From an uncultured Flavobacteriaceae bacterium (lineage in GTDB: Bacteria; Bacteroidota; Bacteroidia; Flavobacteriales; Flavobacteriaceae): a DNA stretch of 52,458 nt. The notes beneath the pieces were generated by a model, which ran no database searches, had not been told where the DNA came from, and saw only the letters and a program-made list of their open reading frames with translations. The position numbers and the translations under genes were made by a program. Below are positions 1 to 52,458 of this stretch, piece after piece. Position 1 is the first letter of the stretch. The number at the start of each line of letters is the position of its first letter. The stretch spans positions 1 through 52,458 of the forward strand of contig CANMSB010000034.1 in assembly GCA_947500445.1 (NCBI GenBank), read 5' to 3'.

Positions 1-285
1 ACCGCACAGGGAATTAAAAGCAATAACTTTGATGAAATTGGAAAAACAGGCAGTTCTGATTAGGGGTAGCTTACAGGAAAGGTCAAGTTTTTTTGAAATT
101 TCGGTTACCGTCATCCGCTTTTCATCCTGTAAAAGAAGAAAGACAAGATGCCAGTTCGGTGCTATGGCAATGCCGGAATAGCGATAAACATGCTTCGCGT
201 CATACATCAATGTATCGCTCAACCGCTTGATCCTGGCGGTAAATCCCTTGAACCCTAATGCTGCTAAAAAATCTTCCTTTTCCAT
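1..285 (-). CDS. MarR-like winged-helix regulator, N-terminal part (cut by window edge)
   Basis: Ninety-five codons stay open from the ATG at 285 to the window edge, so only the N-terminus is seen. The first 60 residues (EDFLAALGFKGFTARIKRLS, then a PNWHLVFLLL helix and MTVTEISKKLDLS) resemble the dimerisation helix and first recognition helices of Bacteroidota MarR regulators, some of which continue into a GNAT acetyltransferase domain. After KKLDLS the expected recognition helix (normally like HPAVxxIxxxM) is not recognisable, so the gene may be frameshifted or divergent there. A palindrome directly upstream of the start suggests autoregulation. Family call is inference from pattern; the partner domain lies outside the window. 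Confidence 0.55.
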   Translation of the reverse strand, partial: MEKEDFLAALGFKGFTARIKRLSDTLMYDAKHVYRYSGIAIAPNWHLVFLLLQDEKRMTVTEISKKLDLSCKLPLIRTACFSNFIKVIAFNSLCG

Positions 286-287
286 AA

Positions 288-303
288 ACGTAACTGGTTA
301 CGT
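288..303. promoter_or_regulatory. Palindromic operator upstream of the MarR-like gene
   Basis: The sequence ACGTAACTGGTTACGT is a perfect inverted repeat of 7-bp arms around TG, ending 2 bp before the start codon of the leftward MarR-like gene. A symmetric site at this position is what a dimeric winged-helix repressor controlling its own gene would use. Binding is inference. Confidence 0.5.
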
Positions 304-448
304 AAATATACTGTTTTTTAGAAATATCTCCTATCCAGTTTCCGTTTTCCTGCCGATAGTATAGGGACACCTCTTTCCCTATTCAAAAAAAGGTTTGATT
401 ATCTTAGGGTTCGCAAATGTGTGAAAAGACCGACCAATCCCATCCGAA

Positions 449-1081
449 ATGACAAAAAGGAACATTGTAATAGCATCGCCATTTTTAATAATTGCCACGA
501 ATTTTGGAGTAGCATTTTTGTTCGGAGCACTTATCGGAAAGTGGGCATTTATGCCAATGGTATTAATTGGCTGGGCCCTTTGGCTATTTTTTATTTTAAA
601 ATATGGCGGACCGGGATCCATTAAAAAATGGTTGCAAAAAGCAAAAGGAGGATTCGGTTGGGGTTTTCTGGCATTGACCGTCGGGCTAATTCCGTTGCCT
701 TTATTTTTGCTTCATAATGGCACCTTATCCGGTTGGGAAATTGTAATCCCATGGCTGTTGTTGGCAATTATCAATCCCTGGTTTGAAGAGTTCTACTGGC
801 GCGGACTTCTTTTGGACTACACAAAAAATTGGCCCAGTTGGACTTCCATTTTGTTTACCAGCGTTCTTTTTGCGGCAAACCATGCCGCATTTGGAATCAA
901 TTCCGTAGTCAATAGTGGATTTGAATTGGTGATTTCCACGCTCATAATGGGCCTTGTTTGGGCCATAATCTATAAGAAAACGAAAAGCGTAAGATGGCTT
1001 GTATTTTCACATTTTTTAGTGGATTTTTTGAGTTTATCGACACCCGCATTTTTAGATTTATTCGAGAAAGGGAGTTGGTAA
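449..1081 (+). CDS. CPBP-family (CAAX protease-like) intramembrane metalloprotease
   Basis: A 210-residue polytopic membrane protein with the signature of the CPBP/Abi family: EExxxR at residues 113-118, FxxNH at 141-145, and a further conserved H188 with D192 in the last helices. These residues form the putative glutamate/histidine catalytic centre of the Rce1-like proteases. About six hydrophobic segments are visible. In bacteria such proteins may cleave prenylated or membrane-bound peptides, or act in immunity to small peptides; the substrate here is unknown. It stands alone, and no promoter element is obvious upstream. Family assignment is firm, role is not. Confidence 0.85.
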   Translation: MTKRNIVIASPFLIIATNFGVAFLFGALIGKWAFMPMVLIGWALWLFFILKYGGPGSIKKWLQKAKGGFGWGFLALTVGLIPLPLFLLHNGTLSGWEIVIPWLLLAIINPWFEEFYWRGLLLDYTKNWPSWTSILFTSVLFAANHAAFGINSVVNSGFELVISTLIMGLVWAIIYKKTKSVRWLVFSHFLVDFLSLSTPAFLDLFEKGSW

Positions 1082-1321
1082 TGGAACGCATAAAAACGTT
1101 TTGCCGTCAAAACCTGAACGCAACCCGGATCTAAGGCTAAAACCAATGGTCTTTGTATTTTTATAAGGTCGTAAAATCCCATACGTCGACGCCTAGGGGT
1201 AGCCGAAACGGCATCACCAACAACCAGCGTTCAAAAGATTCATGGTCGGCACCGGGGTTAAAGCTTTATCGCACCATCTGAAGCAGATGAATTCAAGCAA
1301 AAGAAATGAAGGGAAGACCGA

Positions 1322-1414
1322 CTAAAAAAGTGAAAGACTTACCTGGGCGTCCAATTTATTAGAAGGAACATTATCTATGTCATACTCACGCCCAGTATTT
1401 CCAGCCACCACAAG
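1322..1414 (-). pseudogene. Possible C-terminal remnant of an outer-membrane protein
   Basis: On the minus strand a frame runs through AGNTGREYDIDNVPSNKL and DAQVSLSLF to a stop. The alternating hydrophobic pattern and terminal phenylalanine resemble the last beta-strand of an outer-membrane barrel such as a TonB receptor. Upstream the frame enters a hairpin and loses protein character, so at most a fragment remains. This is weak evidence; chance cannot be excluded. Confidence 0.18.
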
Positions 1415-1431
1415 TTTAAGCAAATAAAAAA

Positions 1432-1457
1432 GCTTCAGGTGTAAAACGCACTGAAGC
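1432..1457 (-). terminator. Hairpin terminator reading leftwards
   Basis: GCTTCAG (1432-1438) and CTGAAGC (1451-1457) form a 7-bp stem with a 12-base loop. On the minus strand it is followed by a T-rich run (A-rich on plus just left of 1432). It could end transcripts coming from tRNA-Asn. Confidence 0.5.
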
Positions 1458-1570
1458 CTTGCTGTTGCCCCTCCCCCTTACTTCGTCTTCGCTGAGCACA
1501 TGCTCGGGCTCCCTTCGACTTCGCGCAGGATACCCCGACGCTTCGGGGCTCGCCCCATAGTTCCCCAAAC

Positions 1571-1601
1571 AAAAAAATCCCTGTTGTTTCCAACAAGGAT
1601 T
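1571..1601 (-). terminator. Rho-independent terminator, left copy
   Basis: On the minus strand AATCC/TTGTT pairs with AACAA/GGATT around a 3-base loop and runs into seven T. It is a near copy of the hairpin at 1680-1710 and belongs to the 109-bp repeat. Confidence 0.6.
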
Positions 1602-1679
1602 TTGTTATTGATAGCTCCCCCTCTTGGGCTCCCTTCGACTTCGCTCAGGATAAACTTCTCGCCCTGTAGTTCCCGAAAC

Positions 1680-1710
1680 AAAAAAATCCCAGTTGTTTCC
1701 AACAAGGATT
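1680..1710 (-). terminator. Rho-independent terminator of tRNA-Asn
   Basis: Thirteen bases downstream of the tRNA 3' end on the minus strand, a stem of 10 paired bases (1685-1689/1706-1710 and 1693-1697/1701-1705) is followed by seven T (A 1680-1686 on plus). Confidence 0.7.
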
Positions 1711-1723
1711 TCGTTTTAATTAG

Positions 1724-1797
1724 CTCCCCCTCTTGGGCTCGAACCAAGGACCCTCTGATTAACAGTCAGATGCTCTAACCAACTGAGCTAAGGAGGA
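1724..1797 (-). tRNA. tRNA-Asn (anticodon GTT)
   Basis: The minus strand folds into a complete cloverleaf of 74 bases. The acceptor arm TCCTCCT pairs with AGGGGGA with one G-U pair. The D arm has AGCTCAGTTGGTTAGAGC, the anticodon loop is CTGTTAA with anticodon GTT, and the T loop contains GGTTCGAGCCC. CCA is not encoded: the tail is the discriminator G. It is followed by its own terminator and truncated copies of its tail. Confidence 0.95.
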
Positions 1798-1917
1798 AAA
1801 TATTCCACTCTTTTTCACCAAAAGGTGCGTAAAAGAGGGTGCAAATATAATCGTTTTTTCAATTATCCCAAACAAATATCGATCTGTTTTCGGATGCGTA
1901 AACGGAAACAACCTGCG

Positions 1918-3237
1918 CTAGTCCATCAGGCGTTTGACGATATTCCAGATATCGTTCCCGAAAATGACCGCCATAAGGCCTACAACGATCACAAAACCGA
2001 TAATCTGACCGCGTTCCAATACCTTTTCACTGGGCGGCCTTCCCGAAATGATCTCGTACAATAAGAACATCACATGGCCACCGTCCAATGCCGGTATGGG
2101 CAAGAGGTTTACGAATGCCAACCAAACCGAAAACATGGCCAAAAAGCCCCAAAAGAAACCCCAGTTCCAGCTGGCGGGCATCATCTCTACGATACCGATC
2201 GGCCCTTTTACCTGTTTGTACCCTTCCGTTTTACGGTTGAAAATGATCTTGAACTGCCGCACCTGATCCGTAAGCACCTTTATGGTGCGGTTAAAACCGG
2301 CGGGAATCGCTTCAAAAAAGCCATAGGTATCGGTTACGCTAAGGTCGTCGATACTTGGGTAAATACCCGCCTTTTTTTGGTCCGACAAGGTAACCTCGAA
2401 CGTTTTTGGACTTCCGTTACGGTCAATTGAAATGGAAATGTTCTCATTTGCCCCGAAGGCCGTCATTTCCTCTAAAAATTCGCTAAAATAGGTAACCGGC
2501 TTTCCGTTGACCGCCGTAATGAGGTCGCCGGTGGTTATACCGGCCTTCTCGGCACCGGAGCCTTTTTGGGTACGGTCCACAATGGGGCGCATGCGGTACG
2601 ATAAAAAGTTTTTCCCCCTACTCAATAAATCCTTCTTTCCCTCGTCCGCAATAAGGATATTGACCGTTTTATCATCGCGCTTTACCGTAATCTCGTCCCC
2701 TAACAAAATATCGAGGGAAGCCTCGCTAAACTTGGTGGATTTTTTACCGTCGATAGACACGATTTTATCACCATTGCGCAATCCCAACTTTTGCCCTACG
2801 GAGTCGACCAAGATCCCATACTTTAAATTGTCCGCGGGAATGTAGGTATCGCCGTTCGAGATCAACAGCCCGGTATAAATGATCCAGGCCAATAAAAAGT
2901 TTACCGTTACACCACCCAGCATAATGATCAAACGTTGCCAGGCCGGCTTGCTGCGAAACTCCCAGGGTTGCGGTTCCTGCTTCATCTGGTCGGTATCCAT
3001 ACTCTCATCGATCATGCCCGCGATCTTCACATAGCCGCCCAAGGGCAACCATCCGATACCCCATTCGGTTTCCCCTATTTTCTTTTTGTAAAGAGAAAAC
3101 TTCCAATCGAAGAAAAGGTAAAACTTCTCCACCCGTGTCTTAAACCATTTAGCGGGCAAATAGTGCCCAAACTCGTGCAGTATGACGAGAATGGATATAA
3201 TGAGCACAAAAGTGAGTATCTGTATAAGTAATCCCAT
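1918..3237 (-). CDS. rseP: RseP-type site-2 intramembrane zinc metalloprotease
   Basis: A 439-residue M50 protease of the inner membrane. HEFGH (residues 21-25) in the first helix supplies the zinc ligands and catalytic glutamate, and LDGGH (384-388) in a late helix supplies the third ligand. Between them lie two PDZ-like segments (about 140-200 and 215-285), more than the minimal family needs and typical of RseP. The family cuts membrane-bound anti-sigma factors after a first periplasmic cut; the anti-sigma at 14643 is one conceivable client, but that is inference. It is divergent from the Sco gene and has its own TAnnTTTG promoter. Confidence 0.95.
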   Translation of the reverse strand: MGLLIQILTFVLIISILVILHEFGHYLPAKWFKTRVEKFYLFFDWKFSLYKKKIGETEWGIGWLPLGGYVKIAGMIDESMDTDQMKQEPQPWEFRSKPAWQRLIIMLGGVTVNFLLAWIIYTGLLISNGDTYIPADNLKYGILVDSVGQKLGLRNGDKIVSIDGKKSTKFSEASLDILLGDEITVKRDDKTVNILIADEGKKDLLSRGKNFLSYRMRPIVDRTQKGSGAEKAGITTGDLITAVNGKPVTYFSEFLEEMTAFGANENISISIDRNGSPKTFEVTLSDQKKAGIYPSIDDLSVTDTYGFFEAIPAGFNRTIKVLTDQVRQFKIIFNRKTEGYKQVKGPIGIVEMMPASWNWGFFWGFLAMFSVWLAFVNLLPIPALDGGHVMFLLYEIISGRPPSEKVLERGQIIGFVIVVGLMAVIFGNDIWNIVKRLMD

Positions 3238-3261
3238 GTATGATTTCTAAATTTAAACGCA

Positions 3262-3269
3262 CAAAAGTA
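3262..3269 (-). promoter_or_regulatory. -7 promoter element of rseP
   Basis: TACTTTTG on the minus strand matches the Bacteroidota -7 consensus TAnnTTTG, about 25 bases upstream of the rseP ATG. No clear -33 TTTG is seen. Confidence 0.55.
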
Positions 3270-3350
3270 CACTTTTACCCCCTCTTAAAAAAGAAAGTAG
3301 TACCCTACCATCCTATTTAAGAAACTTTTAGCATCGTAGGGAAGCTAATC

Positions 3351-3383
3351 TTTTGAACACGCTAAAGCCTTAACGTATCTTTG
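3351..3383 (+). promoter_or_regulatory. Promoter of the Sco gene (TTTTG-N20-TATCTTTG)
   Basis: TTTTG (3351-3355) and TATCTTTG (3376-3383) with 20 bases between match the -33/-7 pair of the Bacteroidota primary sigma factor. The ATG at 3395 lies only 12 bases after the -7 element, so the 5' leader should be only a few bases long. Confidence 0.7.
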
Positions 3384-3394
3384 TAAAAAAGCGT

Positions 3395-4066
3395 ATGCGG
3401 TCTTTCTTTGGCAAATACAAATTTTTTGGAATCGTTCTTTTTTTGCTGTCCACGGTAATCGTGTATCTGTTTTATAACGCGCTACAGCCCCCCAAAAAAC
3501 TACCGGTATACCAACCGAGCATGGTGAACCCGGAATTGGTGGACACTACCTTGCATTACAAAAGAAAATACCATCGGATCGCCGATTTTACCCTGACCAA
3601 CCAAAACGGGACCACCATAACCGAAAAGGACTATGGCAACAAGTTCTACATTGCCGATTTCTTTTTTACCACCTGCCCGGGCATATGCCCGATCATGACC
3701 AAGAACATGGCCGACATTCAGGAGCACATTCGGCAATATGATGATGTACGGTTGCTCTCGCATTCGGTAACCCCCGAGATCGATTCCGTAGCACAGTTAA
3801 AAAAATATGCCCTGGAAAAAGGGGTCGACGATTCGCTTTGGAATTTGGTCACCGGCGACAAAAAACAGATCTACGAGCTGGCAAGAAAATCGTACATGGC
3901 GGTAAAGACCGATGGCGACGGCGGACACTTCGATATGATCCATACCGAAAATTTTATTTTGGTGGACAAACAAAGACAGGTACGCGGTTTTTACGACGGT
4001 ACCGATGAAAAAGAGGTCCAGCGCTTGATGGAAGACCTGGAGCTGTTGCGCAACACCGCGCCCTAG
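3395..4066 (+). CDS. SCO1/SenC/PrrC family copper chaperone-like protein
   Basis: A 223-residue protein anchored by one N-terminal membrane helix (about residues 8-28), followed by a thioredoxin-fold domain. The CxxxC copper motif is at C94 and C98 (TCPGIC), and the conserved histidine is probably H183 in the IHTENF segment. Sco proteins deliver copper to, or reduce, the CuA site of cytochrome c oxidase on the outer face of the inner membrane. No oxidase genes are in the window. It precedes the feo operon but has its own promoter, and a second promoter lies between them. Confidence 0.9.
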   Translation: MRSFFGKYKFFGIVLFLLSTVIVYLFYNALQPPKKLPVYQPSMVNPELVDTTLHYKRKYHRIADFTLTNQNGTTITEKDYGNKFYIADFFFTTCPGICPIMTKNMADIQEHIRQYDDVRLLSHSVTPEIDSVAQLKKYALEKGVDDSLWNLVTGDKKQIYELARKSYMAVKTDGDGGHFDMIHTENFILVDKQRQVRGFYDGTDEKEVQRLMEDLELLRNTAP

Positions 4067-4160
4067 CTTTCAAATGATACCCTATGTACCGGTTGAAGCC
4101 CGCCTTGTATAACAACCGCTCTTTTTGCAATAGAAAGGAAATAGTTTGCCTTTTTTCCCT

Positions 4161-4168
4161 TACTTTTG
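4161..4168 (+). promoter_or_regulatory. -7 promoter element of the feo operon
   Basis: TACTTTTG matches TAnnTTTG exactly. It overlaps the TTG at 4166 that begins the longest feoA frame, so that TTG cannot be the translation start if this promoter is used. Confidence 0.6.
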
Positions 4169-4198
4169 CCCTTACTTAAAATCAATCTAAATAAGATA

Positions 4199-4447
4199 TT
4201 GGACGGTACGGTCGCACATTTAAAAAGGGGACAAAAAGCAATCATCAAAGAGATAGCCGATGGGGCACTTCCCATTAAGTTATTGGAATTGGGGTGTCTT
4301 CCCGGCAATTCGGTGGAGTTGGTACAGGTAGCCCCCCTTAACGACCCCATCTATATAAACGTTAACGGTTCCCATATCGCCATTCGGCGTGCCATGGCAG
4401 CGTTGATCCAGGTAACCCTTACCGAAGAAGCGCAGACCGAACAATGA
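4199..4447 (+). CDS. feoA: FeoA-family ferrous iron transport accessory protein
   Basis: A small SH3-like FeoA protein. The core (TVAHLKRGQKAIIKEI, LELGCLPGNSVELVQ, PIYINVNGSHIAIRRAMA) is diagnostic. FeoA binds FeoB on the cytoplasmic side and supports Fe(II) uptake. The frame has no ATG near its N-terminus. It is open from a TTG at 4166, but that codon lies in the promoter -7 element, so the TTG at 4199 (82 residues) is preferred; this gives the usual FeoA length. The stop overlaps the feoB start (ATGA at 4444-4447), which implies translational coupling. Confidence 0.88.
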   Translation: MDGTVAHLKRGQKAIIKEIADGALPIKLLELGCLPGNSVELVQVAPLNDPIYINVNGSHIAIRRAMAALIQVTLTEEAQTEQ

Positions 4448-6687
4448 GCAAACAGATCAATGTAGCGTTAATCGGAAACCCGAACACCGGAAAGACCTCC
4501 GTGTTCAACCAACTGACCGGACTCAAGCAAAAGGTAGGCAACTACCCGGGCATTACCGTAGAAAAAAAAGAAGGGGTCTGTAAACTTGATAGGGGCGTTA
4601 AGGCCCACATTCTCGACCTTCCCGGTACCTACAGCCTTAACACCACTTCCTTGGACGAGAGTGTTGCGGTGGAAATCCTGCTGAACAAAAAGGATAAAAA
4701 CCATCCCGATGTTGCCGTTGTGGTATGCGATGTAGAGAACCTAAAAAGGAACCTGCTGCTATTTACACAAATAAAGGACCTTCGCATTCCTACCATACTG
4801 GTCATCAACATGGCCGATAGGATGTCGCGCAGCGGTATTTCGTTGGATATTCCCTTGCTGGAGGAGAAACTCGACACAAAAATTGCATTGGTCAGCACAC
4901 GGAACGCAACGGGTATCGACCGTTTGAAAGAACTGATCATCGGTTATCAAACCTTATCGGCCAATCCCAATATCGACCCCTCGGTAATCGCCCCGGACTA
5001 CTTTAAAAAATTGGAGGAAACCTTTCCCGAACAGGAACGGTACAAGTTGTGGTTGGTGATCACGCAGGACGTGAATTTTATGCCGATCGAAAAACAGCTG
5101 ATCAAAGACCGGTCTTCGTTCGCTACCAAAAGTAAGTCGGAACTAAAACGGCTCCAACAAAAAGAGACCATTTTACGCTATCAGTTCATTAACGGACTGC
5201 TCAAGGAAACCTATCGTGTGGACCGTAATGCTGCCAAGGGGTTCAGGGCCGGTTTGGACAAGGTGTTCACCCACAAAATATTCGGGTACCTTATTTTTTT
5301 CCTGATCTTACTGGCCATTTTTCAGGCCATTTATGGTTGGAGCAAGTACCCACAGGGCATTATAGAAGACTTTTTTGCAATGGCCAGCGAATGGGTAAAA
5401 ACGACCTTACCGCCAGGGGTGTTCACCGAATTGTTGGCAGAGGGCATTTTATCCGGTATCGGGGGAATTGTAGTGTTTGTGCCCCAAATCGCATTTCTAT
5501 TTCTTTTTATCGCGCTGTTGGAAGAAACAGGGTACATGAGCCGGGTAGTCTTTTTAATGGACAAGCTCATGCGCCCCTTTGGTCTGAGCGGAAAAAGTGT
5601 GGTCCCCCTGATCTCAGGTACCGCCTGCGCCATACCGGCGGTAATGGCCACGCGGACCATTGAAAACTGGAAAGAGCGCTTGATCACTATTTTGGTGACC
5701 CCTTTTACCACCTGTTCCGCACGGCTACCGGTGTATTTGATCATCGTGGCCTTGGTAATTCCCGAAGGACGTTTTTTGGGCCTCAGCTACCAGGCGTTGA
5801 CGCTAATGTTACTATACCTGTTGGGTTTTGGCGCCGCCATAGTATCGGCAATGCTACTGAACAAGGTGCTAAAGATAAAAAGCCGTTCCTTTTTCGTTAT
5901 AGAAATGCCCGGGTACAAGGCACCCCTGTTAAAAAACGTGGCCTATACCGTTTGGGAAAAAACAAAGAGCTTTGTTGTGGGAGCGGGCAAAATCATCCTC
6001 GCAATCGCCATAATCCTATGGTTTTTGGGGTCGAACGGATTTTCGGACGATTTTGAAAATGCGGAGAACATCGTACGAAAACGAATCGCAACCAACGGTC
6101 TTTCCGAATTCAATGCCCTGGCAATGGCCGATAGTTTGGCGGTCTATAAAAAGGCGTTAAAGGATAGCGTTCAAAAGAAGGTATATCGCATCGGCGATAC
6201 CGCAATAAGCGACTCCCTAAAACTCCGGACGAACGAGCTGACCCGACAGGCAACGAACCAGGAAATTGCCAGCTACAGATTGGAGAACTCCTATATGGGG
6301 CATTTGGGAAAAGTGATCGCTCCCGTGGTACGTCCCTTGGGCTATGATTGGAAAATCGGTATTGCGGTATTGACCTCTTTTGCCGCCAGGGAGGTTTTTG
6401 TAGGTACGCTGGCTACCATTTACAGTGTGGGCAGTGATGAGGAAAATACCGATACCATAACCCAACGAATGGGTGCCGAAATAGATCCCATAACCAAAAA
6501 ACCGGTCTTTAACCTGGCTTCCGGTATTTCCCTGTTGCTCTTCTATGCCTTTGCCATGCAGTGTATGAGCACCTTGGCAGTGGTGAAAAGGGAAACCAAC
6601 TCCTGGAAGTGGCCCGCGTTACAGCTCGTCTTTATGAGCGTTTTTGCGTATCTTGTAGCTTTGGCAGCGTATCAACTACTTTCATAA
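4444..6687 (+). CDS. feoB: Ferrous iron transport GTPase/permease FeoB
   Basis: A 747-residue FeoB. The N-terminal G domain shows the P-loop GNPNTGKT (10-17), the DLPGTYSL G3 motif and NMAD as G4. A helical regulatory segment (about 170-275) follows, then the membrane permease with two gate-like repeats, including GTACAIPAVMATR and FAAREVFVGTL. A charged, probably extracytoplasmic loop of about 80 residues lies between late helices (near 540-620). FeoB imports Fe(II) across the inner membrane. The gene sits between feoA (4-base overlap) and a small Cys-rich membrane protein, a typical Bacteroidota feo operon. Confidence 0.97.
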   Translation: MSKQINVALIGNPNTGKTSVFNQLTGLKQKVGNYPGITVEKKEGVCKLDRGVKAHILDLPGTYSLNTTSLDESVAVEILLNKKDKNHPDVAVVVCDVENLKRNLLLFTQIKDLRIPTILVINMADRMSRSGISLDIPLLEEKLDTKIALVSTRNATGIDRLKELIIGYQTLSANPNIDPSVIAPDYFKKLEETFPEQERYKLWLVITQDVNFMPIEKQLIKDRSSFATKSKSELKRLQQKETILRYQFINGLLKETYRVDRNAAKGFRAGLDKVFTHKIFGYLIFFLILLAIFQAIYGWSKYPQGIIEDFFAMASEWVKTTLPPGVFTELLAEGILSGIGGIVVFVPQIAFLFLFIALLEETGYMSRVVFLMDKLMRPFGLSGKSVVPLISGTACAIPAVMATRTIENWKERLITILVTPFTTCSARLPVYLIIVALVIPEGRFLGLSYQALTLMLLYLLGFGAAIVSAMLLNKVLKIKSRSFFVIEMPGYKAPLLKNVAYTVWEKTKSFVVGAGKIILAIAIILWFLGSNGFSDDFENAENIVRKRIATNGLSEFNALAMADSLAVYKKALKDSVQKKVYRIGDTAISDSLKLRTNELTRQATNQEIASYRLENSYMGHLGKVIAPVVRPLGYDWKIGIAVLTSFAAREVFVGTLATIYSVGSDEENTDTITQRMGAEIDPITKKPVFNLASGISLLLFYAFAMQCMSTLAVVKRETNSWKWPALQLVFMSVFAYLVALAAYQLLS

Positions 6688-6707
6688 TAATGAAATCGAA
6701 CTGAACT

Positions 6708-6863
6708 ATGAGCCTGTTACAACCCCTACTCATGTACATCACCTTAGCAGTGGCCGTCGGTTATCTGGTAAGAAAGTTCTTTTTGCCAAAATCCCTTTTT
6801 TCCACAAAAAAAGCGAAGTCCGGCACAAAAGGTTGTGGACACGACCAATGTGGTTGTAGTTGA
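6708..6863 (+). CDS. FeoB-associated Cys-rich membrane protein
   Basis: A 51-residue protein starting at the ATG 20 bases after feoB. One membrane helix (about residues 7-20) is followed by a basic stretch and a Cys-rich tail, KGCGHDQCGCS. Small proteins with this plan follow feoB in many Bacteroidota and are annotated by this name. A role in handling iron at the FeoB pore is supposed but unproven. A terminator hairpin follows at 6982, closing the operon. Confidence 0.85.
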   Translation: MSLLQPLLMYITLAVAVGYLVRKFFLPKSLFSTKKAKSGTKGCGHDQCGCS

Positions 6864-6981
6864 ACGTAACACACTTTTTTTGAGGACCGCGCTATAATTT
6901 AATGCGGTATCGTTCTTGCAAAACCGATTGCTACCACGCCCTTATTCGTTAAAAAAAGGATAAATGCATCCTAACAAAATC

Positions 6982-7020
6982 AAAAAAGAGCGGTGAGGTT
7001 CATTTGCTATCGCTTTTTTT
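6982..7020 (+). terminator. Terminator of the feo operon
   Basis: AAAAAA plus GCGGTG-like sequence pairs with CTATCGC plus TTTTTTT with a small bulge and ends in a run of T at 7014-7020. The TTG at 7004, start of the longest frame of the next gene, lies inside this hairpin, which argues against it as a start. Confidence 0.55.
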
Positions 7021-7048
7021 GTCTTCAAACTACCAATTACGGCATTTT

Positions 7049-8572
7049 ATGTTGAGACTTTTACCCCTGTTTTTACTCCTGTTGTATTCATTTTTTGGGC
7101 GTTCGCAAACGCTTACCGCAGTAATTATAGACTCGGCAACACAAAAACCCATTCCCTATGTTACGGTGCAATTGAAAAACAAGGGGGTGATTACCAATGA
7201 GGAGGGCCGCTTTACCTTTCAATTGAACGGTTCCATAACACCTCAGGATTCCCTTTTGATTTCCTGTATCGGGTATGCCTCCATCGGGAAGCCCATTGAA
7301 CAGTTCGATACCAAACAGATCCTTATGGCGCCAAAGGCGATCGATCTGAATCCCGTCATCGTCACCAATAAAAACTATTCGCCCGATGAGATCGTGGACT
7401 TGGTAGAAGCGCAGATTGCAAAAAACTACAACCTCGGCTTGACCAAAAAGCGGATCTTTCTAAGGGAAACCTATGGAAACCGGATTTTAAAGAGCGACTA
7501 TACCCTTAAAAAATCGACAATAAAGGACCTGGACAAGGCTTTTATAGACAACCTCATCGATCAAGTGCCAAAAACCAACACGGTATACAACGAATCGCTC
7601 GGGGATCTGTATGGGGGAAGCGATGCGGATGAACAGAAACTGGACCTGATCAAAGCTTCCGAGCTTTACGATAAAAGCCTGGAACTCGATTTTGAAGTTC
7701 TTGAAAAAAAATTCAATACGATCATGCAGGAGAACGTAAAAACGGATTCCTATTTTAAGATCAAATCGGGGCTTTTCGGCACCAAGGTAGATGCCGATGA
7801 AATGTTCGATACCGAGGTAGATTCCACCGATGTTGCGGCCCTCAACAAAAAGTTGGAAGAGGAAAAGAAGAACAAAGCGGACCGCAAAAAGTTCTTTGCC
7901 AAATACAAACGGGAAACCCTGGGGAATTTATACCAAAACCTGCCCATATTCGATGATACGGATTACAATGTATTGTTTAAACCGGGCCGGTACGACCTGG
8001 TTTTGGAAAATTTTACCTATTTGGGCGATGCCGCGGTATACGTCATCAACTTTACCCCAAAAAGGGGCGAGGACTATAAAGGGAAATTGTACATCAACTC
8101 CGATGATTTTGCACTTATCCGAATGGATTTTGAGAATGTAAAACCCTTACGGGATTTTAGTTTGCTGGGTGTGACCATAAACGAATATTTGGCAAAGGGA
8201 CGCATCATTTTTTCAAAGGGCGACGACGCCAAATACCATTTAAGCTACTACGATGTCAACAAAGGTATCCGCGCAGGTTTTCGAAGGCCCTTAAAAATCA
8301 TCGAAAAGAACAAGAACGTTAAGGGAAGGCGAAAACAGAATGAACTGTCCATGAAAGTGGATGCCGCTTTTGGCAACCGTAACCGTTATGAACTGGTGGT
8401 TTTTGACGAAACGGTGCTAAAACCATCGGAATATGGTTCCTTTAAGGAAAATAATGACGTTCTGCCCAAATACATGCCGAATTACGACCCTAACTTTTGG
8501 AGCGGATACGATATTATAGAGCCCAACCAAGCGATCAAAGCGTTTGTTTCCGAAACGGAAATCGAGGAATAG
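7049..8572 (+). CDS. Exported CarboxypepD_reg-like domain protein (TonB-receptor-like N-terminus)
   Basis: A 507-residue exported protein. A signal peptide (MLRLLPLFLLLLYSFFGRSQ) is followed by a carboxypeptidase regulatory-like beta-sandwich (TAVIIDSATQKPIPYVTVQL and the EGRF and SCIGY motifs, about 22-100). The remaining roughly 400 residues are a mixed region with no plug or full barrel visible, so it is not a TonB receptor. Such proteins are common in Bacteroidota and their function is unknown. The ATG at 7049 is chosen because it begins the signal peptide. It converges with the serine hydrolase gene. Confidence 0.8.
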   Translation: MLRLLPLFLLLLYSFFGRSQTLTAVIIDSATQKPIPYVTVQLKNKGVITNEEGRFTFQLNGSITPQDSLLISCIGYASIGKPIEQFDTKQILMAPKAIDLNPVIVTNKNYSPDEIVDLVEAQIAKNYNLGLTKKRIFLRETYGNRILKSDYTLKKSTIKDLDKAFIDNLIDQVPKTNTVYNESLGDLYGGSDADEQKLDLIKASELYDKSLELDFEVLEKKFNTIMQENVKTDSYFKIKSGLFGTKVDADEMFDTEVDSTDVAALNKKLEEEKKNKADRKKFFAKYKRETLGNLYQNLPIFDDTDYNVLFKPGRYDLVLENFTYLGDAAVYVINFTPKRGEDYKGKLYINSDDFALIRMDFENVKPLRDFSLLGVTINEYLAKGRIIFSKGDDAKYHLSYYDVNKGIRAGFRRPLKIIEKNKNVKGRRKQNELSMKVDAAFGNRNRYELVVFDETVLKPSEYGSFKENNDVLPKYMPNYDPNFWSGYDIIEPNQAIKAFVSETEIEE

Positions 8573-8637
8573 CGTTGGTATCCTCTCCCATTTCCCAAAG
8601 GGAATTTTGTTCGTTTCCGGCTATCGCCAATAGGGTA

Positions 8638-10641
8638 TTACAGTACTTTTTCGAATCGGAGATTTTTTACCCTGCCATTGGACACTTTAAAACCGGTAAT
8701 GGCTGCATTGGCATCCCGGACAAACTCGATTTTTCCGAAAAACCAGGCATTTCCCGCAAACACATCTGCTTGAATCGGGCTTAAATCAAAATCGCTCAAT
8801 CTGCTGTGCTTTGCCATCAGTTTTCCCTCCACCACCTCAAAATGGTAGGTAGTGGATAGTTCCTCACTAAAAAATGCGCCGGAAAAGTCGGACAGTTCCA
8901 CTGCGTCCGCATCAAACGGGATTACCCTTGGGGCATCCATTACGATGCCTCCTTGATATAGTTTTAAAAGCGCTACGTTTTCTCCGCCATTGGGAATGAA
9001 TTCAATTTTGGCCGGTGCACCTTCCATCTTAAATTCTGTTTCGGATAGCGGCGTTAACGCCATGCTGGGCTGGGCCGTTGCGGTAGCCGATAAATTGCCT
9101 TCGGCCAAGCCTATGGTAACATTAAAGCCGGGCTGTATTTCAAAATCGCCGACATAGGTGCGTAAGATGGACGCATCTACCGTAACGGTTTCCGAAGTAC
9201 CTTTCTCTTTCTCTTCCTCTTTTGATTTTGCCGCGGCAATGGTATCCTTCAAGTAAATGTCGACCACCTCATGTGCCATTTTTTCGGGATTAAATTCCGC
9301 GGCATTACTAAATACCATTACGGAAAGGTTTTCATCGGGGAAACGCGTCAGATAGGAGCGATACCCGGCATCGGCCCCTCCGTGTTGAATTTCGTTCAAG
9401 CCCTTATAGGTGCCTATAAATTGCCCAAGGCCGCCGCCAAAGGTTTTTCCGTTGTTCAGGGTGGCCGGGGTATTCATTTTTTTAAAAATGGAGGCATCCC
9501 CTACCTTGGGTTCCGAAAAATTAATGGCCCAAAGGGCCAAATCCTCAACGGTGGTAAAAAGGCTTGTCGCTCCCGCAACGGCATAACTCAAAACGCTTTT
9601 TTTATAGCCGGGACCATCAGAATGATAGGAATATGCCCTATTCTGCACCACCTGTTCATGATCTTCATAAAACAGCGTGTTCTCCATTCCCAAGGGGTCA
9701 AAAATGGAGGATTTTGTGAACGCCGCGAAAGACATTCCCGATACCCTGGAAACTACTTCTGCCAAGAGTGTAAACCCCGTATTGCTATAGGCATATTCTT
9801 CCCCGGGCCCAAAATTTAGTTCCTTTTGCTTGCTTACCAGTTTTAGTACATGCTCCTTGGTAATCACGTCATCCATTCGCCAGCCCGCCATGGACAGTAG
9901 GTTCCATTGATCTCTAAGCCCACTGGTATGGGACGCCAAGTGGCGTAACGTAATGGTCTTTCCAAAATCGGGCACCTCCGGAATATAGTTTCGTATATCA
10001 TCGTCCAACCTCAACTTTCCCTGCTTTTCCAACAATAAAATGGAAAAAACGGTAAACTGTTTGGAGACCGAGGCAATATGAAAAACCGTGTTGGAACGCA
10101 CGGGGATGTCATATTCCAAATTGGCGGAACCATACCCCTTTTTTAATACGATTTCCCCGTCCTTGACGACCGCTACCGCCGCACCGGGACTATCCTTGGC
10201 GTCCCAAAAGGCAAAGGTTTCATCTATTTGTCCGATAACGGAGGTGGCCCGGGGCCTCATGATTTCTATCCCCAACTCGTAAGTGCCTACCGGTTCTTTA
10301 TCATCAAAGGGCAAAACTGCTACCGTATAGGTCCCCTTTTTATCGGAAGTCAAGCTGAACAGTTCATTTCCATATTTCCCATTGGGACTATCGAACGCTT
10401 CCATTTTAGCTCCCTTGGGGTCATAGGTCATCACCCTAACATCGACCCCTTGCTGTACTAACTTTAAATAGACAAACTGATCTTTTTCCAGCGCAAGGTC
10501 GTACCGATGTACCTCTGAGGGACGTATTTCTGAGGTTACCGTGGTCCCTTTTACGAGCGCCCCTTTGTCAATCTGTGCTTGAACCACAGGTAGCGATAGA
10601 AAAGAAATCAGGAGCAAGGATAAAATAGTAAGTGCTTTCAT
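8638..10641 (-). CDS. Exported class C beta-lactamase-like serine hydrolase
   Basis: A 667-residue protein with a signal peptide (cleavage near QAQ at 21-23). A beta-rich domain resembling a pre-peptidase C-terminal domain follows (about 30-130), then a serine beta-lactamase/transpeptidase-like domain. Active-site motifs are SVSK (S191-K194), YSN (285-287) and HGG (420-422, in place of KTG). A C-terminal DUF3471-like beta domain follows from about 490. The family covers esterases, D-aminopeptidases and carboxypeptidases; the substrate cannot be read. The N-terminal domain is unusual for small members. Probably periplasmic and monocistronic. Confidence 0.88.
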   Translation of the reverse strand: MKALTILSLLLISFLSLPVVQAQIDKGALVKGTTVTSEIRPSEVHRYDLALEKDQFVYLKLVQQGVDVRVMTYDPKGAKMEAFDSPNGKYGNELFSLTSDKKGTYTVAVLPFDDKEPVGTYELGIEIMRPRATSVIGQIDETFAFWDAKDSPGAAVAVVKDGEIVLKKGYGSANLEYDIPVRSNTVFHIASVSKQFTVFSILLLEKQGKLRLDDDIRNYIPEVPDFGKTITLRHLASHTSGLRDQWNLLSMAGWRMDDVITKEHVLKLVSKQKELNFGPGEEYAYSNTGFTLLAEVVSRVSGMSFAAFTKSSIFDPLGMENTLFYEDHEQVVQNRAYSYHSDGPGYKKSVLSYAVAGATSLFTTVEDLALWAINFSEPKVGDASIFKKMNTPATLNNGKTFGGGLGQFIGTYKGLNEIQHGGADAGYRSYLTRFPDENLSVMVFSNAAEFNPEKMAHEVVDIYLKDTIAAAKSKEEEKEKGTSETVTVDASILRTYVGDFEIQPGFNVTIGLAEGNLSATATAQPSMALTPLSETEFKMEGAPAKIEFIPNGGENVALLKLYQGGIVMDAPRVIPFDADAVELSDFSGAFFSEELSTTYHFEVVEGKLMAKHSRLSDFDLSPIQADVFAGNAWFFGKIEFVRDANAAITGFKVSNGRVKNLRFEKVL

Positions 10642-11058
10642 TTTGTTATGGGCTTTATCAGGGTTTCATATGATGTCTTTGAAAAGAGACGTTTTCATTA
10701 TTAAAGTCGATAAAAAGGCATCTTTTTTGATCTTTCGGTTCGGTAACGGTTTGGCACACATTTCAAATCAAGGGTTCCGGCAAGAACGTATCCCGCGGGA
10801 ATGCTCCTTTATTTGATACAATATAAAAAGTTACAAAAACGCTTAATGGATAAAACTTCGGGGGAGTTTTTACGCAATACTAAAATACGCATCTTATAGC
10901 ACTAAACTCGTTTAAACTTTTGCAACCGAGAGCACCGCTTTCGCGCCGCTATGAAGTCATTTTTAACGAACATAGCCGGGAGTATGGTTTCCAAAATGGT
11001 AAAATAAGGGTGTAAAATATGATTTTCGTAGGTAAAAGAAAAAGTTTAAACGCGTTCA
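10642..11058. other. Intergenic spacer with inverted repeats
   Basis: This 417-base spacer separates two leftward genes and carries no credible frame. It holds a short hairpin with T-run (10852-10871). It also holds a pair of 13-bp perfect inverted arms, CGTTTAAACTTTT (10909-10921) and its complement (11040-11052), which extend outward with few mismatches. The right arm ends just before the stop of the Nudix-like gene. Confidence 0.5.
10852..10871. terminator. Short hairpin with A/T tracts
   Basis: AAAACT (10852-10857) pairs with AGTTTT (10865-10870) around TCGGGGG and is flanked by A and T on both sides, so it could end leftward transcription from the Nudix-like gene. The stem is short. Confidence 0.35.
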
Positions 11059-11622
11059 CTATCTGCCATCGGTGGTCATTTCAAATAAAGGATAAAAATC
11101 CTCCACGATTTTTGTGGGGTGACCGCTTTCGGTTCTACTCACCATGAAGGACCCTCCCCAAATCGTATGCGGAAACATCATAATTTGACGTGTAATTTCC
11201 ATTATGGCGGTTACCGAGTTTTTTTCTATCGCCTGGGGCAGGGGAACCCATTTAGCCTCGTCCATACCTTTAGGGACCTTTAAATCGCCACTTACATAAC
11301 GGGCCACAAAATAGTCACGCGATGTAGCGTGGGGGTGGTAGTCATACTTGTAGCTAAACTTTCCGCGCAATTGTAGTTCCTCTATCCGGATTCCATAGGC
11401 ATTGGATAAACTGTCAAGGCCTTCTTTTAAAAACTGTCGCTGGTCGTATATCAAGGAAGGTGGTGCCCAAACCGACTGCTCTCGGCACATTAACAGCTCA
11501 TTGTTCCCATTCACGATAAGCAAACGCTGAACAGTGAAATTATGGGTGGGATCTTGATGTACATTTTGGCTACAGGCCCAAAAGGATACGAGGATAATCG
11601 GGATAATAATACATTTTCTCAT
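11059..11622 (-). CDS. Lipoprotein with a degenerate Nudix-like domain
   Basis: A 187-residue protein with a lipoprotein signal (VSFWAC, Cys16). The mature part follows Nudix architecture: VQRLLIVNGNNELLMCRE, then a W-PP-S segment, a helix ending in NAYGI where the Nudix helix should end, then the LRGKFSYKY and RDYFVARYVSG strands. The catalytic REUXEEXGU box is lost: the helix reads FLKEGLDSLSNAYGI. It is therefore probably not a Mg-dependent pyrophosphatase, but a ligand-binding or structural derivative exported to the periplasm or outer membrane. It lies 99 bases downstream of the AraC gene on the same strand. Confidence 0.6.
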   Translation of the reverse strand: MRKCIIIPIILVSFWACSQNVHQDPTHNFTVQRLLIVNGNNELLMCREQSVWAPPSLIYDQRQFLKEGLDSLSNAYGIRIEELQLRGKFSYKYDYHPHATSRDYFVARYVSGDLKVPKGMDEAKWVPLPQAIEKNSVTAIMEITRQIMMFPHTIWGGSFMVSRTESGHPTKIVEDFYPLFEMTTDGR

Positions 11623-11721
11623 GTTTCAATTTGTTTAAGGATTCGTAGGCAAAGATGGGTGCCCGCTATCGTAAAAACTATCGAAATCATGATGTTGGCA
11701 AACAAAATCGAAAAAAATCCG

Positions 11722-12765
11722 CTATAACGACTTTCGGTACTCCGTAGCGGTTACCCCAACAAATGTCTTGAATGCGGTATTGAATGTTGAAATGCTGTTA
11801 AAACCACAATCATATGCGATAGCGGCAATGGTCATTTTGGTGTAAGGGGCCATAATCATTAAACGCTTCACCTCTTCAACACGATATTGTGCGATGTATT
11901 GCGAATAGTTAAGGGTAGTCACCTGGTTAATGGCCTGTGAAAGTACTTTTGTGGAAACACCCAATTTCGAACTTAGTTGGGATAAGTTCAGCGTAGGATC
12001 GAGATAGGGCTTTTCCTCCTCCATCATTAGTTTTAATTTTTTCATCAAACGCACTGAATCGGAACTATCGAGAATCGAGTTTTTGTACTTTTTTAAGGCA
12101 CTCCTAAAAAGAAACGGGTTTTTCATGGCCCGAAACGAGAGTAAAATAATTACTGTTGAAAACAAAAAAGATATTCCGATGTATAGGGTAACGATCAATT
12201 CCGATATTAGGAAGTACATTACCACGAGCAATAGGTTCAGACCCAAAAAATAATAGAGCCAACGCTTAATTTTGTGCCCTTCATAAAGGGAGTTGATATC
12301 CTTTTGTTGCTTTAACCAGAATAGCGAGTACACAATATACCCGAACATATGGATAATTAGAATGTTATAGAAAATGCCAAAAACCCATGAACCATCGTTT
12401 GGTATGGCCCAACAACTGCCAGCTAAAATGAAAAAAACCACATAGTGGATAAGGGTCGGCGTTCTCGGTTTTGTACCAGGGTCCAGCAAGTATCGGGTGT
12501 ACAACCATATTGAAGGACCCACACATAGAAGGGTGGAGAGAAAAAAAGTGCGCAGTGTTGCATCTATTTCAAAGGAATTGTGAAAAAGGGATTTCCCGAT
12601 CCGAAGGCTAAACGCACATAAATAAATGGCCAAAAAAAGGTTGGCACGATTTTGCTTTCTGTAATTAAACAGTAGAAACGTGGCAAAAAAGACACCCAAT
12701 ATCACGCCGATACTACCTAACAGCAATTCAACGTACTGTATGGGTTGAACGCTCATAAAATGCAT
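11722..12765 (-). CDS. Membrane-anchored AraC-family transcriptional regulator
   Basis: A 347-residue protein with about seven N-terminal membrane helices (residues 10-215) and a C-terminal AraC DNA-binding domain (about 240-347). The two helix-turn-helix units are seen in LNLSQLSSKLGVSTKVLSQA and MTIAAIAYDCGFNSISTFNT, with the family FKTFVGVTATEYRK end. Such 7TM-AraC proteins are frequent in Bacteroidota; they are thought to sense a signal in or across the membrane. The target is unknown, and the neighbouring lipoprotein gene is a reasonable candidate. An ATG at 12756 is an equally possible start. Confidence 0.88.
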   Translation of the reverse strand: MHFMSVQPIQYVELLLGSIGVILGVFFATFLLFNYRKQNRANLFLAIYLCAFSLRIGKSLFHNSFEIDATLRTFFLSTLLCVGPSIWLYTRYLLDPGTKPRTPTLIHYVVFFILAGSCWAIPNDGSWVFGIFYNILIIHMFGYIVYSLFWLKQQKDINSLYEGHKIKRWLYYFLGLNLLLVVMYFLISELIVTLYIGISFLFSTVIILLSFRAMKNPFLFRSALKKYKNSILDSSDSVRLMKKLKLMMEEEKPYLDPTLNLSQLSSKLGVSTKVLSQAINQVTTLNYSQYIAQYRVEEVKRLMIMAPYTKMTIAAIAYDCGFNSISTFNTAFKTFVGVTATEYRKSL

Positions 12766-12893
12766 GTTGAGGTGATGTCAGGGCGGTAGTGATCGTCCCG
12801 TTTGCTTAAAAGCGCAACAAATTTTCCTTGAACAAATGCGTTGCCAACGCTAGCGATGGTAAGCATCAACAAGAAGCACGTTTTATTTTTCAT
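12753..12893 (-). CDS. Possible small exported peptide
   Basis: A 46-codon frame from the ATG at 12893. The N-terminus (MKNKTCFLLMLTIASVGNAF) looks like a signal peptide, followed by a short charged tail. Its stop overlaps the start of the AraC gene by 13 bases. It may be a real small secreted peptide, a gene remnant or chance. No family is recognised. Confidence 0.25.
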   Translation of the reverse strand: MKNKTCFLLMLTIASVGNAFVQGKFVALLSKRDDHYRPDITSTCIL

Positions 12894-12958
12894 GGGAATT
12901 CGGTATAATGTTACGAAAGGGGTACCTATGCCCGGCACCAAACAAATGGTTCTTGGTT

Positions 12959-13450
12959 TCAATCCACCCCGGAGTCGTTCAGGCCATCGATCAACTCGTC
13001 GATCTGAACAATGATCTGCTTCCGTTTTTGTTTTGCCCTTTCAATGGTATCGGTGGTGCTGTTTGCGTTGGAAATTTGATTGTTGTAATAATCCACAAGG
13101 GTACGCATCGCGTTCATTTTCGCGCTTAAGTGCGTTTGTTCAACCTGTTGCATCAATACGTACTGTGCTTTTTCCTGCAGTTTGGTGCTTTTTACCAATT
13201 CTTTTCTGTTCAGCACAATTTCTTCCCTATTTTGCTTGATTTCGGCTCTTTGCAGGATAATGGTATAGATCAATACCGCAAAAGCCAATGCGGAAAACAG
13301 CGCATTTACGGCTCCGAACAAGTCCCCAAAGGTGCCCCGGTCCGACCAGTCCGATAAAAAAACCATGATCAACACCGCCGATAGCGCCCATATGAGCACC
13401 ACCAGGCATATCAATTGTATCAATACATTGTTTTTTGGTGTGTTGCTCAT
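12959..13450 (-). CDS. Small membrane protein with coiled coil, PutAbiC-like N-terminus
   Basis: A 163-residue protein with two membrane helices (about 10-32 and 48-68) joined by a short loop containing DRGTFGDLFGAVNALFS. A long charged coiled coil follows (about 70-160, rich in E, K, Q). The loop plus second helix is a pattern I associate with proteins annotated as putative phage abortive infection (PutAbiC) or uncharacterised membrane proteins, but the C-terminal effector part of those is absent. The function is therefore open. A small frame upstream overlaps its start by 4 bases. Confidence 0.6.
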   Translation of the reverse strand: MSNTPKNNVLIQLICLVVLIWALSAVLIMVFLSDWSDRGTFGDLFGAVNALFSALAFAVLIYTIILQRAEIKQNREEIVLNRKELVKSTKLQEKAQYVLMQQVEQTHLSAKMNAMRTLVDYYNNQISNANSTTDTIERAKQKRKQIIVQIDELIDGLNDSGVD

Positions 13451-13635
13451 TGGTCATGGTTTTTAACCGAAACGATACGGTTCGATCCTTTCCCTTCCCT
13501 ATAGTGATCGGGGATACAGCGGTTCAACAGTTCGCTGATTCCCCACGGCCGGCGGTAATTTTTGGCAAAGGCGACAGGGGGTGCTGCCGATCGTGTGCCG
13601 TTGCATTTAAAATCCATGTGGTCGGTTCTTTTCAT
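13447..13635 (-). CDS. Doubtful small ORF overlapping the next start
   Basis: A 62-codon frame whose TGA overlaps the following ATG (ATGA at 13447-13450), a junction typical of coupled genes. The product is basic and resembles no family. The frame stays open further upstream to 13731. Without homologues, it may be chance. Confidence 0.2.
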   Translation of the reverse strand: MKRTDHMDFKCNGTRSAAPPVAFAKNYRRPWGISELLNRCIPDHYREGKGSNRIVSVKNHDQ

Positions 13636-13764
13636 TAACCGTTCATAGGGTAAGGTCGCCCGACGCCTCCACCGTACGTTTCGTAACACCTTAAAAATAA
13701 CAAGAAAAACGTTTGCTTTCGTGGCGCCCATCCATTTGTCGGGTTTTAAAATAGTTGCGGCATG

Positions 13765-13934
13765 TGTTATACCATTTCAACTTTGAAATCGTGCGTATGG
13801 AAATTGAATTATTTTTTAGTTGTTCGAGGCAAAAAATCTAAGCATAGCCTTAGCTACGGTTATATTTTTTAACGAAGAACAGCTGAAAAAGAAACGATTT
13901 ATTAGTGCTATTTCAAAGTTAAAATGGTATTACA
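13765..13934. mobile_element. MITE-like element with terminal inverted repeats (copy A)
   Basis: Left end ATACCATTTCAACTTTGAAA (13769 on) and right end (13910-13930) are inverted copies matching at 20 of 21 positions. They extend outward to 13765 and 13934 with one more mismatch. The 170-base interior codes for nothing. Its centre (13831-13870) is a long imperfect hairpin: AAAAAATCTAAGCATAGC faces GCTACGGTTATATTTTTT. A diverged relative of the same length is at 44122-44289. No transposase is present, so mobility would need one in trans. Confidence 0.65.
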
Positions 13935-14077
13935 TACCATTCCGGACCACAAGATTCAAGGACAATCTTTAAAGCGATTACGGTAACCGAAGGCAGCCCG
14001 GCGTTTAGTTCCAATTAGCGGTTGCCGACCGTTTCCCTCTTCCCGCTCCTTATATTTTTTTCGTCCTTGATGTAACC

Positions 14078-14106
14078 TTTTGTAATTTCTGCACTATATA
14101 CTTTTG
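14078..14106 (+). promoter_or_regulatory. Probable promoter of the ECF sigma operon
   Basis: TACTTTTG (14099-14106) matches TAnnTTTG. A TTTTG at 14078-14082 is upstream, with a spacing of 16 that is shorter than usual. The TTG at 14104 that begins the longest sigma-factor frame lies inside the -7 element. Confidence 0.5.
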
Positions 14107-14124
14107 AACACCAACGGAAAGCTC

Positions 14125-14646
14125 TTGAAAGAACCTACCAATGAAGACCTCATGCGGCAAGTGGCCAATGGCGCGCTCGATCAGCTAAAAGTGCTGTTCG
14201 AAAGACACCATGCCCATGTGTATCGGTTTTTGTACAAGATGTGCCGAGACAAAATGCTGAGCGAAGATCTGGCGCAGGAGGTGTTTTATAAAGTGATGAA
14301 GTATCGCGGTTCGTACAACAACGGCAACTTTGTTTCTTGGTTGTTCGCCATTGCCCGAAACAGCTTGCACAGCCATTTTAAAAAGAACGGTGCCCCTACC
14401 GAAGATATCGATACCGTTGGTTACCGTTTGGCGGCATCGGCGGCGCATGAGGAGGACTATAGCCATTTGCAACGGGCATTGGATCGTTTGGCGCCCTCCG
14501 ATAAGGAGCTCATCATTTTAAACCGATTCCAGGAAATTCGATATGCGGAACTGGCCCTGATCGTCGGGAGTACGGAAGGGGCCGTAAAAACCAAAGTGAG
14601 CCGGGCCTTAAAAAAATTAAAAGGATTTTATTTTGAAGCGTTATGA
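14125..14646 (+). CDS. ECF-type RNA polymerase sigma factor
   Basis: A sigma-70 family protein with region 2 (FERHHAHVYRFLYKMC, LAQEVFYKVMKYR, FVSWLFAIARN; about residues 20-90) and region 4 (LAPSDKELIILNRFQEIRYAELALIVG, then TEGAVKTKVSRALKKLK; about 115-170). The frame is open from a TTG at 14104, but that codon overlaps the promoter; the TTG at 14125 (173 residues) or the ATG at 14152 is more likely. It overlaps the anti-sigma gene by 4 bases, so the two are coupled. Expected target genes are the two DUF4097-like genes that follow and its own operon. Confidence 0.9.
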   Translation: MKEPTNEDLMRQVANGALDQLKVLFERHHAHVYRFLYKMCRDKMLSEDLAQEVFYKVMKYRGSYNNGNFVSWLFAIARNSLHSHFKKNGAPTEDIDTVGYRLAASAAHEEDYSHLQRALDRLAPSDKELIILNRFQEIRYAELALIVGSTEGAVKTKVSRALKKLKGFYFEAL

Positions 14647-15440
14647 CAGATGAAAACCATACTGTGGATGCCATTCCCGCTTATTTGGACGGGCAATTGT
14701 CCCCAAAGGAAGCGGAACGGCTGGAGCGGCACCTTCAAACTTGTGAAAGCTGTATGAAGGAGTTACAGGCCTATCGCTCGCTCTTTAATGCTATTGACGA
14801 AGACACGGATCCGGTACCTACCCCAACACTGCGAAACACCTTTTTTGCCCAATTGGCCGCCGAGAAAGAGACCGAGGGAACCGTTTCAATTTTACCGATG
14901 CCCCGGCAAAAACCGAAAGCGTGGGGAAATAGGATATGGAAAGTAGCGGCAAGTGTCCTTTTGCTTTTGGGAGCGTACGGGATCGGAAGTTACCAACAAC
15001 GAACAAGCGCGGCACGGGAAATTGCGCTGTTGAAACAGGAGGAGTTACAAGCAAAACAGTCGGCCATGTTATCCTTGATGGAAAACACCTCTGCAAGCAA
15101 AAGAATACAAGGTGTAGCGTATATCGAGGCCTTTGAAAAACCTGATGCCGATATTGTTCGGGCGTTGATCCTGCGGATGCAACAGGATGAAAATACGAAC
15201 GTACGGCTGACCGCACTTGAGGCTCTGTCGCATTTTGGAAAAATGCCCTTGGTAAAGACCGCATATATTGATGCGTTGGCCATGGAAAAAAACCCGACCA
15301 TTCAAATTGCGCTGATCCAACATTTGGTACAGCTACAGGAGAAGAAGGCCATTGCGCCCATGAAGGCCCTATTAAAGAAAGAAGAAACACAGCCCTTTAT
15401 AAAAGAACAGATCAAGAAAGGGTTGCCACAATTATTATAA
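14643..15440 (+). CDS. Zinc-finger anti-sigma factor with HEAT-like repeats
   Basis: A 265-residue membrane protein. The cytoplasmic N-terminus has the zf-HC2/ZAS motif HLQTCESC (H30, C34, C37) that grips ECF sigma factors. A single membrane helix (VAASVLLLLGAYGIGSY, about 100-116) follows. The C-terminal domain outside the membrane contains tandem helical pairs of HEAT type (about 150-265; for example NVRLTALEALSHFG and TIQIALIQHLVQLQ). The HEAT part may bind a periplasmic signal or partner. Release would need proteolysis, possibly ending with RseP (1918-3237), as known for other anti-sigmas; that link is inference. Confidence 0.88.
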   Translation: MTDENHTVDAIPAYLDGQLSPKEAERLERHLQTCESCMKELQAYRSLFNAIDEDTDPVPTPTLRNTFFAQLAAEKETEGTVSILPMPRQKPKAWGNRIWKVAASVLLLLGAYGIGSYQQRTSAAREIALLKQEELQAKQSAMLSLMENTSASKRIQGVAYIEAFEKPDADIVRALILRMQQDENTNVRLTALEALSHFGKMPLVKTAYIDALAMEKNPTIQIALIQHLVQLQEKKAIAPMKALLKKEETQPFIKEQIKKGLPQLL

Positions 15441-15456
15441 TCAAAAAACAAAAATC

Positions 15457-16212
15457 ATGAAAAAAATTATGATATGTCTCGTCGGAATATGCAGTATGTT
15501 CGCGGCAACGGCACAGTCCGACTTTTCCCAGTCCTTGGATGGGGTAGCATGGGTAAAGATCGAAACAAAATCGGCGATTGTATTGAAGACGCACGATAAA
15601 GCGACCCTGCTCATCCAGGTCGCCCAAAAGAAGCCCCTGCCCTCTCGTGCAAAGGGATTGAAACTGGTGGGCGATGGCGGAATGGACAATACCGATATTG
15701 GTTTTAAGGTAGTACGATCCGGTAGCGATCTGATCGTTAGAAATTTAAGAAAATCGCAAAAGGCCGAAATTTTTCTTCCAAAAACACAGAATGTGTCGGT
15801 TACCAACACTTGGAACGGTAACATCTACATCGAAGGGTTCAGCGGTGAAGTGGAAGCGAACGCGAACCTTAACGGCGGTCTGGTAATGTCGGGGCTATCG
15901 GGACCGGTAACGGCCTATTCCCTTAATCAAGGAATAACCGTAACCTTCGATGCCGTTTCAAAAGACAACCCTATTGTGCTCACCACTACCAACGGGGCAA
16001 TAGATGTAAGTCTTCCCGAAAATACCAAGGCCAATCTGGAATTGAGTTCTTGGAACGGCGAAGTCTATACCAATTTTGATTTGGAGCGTCCGGAAAAAGA
16101 AGGGCTTAAATCGGTTTCCAGCAAAAAGGTAAAAGGGCTTTTGAACGGGGGCGGGTCCAAGATCAAGCTGAACTCTACTAACGGCAATATTTATCTTAGA
16201 AAAAAAGAGTAG
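15457..16212 (+). CDS. Exported DUF4097-like beta-helix protein
   Basis: A 251-residue protein with a signal peptide (cleavage after ATAQ, about residue 21). The mature part is built of short repeating beta strands with recurring NGG and TNGAIDV turns and ends in LNSTNGNIYLRKKE. This is the DUF4097/head-GIN-like beta-solenoid pattern often found downstream of anti-sigma genes in Bacteroidota. It starts 16 bases after the anti-sigma stop, so it is probably cotranscribed. It is the smaller-scale partner of the next gene; both end with the NGN-YLR motif. Function unknown, likely envelope related. Confidence 0.75.
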   Translation: MKKIMICLVGICSMFAATAQSDFSQSLDGVAWVKIETKSAIVLKTHDKATLLIQVAQKKPLPSRAKGLKLVGDGGMDNTDIGFKVVRSGSDLIVRNLRKSQKAEIFLPKTQNVSVTNTWNGNIYIEGFSGEVEANANLNGGLVMSGLSGPVTAYSLNQGITVTFDAVSKDNPIVLTTTNGAIDVSLPENTKANLELSSWNGEVYTNFDLERPEKEGLKSVSSKKVKGLLNGGGSKIKLNSTNGNIYLRKKE

Positions 16213-16388
16213 CATCCGCTATAAATCACCCATGGTAAGGCAATAGCATTTTAAACAAGCTATGCGATGGTTACCAACCAATTTTGATGCCAGCGTTTGT
16301 AGCGAACATGGAGTCCTTAAACCCGGTTTAAACCTTAGAACAGCTACTATATAAAACGGGACAAAACAATCACAAAAAACGAACAGTC

Positions 16389-17108
16389 ATGAAAACAACT
16401 ATCGCAACCGCCGTTTTGGTCCTCATCGGCCTAACGGCACATGCACAAAAAATTATTGAAAAAACCATCGCGCATAACGATCGGGCCATTGCATTGGAAG
16501 TGAAATTTGCATCCAGCATAACGGTACGCACATGGGACAAACCGCAAGTGTACATTAAAGCGACCATTCGTACGGAAGGGCAACGGTATCAGGACGATTA
16601 CAAACTGCATGTTACGGAGACTGCCAATACCATCCGCATCGAATCGGACGTAAAAGCCATTTTTGAAAAATTCAAGGAAGCTTGGGAACAGGATCCGGAC
16701 AAGAGAAAGAACTACTACAACACCTCCGACCAGTATACTTTTACTTATACCCTATTCGTACCCAAGGATGCAGCACTGGAAGTAAGCAGTATCAATGGCA
16801 GCCTGTCATCGGAAAACATTACCGGCACCTTTACGGCCGATTTGATCAACGGTGATATCGAAATCGCCAAATATTCGGGAAACCTGGAACTCTCGACCAT
16901 CAATGGCATTATCGACATGCCCTTGACCGACGTACAAATGGTGGCCGAAACGGTGCATGGGGAGATCTATCTCCCGAAAAACGTAAAATTCGAGTCGAGC
17001 GACCGTCGGGTAGGCGAAAAAATATCGGCCAATGTCGATGGCGCTACCCATAGGTTGGTTTTGAACACAGTAAACGGGAATATGTATTTAAGGAATGGCC
17101 AAAAATAA
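16389..17108 (+). CDS. Second exported DUF4097-like beta-helix protein
   Basis: A 239-residue paralogue of the preceding protein. It has a signal peptide (cleavage near AHAQ, residue 20), a strand-rich N-terminal half with a charged insert (about 75-115), and a C-terminal solenoid with repeated INGSL, INGDIEI, INGIIDM and VNGNMYLRNG turns. It probably belongs to the same sigma/anti-sigma operon, though the 176-base gap upstream may contain a further promoter. It converges with the DUF423 gene 12 bases away. Confidence 0.75.
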   Translation: MKTTIATAVLVLIGLTAHAQKIIEKTIAHNDRAIALEVKFASSITVRTWDKPQVYIKATIRTEGQRYQDDYKLHVTETANTIRIESDVKAIFEKFKEAWEQDPDKRKNYYNTSDQYTFTYTLFVPKDAALEVSSINGSLSSENITGTFTADLINGDIEIAKYSGNLELSTINGIIDMPLTDVQMVAETVHGEIYLPKNVKFESSDRRVGEKISANVDGATHRLVLNTVNGNMYLRNGQK

Positions 17109-17120
17109 GGTGCGGTAACC

Positions 17121-17510
17121 TTAGCGGCCGGATAGGGTGAAAAAGCGATACGCCAACAAGGCCCATCCCAAAAGCAGGAACAGCCCGCCCAATGGGGTAA
17201 TCGGACCCAAGAACCGTATTTTTTTTCCTTTGGAAGCACTCAGCACCAATCCGTAAATACTGAAGGAAAATAAAAATGTCCCTATGATGAACGACCATAC
17301 CATAGTCCGTTCCAAGGCGGTCTCCAAAGTAAGGTTCACCCCTAGCACCGTTAAAATAATGGCGTGGTACATCTGATACTTTACCCCGGTCTCAAAGGAC
17401 TTCAACTGTTCGGCAGTACACGTCTTTTTTAGGGCGTGGGCGCCAAAGGCACCAAAAGCGATGGCCAACATGCCGAACAATGAACCAAATACTTGGGCGT
17501 ACAATATCAT
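17121..17510 (-). CDS. DUF423 family (YgdD-like) small membrane protein
   Basis: A 129-residue protein with four membrane helices and the DUF423 signature: GAFGAHALK near the N-terminus, then QMYHAIIL, and the RFLGPITPLGGLFLLLGW helix at the end. Length and order are standard for the family, which is widespread and uncharacterised. The reverse-complement neighbourhood gives no functional clue. A terminator shared with the SDR gene lies upstream at 17574-17610. Confidence 0.9.
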   Translation of the reverse strand: MILYAQVFGSLFGMLAIAFGAFGAHALKKTCTAEQLKSFETGVKYQMYHAIILTVLGVNLTLETALERTMVWSFIIGTFLFSFSIYGLVLSASKGKKIRFLGPITPLGGLFLLLGWALLAYRFFTLSGR

Positions 17511-17573
17511 TCCAATTATTTGGGAATAAAGATAACCCTATTTGCAAGATGAGTTCGTTATTTTTCCTATAAC

Positions 17574-17610
17574 AAAAAGGCCCATCTATTCTTCGATAGA
17601 TGGGCCTTTT
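17574..17610. terminator. Strong bidirectional terminator
   Basis: AAAAAGGCCCATCTAT (17574-17589) is the inverse of ATAGATGGGCCTTTT (17596-17610), with a 6-base loop. The A and T tracts allow it to work both ways; it ends the leftward SDR transcript. Confidence 0.85.
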
Positions 17611-17628
17611 TATAGGGAAGTATGGCTT

Positions 17629-18378
17629 TTAAATCTGTGCCAAGCCACCGTCAACGGAAAGTTCGATTCCGTTTACGTAACTCGCTTCCGTAGAGGCTAA
17701 AAAGAGAACGGTATCGGCAATTTCTTTTGGCGTTCCGAAGCGTTTTAGCGGTACCGTAGCGGCAAAACCTTGCCCCATTTCGTTAATGGCCTCTTCACTC
17801 ATTCCCATTTTGTCATAAATAGGGGTTCCGATGGGGCCCGGCGCAATAGCGTTTACCCGTATTCCCCTTGGGGCCAATTCAGTGGTCAACACCCTTGCGT
17901 AAGCTCTTAACGCTCCTTTGGTGGCACTGTATACCGCTGCGTTATCGAACCCTTTTTGGTGTACGATAGAGGTATTAAAAATAATGTTGGCACCATCGTT
18001 CAGCTGTGGGATGGCACTTTTTACCAAAAATGCCGGACCTTTGATGTTGATGTTGAATTGCGAATCGAAGTGGTCTTCGTCTATCTGGTCGGCCGGCATA
18101 AAATAGGCCACCCCCGCGTTCACAAAAAGCACGTCGATCTTTCCATAGGTCTCCACGGCAAAATCGATCAACGATTGGTTGTCCGCAATGCTGGACTGAT
18201 CGGCCAAAAAGGTCGCGAAGGTTCCGCTGAGTTCTTTTGAGACCTCGTCCAAGGCTTCCTGTCTTCTCCCAGAGAGCACCACCTTGGCACCTTCTTCAAG
18301 AAAACGCTTGACCGTTTCCAAACCTATTCCCGAATTTCCTCCGGACACCACTACTACTTTGTCATTAAATCTACTCAT
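17629..18378 (-). CDS. Short-chain dehydrogenase/reductase (SDR, classical type)
   Basis: A 249-residue cytoplasmic oxidoreductase. The nucleotide motif GGNSGIG is at 13-19, NAGV at about 87-90, and the catalytic triad is S137, Y150 and K154 (YSATK). It ends with the VNGIELSVDGG segment common in this family. The absence of an acidic residue favouring NAD at the end of beta-2 (LSGRRQ instead) suggests NADP(H). The substrate is unknown. A 16-base operator identical in arms to that of the adjacent TetR gene lies upstream, so it is the likely target of that repressor. Confidence 0.93.
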   Translation of the reverse strand: MSRFNDKVVVVSGGNSGIGLETVKRFLEEGAKVVLSGRRQEALDEVSKELSGTFATFLADQSSIADNQSLIDFAVETYGKIDVLFVNAGVAYFMPADQIDEDHFDSQFNINIKGPAFLVKSAIPQLNDGANIIFNTSIVHQKGFDNAAVYSATKGALRAYARVLTTELAPRGIRVNAIAPGPIGTPIYDKMGMSEEAINEMGQGFAATVPLKRFGTPKEIADTVLFLASTEASYVNGIELSVDGGLAQI

Positions 18379-18396
18379 GATATAATTGTTATATTC

Positions 18397-18412
18397 TGAA
18401 ACAATCGTTTCA
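18397..18412. promoter_or_regulatory. TetR operator upstream of the SDR gene
   Basis: TGAAACAATCGTTTCA differs by one base from the perfect palindrome TGAAACGATCGTTTCA in front of the tetR gene, and lies 19 bases from the SDR start. Confidence 0.7.
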
Positions 18413-18429
18413 AAATTAGTTAAAAAAAT

Positions 18430-19011
18430 TTATGCTAAAATCTCCAACATGCTATCGATAATACTCCTAAGGGCTTTGCGGTCCCTAATCAGCATCCCGG
18501 TCATCCGAAACCCCTGAAAGCTATTGAAAACATGGTACGTGTACGCTTCGGCATCTTTATGGGTATTGATCACCCCTTGTTGTTGCCCATCGATAATCAG
18601 GTTTTTGAACAACTGCAACAAACCGTCCTGGCTTGTCAGCAGCCATTGTTTTACGCCATCGTCCTGATTGCCCATTTCGGACTTGCAATTCATGCCAAAA
18701 CAGCCTTTTCCGTCGGAATCGTCCATGATTTCGGGCAAAAAACCTTCAAAAATAAACCGAATGGCCTCCAGAGGGTCCTTGGCTTTTACCAGCGCTTTTT
18801 GGAATACACCTCCAGACTCTTTTTGATAGTGTTCCAACGTTTCCTGGTAGAGTTCCAATTTGGAACCGAACGTATTGTAAATACTAGATCGGTTAAGTCC
18901 CGTGGCATCGACAAGGTCCTGCATGGAGGTACCGTTAAATCCCTTTTTCCAAAAGACGTCCATTGCCTGTTGCAAGGTACTATTTCGTTCAAATGCTGCG
19001 GTACGTGCCAT
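18430..19011 (-). CDS. TetR/AcrR-family repressor
   Basis: A 193-residue regulator from the ATG at 19011 (MARTAAFERN); the frame is open seven codons further to a TTG, which is less likely. The N-terminal helix-turn-helix reads FNGTSMQDLVDATGLNRSSIYNTFGSK (about 30-56), the standard TetR fold, followed by a helical ligand domain. It lies 51 bases upstream of the SDR gene on the same strand. Matching 16-base palindromes before both genes indicate it represses itself and the SDR gene, as in aldehyde- or quinone-responsive YxaF/LmrA-like systems. Confidence 0.92.
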   Translation of the reverse strand: MARTAAFERNSTLQQAMDVFWKKGFNGTSMQDLVDATGLNRSSIYNTFGSKLELYQETLEHYQKESGGVFQKALVKAKDPLEAIRFIFEGFLPEIMDDSDGKGCFGMNCKSEMGNQDDGVKQWLLTSQDGLLQLFKNLIIDGQQQGVINTHKDAEAYTYHVFNSFQGFRMTGMLIRDRKALRSIIDSMLEILA

Positions 19012-19040
19012 TTTGCTATGAATACGGAACAAATATATAA

Positions 19041-19056
19041 TGAAACGATCGTTTCA
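19041..19056. promoter_or_regulatory. TetR operator upstream of its own gene
   Basis: TGAAACGATCGTTTCA is a perfect 16-base palindrome centred 38 bases before the tetR ATG. The same site with one change precedes the SDR gene. Confidence 0.75.
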
Positions 19057-19233
19057 GAAAATGATTTAACATTTTTTTGTAAAAGGCAACCATACGATGT
19101 TGGTAATACGCTTAAAAAAGTGGAATGTAAAAACTAGAGAATCCGTACGATACGTTTGCCAACAAGCTGCCATTAAAAAAACCATGACCGCTAGCAGCCA
19201 TGATTTCTGTGGTGTTTTGTATACGGCCGCAGC

Positions 19234-19605
19234 CTACTGTCCCTGCTCGTCGTAAAAAAACTGTTCTTTTACAATTTTCCCTTCCTTCACTTCGTATACG
19301 GCGATTTCGGAAGTCGTGGACCGTTGCCCCGATGGCTTGTGAGTGGTATCCATCTCAAATTTGACCGAAAACCAATTGTCGGCAACAATGGGTTCCGAAA
19401 CGGTGGTATTGTGGACCTCGAAATTTTCTTGCCACCATTCCCCTTTTTTCTGAATGCCCTCAAAACCCTCGACATAAGCACCTTCCGCTTTGCCATCGTT
19501 TTCGATACTTACAATTTTTGGGCTGTACAATTCTTGGTAGGGCGATTCAAAATCGCCTGCTTTACACCATGTCACCAATTTTTCGGCAACTTCTTTTGTA
19601 TTCAT
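19234..19605 (-). CDS. SnoaL-like/NTF2-fold protein
   Basis: A 123-residue cytoplasmic protein with NTF2-like order: an N-terminal helix (EVAEKLVTWCKAGDFESPYQELYSP), a middle strand and helix with KGEWWQENFEVHN, and C-terminal strands WFSVKFEMDTTHKPSG and EIAVYEVKEGKIVKEQFFY. Such proteins are enzymes or binding proteins for small hydrophobic molecules. No catalytic set can be named. It stands alone. Confidence 0.75.
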   Translation of the reverse strand: MNTKEVAEKLVTWCKAGDFESPYQELYSPKIVSIENDGKAEGAYVEGFEGIQKKGEWWQENFEVHNTTVSEPIVADNWFSVKFEMDTTHKPSGQRSTTSEIAVYEVKEGKIVKEQFFYDEQGQ

Positions 19606-19760
19606 GTTCGATATTTTTAAGGAAGTGGTAAAAACGGTATTGCTAACAGATTGTGTTGTTGTGAATTGCTAGCACGGCCCTCCCCCTTCATTGATTAGGA
19701 CATACAATTTACAAGATCGGACAATGCCAAGCAACAGTAGTTCCTGCAACAACACCATTG

Positions 19761-20183
19761 CTATTTCAGGGGTATGGTAATGGAGGTGTCCGAATCGACC
19801 TTAAAAACACATTCGTCATAATCGGGAGGCCCGAAGGTTTTCAATTTTCCCTTAGAAAAACCCAGCGCTTCTTTTGGTATTCCCAACAGATTGGTGTCCA
19901 ATTCGTCATTGTCGTTTTCATCGTGGTAAAGGGCCAAAGCGTAAGTACCTGTCGGCAATTGCTCCAAAACGATGGTGGTCGTCCCTTTTTGGGCTTTTTC
20001 TTTTTTCCCGCTAAATATACTTTCCGGTTTTAAAAAACCGTCCGCAGTATTGTATACCCCCACATTGATGGAGCCCTTGGATGAAGGTACGCCATTAACG
20101 GAAATGGTCAATTGGTGCTGCGCCATAGAAAAAAACGGAAAGGCTATCAGAAAAAAAAGGATTCTAAAAACGGATATTCTCAT
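19761..20183 (-). CDS. DUF2141 domain-containing exported protein
   Basis: A 140-residue protein with a signal peptide (cleavage after SMAQ, residue 21) and a DUF2141 beta-sandwich. The conserved GTYALALYHDENDNDELDTNLLG segment contains an acidic DxNxD-like loop that could bind calcium. The family is common in Bacteroidota and uncharacterised. It follows the next upstream gene by 30 bases, so the two may be cotranscribed. Confidence 0.85.
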   Translation of the reverse strand: MRISVFRILFFLIAFPFFSMAQHQLTISVNGVPSSKGSINVGVYNTADGFLKPESIFSGKKEKAQKGTTTIVLEQLPTGTYALALYHDENDNDELDTNLLGIPKEALGFSKGKLKTFGPPDYDECVFKVDSDTSITIPLK

Positions 20184-20213
20184 GGTAACGGTATTACAAC
20201 AAGCTTGCCAAAT

Positions 20214-20648
20214 TTACTCGATTGTTTCTTTGGGCAGCTTTTCTTGAAGCGTTTCCAGCAAGTTCTGGGTATCGACGGAATCCCGCAAATTTAAGAACAA
20301 CAATAAAGAGTCTTGATACACCAGTTTTATTTTCTTTTGGGGAAAATTATCAAGGTACACATATACTTTTTCATCGGTAAGCGAATCCTTAAACTCGCGG
20401 TAAACGCCCTTTCCCCAGCCAAAGGCCGAAAACCCGTTCAGGCGTTCCATGGGTGGGAGGTGTTCCACCAGTTGCACACTATCCAAATCGGCAAACGGGA
20501 GTTCTTTATAATAAAAGCCCGATAGGACGGTGATCCGATCGTTTTCCAATTTCATCCAGTTTTTGGAATGGGAGGCGAACGCGAGACAACAGACCACAAG
20601 GGTCAGTATGATCAACAAGTTCCATAACCAATGCCGCTTTTTTTTCAT
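20214..20648 (-). CDS. Small membrane-anchored protein with PH-like domain
   Basis: A 144-residue protein with one N-terminal helix (about 8-27) and a soluble part (KNWMKLENDRITVLSGFYYKELPFADLDSVQLVEHL and later strands) in the style of bacterial PH-like domains. Function unknown. It lies 30 bases upstream of the DUF2141 gene and 57 bases after the S9 peptidase stop on the same strand. Confidence 0.6.
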   Translation of the reverse strand: MKKKRHWLWNLLIILTLVVCCLAFASHSKNWMKLENDRITVLSGFYYKELPFADLDSVQLVEHLPPMERLNGFSAFGWGKGVYREFKDSLTDEKVYVYLDNFPQKKIKLVYQDSLLLFLNLRDSVDTQNLLETLQEKLPKETIE

Positions 20649-20705
20649 GTGCCTATTTTTGATGGCCTATAGGAGTATAACGCAAAGTACCGTCATTTAT
20701 TGATG

Positions 20706-22748
20706 TTATGGTGCTAAAGTAGCGCCTCCGTAAGTCTCGAACCAGGCCAATGTATGGGCGATTTTGGTAATAAGATTGCTGGGGCGATTGGCGATACCGT
20801 GGCTTGCCCCGGGAATCTCAACCAATACCGTTGGTATTTTACGCAGTTTTAGGGCGTGGTACAACTGTTTGGCCTCGCTGGGCGGGGTACGCAGGTCGTT
20901 CATGCCGACCAGTACCATGGCCGGTGTTTCAATATTCCCCACTAGGGATAGGGGCGAAAATTTCCAATAGCCTTCAAAGTTCTCCCAGGGCTGTCCGGGG
21001 TAACGGCTGTTTGCATATCCGAAGTAGTTGTCCGCCACTAAAGTTTTACTGATCCAGTTCATTACCGGTTTTGCGACCACGGCAGCTTCAAAACGGTCGT
21101 TTTTTCCGATCATCCAAGCGGTCATGATTCCCCCGGCACTACCTCCCGTAACAAAAAGCTGGTCCTCTTGTGCCCAACCCTTTGCAATACAATGATCGAC
21201 ACCGTCCATTACATCATTATAGTCTTCGCCGGGGTAGTTGTTGTACAACAAGTTTCCAAACTCTTCTCCATAACTGGTACTGCCCCTTGGGTTCGGATAA
21301 AAAACGATGTATCCCGCAGCCGCGTACAACTGCATTTCAGCGGAAAACCGATCTCCGTAGTTCAAGATCGGACCGCCATGGTTTTCCACTAAAAAAGGGT
21401 ATTTTTTTGTGGCATCGTAGTTGGGCGGAAACACCACCCAGGCCTGTATGTCCCTTTGATCTACGCTGGAGGTATACCATACTTCCTTTACCTCCCCCAT
21501 GGTCCTGTAGTCCAGCAACGCCTTATTCAGGTCCGTAAGCATTTGCGGCCTTTCGGCCTTTGCCTTGAGCAGGGCCAATTCGGAGGGATGGTCCGGACGT
21601 GTTCGGGTATAGGCGATATGCCCGTTTTTGGCAACGCTGAACGAACCGCCCGCATAGGGGCGCCCTATGGATGTACCGCCCAGATCGCCGGCGAGCGTCC
21701 TAACCTTTCCGTTAAGGGAAATATGCCCTATTTTACTGTTGCCCTTATCGTCATAAACGAAGTACATGCCGGTACTTTTGGCGTCCCATACCACATTGGA
21801 GATGCTCCTATCCAAAGCATTGGAAACTGTTTTTTTATCACTCCCATCAACGTTCATTACTTGGAGTTTGCGCGTTTGGTAGGCCTGCACCTTGTCTTCA
21901 AAACCAATATAGGCTATGTGTTTTCCATTGGGCGACACCAATGGAGCGGTATCGGGACCGTTGCGATCGGTAAGTGCCTTTATGCTGCCCGTACCTACGG
22001 TGACCTCATAAATTTCGCTGTTTCGAAAATCATACTCCCATTCCGCAGCGCGATTTCCGGAACAATAGATTTTTTTGGCATCCGCCGACCAGGACAACGG
22101 ACCATTGTGGTTGTAATCGCCCGAACTTATCTGCCTCGGGGCTCCCCCGATGGCCGGTATGGTAAAAATATGCTGGAAACCCGGTTTCAAATACCCCCGA
22201 CCATCCGCTTCATGATACAGCCGATCGGTTATTCTCGGGGCATCGGCCCATTTTGCGCCCTTTGGTTTTTTTGGCATTTTGGCCAGAACAGGGGCCGATT
22301 GCGCCACTTTCATGGTAAACGCCAGTTCCTCTCCCGTGGGAGACCAACAAATGGAACCGGGACTGAACGGCAGTTGCGTAATTTTAGCGACTTTCCCCGT
22401 AGCCGTCCAATACATATAAATTTCCGCACCTTCTTCCGTACTGCTGACAAATGCGAGCCGTTTTCCGTCGGGCGACCATCTTGGGCTGAATTCCGAAACT
22501 TCGCGATCGGTCATTTTTTGATGTTGGGTACCATCGGTCCGGACCATCCATAAATTACCGACAGCGGCATCTTTCATGACATCAAAACCCATACGCCTAT
22601 ACACGATATGCGCTCCGTCAGGAGAAATCTGCGGGTCGGACACGTACTGCAGGTCAAAAACATCGAGGTACGAAAAATGCGGGTTCTGAGCGGTAGCATT
22701 GCTTAAAAAAAAGAGACAGAACAGGGTAAGGAAATACTTTGGATACAT
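20706..22748 (-). CDS. S9-family prolyl oligopeptidase-like exported peptidase
   Basis: A 680-residue exported protein. The ATG at 22748 is chosen because it begins the signal peptide (MYPKYFLTLFCLFFLSNATAQ); the frame is open ten codons further. Residues about 25-410 form a WD-like beta-propeller with repeated SPDG turns. The C-terminal alpha/beta-hydrolase carries the triad S537 (GGSAGG), D618 (MNDLRTP) and H650 (GASHG). It cleaves short peptides, probably in the periplasm, as in acylaminoacyl-peptidase or DPP-IV relatives. It follows the Pel-like operon but is not part of known Pel pathways. Confidence 0.93.
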   Translation of the reverse strand: MYPKYFLTLFCLFFLSNATAQNPHFSYLDVFDLQYVSDPQISPDGAHIVYRRMGFDVMKDAAVGNLWMVRTDGTQHQKMTDREVSEFSPRWSPDGKRLAFVSSTEEGAEIYMYWTATGKVAKITQLPFSPGSICWSPTGEELAFTMKVAQSAPVLAKMPKKPKGAKWADAPRITDRLYHEADGRGYLKPGFQHIFTIPAIGGAPRQISSGDYNHNGPLSWSADAKKIYCSGNRAAEWEYDFRNSEIYEVTVGTGSIKALTDRNGPDTAPLVSPNGKHIAYIGFEDKVQAYQTRKLQVMNVDGSDKKTVSNALDRSISNVVWDAKSTGMYFVYDDKGNSKIGHISLNGKVRTLAGDLGGTSIGRPYAGGSFSVAKNGHIAYTRTRPDHPSELALLKAKAERPQMLTDLNKALLDYRTMGEVKEVWYTSSVDQRDIQAWVVFPPNYDATKKYPFLVENHGGPILNYGDRFSAEMQLYAAAGYIVFYPNPRGSTSYGEEFGNLLYNNYPGEDYNDVMDGVDHCIAKGWAQEDQLFVTGGSAGGIMTAWMIGKNDRFEAAVVAKPVMNWISKTLVADNYFGYANSRYPGQPWENFEGYWKFSPLSLVGNIETPAMVLVGMNDLRTPPSEAKQLYHALKLRKIPTVLVEIPGASHGIANRPSNLITKIAHTLAWFETYGGATLAP

Positions 22749-22922
22749 GAACGCAAGGTTTAAAGGATACCACTTCAACTTTTAATACCGATTTCCCTTT
22801 CACATGGGTATAAAGGATTTAAAGCTTCGGATAGGTGGCCTAAACTTACGCATAAGCAAGCAGTTCGACAAGCAGAAAAAGAACCACGGAACGTACTCCC
22901 GTTCAAACGTTCGGCATCAGGG

Positions 22923-25900
22923 TCAACGAAAGTTGTAGGATAGCCCCAATTGAAATACGTTGCTATTAAAATTATCGATGGTGTAAAATTCGTATCCTCC
23001 GGTAATTCGGGCAAAGTCCTTTATCTTATATGAAATCGTTCCGGTATAGCGTTCGAAATTCGGTTCACCACTTTCCGCAAAAATGGACAGGTCGGCGTTC
23101 ATTTGAAAGGCCGTTTTTTCCGATCCAAGGCCCACAGCGACCCCACCGCCTCCATACATTCGGTTTCGTGCCGTCCAATACGGGAACCCGTCCCTTCTGT
23201 CGACGGTACCTGCGGTATAGGCAAGCTCTATCAATGGTGACAGCCGAAATACCTCGTTCTGAAACAGTTCGTATTCGGAACGGCCCAAAACGGTGAGGTC
23301 CGCTTCGCTATCGGTATAATGGTTGGCCTCCAAAGACAGGATCTGTTTGGTTTTTGGTGCGATCAACAGTTCGTTGTAATTGGTCAGTTGGGTCCTATAA
23401 ATATTCAAAATATGCCCCGGTCCGGTCCGTACGGGAAAATGTTCCAATCCTAAGGAACTGAAACGTTTTTCTGCATTAAAATTGACCGCTACCCCTAATT
23501 GATAGTACAATTCGTTCAGATCATCACGTTCGATACGGGCACGACCCGACCACGCAGCGCCGTCGGTGGTGTGCTGCCGCACCCGATATTCCAGACCGTA
23601 AAGGTTTCGTGTACCGTTGGTATCGCTTTCCGGAATAAAATTTATCGGATACATAAAACTTTGCGTTCCCGAAATGCTGTGCACGTTAAAATGGGAATCG
23701 TACAGGTTGTAGCTCACCGTATTGGAGATGGTGTTGGGGTCCAATTGGTCGTTTATGGCGTAACTGTTGGTACTGACCGAATTTCCTTCTTCCATCCTGA
23801 GGGCACTGTATAGGTTTTTGCGCACACCGCTATACAATACCTCCCCGGAGTGCTGCAACAGACCCCTTTTTTGAGCGCTGTTCAGCTCTTCCGCTTTTGC
23901 GTTGATAATGTTTCGGAGTTTCCCCTGATCCATGTGCTTCGGCAGTGCGGCCGAAATAGCGGCCGCCCCGTTAACGTCGCCACGGTACAAACGTAGGGCC
24001 GCCATATGCAATTGGGCACTATAGTCCTCCGGATGAATGGCCATATGGTCGGCATACATCTTTTCCACTTCCCCATACTCCTTCAGCTCATAGCGCCAGG
24101 AGAGTTTGGAGGTAATCGGAACCTCATCGTTGCTACAAGCGCCCCAGGCCAGGGCCTCCCTATACAATTTGTAATCGGCATAGGCATAAGCGATGCCGGT
24201 AGCGTGTTTTTTGAGTTCGGGGGCACAAACCGCTTCGTTACGTATTTCCCGAATGGCCCGTTCGGTATCGTTGGCCAATAATAACTGCAGGTAAAAATCA
24301 AAATCGGTCCGTTTGAGTCGATCAAAATCTTTGGTGTTTACCAACCAGCCGTTCTTGGTTTCGGGGTCGATTTCACCGCTACATTTCTCCCATTGCAATG
24401 CCTTGTCATATCTAAAGTTATCGGCATAGGCCCAAGCAATGGCGGTGGCCATTTCCGAATACAAAGGGTCACAGGGCGAAATGGTATTCAGCTCCGGCAA
24501 TAACTGCTCAAAGTCGTTGCCCATCAAATGCTCGATATAGTTTTTGGTATTGTTTTGGTTCGGAGCGATCTTTTTTAATTTTCGCAACGCTCTTAACACC
24601 AGCTTTTTGCGCTCCGGTGTATTGAAATAAGCAACGTAGGAATCGAGCACCTCTTGGTTTTCGGTATCCGCCATGACCTGTCGGGTAAGCCATTTTTCAC
24701 GCGTAACAGGGTCGGGGTAGTCTACGGTTTTCGATACTTTCCATGAGATATCGGCCAAACGCTCCGACCCGTTTTTTTGGTAGGCCTTTTCCAGCATTTC
24801 CCATATCAAATTTCCCTGTTCCTGCCAACTAAGGTATTGTACATAGTCCAGCCATTGTCGGGTGTTCAGGCGGATTCCGTTGTTGAGTTTTACCGCTATC
24901 AGGTCCGTTGCCTCCTTCAATTTGTTTTCCGCGATCAGGTTCGTTAGTTCTTGGTTAAAGGGCGCAAGTATGCTCCGGTCCAGGTCGAACTGCTTTTTGG
25001 CGCGCCACGTCTCCAAAACGATGTTTTCATCGGAAATACCCGGCTTACGCTTTTTGGCCTGTAGATCGGGTACTTTTAAAAAGGCCTCCGGAGTTTCTAT
25101 GGTATATAAAAAACCGTTCAAAAAGGGCGTTTTACCGACATGGGATACCTCGGCAAGGCTATTATCGATAAGGTTTTCATTTTCCCGATCGCCATACATG
25201 AACCAATAATGGCCATCCTTTTGACCGGTAAGATTTTCCCCGGAAACCACGTATTCCCCATTTTCCCGAGTATGGGTAAAATAGGCATACCGCCAATTGC
25301 GTACCATGTCCGACGATGTTGTGGCGTTTTGAAAGCGGACCAGCGGATGCCGTTCTTTAAAATCGGTGATATGCTCCTTAAAACGATCGAAAAGTCCCTT
25401 AGTTCCATTTCTCGAACGCCAATTGAGGCTATTTGGATTTCTATACGCAAAATGGCCACTGGTAGCTTCGTTCGATTCGTCCGGTATCTGGAAAACATCA
25501 TCGGGGTGTACGAAATGTGTCCAGATTCCGGTAAAAAGATAAAGGGATTCCATGGCCCATAGGCCGTTTTTGTCTATTTCGTAACCGCTGGTGATTCGTG
25601 GGAAATCAAAAAATTGATCGTTCAGGGGATCGGGATCGAACTCGCGCCCCCCTCCTTCCTCGATTTCTCCAAAGTATATGCTTTGGATATATTTAATGCT
25701 CGGCATGCCCGCTTTGAGTTTGGCCAAGCCGACGCTGTCGATATAATTGGACGGTGGAACATAAGAAACGGGAAGTTCCTTAAAGTCCAAGGTTTTCCAC
25801 TTTTTTGCCGCGGCATGGAGCCCCGTTACCATATACTGTGGTTCCTCCCAATCCGAGGCCAACAGCGATACATGGTTATAGCCGTGAAAACCCAGTTCAT

Positions 25901-26927
25901 GCCCGCTGGCATACACATCGCGCCCCAACCAACTGCTTTTCTCCTGAAGCATCCCTTGTTTTTCAAAACTGTTTTTATCCCACTCCTTAAACGTAAAGGG
26001 AGGGGTCACTAGGGTATTGTAATCAAAAGTCACATAGGCCGTATACGTAATATTTTGTTCCTTGGCGTACTGTTTCATGTCGGGCCACCATACGTCGGTA
26101 ACATATTGGGCCACCGTTTTTTTCATTTCCGATGCAATGGGCTCCTTATAAATATTGTACAGCGGAGAGGGAAAATCGTCCAAAAAAATGGTAGCGGTAT
26201 TGGCTACCGGATACGGCACGCCTTCCAGGGCGAGCAATACTTGGGCGAACAACAGTCCGCGCATGGCCTTATCCATTCGCAATGTGGAATTGTACTGGAC
26301 CACTTTGCCCTTACCCAGTTGACGTTCGATGATCAAGGGGTATTCAGCATTGTCACTTCCCCCGGCGAACACCGTGGTATCGTCCGTGAAATTGTAGCGT
26401 GAAAGTCCGAGGTGTGGACTTTTATCGCCCTCGTAGTTAAAATTTTGAAGGCCGGGAAGCATCGGTCTGTTGAAACGGAAGCCGAAGGCGGTACTGTCGG
26501 TCTCAAAATTGGATGCCGGGTCGAGCCCCAACAAAAAGGCCAAGCGCTCGTCCTTTATCGTTTTGGTAAAGAACAGGGTACCGCCCTTTGCGACAAAATT
26601 TTGGAGGGAGTCGATCACCTTGTCCTCCATTCCCAAGGTTTGCGATACGCATAGCACCCGTGTGGTACCGCCCACCTGAAATTCCTTTGCAAACGTTTTC
26701 AGAGGAACGGTCCCGAACGGAAGTTTCGTATAATCGGCCAATTTTCGCACATTGGCCATTTCGTCCCTGTTTTCTGGGGACGTTTCGTCAACTATAAATT
26801 GGATAATGGCCGGTTCCCGACTCACTTCCGGAGTGTTGAATTGCTGGGTAAAATTATAGATATCCCTTTGGCATCCGACCAGGCCGAGAACGAGCAACAG
26901 AAGCGATATGGCATGCTTTAAACTCAT
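22923..26927 (-). CDS. DUF2194 deacetylase - TPR - outer-membrane beta-barrel fusion (PelA/PelB-like)
   Basis: A 1334-residue lipoprotein (lipobox LVGC, Cys19). Residues about 40-240 form an N-terminal alpha/beta domain. Residues 240-480 carry polysaccharide-deacetylase motifs: LDD (249-251), HGYNH (348-352), a PPSNY segment near 391 and HPDD at 474-477, matching CE4-type metal and catalytic positions. Residues about 640-1010 are repeated helical pairs resembling TPRs (for example IAWAYADNFRYDKALQWE, IAYAYADYKLYREALAWG). From about 1030 to the terminal arginine, preceded by phenylalanine, amphipathic strands form an outer-membrane barrel. In Pseudomonas the deacetylase belongs to PelA and the TPR-barrel to PelB; here they are one chain. 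It overlaps the upstream gene by 4 bases. Confidence 0.8.
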   Translation of the reverse strand: MSLKHAISLLLLVLGLVGCQRDIYNFTQQFNTPEVSREPAIIQFIVDETSPENRDEMANVRKLADYTKLPFGTVPLKTFAKEFQVGGTTRVLCVSQTLGMEDKVIDSLQNFVAKGGTLFFTKTIKDERLAFLLGLDPASNFETDSTAFGFRFNRPMLPGLQNFNYEGDKSPHLGLSRYNFTDDTTVFAGGSDNAEYPLIIERQLGKGKVVQYNSTLRMDKAMRGLLFAQVLLALEGVPYPVANTATIFLDDFPSPLYNIYKEPIASEMKKTVAQYVTDVWWPDMKQYAKEQNITYTAYVTFDYNTLVTPPFTFKEWDKNSFEKQGMLQEKSSWLGRDVYASGHELGFHGYNHVSLLASDWEEPQYMVTGLHAAAKKWKTLDFKELPVSYVPPSNYIDSVGLAKLKAGMPSIKYIQSIYFGEIEEGGGREFDPDPLNDQFFDFPRITSGYEIDKNGLWAMESLYLFTGIWTHFVHPDDVFQIPDESNEATSGHFAYRNPNSLNWRSRNGTKGLFDRFKEHITDFKERHPLVRFQNATTSSDMVRNWRYAYFTHTRENGEYVVSGENLTGQKDGHYWFMYGDRENENLIDNSLAEVSHVGKTPFLNGFLYTIETPEAFLKVPDLQAKKRKPGISDENIVLETWRAKKQFDLDRSILAPFNQELTNLIAENKLKEATDLIAVKLNNGIRLNTRQWLDYVQYLSWQEQGNLIWEMLEKAYQKNGSERLADISWKVSKTVDYPDPVTREKWLTRQVMADTENQEVLDSYVAYFNTPERKKLVLRALRKLKKIAPNQNNTKNYIEHLMGNDFEQLLPELNTISPCDPLYSEMATAIAWAYADNFRYDKALQWEKCSGEIDPETKNGWLVNTKDFDRLKRTDFDFYLQLLLANDTERAIREIRNEAVCAPELKKHATGIAYAYADYKLYREALAWGACSNDEVPITSKLSWRYELKEYGEVEKMYADHMAIHPEDYSAQLHMAALRLYRGDVNGAAAISAALPKHMDQGKLRNIINAKAEELNSAQKRGLLQHSGEVLYSGVRKNLYSALRMEEGNSVSTNSYAINDQLDPNTISNTVSYNLYDSHFNVHSISGTQSFMYPINFIPESDTNGTRNLYGLEYRVRQHTTDGAAWSGRARIERDDLNELYYQLGVAVNFNAEKRFSSLGLEHFPVRTGPGHILNIYRTQLTNYNELLIAPKTKQILSLEANHYTDSEADLTVLGRSEYELFQNEVFRLSPLIELAYTAGTVDRRDGFPYWTARNRMYGGGGVAVGLGSEKTAFQMNADLSIFAESGEPNFERYTGTISYKIKDFARITGGYEFYTIDNFNSNVFQLGLSYNFR

Positions 26928-28903
26928 AAGTTAAAGATCAGGTCGTTTAAGTTGGAGGCGTTTTTTTTGTTTACGATTTCGTATACCGCCAAGTATTCGT
27001 CTTCATAAAAAATAGCTATCTCACGCCCTTTTTCTTCCAAAAGGTCCAATTGGCGTTTCACGTTAAAAGCCGTTTTTGTGGGCGTTGCCAAATGATATTT
27101 ACTTTCTGATGGATCTGTTTTTGTAATGAAAACAAAAACACTCTGCGGTAGAATGTAATCGGGGTTTTCCGCTAAAAAACGTTTGTCCTCTTTTTTTATC
27201 TGATACACCGAGTCGCGTTCCGGATAATTGTTCAAAAACACGTTATAGTTGATAAAATGGTGCTCGTTAGTACTCAAAAACTGTCCGTATTGCTGGTTGA
27301 CTATGGCATAGGAATACGGCATGTTTTTACTGGACAGATCATCGTACACCTTAAGAATGTCCGCCTTTAGTTCATCTATTTCGCGATAATCGTATTGAAA
27401 AAAACCATTGGTAGCATAACCAAAGCCTACGGTCGCCAGAAAGATGAAAGCTAAGGTTATCCCTTTCAGATAATTGTCCTCCGGTATTTTAAGATTCCAG
27501 TATTGCTGTCCCGCTCCCAAAAAAATTCCGAGAACGATTACCATCAGCGGACTTAACGATTCGTAATACATATCGATATCGACCCAGGTAAACTGAAAAT
27601 ACCGAAGCGTAAGGAACAGCATGGTAAAAATCAGGAACACCTGCGCGGCCCCCCAACGTTCCCGCTTTCGGTTCCATAGGGGAATGACCATGGCGAGGAC
27701 CACAAAACAGAACGCCAGATAGCAGAGTACCAGTTTTTCCGGTACCACGATCAACTGCGGGAAATAGGTATAGGAGTTGACCAAAATAAGCGACGATCGT
27801 AAAAAATCGAGAAAAGACTTTTCGTTTACATAACAGCCGATCCCGTATACCCCTAGCACAAAGCCGGTTCCGATGGCATATGCGATCAGGCTCTTAAAAC
27901 GGTATGGCAACAATACTTTTGAACTGAACACCAAAGCAACGCCCAAAAACAGCGGCACCAAGATCAACGCAACGAACAAATTGGTAAAGGCCACCGCAAT
28001 ATACCCAATGGTCAAAAGCAGTATATAGGGCATTCTTTTGCTTTTTACCTGTTCGGGCAATGCGGAAAACAAAAGAACCGGCAACGCGAAACCCAGCGCC
28101 AGATAGAGCGAGTTATGCTCTAACAAAAGGTTGACGTTTATGGGCATGTACCTGTAAAATAGGGCAAAGAAAAGTACACTGATCATAGGGGCGATGAACG
28201 CGTCTTTCGTCAATTTCAAAATGATCCAATACAGTACGATCGACAGGCCGAAACCTTCCAGAAGGCCAAAGGAATGCATGGCCATTTCTTCACTGATACC
28301 CGTAATTTTCGCATAAAAATTGATCAAGGCCAGCTCGCCTACGAGACCGTTTGTAGTACCGAACCAGCTGTTGGAGTTAAAACTTTTGACGAGTTCCAAA
28401 TTCTTTATCCAAAGGCTCGATAGCGTATACAGGTCGTTTTTTAGGAACAGATACCGCGATGCAAAGGTACATAGCGATGTAATGGTGGCGACCAAGAGGA
28501 CAAAACTCACTTTCCTGGTGAAGAAAAAGTTTCTATTGCGCCGTATCAGGGTCCGGAGCCGTACTTTTTTCTCCATGAACCGGAAGAAGGACAATAAAAA
28601 ACGGCGTTTTTTGGCTTGCAGGCCGTCCGGGATCCGTTTCATCGATCCAAAACCGAAGTACCAAACGATAAGGCCGATCAGGAATACTGACAGAATGGAG
28701 AAAATATCGTACATGTTCAGCTGTACCAAGCTAAAAATGGTCAACATCAAAAGACTTCCAAAAAAGATGGTCCGTTTCATGATATAGTCGAGACCGTAAC
28801 GCGTTAGGGGTTGCCTTATAATAATCTGGTGTGCCAAAAGAACTCCGGCAAAAAGCAGGAAAATTCTAAAGGGTCCCAAAAGGATTTTATCGAACAACAA
28901 CAT
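26924..28903 (-). CDS. Large polytopic membrane protein of the Pel-like locus, GT-C-like
   Basis: A 659-residue protein with about 14-16 membrane helices (from residue 10 to about 515) and a C-terminal soluble part of about 140 residues. A basic cytoplasmic loop (about 90-130) separates the first four helices from the rest. The helix arrangement and the extended loop FNSNSWFGTTNGLVG recall lipid-linked-sugar glycosyltransferases of GT-C type, but no DD or similar motif can be fixed. It takes the place of the inner-membrane PelD/PelE parts of known Pel loci without sharing GAF, GGDEF or TPR features. It starts one base after the GH114 stop and overlaps the next gene by 4 bases. Confidence 0.6.
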   Translation of the reverse strand: MLLFDKILLGPFRIFLLFAGVLLAHQIIIRQPLTRYGLDYIMKRTIFFGSLLMLTIFSLVQLNMYDIFSILSVFLIGLIVWYFGFGSMKRIPDGLQAKKRRFLLSFFRFMEKKVRLRTLIRRNRNFFFTRKVSFVLLVATITSLCTFASRYLFLKNDLYTLSSLWIKNLELVKSFNSNSWFGTTNGLVGELALINFYAKITGISEEMAMHSFGLLEGFGLSIVLYWIILKLTKDAFIAPMISVLFFALFYRYMPINVNLLLEHNSLYLALGFALPVLLFSALPEQVKSKRMPYILLLTIGYIAVAFTNLFVALILVPLFLGVALVFSSKVLLPYRFKSLIAYAIGTGFVLGVYGIGCYVNEKSFLDFLRSSLILVNSYTYFPQLIVVPEKLVLCYLAFCFVVLAMVIPLWNRKRERWGAAQVFLIFTMLFLTLRYFQFTWVDIDMYYESLSPLMVIVLGIFLGAGQQYWNLKIPEDNYLKGITLAFIFLATVGFGYATNGFFQYDYREIDELKADILKVYDDLSSKNMPYSYAIVNQQYGQFLSTNEHHFINYNVFLNNYPERDSVYQIKKEDKRFLAENPDYILPQSVFVFITKTDPSESKYHLATPTKTAFNVKRQLDLLEEKGREIAIFYEDEYLAVYEIVNKKNASNLNDLIFNL

Positions 28904-29722
28904 TTATCGTTTTATTTTTTTAAACTGGGGAACATCTTGTAGGCTTATATTGGCAATAAAAAAGGGAAAACCTATCCGCTGCAACTCCCTTTCGACCTTG
29001 TTCCGCATTTGGGCCGTGTCGGCATATTCTATAAGGTAAACCGGCCGATCTCCTTTGGAAACCGCTTTTTTGATAGCGGCCACCAACCGTTTTTTTTCGG
29101 CCGCTTTTCGAAACCCGTATGCTTTGGTGTCGAAGCGGTATTCGGTCACTACCGATTCCATAATGATTGCATCGGTCCGTTCCCGCAGCTCGTCCGCCAA
29201 AAACAACCCGGAATTTTGCGCGAGAAAGGCATTCGGGTGGTTTTCGTTCAGGCTTTGTACCATTTGCAGTAGTACCCCTTTTTTATCCGTTAAACGCCCC
29301 CAGACCGATACGTTGTCGAGGTTGTCCAAGAACAGCCCATCAAAACCTTGCTCCAATATGGAAGCCGCCCTTTGTAACAGTATTTGTTGTGCATTGCTAT
29401 CCGAAATATTGATATACCGACTCCCCCAGTGTACATTTTCTTCGATCAAAAATGGGCGGAGCGCTTGAAAGCTTTCCGAGCTCGGGTGCACTTCCGTAAG
29501 GCTTAGATATCCCAGAACGCGCTTGTTGTACTTTTTAAAGTCCCGAATGGCCGCCTCGGTATAGTGCTGTGGTTCCACTATAAGAAGATCATATCCCTTT
29601 ATTTCCTCCAAATCTAATTTTCCATAAGCGATAAAAAGTCCTTTATCCTCGGGCACATCGGCGCTTGACCGGGCAGGGGCCAATAGGGGAAGGAGGATGT
29701 AAAAAAGACTAGTAAGCCGCAT
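28904..29722 (-). CDS. GH114-like endo-alpha-1,4-polygalactosaminidase domain protein (PelA hydrolase-like)
   Basis: A 272-residue exported protein (signal peptide to about residue 21) made only of a GH114-like (beta/alpha) barrel. Recognisable parts are YDLLIVEPQHYT (44-55), VLGYLSLTEVHP with the conserved glutamate E77, and GFDGLFLDNLDNV (126-138) with D133 and D136. In PelA this domain trims Pel, a partly de-N-acetylated GalNAc polymer. Where relatives often have an Asp after the DxxIV strand (VVDP), this has E50. It overlaps the pelG-like gene by 14 bases, so it is in the same operon. Confidence 0.82.
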   Translation of the reverse strand: MRLTSLFYILLPLLAPARSSADVPEDKGLFIAYGKLDLEEIKGYDLLIVEPQHYTEAAIRDFKKYNKRVLGYLSLTEVHPSSESFQALRPFLIEENVHWGSRYINISDSNAQQILLQRAASILEQGFDGLFLDNLDNVSVWGRLTDKKGVLLQMVQSLNENHPNAFLAQNSGLFLADELRERTDAIIMESVVTEYRFDTKAYGFRKAAEKKRLVAAIKKAVSKGDRPVYLIEYADTAQMRNKVERELQRIGFPFFIANISLQDVPQFKKIKR

Positions 29723-31316
29723 AATAATGATAATCCAAACGTTTAAAAAAATGGGCCGTTTCCTTTACGGTAAGGCCCGCAAAAACAAGAGCGCCTACCA
29801 ACATTCCCCATACACTATATTCATAGGAAACGAACCTGCTCAACAAAAAACCTACTCCAAAATTTACCAGACAGGCGATACCCAAGGCGTTCAAGGCGTT
29901 CTTTGGCCTGTTAAGCGTAAAGAGGTACAGGCTGTTCAACATCCCCCAAGTCAGAAAAAAATATCCGATACCGCCCAAAATACAGACCTTAACACTCAGC
30001 TGGTTCAGGGTTTCCCCGAATTGCGCTTCATATCCCCAAGGTTGTGTTGTTACCAAATAGATCAGTCCGGCGGTACCAAGGGCAGTGATGAAAAGGATGG
30101 CAATATGGCCCCGATACATCGACCGAAAACGACGATTGAAATTGTTTCTTTCCGAGAACGGGGTGTTGGACTGGTAAACGTCCATAAACTTGCTAAAGGC
30201 CGCAATGGCGTACTCCATAACTCCGGCAAGCATAAAAAACATGAGAATTGCCAAGTCCATCCCAATTTCATAGTCTTTCTCGTATAGCAATAGAAATTGT
30301 CGCGTAAGCATCATGTCGGCCGACCAGGCCAAAATGCGATCGATAAAAACAAAAATGTAGATCAACATTCCATAAAAAAAGTACGGGTAGTTTTGATAGA
30401 TGACCATGAGCTGTTTGGGCGCTATGGTATTGGATACCGTTCGGGCTTTTTTACCCATGAAAAAATACTCCAGAAGGGCCTTTGACAGCAATATTGCCGA
30501 TGCTATTCCGATCCAGTGGGTCACGTAAACGTTTAAGCTAGTATAAAAATGGAGGGCCAAGGCAATACCCGTGGCCAGCATTACGGCCAACGATATGGCC
30601 CACCGTTTCTTTATGGTATGAAAAGGCGCCATAACGAGTAAGAGCATCCCGATCAAAAGCGCATAAAACAGTGTTATGAGCACAAAAGAGGAGGGATAAA
30701 GAGAGAGAAAAAAATTGATCAACGCCAGTGCAAAAAAGGTGTATAAAATGCCCTTGATACCTGAACCAATAATTTTATCGATGACCATTTTCGCTTTCAC
30801 ATATTCCCGATGATGCCAATAAAAGGAGGCCTGCCTTCCCATAACCTGCACGTAGCCCCCAGAAATGATCAACCCTAAAATAACGCCAGCTACCACTGCT
30901 GTGGATTGCACAATGTTAAATCCGATAAAGGTCCACAACGAATACCCAAAAATAATGATGGCAGCCACCTGTAAAAAAATTGGCAACAGGTGAAATATGC
31001 CCAAGGGATAAAACTGCGCAAAAAGACGTGTCTTCACCCAGAGGTAACTTGAAACGGGCAATTGTTTTTCTTTGCGCCGTTTTTTGGCCCGTTCGTTATC
31101 GTTTTGAAGTGCTTTTGGATCTTTGTTCTTTAGTTCCTGATAAAGATGCTTGGAAAGATCCATTAGGGTGACAAAACCAAAATCCTTAAAAACATCTTTT
31201 TCGCGAATGCCAAATGACTCCAAGGCGGCCAAAACGACCATTGGGCTTACGGGGTTTCCGATCTTTGAGATCAATTGATCGGTAGTACGGGCTATATTTT
31301 CTTTAATTTCTCGCAT
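29709..31316 (-). CDS. pelG: PelG-like exopolysaccharide transporter with N-terminal extension
   Basis: A 535-residue protein with about 12 membrane helices of the MATE/Wzx-related PelG family. Signature segments are YPYFFYGMLIYIFVFIDR with ILAWS, and GMDLAILMFFMLAGVMEYAI. PelG moves the nascent Pel chain across the inner membrane with PelF. About 100 residues precede the first helix: a helical, charged segment (IREKDVFKDFGFVTLMDLSK, then a KKRRKEKQ cluster). PelG of Pseudomonas is about 456 residues and lacks this. It follows the pelF-like gene by 31 bases. Confidence 0.88.
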   Translation of the reverse strand: MREIKENIARTTDQLISKIGNPVSPMVVLAALESFGIREKDVFKDFGFVTLMDLSKHLYQELKNKDPKALQNDNERAKKRRKEKQLPVSSYLWVKTRLFAQFYPLGIFHLLPIFLQVAAIIIFGYSLWTFIGFNIVQSTAVVAGVILGLIISGGYVQVMGRQASFYWHHREYVKAKMVIDKIIGSGIKGILYTFFALALINFFLSLYPSSFVLITLFYALLIGMLLLVMAPFHTIKKRWAISLAVMLATGIALALHFYTSLNVYVTHWIGIASAILLSKALLEYFFMGKKARTVSNTIAPKQLMVIYQNYPYFFYGMLIYIFVFIDRILAWSADMMLTRQFLLLYEKDYEIGMDLAILMFFMLAGVMEYAIAAFSKFMDVYQSNTPFSERNNFNRRFRSMYRGHIAILFITALGTAGLIYLVTTQPWGYEAQFGETLNQLSVKVCILGGIGYFFLTWGMLNSLYLFTLNRPKNALNALGIACLVNFGVGFLLSRFVSYEYSVWGMLVGALVFAGLTVKETAHFFKRLDYHYYAAY

Positions 31317-31347
31317 GGGGGAGCTAGACCGAGGTCAGCGTGCTGTG

Positions 31348-32856
31348 TTAGGCATATTTTTTAGGGATTTTGTTTTGGTCCGTATGAAGGTCTTGGTATG
31401 TTTTTTCGAAAGCGCTGGTAAAACTTTCGATCGTAAAATTCGCTATGATCTTGTTTCTTGCATTTTCCCCCATCCAATTACGGAGGCTTTTGTTTTTAAG
31501 GAGTTGCACCACCTTTTCGGCGATTTCTGCTACGTCTTTCGGTTTACAAATAAAACCGCAGGTATCGTCCAATGCTTCGGAAACGCCCCCTACATCGGTG
31601 GCCACCACAGGTATTCCACAGCTCATCGACTCGATTACGGTATAGGGAAAACCTTCCGATATGGACGTAAGTATCGATATGTCGCCCTCGGCGTATAACT
31701 TTTCTGGACTACTGTGAAATCCTTTGAGAAAAAAGTGTTCCTCAAGACCCAATTCGTCGATCAACGCCTCGCATTCCAGCGTATATTCCGGAACGGCATC
31801 TTTGTTTCCGTACACTAAAAAACGTACTGTAGGGAGCTGTTTTTTTACTTCCGCGCACGTGCGGATCATCGTAAAAATATCCTTGAGGTCGAAAATCCGT
31901 GCAGCGGCAACTACGGTGGGAATTCCGTTGAGCGCTTCCGGTTTGGGCACCGGTTTAAAAAAGGTATGGTCCACACCGTTATAGATAACGCTTATTTTAG
32001 CGGTATCGGCCCCATAAAAACGCTCCCAAGCCATGTTGAATTTACTGACCGTAGTAATTTTAGAGGCGTGGTAGTACACCAAACGGGTGATGCACTCCGA
32101 AAAACGGATCAGCATTTTTTTAAGGAAGTACGAGTAATCCGCAGTGCTTATGGCGATAAGTCGTTCGCGTATGAACACCCCGTGTTCCGTTACTAAAATG
32201 GGGGTATCGTACTTGTATTTTAAGGATAACGCGGGAAGTACGGCAATACCCGAAATGGTCACATGGGAAATGTCGGCCTTGGGAACATCGATCGCGATCG
32301 GTATAAGAAAACGATAGATCCAACGCATTGCCGTGGTCACGTCCTCCAAAGTCATATCGCGCAATTCCGCTTCTGGCAGCACGGTTTCCAAGGTTTCACA
32401 GAAAACGTTCCAGACCGCTTCACTGGTCATGGCCACTTTGTAATCATGGGTCTGAAAAAACAGCCACATTTTGTAAAAGCACTCGTTCAATGTAACGGGT
32501 GAATGTTTTTCCGAATAGATATGGGTAATAAAGGTTTTGAAATTTGGAACAAAAGATGCTGCAATGACCGCTTCGGAAGTGAATTCGCGGGCCCTTAAAA
32601 TTTCGGAGTACTTAATATCGTAATCCACGCAATCGAAGGGCTCTTCGGGAGACCACATAGGTACCTGAATAACCTTCCGGACCGAATCGCTGAGCGTATA
32701 TTTCGGTTCGAGCTCTACCTCCGCGTTGATCGAATAAAGGTAGTATTCGCTATTGCGTACCCTATTGCATAAATCGTGTGCCCATGTGGAGACACCGCCA
32801 GTATTGAACGGATACGTACCTTCTGCAATCAGAAGGACTTTTATTTTAGGTTTCAA
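31348..32856 (-). CDS. pelF: PelF-like GT4 glycosyltransferase
   Basis: A 502-residue cytoplasmic GT-B enzyme. The N-terminus VLLIAEGTYPFNTGGVSTWA is the PelF signature. LVTEHGVFIRER (221-232) is also typical, and the C-terminal domain has the EX7E motif (E401 and E409 in EGFPYTVIE). PelF uses a UDP-sugar to extend the Pel polymer and works with PelG. The only start is a TTG at 32856. It begins the main operon; about 160 bases upstream, with two small inverted repeats (near 32920-32940), may carry its promoter. Length equals the Pseudomonas enzyme. Confidence 0.92.
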   Translation of the reverse strand: MKPKIKVLLIAEGTYPFNTGGVSTWAHDLCNRVRNSEYYLYSINAEVELEPKYTLSDSVRKVIQVPMWSPEEPFDCVDYDIKYSEILRAREFTSEAVIAASFVPNFKTFITHIYSEKHSPVTLNECFYKMWLFFQTHDYKVAMTSEAVWNVFCETLETVLPEAELRDMTLEDVTTAMRWIYRFLIPIAIDVPKADISHVTISGIAVLPALSLKYKYDTPILVTEHGVFIRERLIAISTADYSYFLKKMLIRFSECITRLVYYHASKITTVSKFNMAWERFYGADTAKISVIYNGVDHTFFKPVPKPEALNGIPTVVAAARIFDLKDIFTMIRTCAEVKKQLPTVRFLVYGNKDAVPEYTLECEALIDELGLEEHFFLKGFHSSPEKLYAEGDISILTSISEGFPYTVIESMSCGIPVVATDVGGVSEALDDTCGFICKPKDVAEIAEKVVQLLKNKSLRNWMGENARNKIIANFTIESFTSAFEKTYQDLHTDQNKIPKKYA

Positions 32857-33017
32857 TGGTCAGTGTAATTGTTTACCTCTTGATTTCTCTTTGATTCAAT
32901 GGTAAATAAAACCATTAGCACTAAAATGCTAAAGTTTTTTAGGTGTAAGTGTTCGTTTCATCTACAAGATGCCTAATACGAATTTTCGGATAATAAACGT
33001 AAGAACTATAAAAAACC

Positions 33018-34034
33018 TTATTTTGATTCAAAATACTCAAAGGCATCGACAATATCCAAGTAGACCCCGTCAAAACCGGTATCGATTATTTTGTCCAAGT
33101 AGGCATTTTGGCTACCCATTATGATGCCTTGCCAGTCTTTCTCCCAATACCGGACCTTATAGTTTCCCGCCCATCTTTTGTTTTCTTTTTCCAACCATGA
33201 TGGCCTGTTAGTAGCCCATCCTTTTTTCCAATAATAGCGATAATCCTCCGCCTCGCCTATGGACATATAGCAGCATACCAAGCGCTCCGAGCCGTTGGCC
33301 TTGGTTTTCAACCGTTGTACTTCTTCTGCTGAAAAGGTGGTGCCATCGTGAAAAAAAAGATCGATAAAAACAATATCATAGTTCGATCTTGCTATGGCGT
33401 TAAGCACCTCCGGTTTGCTTTCGAAACGTTCGTAGTTCAAAAAAAACAGAAAATTCTCCGCATCGGCCAACGAACGGATGTTTCTTGTATTTTCCCGATA
33501 ACGCCGTTCGCCAAACTTGGGAATGACCGTTAAATTTCGTTCCGTCGCCACAAAAGGGACATAGCCTTCACTATAGGATTGGTCGAAGGCATCCGCTATC
33601 TTTTTTTCCGAACTACAGTAATCGATGACCAAAATGGTATTTCCCGCGCGCTGCGAAACCGCAAGCAATCCCTTCATATATTCCTTACTGCGTTTTGGGG
33701 TTTTGCTATTGTCCGAATGATATCCGTAATGCAGGTTTTCCTGGCCGTTTCCATCGATTGCATTGAGATAGTGCAGCATGGGACTTCCGTCGGCATATCC
33801 GGTATCGGTGACCAATTCGATCCCATTTTGGGGTATCACGTAAAAACTGGAATCCCTTGCCTTGGCGTATGCGCTGATCTGCCTTATAAAACCACGCATA
33901 TCATTGCGGTAGTTCCTTTGTTCGGGGGTAACGTCTTCATTAACCGTTTGGGCCATTTCGCCTTTATGGCGGCCGCAACCGGTAGCGATGAGGGCCAGCA
34001 TCATTAAAAAATGGACTATGGGTACTCTGATCAT
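33018..34034 (-). CDS. GH114/TM1410-like glycoside hydrolase lipoprotein
   Basis: A 338-residue lipoprotein (lipobox ATGC, Cys20) with a complete endo-alpha-1,4-polygalactosaminidase-like barrel. Segments include FYVIPQNGIELV (64-75), VIDYC (136-140), YDIVFIDLFFHDG (219-231), CYMSIGEAEDYRYYW (255-269) with the probable catalytic glutamate in GEAE, RPSWL (277-281) and GFDGVYLDIVDAF (320-332). It is the second GH114-type gene of the locus, 161 bases upstream of the pelF-like gene, and may be controlled separately. As an outer-membrane lipoprotein it could trim or release secreted polymer. TACTTTTC near 34080-34090 on the minus strand is a weak promoter candidate. Confidence 0.82.
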   Translation of the reverse strand: MIRVPIVHFLMMLALIATGCGRHKGEMAQTVNEDVTPEQRNYRNDMRGFIRQISAYAKARDSSFYVIPQNGIELVTDTGYADGSPMLHYLNAIDGNGQENLHYGYHSDNSKTPKRSKEYMKGLLAVSQRAGNTILVIDYCSSEKKIADAFDQSYSEGYVPFVATERNLTVIPKFGERRYRENTRNIRSLADAENFLFFLNYERFESKPEVLNAIARSNYDIVFIDLFFHDGTTFSAEEVQRLKTKANGSERLVCCYMSIGEAEDYRYYWKKGWATNRPSWLEKENKRWAGNYKVRYWEKDWQGIIMGSQNAYLDKIIDTGFDGVYLDIVDAFEYFESK

Positions 34035-34297
34035 AATCGTAGGAGGTATCTTCGGGGGAAACTAAATTTTGTGAAAAGTATGGTTTTTTTGAACAACTAA
34101 TAGCATGTGCCCTTATAATTGCGATAATGGCCAAACGCGATTTCTTGTCTACGGAACACCTTTGCTAGCAGGTTTTCAGGTCGTTTTGGCCGGTGTCCCT
34201 ATCTTTTGTGGCGATAAATCCCTAGGTTTATATTACTTTATGGAAATCTTCGTTATTAGTCTAAAGTGCTTTTGGCAGAACCGTATAAATACCGCAA

Positions 34298-35278
34298 TTG
34301 AAACGCCTCGTTGTCATTTTTTCGATGTTGATCACCACCTACGGCTGGTCGCAAAATACGTTTAAGCGCTCCCTTATGTTGATGGGGAGCGATTTTGAGA
34401 TTACGGTGGTCGCTCCCGATTCCGCCGCTGCCGATAAACATATTACCAATGCGGTTAACGAAATGGAACGGATCGAAAAATTGATTTCCTCATGGGACCC
34501 CGATTCGCAAACCTCGGAAATTAATAGAAATGCCGGAAAAAAAGCGGTACTGGTGGACCGAGAACTGTTCGAACTCATCGAGCGGGCCTTGGGACTTTCG
34601 CAACTTACCGATGGTGCTTTTGACATTACCTACGCCTCCATGGATCACATTTGGCAGTTCGACGGAAGTATGCAAAAGATGCCCAACAGCGAAGAAGTAA
34701 AGGCTTCCGTAGCCAAGGTAGGCTACAAGAACGTGGAATTGGATAAAATAAACAGTGCGGTATATTTAAAGCGGTCCGGGATGAAGATCGGTTTTGGCGC
34801 CATCGGAAAGGGATATGCCGCCGACAGGGCCAAAAAATTATTGCGGGATATGGGCGTTTCCTCGGGCATTATCAACGCTTCGGGCGATATTACCGCCTGG
34901 GGCCTGCAACCTAACGGTGCGCCTTGGAAAGTAGCCATTACCAACCCCATGGACAAACAAAAGGCGTACGGAACCTTACCGGTAACAGAAGGTGCCGTGG
35001 TAACCTCTGGAAACTATGAGAAATACGTTGTTTTTAACGGAAAACGCTACTCCCATATTATCGATCCCCGCACCGGATATCCTTCGAACGGACTGGTGAG
35101 CGTAACGGTGTTCGCCCCAAAGGCGGAGTTGGCGGATGCCTTGGCAACTTCGATTTTTGTAATGGGCAAAACCGTAGGGCTAAATCGAATCGCCCAAATT
35201 CCCGGGGTATCCTGCATTATTATCGATGACAAGGGAACCCTTTTTGCATCCGAAGAAATAGAAATCGCAAAACTATGA
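34298..35278 (+). CDS. apbE: FAD:protein FMN transferase (ApbE)
   Basis: A 326-residue exported protein (signal peptide MKRLVVIFSMLITTYGWSQ) of the ApbE family. The family motifs are seen in MGSDFEITVVAPD near the mature N-terminus, GAIGKGYAADRA in the middle and HIIDPRTGYPSNG in the C-terminal half. ApbE splits FAD and attaches FMN covalently to Ser/Thr of exported proteins. Translation begins at a TTG; the next ATG would remove the signal peptide. Its stop overlaps the DUF4266 start (ATGATG), so the three-gene module apbE-DUF4266-DUF3570 is coupled. Confidence 0.93.
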   Translation: MKRLVVIFSMLITTYGWSQNTFKRSLMLMGSDFEITVVAPDSAAADKHITNAVNEMERIEKLISSWDPDSQTSEINRNAGKKAVLVDRELFELIERALGLSQLTDGAFDITYASMDHIWQFDGSMQKMPNSEEVKASVAKVGYKNVELDKINSAVYLKRSGMKIGFGAIGKGYAADRAKKLLRDMGVSSGIINASGDITAWGLQPNGAPWKVAITNPMDKQKAYGTLPVTEGAVVTSGNYEKYVVFNGKRYSHIIDPRTGYPSNGLVSVTVFAPKAELADALATSIFVMGKTVGLNRIAQIPGVSCIIIDDKGTLFASEEIEIAKL

Positions 35279-35487
35279 TGAAACGACTCCTTTTGGCGGT
35301 TTGCGCAGCGGCCTTTTTAAATAGTTGCTTGGTAGTAAAGGAATATGAAAAAGCCTACCTGAACGATTCCGAGATGGAACTGACCGATAAAAAATGCAAC
35401 CGACATGTTTTGGTCGCCCAATCGTACCGTGAAGGTGCGGTAGGTGCCAATGGAGGTAAAACAGGAGGCGGCTGTGGGTGCAACTAA
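35278..35487 (+). CDS. DUF4266 lipoprotein with Cys-rich C-terminus
   Basis: A 69-residue lipoprotein (lipobox near LNSC, Cys17). After the KEYEKAYLNDSEM segment typical of DUF4266, it ends in GANGGKTGGGCGCN, a conserved tail with a CxC motif. The family travels with apbE and DUF3570 genes in many bacteria, so a role in flavin-dependent redox chemistry outside the inner membrane is suspected. No classical ApbE target motif (DxxTGAT/S) is visible. An alternative start is the ATG three bases upstream. Its end overlaps the DUF3570 gene by 38 bases. Confidence 0.88.
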   Translation: MKRLLLAVCAAAFLNSCLVVKEYEKAYLNDSEMELTDKKCNRHVLVAQSYREGAVGANGGKTGGGCGCN

Positions 35488-36820
35488 ACCAAAAATAGTA
35501 TCGCCGTTCCAACTGGCCATTGTGCTGACGCTATCGTTTTGGTCGGGAAGTTTTGGGTGCCTCGCCCAAACGGGAACCAATGCCGACAAGCAGGCCTATA
35601 CCAAACGGGTTTTGGAAAGTACGGAGGTCGACCTGATATCGAGCTACTACGCCCAAGAGGGAGAAAACGCGGCAGTGACCGGGGGTATCGGCACCGAAGA
35701 ACTGACTGACGCCGCGGGAAGTATCGTTGTTTCCATTCCTTTGAACGACGATGATGTATTGACCATTGATGCCGGGGTATCGGCCTATACCTCTGCTTCT
35801 TCAAGTAACGTAAATCCGTTCGATGGAAGCCTACCTGCCGACGCGTTCGTGGCCAGTTCGGGAGCTTCCAGGGCCGATACCTGGGCGAATTTCACGGGTA
35901 GTTACAGCCACACTTCGGCAGACCGGAACAAGGTATGGTCGGGTATGGCATCGGTATCTTCGGAATACGACTATTTTTCCATTGGTTTCGGGGGCGGATA
36001 TGTGCAACAGTTCCATCAAAAAAATACCAGTATTAGCGTAAATGCCAGGGTATTTTTGGATGCTTGGGACGCTATTTATCCCTCTGAACTGAGGCCTTTC
36101 GCAACAGGAGGTTTTGGATCGTTTCGCCAAAGTGAACTTACCGGAAATACCGATTATGCGCCACAATTTGCCCAATTCGACAATGAAAAACGAAATACCT
36201 ATGCGCTAGAACTTGGTTTTTCACAAATCCTGCACCAAAAGGTTCAAGGAGGGCTAACGGTGGATCTGGTACGACAGGAAGGTCTACTGTCCACCCCATT
36301 TCAGCGGGTATACTTTTCGGATGTTGCCGATACGTTTTTAGAAGGTTTTCATTTGGCGGACGACATTGAAAAACTTCCCGAGAACCGTTTTAAAGTGGCC
36401 CTTGGTGGGCGTCTGAACTGGTTCGCCTCGGAAACGATCGCCCTACGGACCTACTACCGCTACTATTTTGATGATTGGGGCATTACATCGCACACGGCCA
36501 GATTGGAGTTACCGATAATGCTCTCCGATGCGTTTACCGTTCGGCCCTCCTATCGTTTTTACCAACAAACGGCAGCCGACTATTTTGCGCCCTACGATGA
36601 ACATTTGAGTACCGAACGATTTTATACCTCCGATTTTGACCTTTCGGAATACATTGCCAATCAGTATGGTTTAGGGGTTTCGTACACCGATATCTTTACC
36701 AAACTGCAGCTGTGGAAATTTGGACTTAAAGCAATAGACATCAACTACTTCATGTATGACCGCGATACGGCCTTTGGATCGTATATCGCCACCTTGGGCA
36801 TTCAGTTTGTATTGGACTAA
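35450..36820 (+). CDS. DUF3570 outer-membrane beta-barrel protein
   Basis: A 456-residue exported protein. The long n-region is encoded in the overlap with DUF4266, followed by the hydrophobic stretch QLAIVLTLSFWSGSFGCLAQ. The mature part is amphipathic strands with aromatic girdles, ending in YIATLGIQFVLD, consistent with an outer-membrane barrel; DUF3570 proteins are predicted as such. The segment VDLISSYYAQEGENAAVTGGIGTEEL near the mature start is typical. With ApbE and DUF4266 it forms a conserved module of unknown chemistry. A GTG two codons upstream is an alternative start. Confidence 0.88.
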   Translation: MEVKQEAAVGATKPKIVSPFQLAIVLTLSFWSGSFGCLAQTGTNADKQAYTKRVLESTEVDLISSYYAQEGENAAVTGGIGTEELTDAAGSIVVSIPLNDDDVLTIDAGVSAYTSASSSNVNPFDGSLPADAFVASSGASRADTWANFTGSYSHTSADRNKVWSGMASVSSEYDYFSIGFGGGYVQQFHQKNTSISVNARVFLDAWDAIYPSELRPFATGGFGSFRQSELTGNTDYAPQFAQFDNEKRNTYALELGFSQILHQKVQGGLTVDLVRQEGLLSTPFQRVYFSDVADTFLEGFHLADDIEKLPENRFKVALGGRLNWFASETIALRTYYRYYFDDWGITSHTARLELPIMLSDAFTVRPSYRFYQQTAADYFAPYDEHLSTERFYTSDFDLSEYIANQYGLGVSYTDIFTKLQLWKFGLKAIDINYFMYDRDTAFGSYIATLGIQFVLD

Positions 36821-37573
36821 GTGTTGTTTTAATTGGAAGTTGGCTGCTGGTAGTGGTTAGTGGTTAGTGGTTAGTGGTTAGTGGTTAGTGGTTAGTGGTT
36901 AGTAAAAAGTATCGTTTGAACTTGTGTTTCCTCTCTTTTCTATTCTCTTTTTTCTGTGCTCTTTTATCTCTCAGCGCAGCGGTCTTTTTTTAAATAAGTA
37001 TTTAGTCCAAAGTAGTTAGTATTAAGAGGCTTGAACTTGACTCTTGAGCTTGAGCTTGTGTTTGTGATATTTGAGTTTGAATTTGGTACAGGTGTCTCGA
37101 CAGGCTCGACCGGACATCCATTTTTTGGATTGGCGGAAAGGTTCCTTTGTCCTTGTTCTTTGTTCTTTCAGCGCAGCGGTCTTTTTTCAAATAAGTAGTA
37201 TTTAGTACAAAGTAGTTAGTACCAAGAGGCTTGAATTTGGCTCTTGAACTTGAACTTTCAGCACGGTCCTCGACAAGCTCGGACTGACAAAACGTTCATC
37301 ATTTAGCGAACTGCCAAAAAGAAACACAACTGTCACGCTGAGCTTGTCGAAGCGCTTTCCAAAACGGTACTGACCAAGCTCGACAGGAAAGTCCGTTAAC
37401 CATTGGCTGGAAGCTCATGAATTTAAACTTGAACTCCTCTTTCTTCTTTCAGCGCAGCGGTCTTTTTTCAAATAAATAGTATTTAGTACAAAGTAGTTAG
37501 TACCAAGAGGCTTGAATTTGACTCTTGTGTTTGTGTTTGAATTTGAATTTGTCCCTTGAACTTGTAAAGTCAA
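36821..37573. repeat. Intergenic repeat cluster between convergent genes
   Basis: No gene is present in these 753 bases. After a heptamer array (36851-36903), an about 80-base unit occurs three times in direct orientation (about 36969-37052, 37167-37250, 37448-37531). Each begins CAGCGCAGCGGTCTTTTTT, passes through AGTACAAAGTAGTTAGTA and ends in GAGGCTTGAA plus CTTGAA-type low-complexity sequence. Between them lie REP-like fragments such as CACGCTGAGCTTGTCGAAGC (near 37334). Related units are at 42660-42960 and, inverted, at 52296-52360. Confidence 0.75.
36851..36903. repeat. Heptamer tandem repeat TAGTGGT x 7.5
   Basis: Seven perfect copies of TAGTGGT plus a partial eighth lie 30 bases after the DUF3570 stop. 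Uninterrupted identity suggests recent slippage; copy number may vary between strains. It is intergenic, so no phase effect on a protein is expected. Confidence 0.9.
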
Positions 37574-38401
37574 CTACCCCAGCCCTACATCCAGCATCAT
37601 CATAATAATAAAACCGGCAATAAAGCCCATGGTGGCAATATCGGTGTATTTGTCTTGTTGGGTTTCGGGAATGACCTCCTCCACCACCACAAAAATCATT
37701 GCCCCAGCGGCAAAGGATAGGGCGTACGGAAGTATGGGTTCAAAGGTAAGCACGGCCCACGCCCCTAAAACGGCGGCGATCGGCTCCACCAAAGCGGAGG
37801 CTTGCCCGTATAGAAAACTTTTCGTCCGGCTCAATCCCTGTCTGCGCAAGGGCATGGCCACTGCAAAACCCTCTGGAAAATTCTGAAGACCGATACCCAA
37901 TGCCAGCGCTACGGCACCCCCGATACTGGCGCCTTCGAACCCGGCCGCAACGCCACCGAAAAGCACCCCTACCGCAAGGCCTTCCGGAATGTTGTGGAGC
38001 GTGATCGCGAGCGTTAATAGCGTTGTTCGGTGCCAAGGGGTTTTAATCCCCTCGCTTTCACTTTCCTTAAAATTGATATGCAAGTGGGGCAGTACCTTAT
38101 CCAATCCGAAAATAAAAGCGGCACCCAACAAAAAACCGACTGCCGCGGGAATCACTTTTACAAAACCCTCACCGGAACTCATTTCAATTCCGGGAGCGAG
38201 CAGGCTCCAAAAGCTGGCCGCGACCATAACACCTCCGGTAAAACCGAGCATACCGTCCAACAAGGCCCTGTTCATGCCTTTGAACAAAAAAACCAATGCG
38301 GCACCTGCCGCGGTAAGTCCCCAGGTAAACAAGGTAGCATAAAAGGCCGCTAAAATAGGGTCGATGGATTCAAAATAGGAAATGATCGCTTCCATGGTCA
38401 T
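37574..38401 (-). CDS. ZIP-family divalent metal transporter
   Basis: A 275-residue inner-membrane protein with eight helices. The metal-binding motifs of helices IV and V are HNIPEG (136-141) and QNFPEG (173-178). A short His-containing cytoplasmic loop (HLHIN, about 106-110) lies between helices III and IV. ZIP proteins import zinc, iron or manganese. Its start overlaps the stop of the DtxR-family gene (ATGA at 38398-38401), so expression is coupled to that metal regulator, favouring manganese or iron homeostasis. The exact metal cannot be read. Confidence 0.93.
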   Translation of the reverse strand: MTMEAIISYFESIDPILAAFYATLFTWGLTAAGAALVFLFKGMNRALLDGMLGFTGGVMVAASFWSLLAPGIEMSSGEGFVKVIPAAVGFLLGAAFIFGLDKVLPHLHINFKESESEGIKTPWHRTTLLTLAITLHNIPEGLAVGVLFGGVAAGFEGASIGGAVALALGIGLQNFPEGFAVAMPLRRQGLSRTKSFLYGQASALVEPIAAVLGAWAVLTFEPILPYALSFAAGAMIFVVVEEVIPETQQDKYTDIATMGFIAGFIIMMMLDVGLG

Positions 38402-39054
38402 TCGGTTATTTTAAGGTAAAGGTTATTGGCAATTTGATGTGATATGTGCAAATCATGGTCCTTGATGCGGATCATAAAAGAGCCGTCGAATTCCTCTTTG
38501 TCCACTATGGAAATGGTATCCCCCAAGGCAATATTGTTCTTGTCCAAAAATTTGAGAAAGGGTGCGGACGAATCTTTAACCCCGACACAAATACCACTGG
38601 TACCTATGGGGATATCGTTCAATAGTTTTTTGACCGCCTTTTTAAATTCCCCTTCCTTGGAAGGGATAGGATCGCCGTGGGGATCTACTTGCGGGTAACC
38701 GAGAAGCTTGTCCAAACGATCGACCAGTTTCTCACTTTTAATATGCTCCAGTTGTTCGGCCACTTCGTGGACCTCATCCCAAGAAAAATCGAGTTCGTTC
38801 ACTAAAAACACTTCCCAAAGCCGGTGTTTGCGCACTAGGGTAAGTGCAATTTTCTGGCCGTATTCCGTTAGGCTTACCCCCTTATACTTCCGATAATTGG
38901 CCACGCCCTTTTCCGATAACTTTTTGATCATATCGGTTACCGACGACGGTTTGGTGGCCATTTGTTCGGCTATCGCATTGGTCGATACCGCGGTATTTTC
39001 GCCTTTGCCCAAATGATAAATGGCCTTAATATAATCCTCCTCCGAAAGGGTCAT
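38398..39054 (-). CDS. DtxR/MntR-family metal-dependent repressor
   Basis: A 218-residue regulator with an N-terminal winged helix (MTLSEEDYIKAIYHLG, VSTNAIAEQMATKPSSVTDMIKKLSEKGVANY) and a dimerisation/metal domain (about 65-140, with RKHRLWEVFL and HEVAEQLEHIKSEKLVDRLD carrying E/H ligands). The C-terminal FeoA/SH3-like domain (about 145-218) reads IALGDTISIVDKEEFDGSFMIRI. With bound Mn or Fe it would repress. It is coupled to the ZIP gene downstream and divergent from a TonB receptor; a DtxR-like box lies between. Confidence 0.93.
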   Translation of the reverse strand: MTLSEEDYIKAIYHLGKGENTAVSTNAIAEQMATKPSSVTDMIKKLSEKGVANYRKYKGVSLTEYGQKIALTLVRKHRLWEVFLVNELDFSWDEVHEVAEQLEHIKSEKLVDRLDKLLGYPQVDPHGDPIPSKEGEFKKAVKKLLNDIPIGTSGICVGVKDSSAPFLKFLDKNNIALGDTISIVDKEEFDGSFMIRIKDHDLHISHQIANNLYLKITE

Positions 39055-39070
39055 GTAATTTTACTTTTGA

Positions 39071-39078
39071 CAAAAATA
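39071..39078 (-). promoter_or_regulatory. -7 promoter element of the dtxR-ZIP operon
   Basis: TATTTTTG on the minus strand matches TAnnTTTG. A TTTG lies 18 bases upstream on that strand. The start codon at 39054 is about 16 bases downstream, so the leader is short. Confidence 0.6.
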
Positions 39079-39102
39079 CATTTTTATATGTAAAAACAAA
39101 TA

Positions 39103-39118
39103 TTTAGATTTGCCTAAA
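39103..39118. promoter_or_regulatory. DtxR-like box overlapping the TonB-receptor promoter
   Basis: TTTAGATTTGCCTAAA has inverted arms TTTAG/CTAAA and matches the classical DtxR core TTAGGTTAGCCTAA at 12 of 14 positions. It covers the -7 element TAGATTTG (39105-39112) of the rightward TonB-receptor gene, a placement expected for metal-dependent repression. Confidence 0.65.
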
Positions 39119-39129
39119 AATTATTTTTA

Positions 39130-41412
39130 ATGTTCGAAAAAAGAAGATGCCGCCATAACTTGGGCATTTTATTATTGTTATTGCTTGTATCTTTTTCGTT
39201 GAGCGCACAAAAAGGAGCCTTGCGCGGTTTGGTCGTGGATGATCAGGGGCCGGTACCTTTTGCCAATGTGCACTTAAAAGGAACCGCTTTGGGTACCGCC
39301 ACCGAAGAGGATGGAGCCTTTCTTCTCCCAAATGTGCCGGTAGGGCAATATGAACTAAAGGTAACCGTAATCGGATATCGTCCATTTTCAAAAACAGTTT
39401 CCATTTTGGAAAACGAATCGCTCAACGTTTCGATTTCGCTTTCGGCAGCTGCGGAACTTTTGGAGGAAACGGTGGTTACCGGAACCTTAAAGGCGGTACG
39501 CCGTTCCGATAGTCCTGTTCCGGTGGAAGTGTACAGTCCTACCTTTTTAAAACAGAACCCGACGGCCAGCATTTTTGAAGCCCTACAGAACGTGAATGGT
39601 GTGCGACCACAGATCAATTGTAACGTTTGCAACACTGGGGATATTCATATTAACGGATTAGAGGGACCCTATACCCTGGTGCTGATCGACGGTATGCCCA
39701 TAGTTAGTGGATTGGGCACCGTTTATGGCCTATCGGGAATACCCAATTCCCTTATCGAACAGATCGAGATCGTAAAAGGTCCCGCTTCCAGTTTATACGG
39801 TAGTGAAGCCGTAGGCGGATTGATCAACATTATTACCAAAAATGCCCTTGAAGCACCGGATTTTTTTGCGGACACCTTCCTCACCGGTTGGGGAGAGTAC
39901 AACCTGGATGTTGGGGCAAAAATCAAAGTGGGCGAAAAAGCCAACATGCTGCTTGGGGTCAACTATTTCAACTATGACGAGTTAATCGACAATAATGGGG
40001 ACAATTTTACCGACCTTACCCTGCAAGACCGTATTTCCGTTTTTCAAAAATGGAATTTTGAACGCTCCGAAAATCGTGTTTTTTCCTTGGCCGGTCGTTT
40101 TTTTTATGAAGATCGATGGGGCGGGGAACTGCAATGGACACCCGAGTTTCGGGGAGGTGGCGAAATATATGGCGAAAGTATTTACACCCGCCGATGGGAG
40201 GTGCTTGGCACCTATCAATTGCCCGTAACCGAAAAGGTGCTGTTCTCCTTTTCGTATAACGATCACGATCAAAATTCGGTTTATGGGAATGTTCCATATT
40301 TGGCCGATCAGCGTATCGGTTTCGGACAATTGACCTGGGACAAAAAATGGGGGCGGCACGATCTGCTTTTCGGAAGTGCCTTGCGGTACAACTTTTATGA
40401 TGATAATACCACCGCTACCGTAGCTGCCGACGAGGTAGCGATACCCAGTTTGTTCGTGCAAGATGAAATTCAACTTGCCGATAGGCATTCATTGCTTTTG
40501 GGCCTACGCTACGATTATGACAAACGCCATGGGAATATTTACACGCCACGAACGGCCTATCGTTGGAAAGTAAGCGATAATGCCATTTTGCGGCTCAATG
40601 CCGGTACCGGTTTTCGGGTAGTGAACCTCTTTACGGAAGATCATGCCGCACTGACCGGAGCGCGCGACGTTATCGTTACCGAGGCTTTGGAGCCGGAGCG
40701 GTCCTTTAACTTTAACCTCAACTTTCTAAAAAAAATATATGGGGACAACGGCACTTTTGCGAATATCGACGCCTCCGTTTTTTATACCAATTTCAGCAAC
40801 GCCATTTTACCGGACTACGATACCGATCCCAACCAGATTATTTACGACAATTTAGACGGCATTTCGGTTTCCCAAGGGGTAAGCGCTAACATTGATGTGG
40901 TGTTTCCATCTGGCTTAAAATTCCTTTTGGGAGCTACCTTTCAAAACGTGAGCCAGACCGAAAACGGTATTCGAAGGCGTCAAATACTGACGGAAAGCTA
41001 TACCGGAACGTGGAATGTAGGGTATACTTTCAAGAGTATGGATCTGAGTGTCGATTACACAGGAAATCTTTACGGTCCCATGCGTTTGCCCACCTTGGGG
41101 GAAACCGACCCAAGGAGCGATTATTCGCCTGTTTGGAGCATACAGAACGTGCAGTTTACCTACAAAGGCCTTGAAAAGTTGGAGATTTATGGAGGAGTTA
41201 AAAATCTGTTGGATTGGACCCCCAACCGCGGAAATCCCTTTATCATTGCCCGCGCGAACGATCCTTTCGACAATAATGTGGTTTTTGACAACAACGGTGC
41301 CGCAGTGGCTACCGCGGATAACCCCAACGCGTTGACCTTCGACCCTTCTTATGTATATGGACCAAATCAGGGCATACGCGCCTTTTTAGGAGTGCGTTAT
41401 CGCATTAACTAA
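39130..41412 (+). CDS. TonB-dependent outer-membrane receptor, probably for metal complexes
   Basis: A 760-residue receptor with a signal peptide (to about residue 26) and a CarboxypepD_reg-like domain (about 28-108). A TonB-box-like ETVVTG (113-118), plug domain (about 120-230; LVLIDGMPIVSG, EIVKGPASSLYGSEAVGGLINIITK family motif) and 22-strand barrel ending YGPNQGIRAFLGVRYRIN follow. The plug has a cysteine pair, C164 and C167 (NCNVCNTGDI), that may form a disulfide or bind metal. The promoter overlaps a DtxR-like box and the divergent operon encodes DtxR and ZIP, so a metal or metallophore substrate is inferred. Confidence 0.92.
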   Translation: MFEKRRCRHNLGILLLLLLVSFSLSAQKGALRGLVVDDQGPVPFANVHLKGTALGTATEEDGAFLLPNVPVGQYELKVTVIGYRPFSKTVSILENESLNVSISLSAAAELLEETVVTGTLKAVRRSDSPVPVEVYSPTFLKQNPTASIFEALQNVNGVRPQINCNVCNTGDIHINGLEGPYTLVLIDGMPIVSGLGTVYGLSGIPNSLIEQIEIVKGPASSLYGSEAVGGLINIITKNALEAPDFFADTFLTGWGEYNLDVGAKIKVGEKANMLLGVNYFNYDELIDNNGDNFTDLTLQDRISVFQKWNFERSENRVFSLAGRFFYEDRWGGELQWTPEFRGGGEIYGESIYTRRWEVLGTYQLPVTEKVLFSFSYNDHDQNSVYGNVPYLADQRIGFGQLTWDKKWGRHDLLFGSALRYNFYDDNTTATVAADEVAIPSLFVQDEIQLADRHSLLLGLRYDYDKRHGNIYTPRTAYRWKVSDNAILRLNAGTGFRVVNLFTEDHAALTGARDVIVTEALEPERSFNFNLNFLKKIYGDNGTFANIDASVFYTNFSNAILPDYDTDPNQIIYDNLDGISVSQGVSANIDVVFPSGLKFLLGATFQNVSQTENGIRRRQILTESYTGTWNVGYTFKSMDLSVDYTGNLYGPMRLPTLGETDPRSDYSPVWSIQNVQFTYKGLEKLEIYGGVKNLLDWTPNRGNPFIIARANDPFDNNVVFDNNGAAVATADNPNALTFDPSYVYGPNQGIRAFLGVRYRIN

Positions 41413-41508
41413 AGTTATTGTTAGGGATACACTGATTTCTAATGGCTGAAATCCTTATTTTTAATCCAGTTTTAACGCCCCAATAGCAAGCCCTTGTCCA
41501 ACTCAAAA

Positions 41509-42645
41509 ATGTTCGATTATATCATTATTGGTGCCGGTGCGGCAGGGTTGATGCTTGCCGACGCCATGGGGAAAGATGTTTTCTTCTCCAATAAGTCCAT
41601 TTTGTTGTTGGATAAGGACCCCAAAAACACCAACGACAGAACCTGGTGTTTCTGGGAAAAAGGCAACGGTGCTTTCGACCCCATCGTAGACCGGATGTGG
41701 CCAAACGTTTTTTTTGGTGGAAAAACACATTCCAAAACGTATGATATTGCCCCTTATTCCTATAAAATGATAAAGGGCATCACCTTTTATAAAACCTACA
41801 AGGAACGGCTACAGGGGTATTCCAACATTGTTTTTGAACAAGAGGAGGTACTTCGGGCGGAAGATCACGGGACCAAAGTAACCGTTACTACCGTGGATGG
41901 CACCTACAGTGCAAAAAAGGTATTCAATAGTATTTTCGATTATAAGATGATCACGGCCCAGCAAAAGTATCCCGTGTTGCAACAGCATTTTGTGGGGTGG
42001 TACGTAAAAACGGAAAATCCCATTTTTCGAACGGATACCGCAACCTACATGGATTTCGCCATCCCGCAAAAAGGGAATACCCGATTTATGTACATACTGC
42101 CATTTTCGGAAAATGAGGCCTTGGTAGAGTATACCTTGTTTTCGGAAAAACGATTGCCCTTGGATGCCTATGAAACGGCATTACAAGCGTATTTGAAAAA
42201 TAACTTGGGCAGCGGGGAATATGAAATTACCGATGTTGAAAAGGGGAGTATCCCGATGACGGCCTACGAATTTCGCGAACACCACACCAAAAACATGCGC
42301 TACATCGGCACCGCCGGGGGTTGGGCAAAGCCCAGCACCGGATATACCTTTTTGAGTACTGCGAAAAAAATTCCCCGTTTGCTCGAATATATCAAGAGCG
42401 GGGCGGACCTAAGAACGTTACGGTACCGCAATAAATTTTGGTATTACGATCTGCTGTTGCTCGATGTATTGAGCCATGACAACAGTATTGGGCAGTCCGT
42501 TTTTGAAACCCTTTTTAAAAACCGATCTCCACAGTTCATTTTTAAGTTTTTGGATGAAGAAACCAACTTTTTTGAAGACGTTCGGTACATGACCTCCGTA
42601 AAGAGCGGACCGTTTATAAAAGCGATAATCAGAAGACTTTTTTAA
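41509..42645 (+). CDS. crtY: Lycopene beta-cyclase
   Basis: A flavoprotein of about 378 residues in the CrtY/CrtL family. It starts with the Rossmann motif FDYIIIGAGAAGLMLADAM, followed by DRTWCFWEKG (the conserved family motif), a central FMYILPFSENEALVEYTLFS segment and GTAGGWAKPSTGYTF near residue 265. It closes the ends of lycopene to give beta-carotene, on the way to zeaxanthin-type pigments common in marine Flavobacteriaceae. A TTG at 41494 would add five residues; the ATG at 41509 is preferred. It converges with the polyprenyl synthase gene across a repeat region. Confidence 0.93.
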   Translation: MFDYIIIGAGAAGLMLADAMGKDVFFSNKSILLLDKDPKNTNDRTWCFWEKGNGAFDPIVDRMWPNVFFGGKTHSKTYDIAPYSYKMIKGITFYKTYKERLQGYSNIVFEQEEVLRAEDHGTKVTVTTVDGTYSAKKVFNSIFDYKMITAQQKYPVLQQHFVGWYVKTENPIFRTDTATYMDFAIPQKGNTRFMYILPFSENEALVEYTLFSEKRLPLDAYETALQAYLKNNLGSGEYEITDVEKGSIPMTAYEFREHHTKNMRYIGTAGGWAKPSTGYTFLSTAKKIPRLLEYIKSGADLRTLRYRNKFWYYDLLLLDVLSHDNSIGQSVFETLFKNRSPQFIFKFLDEETNFFEDVRYMTSVKSGPFIKAIIRRLF

Positions 42646-42968
42646 GGAACGGTTGGGGGGTAGGTAAAAAGTATCTAGTACGAAGTAGTTAGTACTGAGA
42701 GCAATGAATTTACATTTAACTTGTCTTTATTCTGTTCTCTTTGTTCTTTCAGCTAAACGAACGTTCCTTTTCTCAAGTAGTACGAAGTATTCAGTATAAA
42801 GGGGAATGAATTTAAACTTGCCTTTGTTCTATTTTCTTTGTTCTGTTCTCTCTGTTCTTTCAGCGAAGCAATCCGTTTTTTTAGGCAGTACGAAGTATTC
42901 GGTGCAAAGTAGTAAGCGAAATGAACTTGAACTTGACGCTTGAACTTGTACTTGTTTTCCGCTAAAAC
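42646..42968. repeat. Second intergenic repeat cluster between convergent genes
   Basis: No gene. Three degenerate units (from about 42670, 42747 and 42860) share the order TTCAGC-GAA, TTTTTT, AGTACGAAGTA and GAATTTAAACTTG with the units at 36969-37531. They are embedded in TTGTTCT/CTTGAACTTG low-complexity DNA. The cluster fills the space between crtY and the polyprenyl synthase gene. Confidence 0.7.
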
Positions 42969-43943
42969 TCACACCTTCCGTCGCATCAGGTTTTCGCCAA
43001 AGGTTTTTAAAATACTTTTTTTATCTTCTGACAGTTGCAATTGCTCCAAAACGGCGAAAGCTTCCTCTGTGTAGTCGCTTATTGCTTTTTTAGTGGCATC
43101 GGCCGCGCCGCTTGTTTCAAAAATCTCTTTGATCGAGGCAATTTTATCGGTCGGATCCTGTGGTTGTATGGAAAACAGATCGACCAGTTCCTTGCGGTGG
43201 ACAGCGGTACCCAATTCCAGTGCTTTTAAATACAAATAGGTCTTTTTGTTTTCGATAATATCCCCCCCTACCTGTTTTCCAAAGGTTTTGGGATCTCCGA
43301 AAGCATCGAGATAATCGTCCATGAGCTGAAAGGCAATGCCCAAATTGCGTCCAAACTGATAGATCGACCGCTGCGCTTTAGTATCGGCCTCGGCGATCAT
43401 GGCACCCATTTGAAGGGCGGCAGCCACCAAAACGGCAGTTTTGTACTCGATCATTTTAAGGTATTCCGGAATGGTAACATCGTCGCGGGTCTCAAAATCG
43501 ACATCATATTGTTGCCCTTCACATACTTCTATTGCCGTTTTGCTGAACAAGGCTACCAGATTTTTAAAAAGTGGGCCATCGTAACTTTCGAACAATTGGT
43601 AAGCATTAATAAGCATCGCATCACCGGAAAGAATGCCCCGATTGACATCCCATTTTTCATGCACGGTGGCCTTCCCCCTGCGTAAGGGTGCATCATCCAT
43701 AATATCGTCATGTACCAACGAAAAATTGTGAAAGACCTCAATACCCAAAGCGGCATCCAAAGCTTTACGATGATCGGCACCAAAAAGTGCTGCGGCCATT
43801 AAGGTTAAAATAGGACGTAGCCGCTTTCCGCCCAGTTCTAAAATATAGGAAATCGGTTCATATAGGTTAACCGGTTCTTTCGTTTGCGTTTTTTGGGACA
43901 AATAGTCGGTAAAGGTGGTTCGGTATTGGTCAATAACGTGCAT
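42969..43943 (-). CDS. Polyprenyl diphosphate synthase (FPP/GGPP type)
   Basis: A 324-residue all-helical prenyltransferase. The first Asp-rich motif is DDIMD (79-83, in LVHDDIMDDAPLRRG), the second DDYLD (209-213). GGKRLRP is near 38-44. A phenylalanine five residues before the first motif favours a short product, C15 to C20. It condenses isopentenyl diphosphate with allylic diphosphates; with crtY next door, it may feed carotenoids, though quinone synthesis is also possible. The ATG at 43943 (MHVIDQYRTT) is chosen; the frame is open 23 codons further without family-like sequence. Confidence 0.92.
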   Translation of the reverse strand: MHVIDQYRTTFTDYLSQKTQTKEPVNLYEPISYILELGGKRLRPILTLMAAALFGADHRKALDAALGIEVFHNFSLVHDDIMDDAPLRRGKATVHEKWDVNRGILSGDAMLINAYQLFESYDGPLFKNLVALFSKTAIEVCEGQQYDVDFETRDDVTIPEYLKMIEYKTAVLVAAALQMGAMIAEADTKAQRSIYQFGRNLGIAFQLMDDYLDAFGDPKTFGKQVGGDIIENKKTYLYLKALELGTAVHRKELVDLFSIQPQDPTDKIASIKEIFETSGAADATKKAISDYTEEAFAVLEQLQLSEDKKSILKTFGENLMRRKV

Positions 43944-44337
43944 AATCGCATTTTTTTCAAAAATACGCCCTATTTTAAAATTCCGAAGTGTCGGATTCCC
44001 ATTTAATTCCAACCGCAGCGAAGGAACTTTTTTTGGAATCGGTCAATGCACGGATCTTCCACAATTTACGGTACGTCTTTGATGCGCCTGAGGTGAAAAC
44101 GAGATGGAAGGAGTCAAAAAATGGTTATACCATTTTTGCTTTATAATTACCCAAATAAAAAGCCATCATTTTTTCCTTGGACGAAAAAGGAAAATCAAGT
44201 ATAGCAGTAGCTACGGTCGTTTTTTGTTTTGAAGTATAAACGGAAAAGGGCTATTTTTTCACCACTTTTTTAAAAAAAATGCAATACAATGAAAAACCTT
44301 CGTCTCTATAAATGAGGCGGCCGAATAAATTACGGGA
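43944..44337. other. Divergent spacer carrying a MITE-like element
   Basis: This 394-base spacer between the leftward polyprenyl synthase and rightward sigma gene contains the element at 44122-44289 and otherwise no recognisable gene. No TAnnTTTG element for the sigma gene is clear. Confidence 0.5.
44122..44289. mobile_element. MITE-like element (copy B, diverged)
   Basis: The left end TGGTTATACCATTT matches the left end of copy A (13765 on). The right end AAATGCAATACAA is a weaker match to its right end. The centre (44191-44226) repeats the hairpin core AAATCAAGTATAGC and GCTACGGT seen at 13835-13860. The two elements have nearly the same length (168 and 170 bases) and both lie just upstream of a sigma-factor gene. 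Confidence 0.45.
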
Positions 44338-44874
44338 ATGGTTTCTAAAAACGAAAATCATAATAGGTTAAACGCTTTTTTTAAGGAAGAGTACCATTCC
44401 TTAAAAAAGTATGTGACGTCAAAAATAGAAGATGCCGCCCACCGCGATGCGGGAGATGTGGTACAGGACGTCGCGTTTAAACTTTTTTCAAGGGCCGATA
44501 GCCTTTCCCCGATCGACAATGTTGCAGGTTACGTATACAATGCCATTCGCAATGCAGTGGTAGACTTGATGCGAACACGAAAAAAACATGTGGGTTTCGA
44601 GGATGAAATGGAAATGAAATTGGTGGCGTTTACCGAAGTGCTCTATGGGGTTTCCGCCAATTCGTATTCCGGGGAAATGCAAAAGAACTTGAAATCGGCC
44701 ATTGCGAACTTGAAGCCGCATTATAGGGATGTTGTTATTGCCATCGATTTTGAAGGATATACCTATACGGCCCTTTCGCAGGAAACGAGCATTCCCACGG
44801 GGACATTGATGTCCAGAAGACATAGGGCCCTATCCATTTTATATAAAACGTTACAGACAAAAAATTTAAATTAG
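44338..44874 (+). CDS. Sigma-70 family (ECF-like) RNA polymerase sigma factor
   Basis: A 178-residue sigma factor. Region 2 is seen in FFKEEYHSLKKYVTSK, GDVVQDVAFKLFSR and VAGYVYNAIRNAVVDLMR (about 15-80). Region 4 is in LKPHYRDVVIAIDFEGYTYTALSQETSIPTGTLMSRRHRAL (about 125-170). It has no zf-HC2 anti-sigma partner; instead a small membrane protein gene begins 8 bases after its stop and may act as regulator. Its regulon is unknown. Confidence 0.88.
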   Translation: MVSKNENHNRLNAFFKEEYHSLKKYVTSKIEDAAHRDAGDVVQDVAFKLFSRADSLSPIDNVAGYVYNAIRNAVVDLMRTRKKHVGFEDEMEMKLVAFTEVLYGVSANSYSGEMQKNLKSAIANLKPHYRDVVIAIDFEGYTYTALSQETSIPTGTLMSRRHRALSILYKTLQTKNLN

Positions 44875-44881
44875 TAATGAC

Positions 44882-45307
44882 ATGAAAGAACATATCGAAC
44901 ATCAAGTAAAGGGAAAGGTGGAACGCACAGTTAAGAAAGCCGTTCGGGTATTTTTCTATGTGCTGGCGGCCTTCGCATTCATTATGCTTTTCGCCTATAT
45001 TTTTATGCGCTTGTGGAACTGGCTCATGCCCGACATTTTTGCCCTTCAACAACTGACCTACTGGCAAGCATTGGGAATATTGATCATGGCAAAGTTGCTT
45101 TTTGGAGGATTTGACCGTGGCCCAAAAAAACCGAATGGCAAGCATAGGAACGAACGGAAAAGGAATCGTTGGGGAAAAAGATGTAACAGCGAATATGGGA
45201 AATGGGAAATGTACGATCGCTTTTGGGCAGAAGAGGGGGAGAAAGCGTACGAAGCCTATGTCGGTAGAATGCAAGGACCAAAAAATGAGGAAGATGAAAA
45301 TGTTTGA
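44882..45307 (+). CDS. Small membrane protein paired with the sigma factor
   Basis: A 141-residue protein with an N-terminal amphipathic segment (KVERTVKKAVR) and two membrane helices (about 20-43 and 58-75, with LMPDIFALQQLTYWQALGILIMAKLLFGGF between and in the second). A basic, then acidic cytoplasmic tail (PNGKHRNERKRNRWGKR, then WAEEGEKAYEAYV) follows. Proteins of this plan accompany ECF sigma genes in Bacteroidota; an anti-sigma-like or envelope-sensing role is inferred only from position. It is very likely cotranscribed with the sigma gene. Confidence 0.72.
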   Translation: MKEHIEHQVKGKVERTVKKAVRVFFYVLAAFAFIMLFAYIFMRLWNWLMPDIFALQQLTYWQALGILIMAKLLFGGFDRGPKKPNGKHRNERKRNRWGKRCNSEYGKWEMYDRFWAEEGEKAYEAYVGRMQGPKNEEDENV

Positions 45308-45491
45308 AAGCACTAAAAGGAAAATTATACGAAATCGGTTCAGCTTTGGTTGGCACACCTCATCCACCAAAACCGACAGTTCAAAAGTTTTGCATTGTGA
45401 GGAAGCGATATCGACACTATTTTCGAATAAAAAAGGGATTTAAATAGGCAAGGAGCGGTTTTAACAAAACGTTAAAAAAAAGTAAAACTCA

Positions 45492-45519
45492 GGAAACTTT
45501 TACTGTGTTTTAAGTTTCC
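45492..45519. promoter_or_regulatory. Inverted-repeat operator before the tetR-RND operon
   Basis: GGAAACTT (45492-45499) and AAGTTTCC (45512-45519) are perfect 8-bp inverted arms 12 bases apart. They cover the -33 region of the promoter whose -7 element is at 45525. A second, overlapping pair, AGTAAAA (45481-45487) and TTTTACT (45498-45504), is also present. The position fits autorepression by the TetR protein encoded directly downstream. Confidence 0.6.
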
Positions 45520-45524
45520 CTAGC

Positions 45525-45532
45525 TATATTTG
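45525..45532 (+). promoter_or_regulatory. -7 promoter element of the tetR-tolC-RND operon
   Basis: TATATTTG matches TAnnTTTG. The ATG at 45541 follows after only 8 bases, so the transcript should start within about 1-4 bases of the start codon, that is, nearly leaderless. Confidence 0.65.
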
Positions 45533-45540
45533 CCCTCGTT

Positions 45541-46146
45541 ATGAAAGAAAAAATTTTGGTCAAAGCCACCGACATGTTCCTAAACTTAGGGTTTAAGAGC
45601 GTAACGATGGACGATATCGCCAACGAAATGGGAATATCAAAAAAAACGATTTATGCCCATTATGAAAACAAAACGCACTTGGTGGAAGAAAGCACCTCCA
45701 ACCTGTTTTTAGTAATATCATCGGGCATAAACGATATCATAGCGGTTCAAAAAAATCCGATCGAAGAACTATACGAGATTAAAAAATTTGTAATGCTCCA
45801 TCTTAAGGATGAAAAGTCGTCCCCACAATATCAATTACAAAAATACTATCCCAAAATCTATGATGATCTAAGGGAAAAGGAATACGATCTGATGTTCGAT
45901 AGTGTGGTCGAGAACATTAAACGGGGGTTGGAACTAGGGATTTACCGAAGCAATATTGATGTAGATTTTGTATCGCGAATTTACTATTCCGGAGCCTTTG
46001 CCATAAAAGACCACAAAATATTTCCCTCGAGCAAGTTTAAGGCCGCCGATTTGGAAGACTATTTTTTAGAGTACCATTTACGGGGTATCGTAACGCCTAA
46101 AGGAAGACAGATATTAAACGGAATCATCAATTCAAATCAAGAATAA
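45541..46146 (+). CDS. TetR/AcrR-family repressor of the RND operon
   Basis: A 201-residue regulator with a clear N-terminal helix-turn-helix, FKSVTMDDIANEMGISKKTIYAHYENKTHLV (about 18-48), and a helical effector domain. It leads the operon: its stop codon shares a base with the tolC start (TAATG at 46144-46148). A TetR at the head of a tolC-adaptor-RND operon usually represses it and is relieved by a pump substrate. The 28-base inverted repeat upstream is its probable operator. Confidence 0.93.
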   Translation: MKEKILVKATDMFLNLGFKSVTMDDIANEMGISKKTIYAHYENKTHLVEESTSNLFLVISSGINDIIAVQKNPIEELYEIKKFVMLHLKDEKSSPQYQLQKYYPKIYDDLREKEYDLMFDSVVENIKRGLELGIYRSNIDVDFVSRIYYSGAFAIKDHKIFPSSKFKAADLEDYFLEYHLRGIVTPKGRQILNGIINSNQE

Positions 46147-47480
46147 TGCGCAGTTATTGTATAAAAATCATAGCACTGTTTTTATTGACTATAGGCTATT
46201 CGCAAGAGAATACCAATAGTTTTACCTTGGAGGAAGCCATTGCGTTCGCTTTGGAAAACAACTACAGCGCCATAAACGCGGACAGGGATATTATAGACGC
46301 CCAAAAACAGAAATGGGAGGTCATCGCATCCGGTCTACCGCAGATATCGGCCGGCGTAAATTACCAGAACCAATTGAAGCAGCCCATATCCCTGATTCCC
46401 GCCGAACTTGCGGGAGGTGCACCGGGAGAGTTCATTGAAGTTGTTTTTGGTGTACCCCAAACATTGACCGCCACCGGCACGTTACGGCAAAAAATATTTG
46501 ATGGCACCTATATTGTAGGTGTTCAGGCCACCAAGTCGTTTTTGAGTTACAGTACCAACAATAAGGAGAAGACCCAACTGGAGGTACGGAAAGCGGTTAC
46601 CGAAGCCTATGGCAACGTACTCTTGGCAAGGGAAAGCGTCGCCATTCTGGAAAAGAACAAGGCCAACCTCGAAAAGAACTTGTTCGAGACAACGAAAATT
46701 TATGAAAACGGATTGGGAGATGAGGAGAGTGTAGAGCAATTACAGATTACCCTCTCAAACATCGACAACCAGTTGAAGAACGCCATACGTCTGCAGGACA
46801 TTACCCTCCAGATGCTGAACCTGATAATGGGTATCGCGATAGACGCACCCACTACGTTGGAGGAACAACTTGATGACCTCGCGCAAAAACAAATGGCCTC
46901 AGAAATGGCCGCCGACGTGTTCAACATTGAAAACAACGTGGACTATAAGTTGGCCATTAACCTGAACGAACAACGGTATTTCGAGTGGAAACAGGCCAAG
47001 AGCCGTGCATTGCCCAGTTTGGACGCTTTTGTAAATTATGGAAGTTCTTCTTTTGGGGAACAGTTCAATTTTTTCGATAGCGGTCAACCATGGTTCGATT
47101 TTTCCACTTTTGGTGTCGACCTGAACATCCCGATCTTTAGCTCTTTGGGTAGGAGTGCAACCACCCAACGTGCCAAAATCGCCTTGGAGAAGGCCAAGAC
47201 ACAGTTACAAGAAGCCGAAGCACAAATACGGTTGCAGCTGGCCCGGGCCGAAAGTGATTTTACGTTGGCCATTGAACAGTACAATACCTCAAAGGAAAAT
47301 TTGGGCCTCGCGGAACGTATCGAAAGAAAAAATCAATTAAAATACAGTGAAGGTATCGCAACCAGTTTTGAGCTCCGACAGGCCCAAACACAACTTTACG
47401 ATGCGCAACAGGGCTATCTAACGGCTATGGTGGACGTCATCAATAAAAAGACCGCACTGGAAGTAATCCTAAACGAATAA
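46146..47480 (+). CDS. TolC-family outer-membrane efflux channel
   Basis: A 444-residue exported protein (signal peptide ending near GYSQ, residue 20) with the internally duplicated OEP fold. Long coiled-coil helices (about 150-235 and 345-430, with ALEKAKTQLQEAEAQIRLQLARAESDFTLAIEQYN) alternate with barrel strands (for example QISAGVNYQNQLKQPI). It forms the trimeric outer duct of the efflux pump encoded by the next two genes. Confidence 0.93.
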   Translation: MRSYCIKIIALFLLTIGYSQENTNSFTLEEAIAFALENNYSAINADRDIIDAQKQKWEVIASGLPQISAGVNYQNQLKQPISLIPAELAGGAPGEFIEVVFGVPQTLTATGTLRQKIFDGTYIVGVQATKSFLSYSTNNKEKTQLEVRKAVTEAYGNVLLARESVAILEKNKANLEKNLFETTKIYENGLGDEESVEQLQITLSNIDNQLKNAIRLQDITLQMLNLIMGIAIDAPTTLEEQLDDLAQKQMASEMAADVFNIENNVDYKLAINLNEQRYFEWKQAKSRALPSLDAFVNYGSSSFGEQFNFFDSGQPWFDFSTFGVDLNIPIFSSLGRSATTQRAKIALEKAKTQLQEAEAQIRLQLARAESDFTLAIEQYNTSKENLGLAERIERKNQLKYSEGIATSFELRQAQTQLYDAQQGYLTAMVDVINKKTALEVILNE

Positions 47481-47520
47481 TTCATAAACAACACCCAACG
47501 AACAATAAAAAGAAGTTACC

Positions 47521-48702
47521 ATGAGAAAAATACTTTACGCACTCTCGGCCGTTCTACTGCTCTCTTCTTGCGGCGAACAAAATGCCGTTTCGATAGAAGA
47601 TTTGATCGCGCAAGGAAACTTGGAGGCGATCAGAACCAAAAAGACGGAACTTTCCGAACAACAGAAAAAATTGGACGATCAGCTACAGCAGCTAGACTCG
47701 GCCATTGCCACCTTTGCCGGAAATGAAAAATTACCCTTGGTAACCACATTTCCCGTAAAAGAGCAACAGTTCGATCACTTTTTGGAACTTCAGGGCGATG
47801 TAAAAACCAAGCAGAACGTGTTGATCTATCCCGAAATGTCAGGGACCCTACAGCGGGTATACGTAAAAGAGGGACAGCGTGTGAGCAAGGGGCAATTATT
47901 GGCATCCATTGACGATGGAGGTATGGGAAGCCAATTGGCACAATTAAAGACCCAGGCCGAACTTGCCAAAACCACCTACGAGCGCCAGAAACGGCTATGG
48001 GAACAGAAAATAGGTTCCGAGATTCAATACCTTCAGGCCAAGGCCACCTATGAGGCAAATGAAAACTCGGTAAAACAGGTACAGAGCCAATTGGGAAAAT
48101 CTGCCATACGGGCACCCTTTTCCGGAATTATAGACGATGTGATCAAAGATCAAGGAACGGTAGTATCGCCCGGTCCCAGTTCCGAGGTGTTCCGCATCGT
48201 CAACCTTTCCGATATGTACATTGAAGTAGATGTGCCCGAAAGTTATCTTGGCGATATCAAAAAAGGCAAGGAAGCACAAGTGTACTTTCCGGTATTGGGC
48301 GATACGGTAGTAACGAAAATAAGACAGACCGGAAATTTCATCAACCCTAGCAATCGTGCGTTTACCGTGGAAATTCCGGTACCGAACAAAAACGGCACCA
48401 TTAAACCGAACCTGACCGCAAAGGTGAACATTAACGACTATACCAATGAGAAAGCCGTGGTAGTCCCCCAAAGCATTATTTCCGAGAACGCCGAAGGACA
48501 GCAATACGTATACGTTGCCGATACTTCCGGCGAGGACAACAAAGCGGTCGTGAACAAATCGATCATTACCACTGGTAGAAATCAGGGAAGTATGGTGGAG
48601 GTACTTTCCGGTATTGCCGATGGGGATCAGCTAGTGAAGGAAGGTGCGAGGAGCGTAAAGGACGGCCAAAAAGTGGAAATCAAAAAAGATGAGGTCTTAT
48701 GA
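47521..48702 (+). CDS. RND efflux periplasmic adaptor (membrane fusion lipoprotein)
   Basis: A 393-residue lipoprotein (SSCG, Cys17). A coiled coil precedes and follows the core (about 25-60 and 140-185). The biotinyl-lipoyl domain is split around the hairpin (GDVKTKQNVLIYPEMSGTLQRVYVKEGQRVSKGQLL and SAIRAPFSGIIDDVIKDQGTVVSPG). Beta-barrel and membrane-proximal domains follow. It links the RND pump to TolC. The stop overlaps the pump start by 4 bases (ATGA at 48699-48702). Confidence 0.93.
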   Translation: MRKILYALSAVLLLSSCGEQNAVSIEDLIAQGNLEAIRTKKTELSEQQKKLDDQLQQLDSAIATFAGNEKLPLVTTFPVKEQQFDHFLELQGDVKTKQNVLIYPEMSGTLQRVYVKEGQRVSKGQLLASIDDGGMGSQLAQLKTQAELAKTTYERQKRLWEQKIGSEIQYLQAKATYEANENSVKQVQSQLGKSAIRAPFSGIIDDVIKDQGTVVSPGPSSEVFRIVNLSDMYIEVDVPESYLGDIKKGKEAQVYFPVLGDTVVTKIRQTGNFINPSNRAFTVEIPVPNKNGTIKPNLTAKVNINDYTNEKAVVVPQSIISENAEGQQYVYVADTSGEDNKAVVNKSIITTGRNQGSMVEVLSGIADGDQLVKEGARSVKDGQKVEIKKDEVL

Positions 48703-51700
48703 GCAGTAGTAAGCAAAAGAAAAACGCCGATAAGGAATTTCGTTTATCGTCCTGGGCAATAGACAATCCGTCGGTAATCTATGTAATGATCGCCCTATTC
48801 CTATGGTTCGGTCTCAAGTCGTACTTTGCGATGCCCCGGGAAGATTTTCCGGAAATCGTAGAAACCAAAATCTACGTAAGCACGCCTTATCCCGGAAATA
48901 CCGCCGAAGATGTGGAACGTTTGATTACCGATCCCCTAGAAGATCGCTTAAAGAACGTTAGCAATGTGGTAAAGGTAACTTCTACTTCTCAGGAAGATTA
49001 TTCCATAATCACCATTGAGTTCGATGAAGAGCTGACGGTGGAGCAGGCCAAGCAAAAAATCAAGGACGAAGTGGACGGAGAAAAGGCCAGCGAGGATTGG
49101 CCTACCTTCAATAACGCAAAGGTAGAACCAAATGTTTTCGACCTGAACCTCTCCGAATCATTCCCGATAATGAACGTCAATTTTACCGGGGATTATCCGG
49201 TGGAAAAATTGAAGGAGTTTGCGGAATACATGCAAGACGAGGTGGAAGACCTTCCTCAAATAAAGGAAGTCAGCATTCGCGGCGCCCAGGAAAAAGAAGT
49301 TGAAATTGCTGTGGACGTTTATAAAATGATGGCTGCAAAAATCAGCTTTCAAGATGTTATCGGGGCAATCAGCAATGGAAATACCACCATGTCGGCCGGT
49401 AACATCCAGTCGGGAGGGCAACGCCGTACCATTCGGATATTGGGAGAGATCAAAGATCCCAGGCAGCTGAACGACTTTGTGGTAAAATCGGAAAACGGAG
49501 CGGTATATTTAAAGGATATTGCCCAAATATCCTTTGATGAGGAAGAAAAAACCACCTATGCCCGGGAATTTGGGAAGAGCGTGGTGATGCTAGATATCAA
49601 AAAACGCTCGGGAAAAAACATGATCGAGGCCACTACCAAGGTTCGGGAATTGGTGAAGGAGGCACAAGAAAACTATTATCCGGCGAGTTTAAACATCACC
49701 ATCGCCAATGACTCTTCCGGCAGGACCTTGAACCAGGTAGACGATCTGGTAAACAACATTATTTTCGGGATCATTCTGGTGGTTACCGTGTTAATGTTCT
49801 TTTTAGGATTTCGAAATGCCCTGTTTGTAGGCTTCGCCATACCCATGTCGATGTTCATGTCCTTTATGATATTGAACAATTTGGGCTACACCTTGAACAC
49901 CATGATCCTTTTTGGAATGATCATGGGCCTCGGTATGATGGTGGATAACGGTATTGTGGTGGTCGAAAACGTTTACCGATTGATGAGCGAGGGCATGAGC
50001 CGTACGGAGGCCGCCAAAAAGGGTATCGGCGAAATTGCATTTCCCATTATCATATCTACCTTAACGACCGTAGCTGCATTTGTACCCTTAGGGCTTTGGC
50101 CGGGCATATTTGGCCAGTTTATGATCTATTTTCCGATTACGTTATCCGTAGTTTTGGGCTCCTCCCTATTTGTAGCCATTTTCATGAACTCCATGTTGGT
50201 TTCCCAATATATGGAAATCGGGGAAAAAGAACTTTCCGTAAAACAGCTGATCCGCATTAGTTCCATATTGGGTGGTTTTGGGCTGTTTATTCTCATTTTT
50301 GGTGGCAGCATGAGGGCTTTGGGAAGTGTAATGATCATTACGGCGATCATGTTCTGGGTGTACAAGTATGTGCTTAAAAAATGGGCGATCCGTTTTCAAA
50401 GTAAAACAATGGTTCGTTTCGAAAACTGGTACGAACGCCGGATCAAACATGCGCTAAGGGGTGGTAATGTCTATTGGTATTTTGGCATCACGTTTATTAT
50501 GCTGATCGCGGTGTTTATGCTTTTCGGCATGTCGGTCGGCAGTGGGCGGACCAAAATAGAATTCTTTCCGGACAATACCCCGAACGAAATTTATGCATAC
50601 ATCGAATACCCTCAGGGAACCTCCATCGAGAAAACCGATGCCTTGACCAAGGAAATCGAAGAAAGGGTGTATGCCGTAACGCGCAGGCCCAAATACATGG
50701 ATGGGGATTTTAACTATCTGGTAGAGTCGGCCGTTTCCCAGGTAGGGGAAGGTGCCGGAAACCCTCAAACGGACGGTGGTTCATCTGCGGAAATGCCCCA
50801 TCGGGGCAAGGTTACCGTGTCGATGCGGGAATTCAAATACCGCGACGGCCGAGATACCGAGGAACTACGGAAGGAAATACAAGAGGAACTCACGGGCGTA
50901 TATCCCGGTGTGGCCATTTCCGTTGAAAAGGACTATAACGGTCCGCCCGCAGGATATCCCATCAACATCGAATTGGAGGGGAAAGACTATACAGAGTTGA
51001 TCAATACGGCCGAGGATATTCGAAATTTCATCAATACCAAAAACATTTCCGGTATCGAAGAATTGAAGATAGACGTCAATAAGAGCAAACCTTCCATGCA
51101 AGTTGTGGTCGACCGCGAAAAGGCTGGGGAACTAGGCGTTTCCGTAGGCCAGGTAGGACAGCAGTTACGGCGGTCGCTATTTGGGGAAAAAGCCGGAGTA
51201 TATAAGGTCGATGGGGAAGATTACGATATCAATGTGCGCTTTAACGAAGATCTGCGCTACAATCGTAACGCCCTTTTCAACCAAAACATCATTTTTAGGG
51301 ACCAGGCTTCCGGGCAAATAAAAGAGGTTCCGGTATCGGCGGTCGCCAAACAGCGAAATTCATCCGGCTTTAGTGCGATCAAGCACAAGGATAAAAAACG
51401 GATCGTAACGGTCTACTCCCAGCTGAAACCCGGTTTTAGTGATGCGGGTGCCATCGTTGCTGAAATCGAAGAAGAAATGAAAGGTTTCAAAGGCCTTCCC
51501 GAGAACGTTAAAATAGACTTTACCGGTCAGATCGAGGAACAGAACAAGCAACAACAATTTTTGGTGGGAGCGTTCTTCTCCGGATTGGGATTGATTATGT
51601 TGATCTTGATCTTCCAGTTCGGTGGCATTTCAAAACCTTTGATCATTATGATTGCCATCTTTCTAAGTTTTATCGGTGTTTTTGGCGGCCTCATGCTAAC

Positions 51701-52211
51701 CGGTTGGTCGTTTGTGATCATGATGACTATGATGGGCATTATTTCCTTGGCAGGAATCGTGGTGAACAACGGGGTTGTGCTACTCGATTATACGCAAATA
51801 TTGATCGACCGTAAAAAAGTAAAGCTGGGTATGGACGACAAGGACCTTTTGAACATGGAGCAGGTAACCAAAGTAATTACCAAGGCCGGGAAGGCAAGAC
51901 TTCGCCCGGTAATCCTGACCGCCATTACCACGGTCTTGGGACTGATTCCTTTGGCGATAGGTTTGAACATCGATTTCTTTTCGTTGTTCGCTACCGGAAA
52001 CCCTAAAGTTTATATGGGTGGGGATAATGTAATTTTCTGGGGACCCCTGGCCTGGACGGTAATCTTCGGCCTGATCGTGGCTACTTTTTTAACCTTAATC
52101 GTGGTGCCCGTACTCTTTAACATTACCTACCGCATAAAAACCGGTTTACGAAACCTTCGAAATCCGGATACCTCCAAAGAATCCGGACCCTTACTGGAAG
52201 AAGCGGCATAA
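48699..52211 (+). CDS. RND-family efflux pump permease (AcrB/HAE1-like)
   Basis: A 1170-residue inner-membrane pump with 12 predicted helices and two large periplasmic loops. The helix IV proton-relay segment GMMVDNGIVVVENV has a single Asp. The second half has the matching SLAGIVVNNGVVLLDY. Porter motifs such as AMPREDFPEIVETKIYVSTPYPGNTAEDVE at the N-terminus are family typical. It is about 120 residues longer than AcrB, with extra hydrophobic sequence near residues 505-570 and a longer C-terminal helix hairpin. It exports drugs, lipids or metabolites by proton exchange; the substrate is unknown. Confidence 0.95.
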   Translation: MSSSKQKKNADKEFRLSSWAIDNPSVIYVMIALFLWFGLKSYFAMPREDFPEIVETKIYVSTPYPGNTAEDVERLITDPLEDRLKNVSNVVKVTSTSQEDYSIITIEFDEELTVEQAKQKIKDEVDGEKASEDWPTFNNAKVEPNVFDLNLSESFPIMNVNFTGDYPVEKLKEFAEYMQDEVEDLPQIKEVSIRGAQEKEVEIAVDVYKMMAAKISFQDVIGAISNGNTTMSAGNIQSGGQRRTIRILGEIKDPRQLNDFVVKSENGAVYLKDIAQISFDEEEKTTYAREFGKSVVMLDIKKRSGKNMIEATTKVRELVKEAQENYYPASLNITIANDSSGRTLNQVDDLVNNIIFGIILVVTVLMFFLGFRNALFVGFAIPMSMFMSFMILNNLGYTLNTMILFGMIMGLGMMVDNGIVVVENVYRLMSEGMSRTEAAKKGIGEIAFPIIISTLTTVAAFVPLGLWPGIFGQFMIYFPITLSVVLGSSLFVAIFMNSMLVSQYMEIGEKELSVKQLIRISSILGGFGLFILIFGGSMRALGSVMIITAIMFWVYKYVLKKWAIRFQSKTMVRFENWYERRIKHALRGGNVYWYFGITFIMLIAVFMLFGMSVGSGRTKIEFFPDNTPNEIYAYIEYPQGTSIEKTDALTKEIEERVYAVTRRPKYMDGDFNYLVESAVSQVGEGAGNPQTDGGSSAEMPHRGKVTVSMREFKYRDGRDTEELRKEIQEELTGVYPGVAISVEKDYNGPPAGYPINIELEGKDYTELINTAEDIRNFINTKNISGIEELKIDVNKSKPSMQVVVDREKAGELGVSVGQVGQQLRRSLFGEKAGVYKVDGEDYDINVRFNEDLRYNRNALFNQNIIFRDQASGQIKEVPVSAVAKQRNSSGFSAIKHKDKKRIVTVYSQLKPGFSDAGAIVAEIEEEMKGFKGLPENVKIDFTGQIEEQNKQQQFLVGAFFSGLGLIMLILIFQFGGISKPLIIMIAIFLSFIGVFGGLMLTGWSFVIMMTMMGIISLAGIVVNNGVVLLDYTQILIDRKKVKLGMDDKDLLNMEQVTKVITKAGKARLRPVILTAITTVLGLIPLAIGLNIDFFSLFATGNPKVYMGGDNVIFWGPLAWTVIFGLIVATFLTLIVVPVLFNITYRIKTGLRNLRNPDTSKESGPLLEEAA

Positions 52212-52237
52212 ACAATATGTTTTCTAAATGAAATACG

Positions 52238-52266
52238 ACCCTGATGGCAACATCAGGGTTTTTTTT
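52238..52266 (+). terminator. Terminator of the RND operon
   Basis: ACCCTGATG (52238-52246) pairs with CATCAGGGT (52251-52259) around GCAA and is followed by eight T, 27 bases after the permease stop. Confidence 0.92.
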
Positions 52267-52458
52267 AGAACGAAAACCGTTATTCTAAAAGAGAAAAGAA
52301 AAAAGACCGCTGTCCAAATACAAATTCAAACACAAGGTCAAACACAAGGTCAAACTCAGCAGTTACAATTACTTTTTACTCAACACTCAATAGTGTCCGG
52401 TTAATGTAATAGTAATCTTTGTAAAGACCTTAAAAATATACAAGTTACGGCCGTTCTT
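52267..52458. other. Spacer at the window end with inverted repeat trace
   Basis: No gene. 52296-52360 contains GAAAAAAGACCGCTG-type sequence and two copies of AAACACAAGGTC, the reverse orientation of the intergenic repeat family of 36969-37531. ACACTCAATAGTGT (52384-52397) is a small inverted repeat followed by CCGGTTAATG, which may belong to whatever starts beyond the window. Confidence 0.5.

Follow-up and report, generated by a model that had tools for sequence, protein, structure and literature searches.

A probable PelD-less, Pel-like exopolysaccharide operon conserved in Bacteroidota

Described Pel systems and the flavobacterial locus

Pel-type exopolysaccharide systems are known from Proteobacteria, Gram-positives, Thermotogae and further groups (excerpt of PMC7112194), and their usual switch is PelD; the matches listed in the open-licence literature, taken at their titles and abstract openings, contained no description of a Bacteroidota form. 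The locus studied here occupies 22923–34034 of the window, by which we mean the whole analysed stretch of 52,458 nucleotides from an uncultured Flavobacteriaceae bacterium. With pelABCDEFG of Pseudomonas aeruginosa it shares PelF, a PelG-like transporter, a PelA-like hydrolase, a deacetylase and the TPR plus 16-strand barrel of PelB, but PelC, PelD and PelE are not recognisable here (PelC and PelE as judged from core gene content), the gene order differs, and hydrolase and deacetylase are separate, with the PelADA-type deacetylase fused to the PelB-like part. With pelDEADAFG of Bacillus cereus it has in common PelF, a PelG-type protein (here PelG-like) and the PelADA-type deacetylase (match to 9ZAU), and in bacilli a PelA-hydrolase-like gene lies near the pel operon (excerpt of PMC7112168). 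Unlike the B. cereus operon, the flavobacterial one has no recognisable PelD or PelE, contains an additional GT-C protein and carries a deacetylase fused to an export barrel, and GGDEF was not found in the carriers of the family. The Pel-bearing Streptococcus intermedius is without c-di-GMP-making enzymes, its pel system is reported to work free of c-di-GMP, a DUF4832-type gene is its neighbour, as in part of the related loci, and one DUF4832 protein breaks up S. intermedius aggregates (these statements from the excerpted text of PMC12345266). Its PelD, with TM and GAF domains, is nevertheless retained, and the organism has no outer membrane. DUF4832 genes accompany streptococcal and clostridial pel operons as well (PMC7112168, in excerpt).

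Relatives were also found on plasmids, where none of the pel-like stretches that were fetched has a gene annotated pelD. A Cetobacterium operon consists of a permuted hydrolase, a GAF protein, DUF2194, PelF and PelG; loci of Deinococcus and Streptomyces combine GH114 and sugar-nucleotide genes with an Agd3-type deacetylase, which is clear in the former and under the cut-off in the latter. We conclude that the locus is probably a PelD-less, Pel-like operon for exopolysaccharide synthesis and export, a conserved Bacteroidota variant that departs from canonical Pel. That its polymer is Pel we infer.

Gene layout and conservation of the operon

All six leftward genes listed in an earlier note on this DNA were recovered as open reading frames at their place and strand (Table 1), and the close joining of five of them, by 31 bases or fewer, was borne out by measurement: pelF and the P0004 gene are 31 bases apart, the P0004 and P0003 genes overlap by 14 bases, those of P0003 and P0002 abut, and those of P0002 and P0001 overlap by 4. 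The P0006 gene stands upstream of pelF, across the 161-base gap.

Table 1. Features of the Pel-like locus, in order of transcription
Feature	Position	Strand	Length	Assignment
P0006	33018..34034	-	338 aa	putative TM1410/GH191-type (GH114-like) hydrolase, permuted barrel; accessory
Intergenic gap P0006/pelF	32857..33017	-	161 bases	no known RNA family matched
P0005	31348..32856	-	502 aa	PelF-type GT4 glycosyltransferase; TTG start assumed
P0004	29709..31316	-	535 aa	PelG-like transporter (profile level) with extra conserved N-terminal domain of ~95 residues
P0003	28904..29722	-	272 aa	PelA-hydrolase-like (GH166/GH114-like) glycoside hydrolase
P0002	26924..28903	-	659 aa	multi-pass membrane protein, predicted GT-C fold; outside any Pfam family
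P0001	22923..26927	-	1334 aa	PelADA-like de-N-acetylase (DUF2194), TPR-like helices and 16-strand beta-barrel (modelled)

Of 80 loci with named records from other genomes, 75 show the core order PelF-PelG-hydrolase-GT-C-PelADA/B, and contig ends cut the remaining five; given this recurrence of the five genes in constant order, the grouping is not due to chance. Within the family, 9/9 Flavobacteriaceae relatives have the core, with the last gene cut by a contig end in one. Matches to the PelG model were obtained in 14 genomes of the phylum, of which the nine with long matches were examined (eight from other families and one from Flavobacteriaceae) and the five with short partial matches, like a second short match in one genome, left out. 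All eight loci from other Bacteroidota families contain the core: one has it unaltered, six have it with a single added gene, and in one it is rearranged, with further genes added and the last gene running off the stretch. Hence the locus holds together as one unit both in Flavobacteriaceae and in other families of Bacteroidota, and the lack of such conservation that would have refuted the earlier reading was not seen. The accessory P0006 gene is present in 29/80 related loci; in 28/80 a gene flanking the operon and read from the other strand falls into a single cluster, whose scanned member is DUF4832/DUF4874. The Bacteroidota-type promoter pattern is absent upstream of the operon and has a single match, inside the P0002 gene; a tRNA was the only match to RNA families across the window, and a Pfam scan showed no UDP-sugar epimerase among the six genes.

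Encoded proteins

P0005 is a PelF-type GT4 enzyme: it scored 155 bits against NCBIfam NF038011 (PelF; cut-off 100) and 205 bits against PF11997, and its motif residues R320, K325, E401 and E409 are invariant in 81/81 copies. A grouping with unrelated GT4 families, which would have spoken against the earlier reading, thus did not come true. The PelF proteins of Bacteroidota stand apart from six plasmid PelF proteins in a tree whose resolution is poor and whose branches are long. The assignment of P0004 is weaker. P0004 itself scored 12.8 bits against PF16933 (PelG), under the cut-off of 29, and alone had no Pfam match at 0.01; however, when E values up to 1 were accepted, 7 of 10 family members matched PF16933 (best 1.2e-8), and distant members in other Bacteroidota exceed the cut-off. 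Alignment by hhalign of the P0004 family with single Sulfitobacter and Cetobacterium PelG proteins gave nothing usable, and a family profile of 87 sequences run on four plasmid loci missed both PelG proteins annotated there. As for the PelG-type label of the earlier note, P0004 may be called PelG-like at the profile level only, by the PF16933 matches and gene position. The extra N-terminal domain is conserved in the family alignments.

P0001 had been described as a deacetylase/TPR/barrel protein, which can now be refined to a PelADA-PelB-like fusion. It matches DUF2194 with 240.8 bits, and its N-terminal part matches B. cereus PelADA (9ZAU) at E 1.4e-38, placing the PelADA-like de-N-acetylase at residues about 52–552, where the catalytic residues D250, D251, H348, H352, P392, R444, H474 and D477 are kept in 72/72 copies. 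In the structure model, residues 560–1334 form TPR-like helical repeats followed by a 16-strand beta-barrel; Foldseek matches of this part include BcsC, 4y25 and 9h80 PelBC, and the five best PDB fold matches are polysaccharide export channels.

The two GH114-like hydrolases that had been proposed, P0003 and P0006, both match PF03537. Residues 35–239 of P0003 match solved PelA entries (9cgy, 2.6e-10; 5tcb, 5.3e-10; with 5tsy the range is 2.6e-10 to 3.3e-9), and its putative catalytic pair is widely conserved (D133 in 78/79 and E189 in 77/79 copies). P0006 scored 196 bits against TIGR01370 (cut-off 181) and resembles the GH191 enzyme TM1410 of Thermotoga maritima (2aam, 9euz) in sequence and in both putative catalytic residues, D327 and E99, which are conserved in 30/30. 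Its residues 214–336 align with TM1410 chain positions 23–139, whereas residues 39–163 align weakly (15.7 bits) with 146–267, so that the halves are in swapped order, and the order is likewise swapped between P0006-type proteins and P0003 homologues in 23/23 two-piece matches. Judged from these alignments P0006 is, unlike TM1410, a circularly permuted hydrolase of the TM1410/GH191 type, and its GH114 match stops half-way because the barrel is permuted. A truncation was considered and rejected, since the other frames, inspected by eye, hold no broken second half and the permutation accounts for the half-way stop. By eye, the N-termini of P0001 and P0006 resemble lipoprotein signals and that of P0003 a signal peptide; a loose lipobox pattern occurs in 64/77 P0001-type and 19/30 P0006-type proteins, and also in 52/79 P0003-type proteins, and thus does not discriminate.

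The large membrane protein of the earlier note, P0002, can be refined by its predicted structure (pLDDT 84.4), in which it has a GT-C fold. All 15 Foldseek PDB matches of the model at E up to 0.001 are GT-C enzymes or complexes holding one, the top ones being oligosaccharyltransferases, PglB, ArnT, ALG12 and AftD, with TM-scores of only 0.31–0.38 by query length. It thus shares the fold of GT-C enzymes (STT3/PglB, ArnT, ALG12, AftD) but has no detectable sequence relation to them: no Pfam match was obtained, and no sequence relative in the PDB at E up to 5. Its family also had no match among the neighbours of other PelF genes, nor with the Cetobacterium protein preceding PelF. R150, D157, S162 and W165 are invariant in 77/77 copies, and D157 directly follows helix 134–156 in the model. 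In GT-C glycosyltransferases the first periplasmic loop carries an acidic residue that is catalytic, and the invariant Asp157, with its place right behind a helix, suggests that P0002 may be an enzyme. Most likely it stands structurally in the place of PelD/PelE.

Assembly, control and competing explanations

The rearranged Pel system proposed from the sequence is supported by PelF above its cut-off, by the P0004 family reaching the PelG model and by the conserved unit; a different inner-membrane assembly, also proposed, is supported by a GT-C-fold protein in a core that has no recognisable PelD or PelE. In the mechanism we envisage, cytosolic PelF would build up an amino-sugar polymer, of GalNAc or GlcNAc type, for P0004 (PelG-like) to carry across the inner membrane. 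P0002 would sit with these two proteins in the structural place of PelD/PelE, and may add a sugar, cap or anchor from a polyprenyl-linked donor at the periplasmic face. P0001 would de-N-acetylate the polymer with its PelADA-like end, pass it along its helical repeats and export it through its barrel. The two hydrolases may trim or release chains. Because deacetylase, repeats and barrel belong to one chain, deacetylation and export would be physically coupled.

Control appears to differ as well, as had been predicted. None of the six proteins matched Pfam PelD_GGDEF, GAF or GGDEF. GGDEF was found in none of the 10 Flavobacteriaceae carriers of the locus (one of them only 68% complete) and in just one of 8 carriers from elsewhere in Bacteroidota, whereas the same model matched in 8 of 14 control genomes; therefore control in the Flavobacteriaceae carriers is likely not via c-di-GMP. 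The claimed lack of a c-di-GMP receptor holds for the six proteins, while genome-wide the PelD_GGDEF model (PF16963), which had no match in the host genome or in 395 genomes of the phylum, matched no control genome either. The GGDEF result carries more weight. An ordinary Pel operon with PelD and PelE genes elsewhere in the genome would fit an assembly fragmented into 177 contigs and the divergence of PelD in some lineages (PMC7112168, in the excerpted part), but we consider it highly improbable, given this PelD_GGDEF result from a model without positive control, the GGDEF result in the ten carriers and the recurrence of the same core without PelD/PelE in the loci surveyed.

A more serious, though still doubtful, alternative is that a PelF/PelG-derived synthase makes an amino-sugar polymer other than Pel, such as a capsule that is galactosaminogalactan-like or branched and lipid-anchored, with a GT-C enzyme adding side sugars. 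The best full-length plasmid tblastn matches of P0005 are Deinococcus and Streptomyces loci, and the two that were fetched had GH114, sugar-nucleotide genes and an Agd3-type deacetylase; the N-terminal domain of P0004 recurs in the Streptomyces locus, and a GT-C protein goes unreported in the excerpts of the Pel papers. Nevertheless the deacetylase here is of the PelADA type (9ZAU) and not of the Agd3 type, and P0003 is closest to the PelA hydrolase. It is unlikely, too, that P0002 is a non-enzymatic, GT-C-shaped scaffold which replaces PelD and PelE and holds PelF and PelG together: its merely moderate TM-scores against active GT-C enzymes, its core membership in all 75 loci with the whole core and no recognisable PelD/PelE, and the PelDEFG complex of Pseudomonas (excerpt of PMC12345266) agree with such a role, but the invariance of its four residues is what an active site would show.

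Beyond the Pel-like operon itself, a broader reading may be offered tentatively: a widespread, c-di-GMP-independent Pel-type system of Bacteroidota, in which an active GT-C glycosyltransferase using a polyprenyl-linked donor replaces PelD/PelE. If this is true, branching, capping or anchoring of the polymer would take place on the outer side of the inner membrane, before a single fused deacetylase-barrel machine deacetylates and exports it. The fusion in P0001 speaks for deacetylation and export being a single step. Flavobacteria rank among the main colonisers of marine algae and particles. A conserved Bacteroidota form in hosts without detected GGDEF makes it testable what a minimal Pel synthase is and how such a system is switched on without c-di-GMP.

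Layout and conservation of the operon

The six leftward genes that the earlier note had placed at 22923-34034 were recovered as six minus-strand ORFs (see table) in a genome of 5.18 Mb and 177 contigs, of which the window is contig C34. Five of them are joined by no more than 31 bases, as had been claimed, the spacings from P0005 through P0004, P0003 and P0002 to P0001 being 31, -14, 0 and -4 bases (negative values are overlaps), and a gap of 161 bases separates P0005 from P0006, the gene upstream of it. Beyond the operon, a gene pair with the lengths of the zinc-transporter/iron-type repressor pair adjoins the operon directly in several relatives, and a homologue of the dipeptidyl peptidase occupies the same site in three of nine (L014, L015 and L016).

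Features of the operon, its surroundings and two related loci
Feature	Location	Strand	Length	Remarks
P0006, TM1410-type hydrolase	window, within 22923-34034	minus	338 aa	first (most upstream) of six ORFs
P0005, PelF	window, within 22923-34034	minus	502 aa	second ORF from upstream
P0004, putative PelG-like protein	window, within 22923-34034	minus	535 aa	third ORF from upstream
P0003, PelA-hydrolase-like	window, within 22923-34034	minus	272 aa	fourth ORF from upstream
P0002, membrane protein	window, within 22923-34034	minus	659 aa	fifth ORF from upstream
P0001, PelADA/B	window, within 22923-34034	minus	1334 aa	sixth, most downstream ORF
S9-family dipeptidyl peptidase	window, 20706-22778	minus		downstream of operon
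ApbE-type and DUF3570 proteins	window, 34298-36820	plus		between operon and zinc-transporter/repressor pair
Zinc-transporter/iron-type repressor pair	window, 37574-39054
Second PelG-like protein, half-length	L015, 15063-16016	minus	317 aa	upstream of permuted hydrolase gene
Cetobacterium plasmid locus	L128, 4193-12520			permuted hydrolase, GAF protein, DUF2194, short protein, PelF, 703-aa PelG

Related loci were found in Flavobacteriaceae and in other Bacteroidota. P0004 relatives were present in 10 of 249 genomes of the family, the window's own included, and the core PelF-PelG-P0003-P0002-P0001 was found in all nine other carriers, with the last gene cut by a contig end in one; a P0006-type gene lies directly upstream of PelF in seven of these nine. 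The core was also present in eight loci from other families of the phylum, unchanged in one; in six loci of one family an added protein of ~530 aa separates PelG from the hydrolase; in L040 the hydrolase is relocated upstream and additional genes stand ahead of the deacetylase, whose barrel is not seen because the gene runs past the end of the stretch. A second, shorter PelF-like GT4 gene adjoins PelF in L037, L038, L039, L041, L043 and L044, all of one family, and in L040.

A scan of named genomes gave 184 P0004 relatives among 260 matched stretches, and the best 80 of the 184 were analysed. Within this set of 80 the five core genes stood in order in 75 loci, the remaining five ending at contig ends; the median core gaps were 23, -14, 5 and -1 bases, a P0006-type gene was present in 29, and the carrier genera include Maribacter, Cellulophaga, Flavobacterium, Salegentibacter, Mesonia, Aquimarina and Roseivirga. 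Four of the 75 complete loci have a PelADA/B gene of less than 1200 aa, among them L080, where it is broken into two ORFs with 247 bases between them (a possible pseudogene or sequence error), and the hydrolase gene was split in L113. The locus is conserved as a unit among its relatives, contrary to the lack of such conservation that the earlier note had named as grounds for refutation. An opposite-strand gene after P0001 falls in one BLAST cluster in 28 of these best 80 loci; 27 of the 30 proteins in the cluster directly adjoin the P0001-type gene, and the single member scanned was DUF4832/DUF4874. In streptococci and clostridia DUF4832 genes occur together with pel operons (PMC7112168), and one DUF4832 protein, from S. 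intermedius, breaks up aggregates (PMC12345266). Three contigs with a flavobacterial-type operon (L067, L089 and L098) are titled as Bifidobacterium breve or Sphingobacterium thalpophilum MAGs, and these titles may be wrong.

PelF, the PelG-like protein and the hydrolases

P0005 scored 155 bits against the NCBI PelF model (cut-off 100) and 205 bits against PF11997 in a Pfam scan, which bears out its description as a PelF-type GT4 enzyme, and Arg320, Lys325, Glu401 and Glu409, which we take to be the known essential PelF residues, were invariant in 81 of 81 sequences. Evidence on the PelG-type claim was mixed: 7 of 10 P0004 family members matched the PelG model at E up to 1, the best of them at 1.2e-8, but P0004 itself reached 12.8 bits over most of the model, below the cut-off of 29, and had no Pfam match at 0.01. 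At 0.001 the model matched 14 of 395 Bacteroidota genomes (5 over the cut-off), nine with long matches, all within the same operon type, and five with short partial ones; the true number is higher, since known carriers, the window's own genome among them, gave no match. Two single-sequence hhalign comparisons of the P0004 family with PelG proteins gave no link. Four plasmid loci were also searched with a profile, and the PelG proteins annotated in two of them were not connected with P0004 either. The protein may be a PelG-like transporter, and this assignment is a weak point. The N-terminus of P0004 carries an extra conserved domain of ~95 residues in alignments, and among the ORFs of the four loci a similar stretch lies near the start of a PelF-adjacent protein in the Streptomyces plasmid locus (E 1.5e-5) and, weakly, in Deinococcus. 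The half-length PelG-like protein of L015 aligns with P0004 residues 226-530 at 27% identity.

Both hydrolases of the earlier note were upheld, P0003 by matches to solved PelA hydrolase chains (9cgy, 2.6e-10; 5tcb, 5.3e-10), with D133 kept in 78/79 and E189 in 77/79, and P0006 by 196 bits against the TM1410-family model (cut-off 181). P0006 residues 214-336 align with 23-139 of the TM1410 chain (96 bits) and residues 39-163 with 146-267, weakly (15.7 bits); since the halves stand in swapped order, the P0006 barrel is circularly permuted. The swap was also seen when P0006-type proteins were compared with P0003-type ones: of 54 hit, 23 matched in two pieces, and all 23 showed it. The putative catalytic pair of TmGH191, Asp156/Glu225 (PMC12054363), corresponds to P0006 D327 and E99, kept in 30/30. 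The permuted form is not confined to Bacteroidota, since P0006 is colinear (E 1.2e-71) with a hydrolase encoded in the pel operon of a Cetobacterium plasmid.

Membrane protein and deacetylase-export fusion

P0002 is the large membrane protein of the earlier note. In a set of 46 sequences (P0002 and 45 relatives) no Pfam family matched more than two at E up to 1, and P0002 had no PDB sequence relative at E up to 5. With its model (pLDDT 84.4, pTM 0.84) the PDB yielded 15 hits at E up to 0.001, and every one was a GT-C glycosyltransferase or a complex containing one (oligosaccharyltransferases, PglB, ALG12, DPY19, AftD and ArnT), with moderate TM-scores of 0.31–0.38 by query length. R150, D157, S162 and W165 were invariant in 77/77, and D157 immediately follows helix 134-156 of the model. 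GT-C enzymes take their sugars from polyprenyl-phosphate donors at the outer face of the membrane, and P0002 may do likewise.

P0001 begins with a stretch that by eye resembles a lipoprotein signal, followed by a DUF2194 domain (240.8 bits, Pfam scan). At E up to 0.1 a single PDB entry was related to it, 9ZAU (E 1.4e-38, residues 58-482), B. cereus PelADA, a de-N-acetylase required for pel-dependent biofilm (PMC13254593); the eight PelADA residues named in that paper map, by an offset of 25 derived by hand from the 9ZAU alignment, to P0001 D250, D251, H348, H352, P392, R444, H474 and D477. All eight were kept in 72 of 72 sequences, namely the window's own and those 71 relatives that exceed 1200 aa. 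The model of residues 560-1334 (pLDDT 88.5, pTM 0.55) shows an extended run of helical repeats together with 16 strands, and its best five PDB fold matches were three BcsC entries, the PelBC complex and 4y25, a polysaccharide outer-membrane channel that is presumably PgaA. A 16-strand barrel is common to PelB, BcsC and PgaA (PMC12141448). Because PelADA homology and the 16-strand barrel occur in the same chain, the putative deacetylase and the exporter are a single polypeptide, which fits the deacetylase/TPR/barrel protein of the earlier note.

Control and relation to other pel loci

The operon had been said to lack the c-di-GMP receptor PelD, and PelD was indeed not found in it; genome-wide, PelD_GGDEF matched neither the window's genome nor 395 Bacteroidota genomes, and since this model matched no control genome either, that absence alone proves little. 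GGDEF, which matched 8 of 14 controls, was not found in any of the 10 family carriers (of which one is only 68% complete) nor in 7 of 8 carriers outside Flavobacteriaceae, one domain being present in carrier G480. Operon regulators were scanned for with Pfam in L043, from one other family, and L040. The L043 operon holds an HD_5 protein, with a response regulator and a hybrid kinase nearby, and the L040 operon holds GAF-SpoIIE and GAF-HD proteins, hence phosphorelay-type control is plausible in L043-type and L040 operons.

A c-di-GMP-independent Pel is reported for S. intermedius with PelD retained (PMC12345266), whereas in the present operon PelD was searched for and not found. Rhodobacterales plasmids hold PelFG loci with a different export gene and without a gene annotated pelD, thus PelD loss alone may not be unique to the Bacteroidota operon. 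On two such plasmids (L125 and L129) PelF-PelG stand with GalE, polygalactosaminidase and polysaccharide export genes, with no gene annotated pelD in the stretch. On Streptomyces (L126) and Deinococcus (L127) plasmids PelF adjoins GH114 and sugar-nucleotide genes, with a protein that is Agd3-type in Deinococcus and weakly Agd3-like in Streptomyces, and these bacterial loci resemble fungal galactosaminogalactan clusters. The GAF protein of the Cetobacterium locus had no GGDEF match. By term count, Bacteroidetes has zero occurrences in the full text of two operon surveys (PMC7112194 and PMC7112168), none of the open-access papers listed in our literature searches described pel in Bacteroidota or Flavobacterium, and we have not seen any description of the deacetylase-export fusion, the GT-C protein or the five-gene core. 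Two further weak points are P0002, with its moderate fold scores, and the identity of the polymer. The operon is a real, conserved, Pel-like system and, because PelD was looked for in it and not found, is set apart from canonical Pel operons as a variant of Pel.
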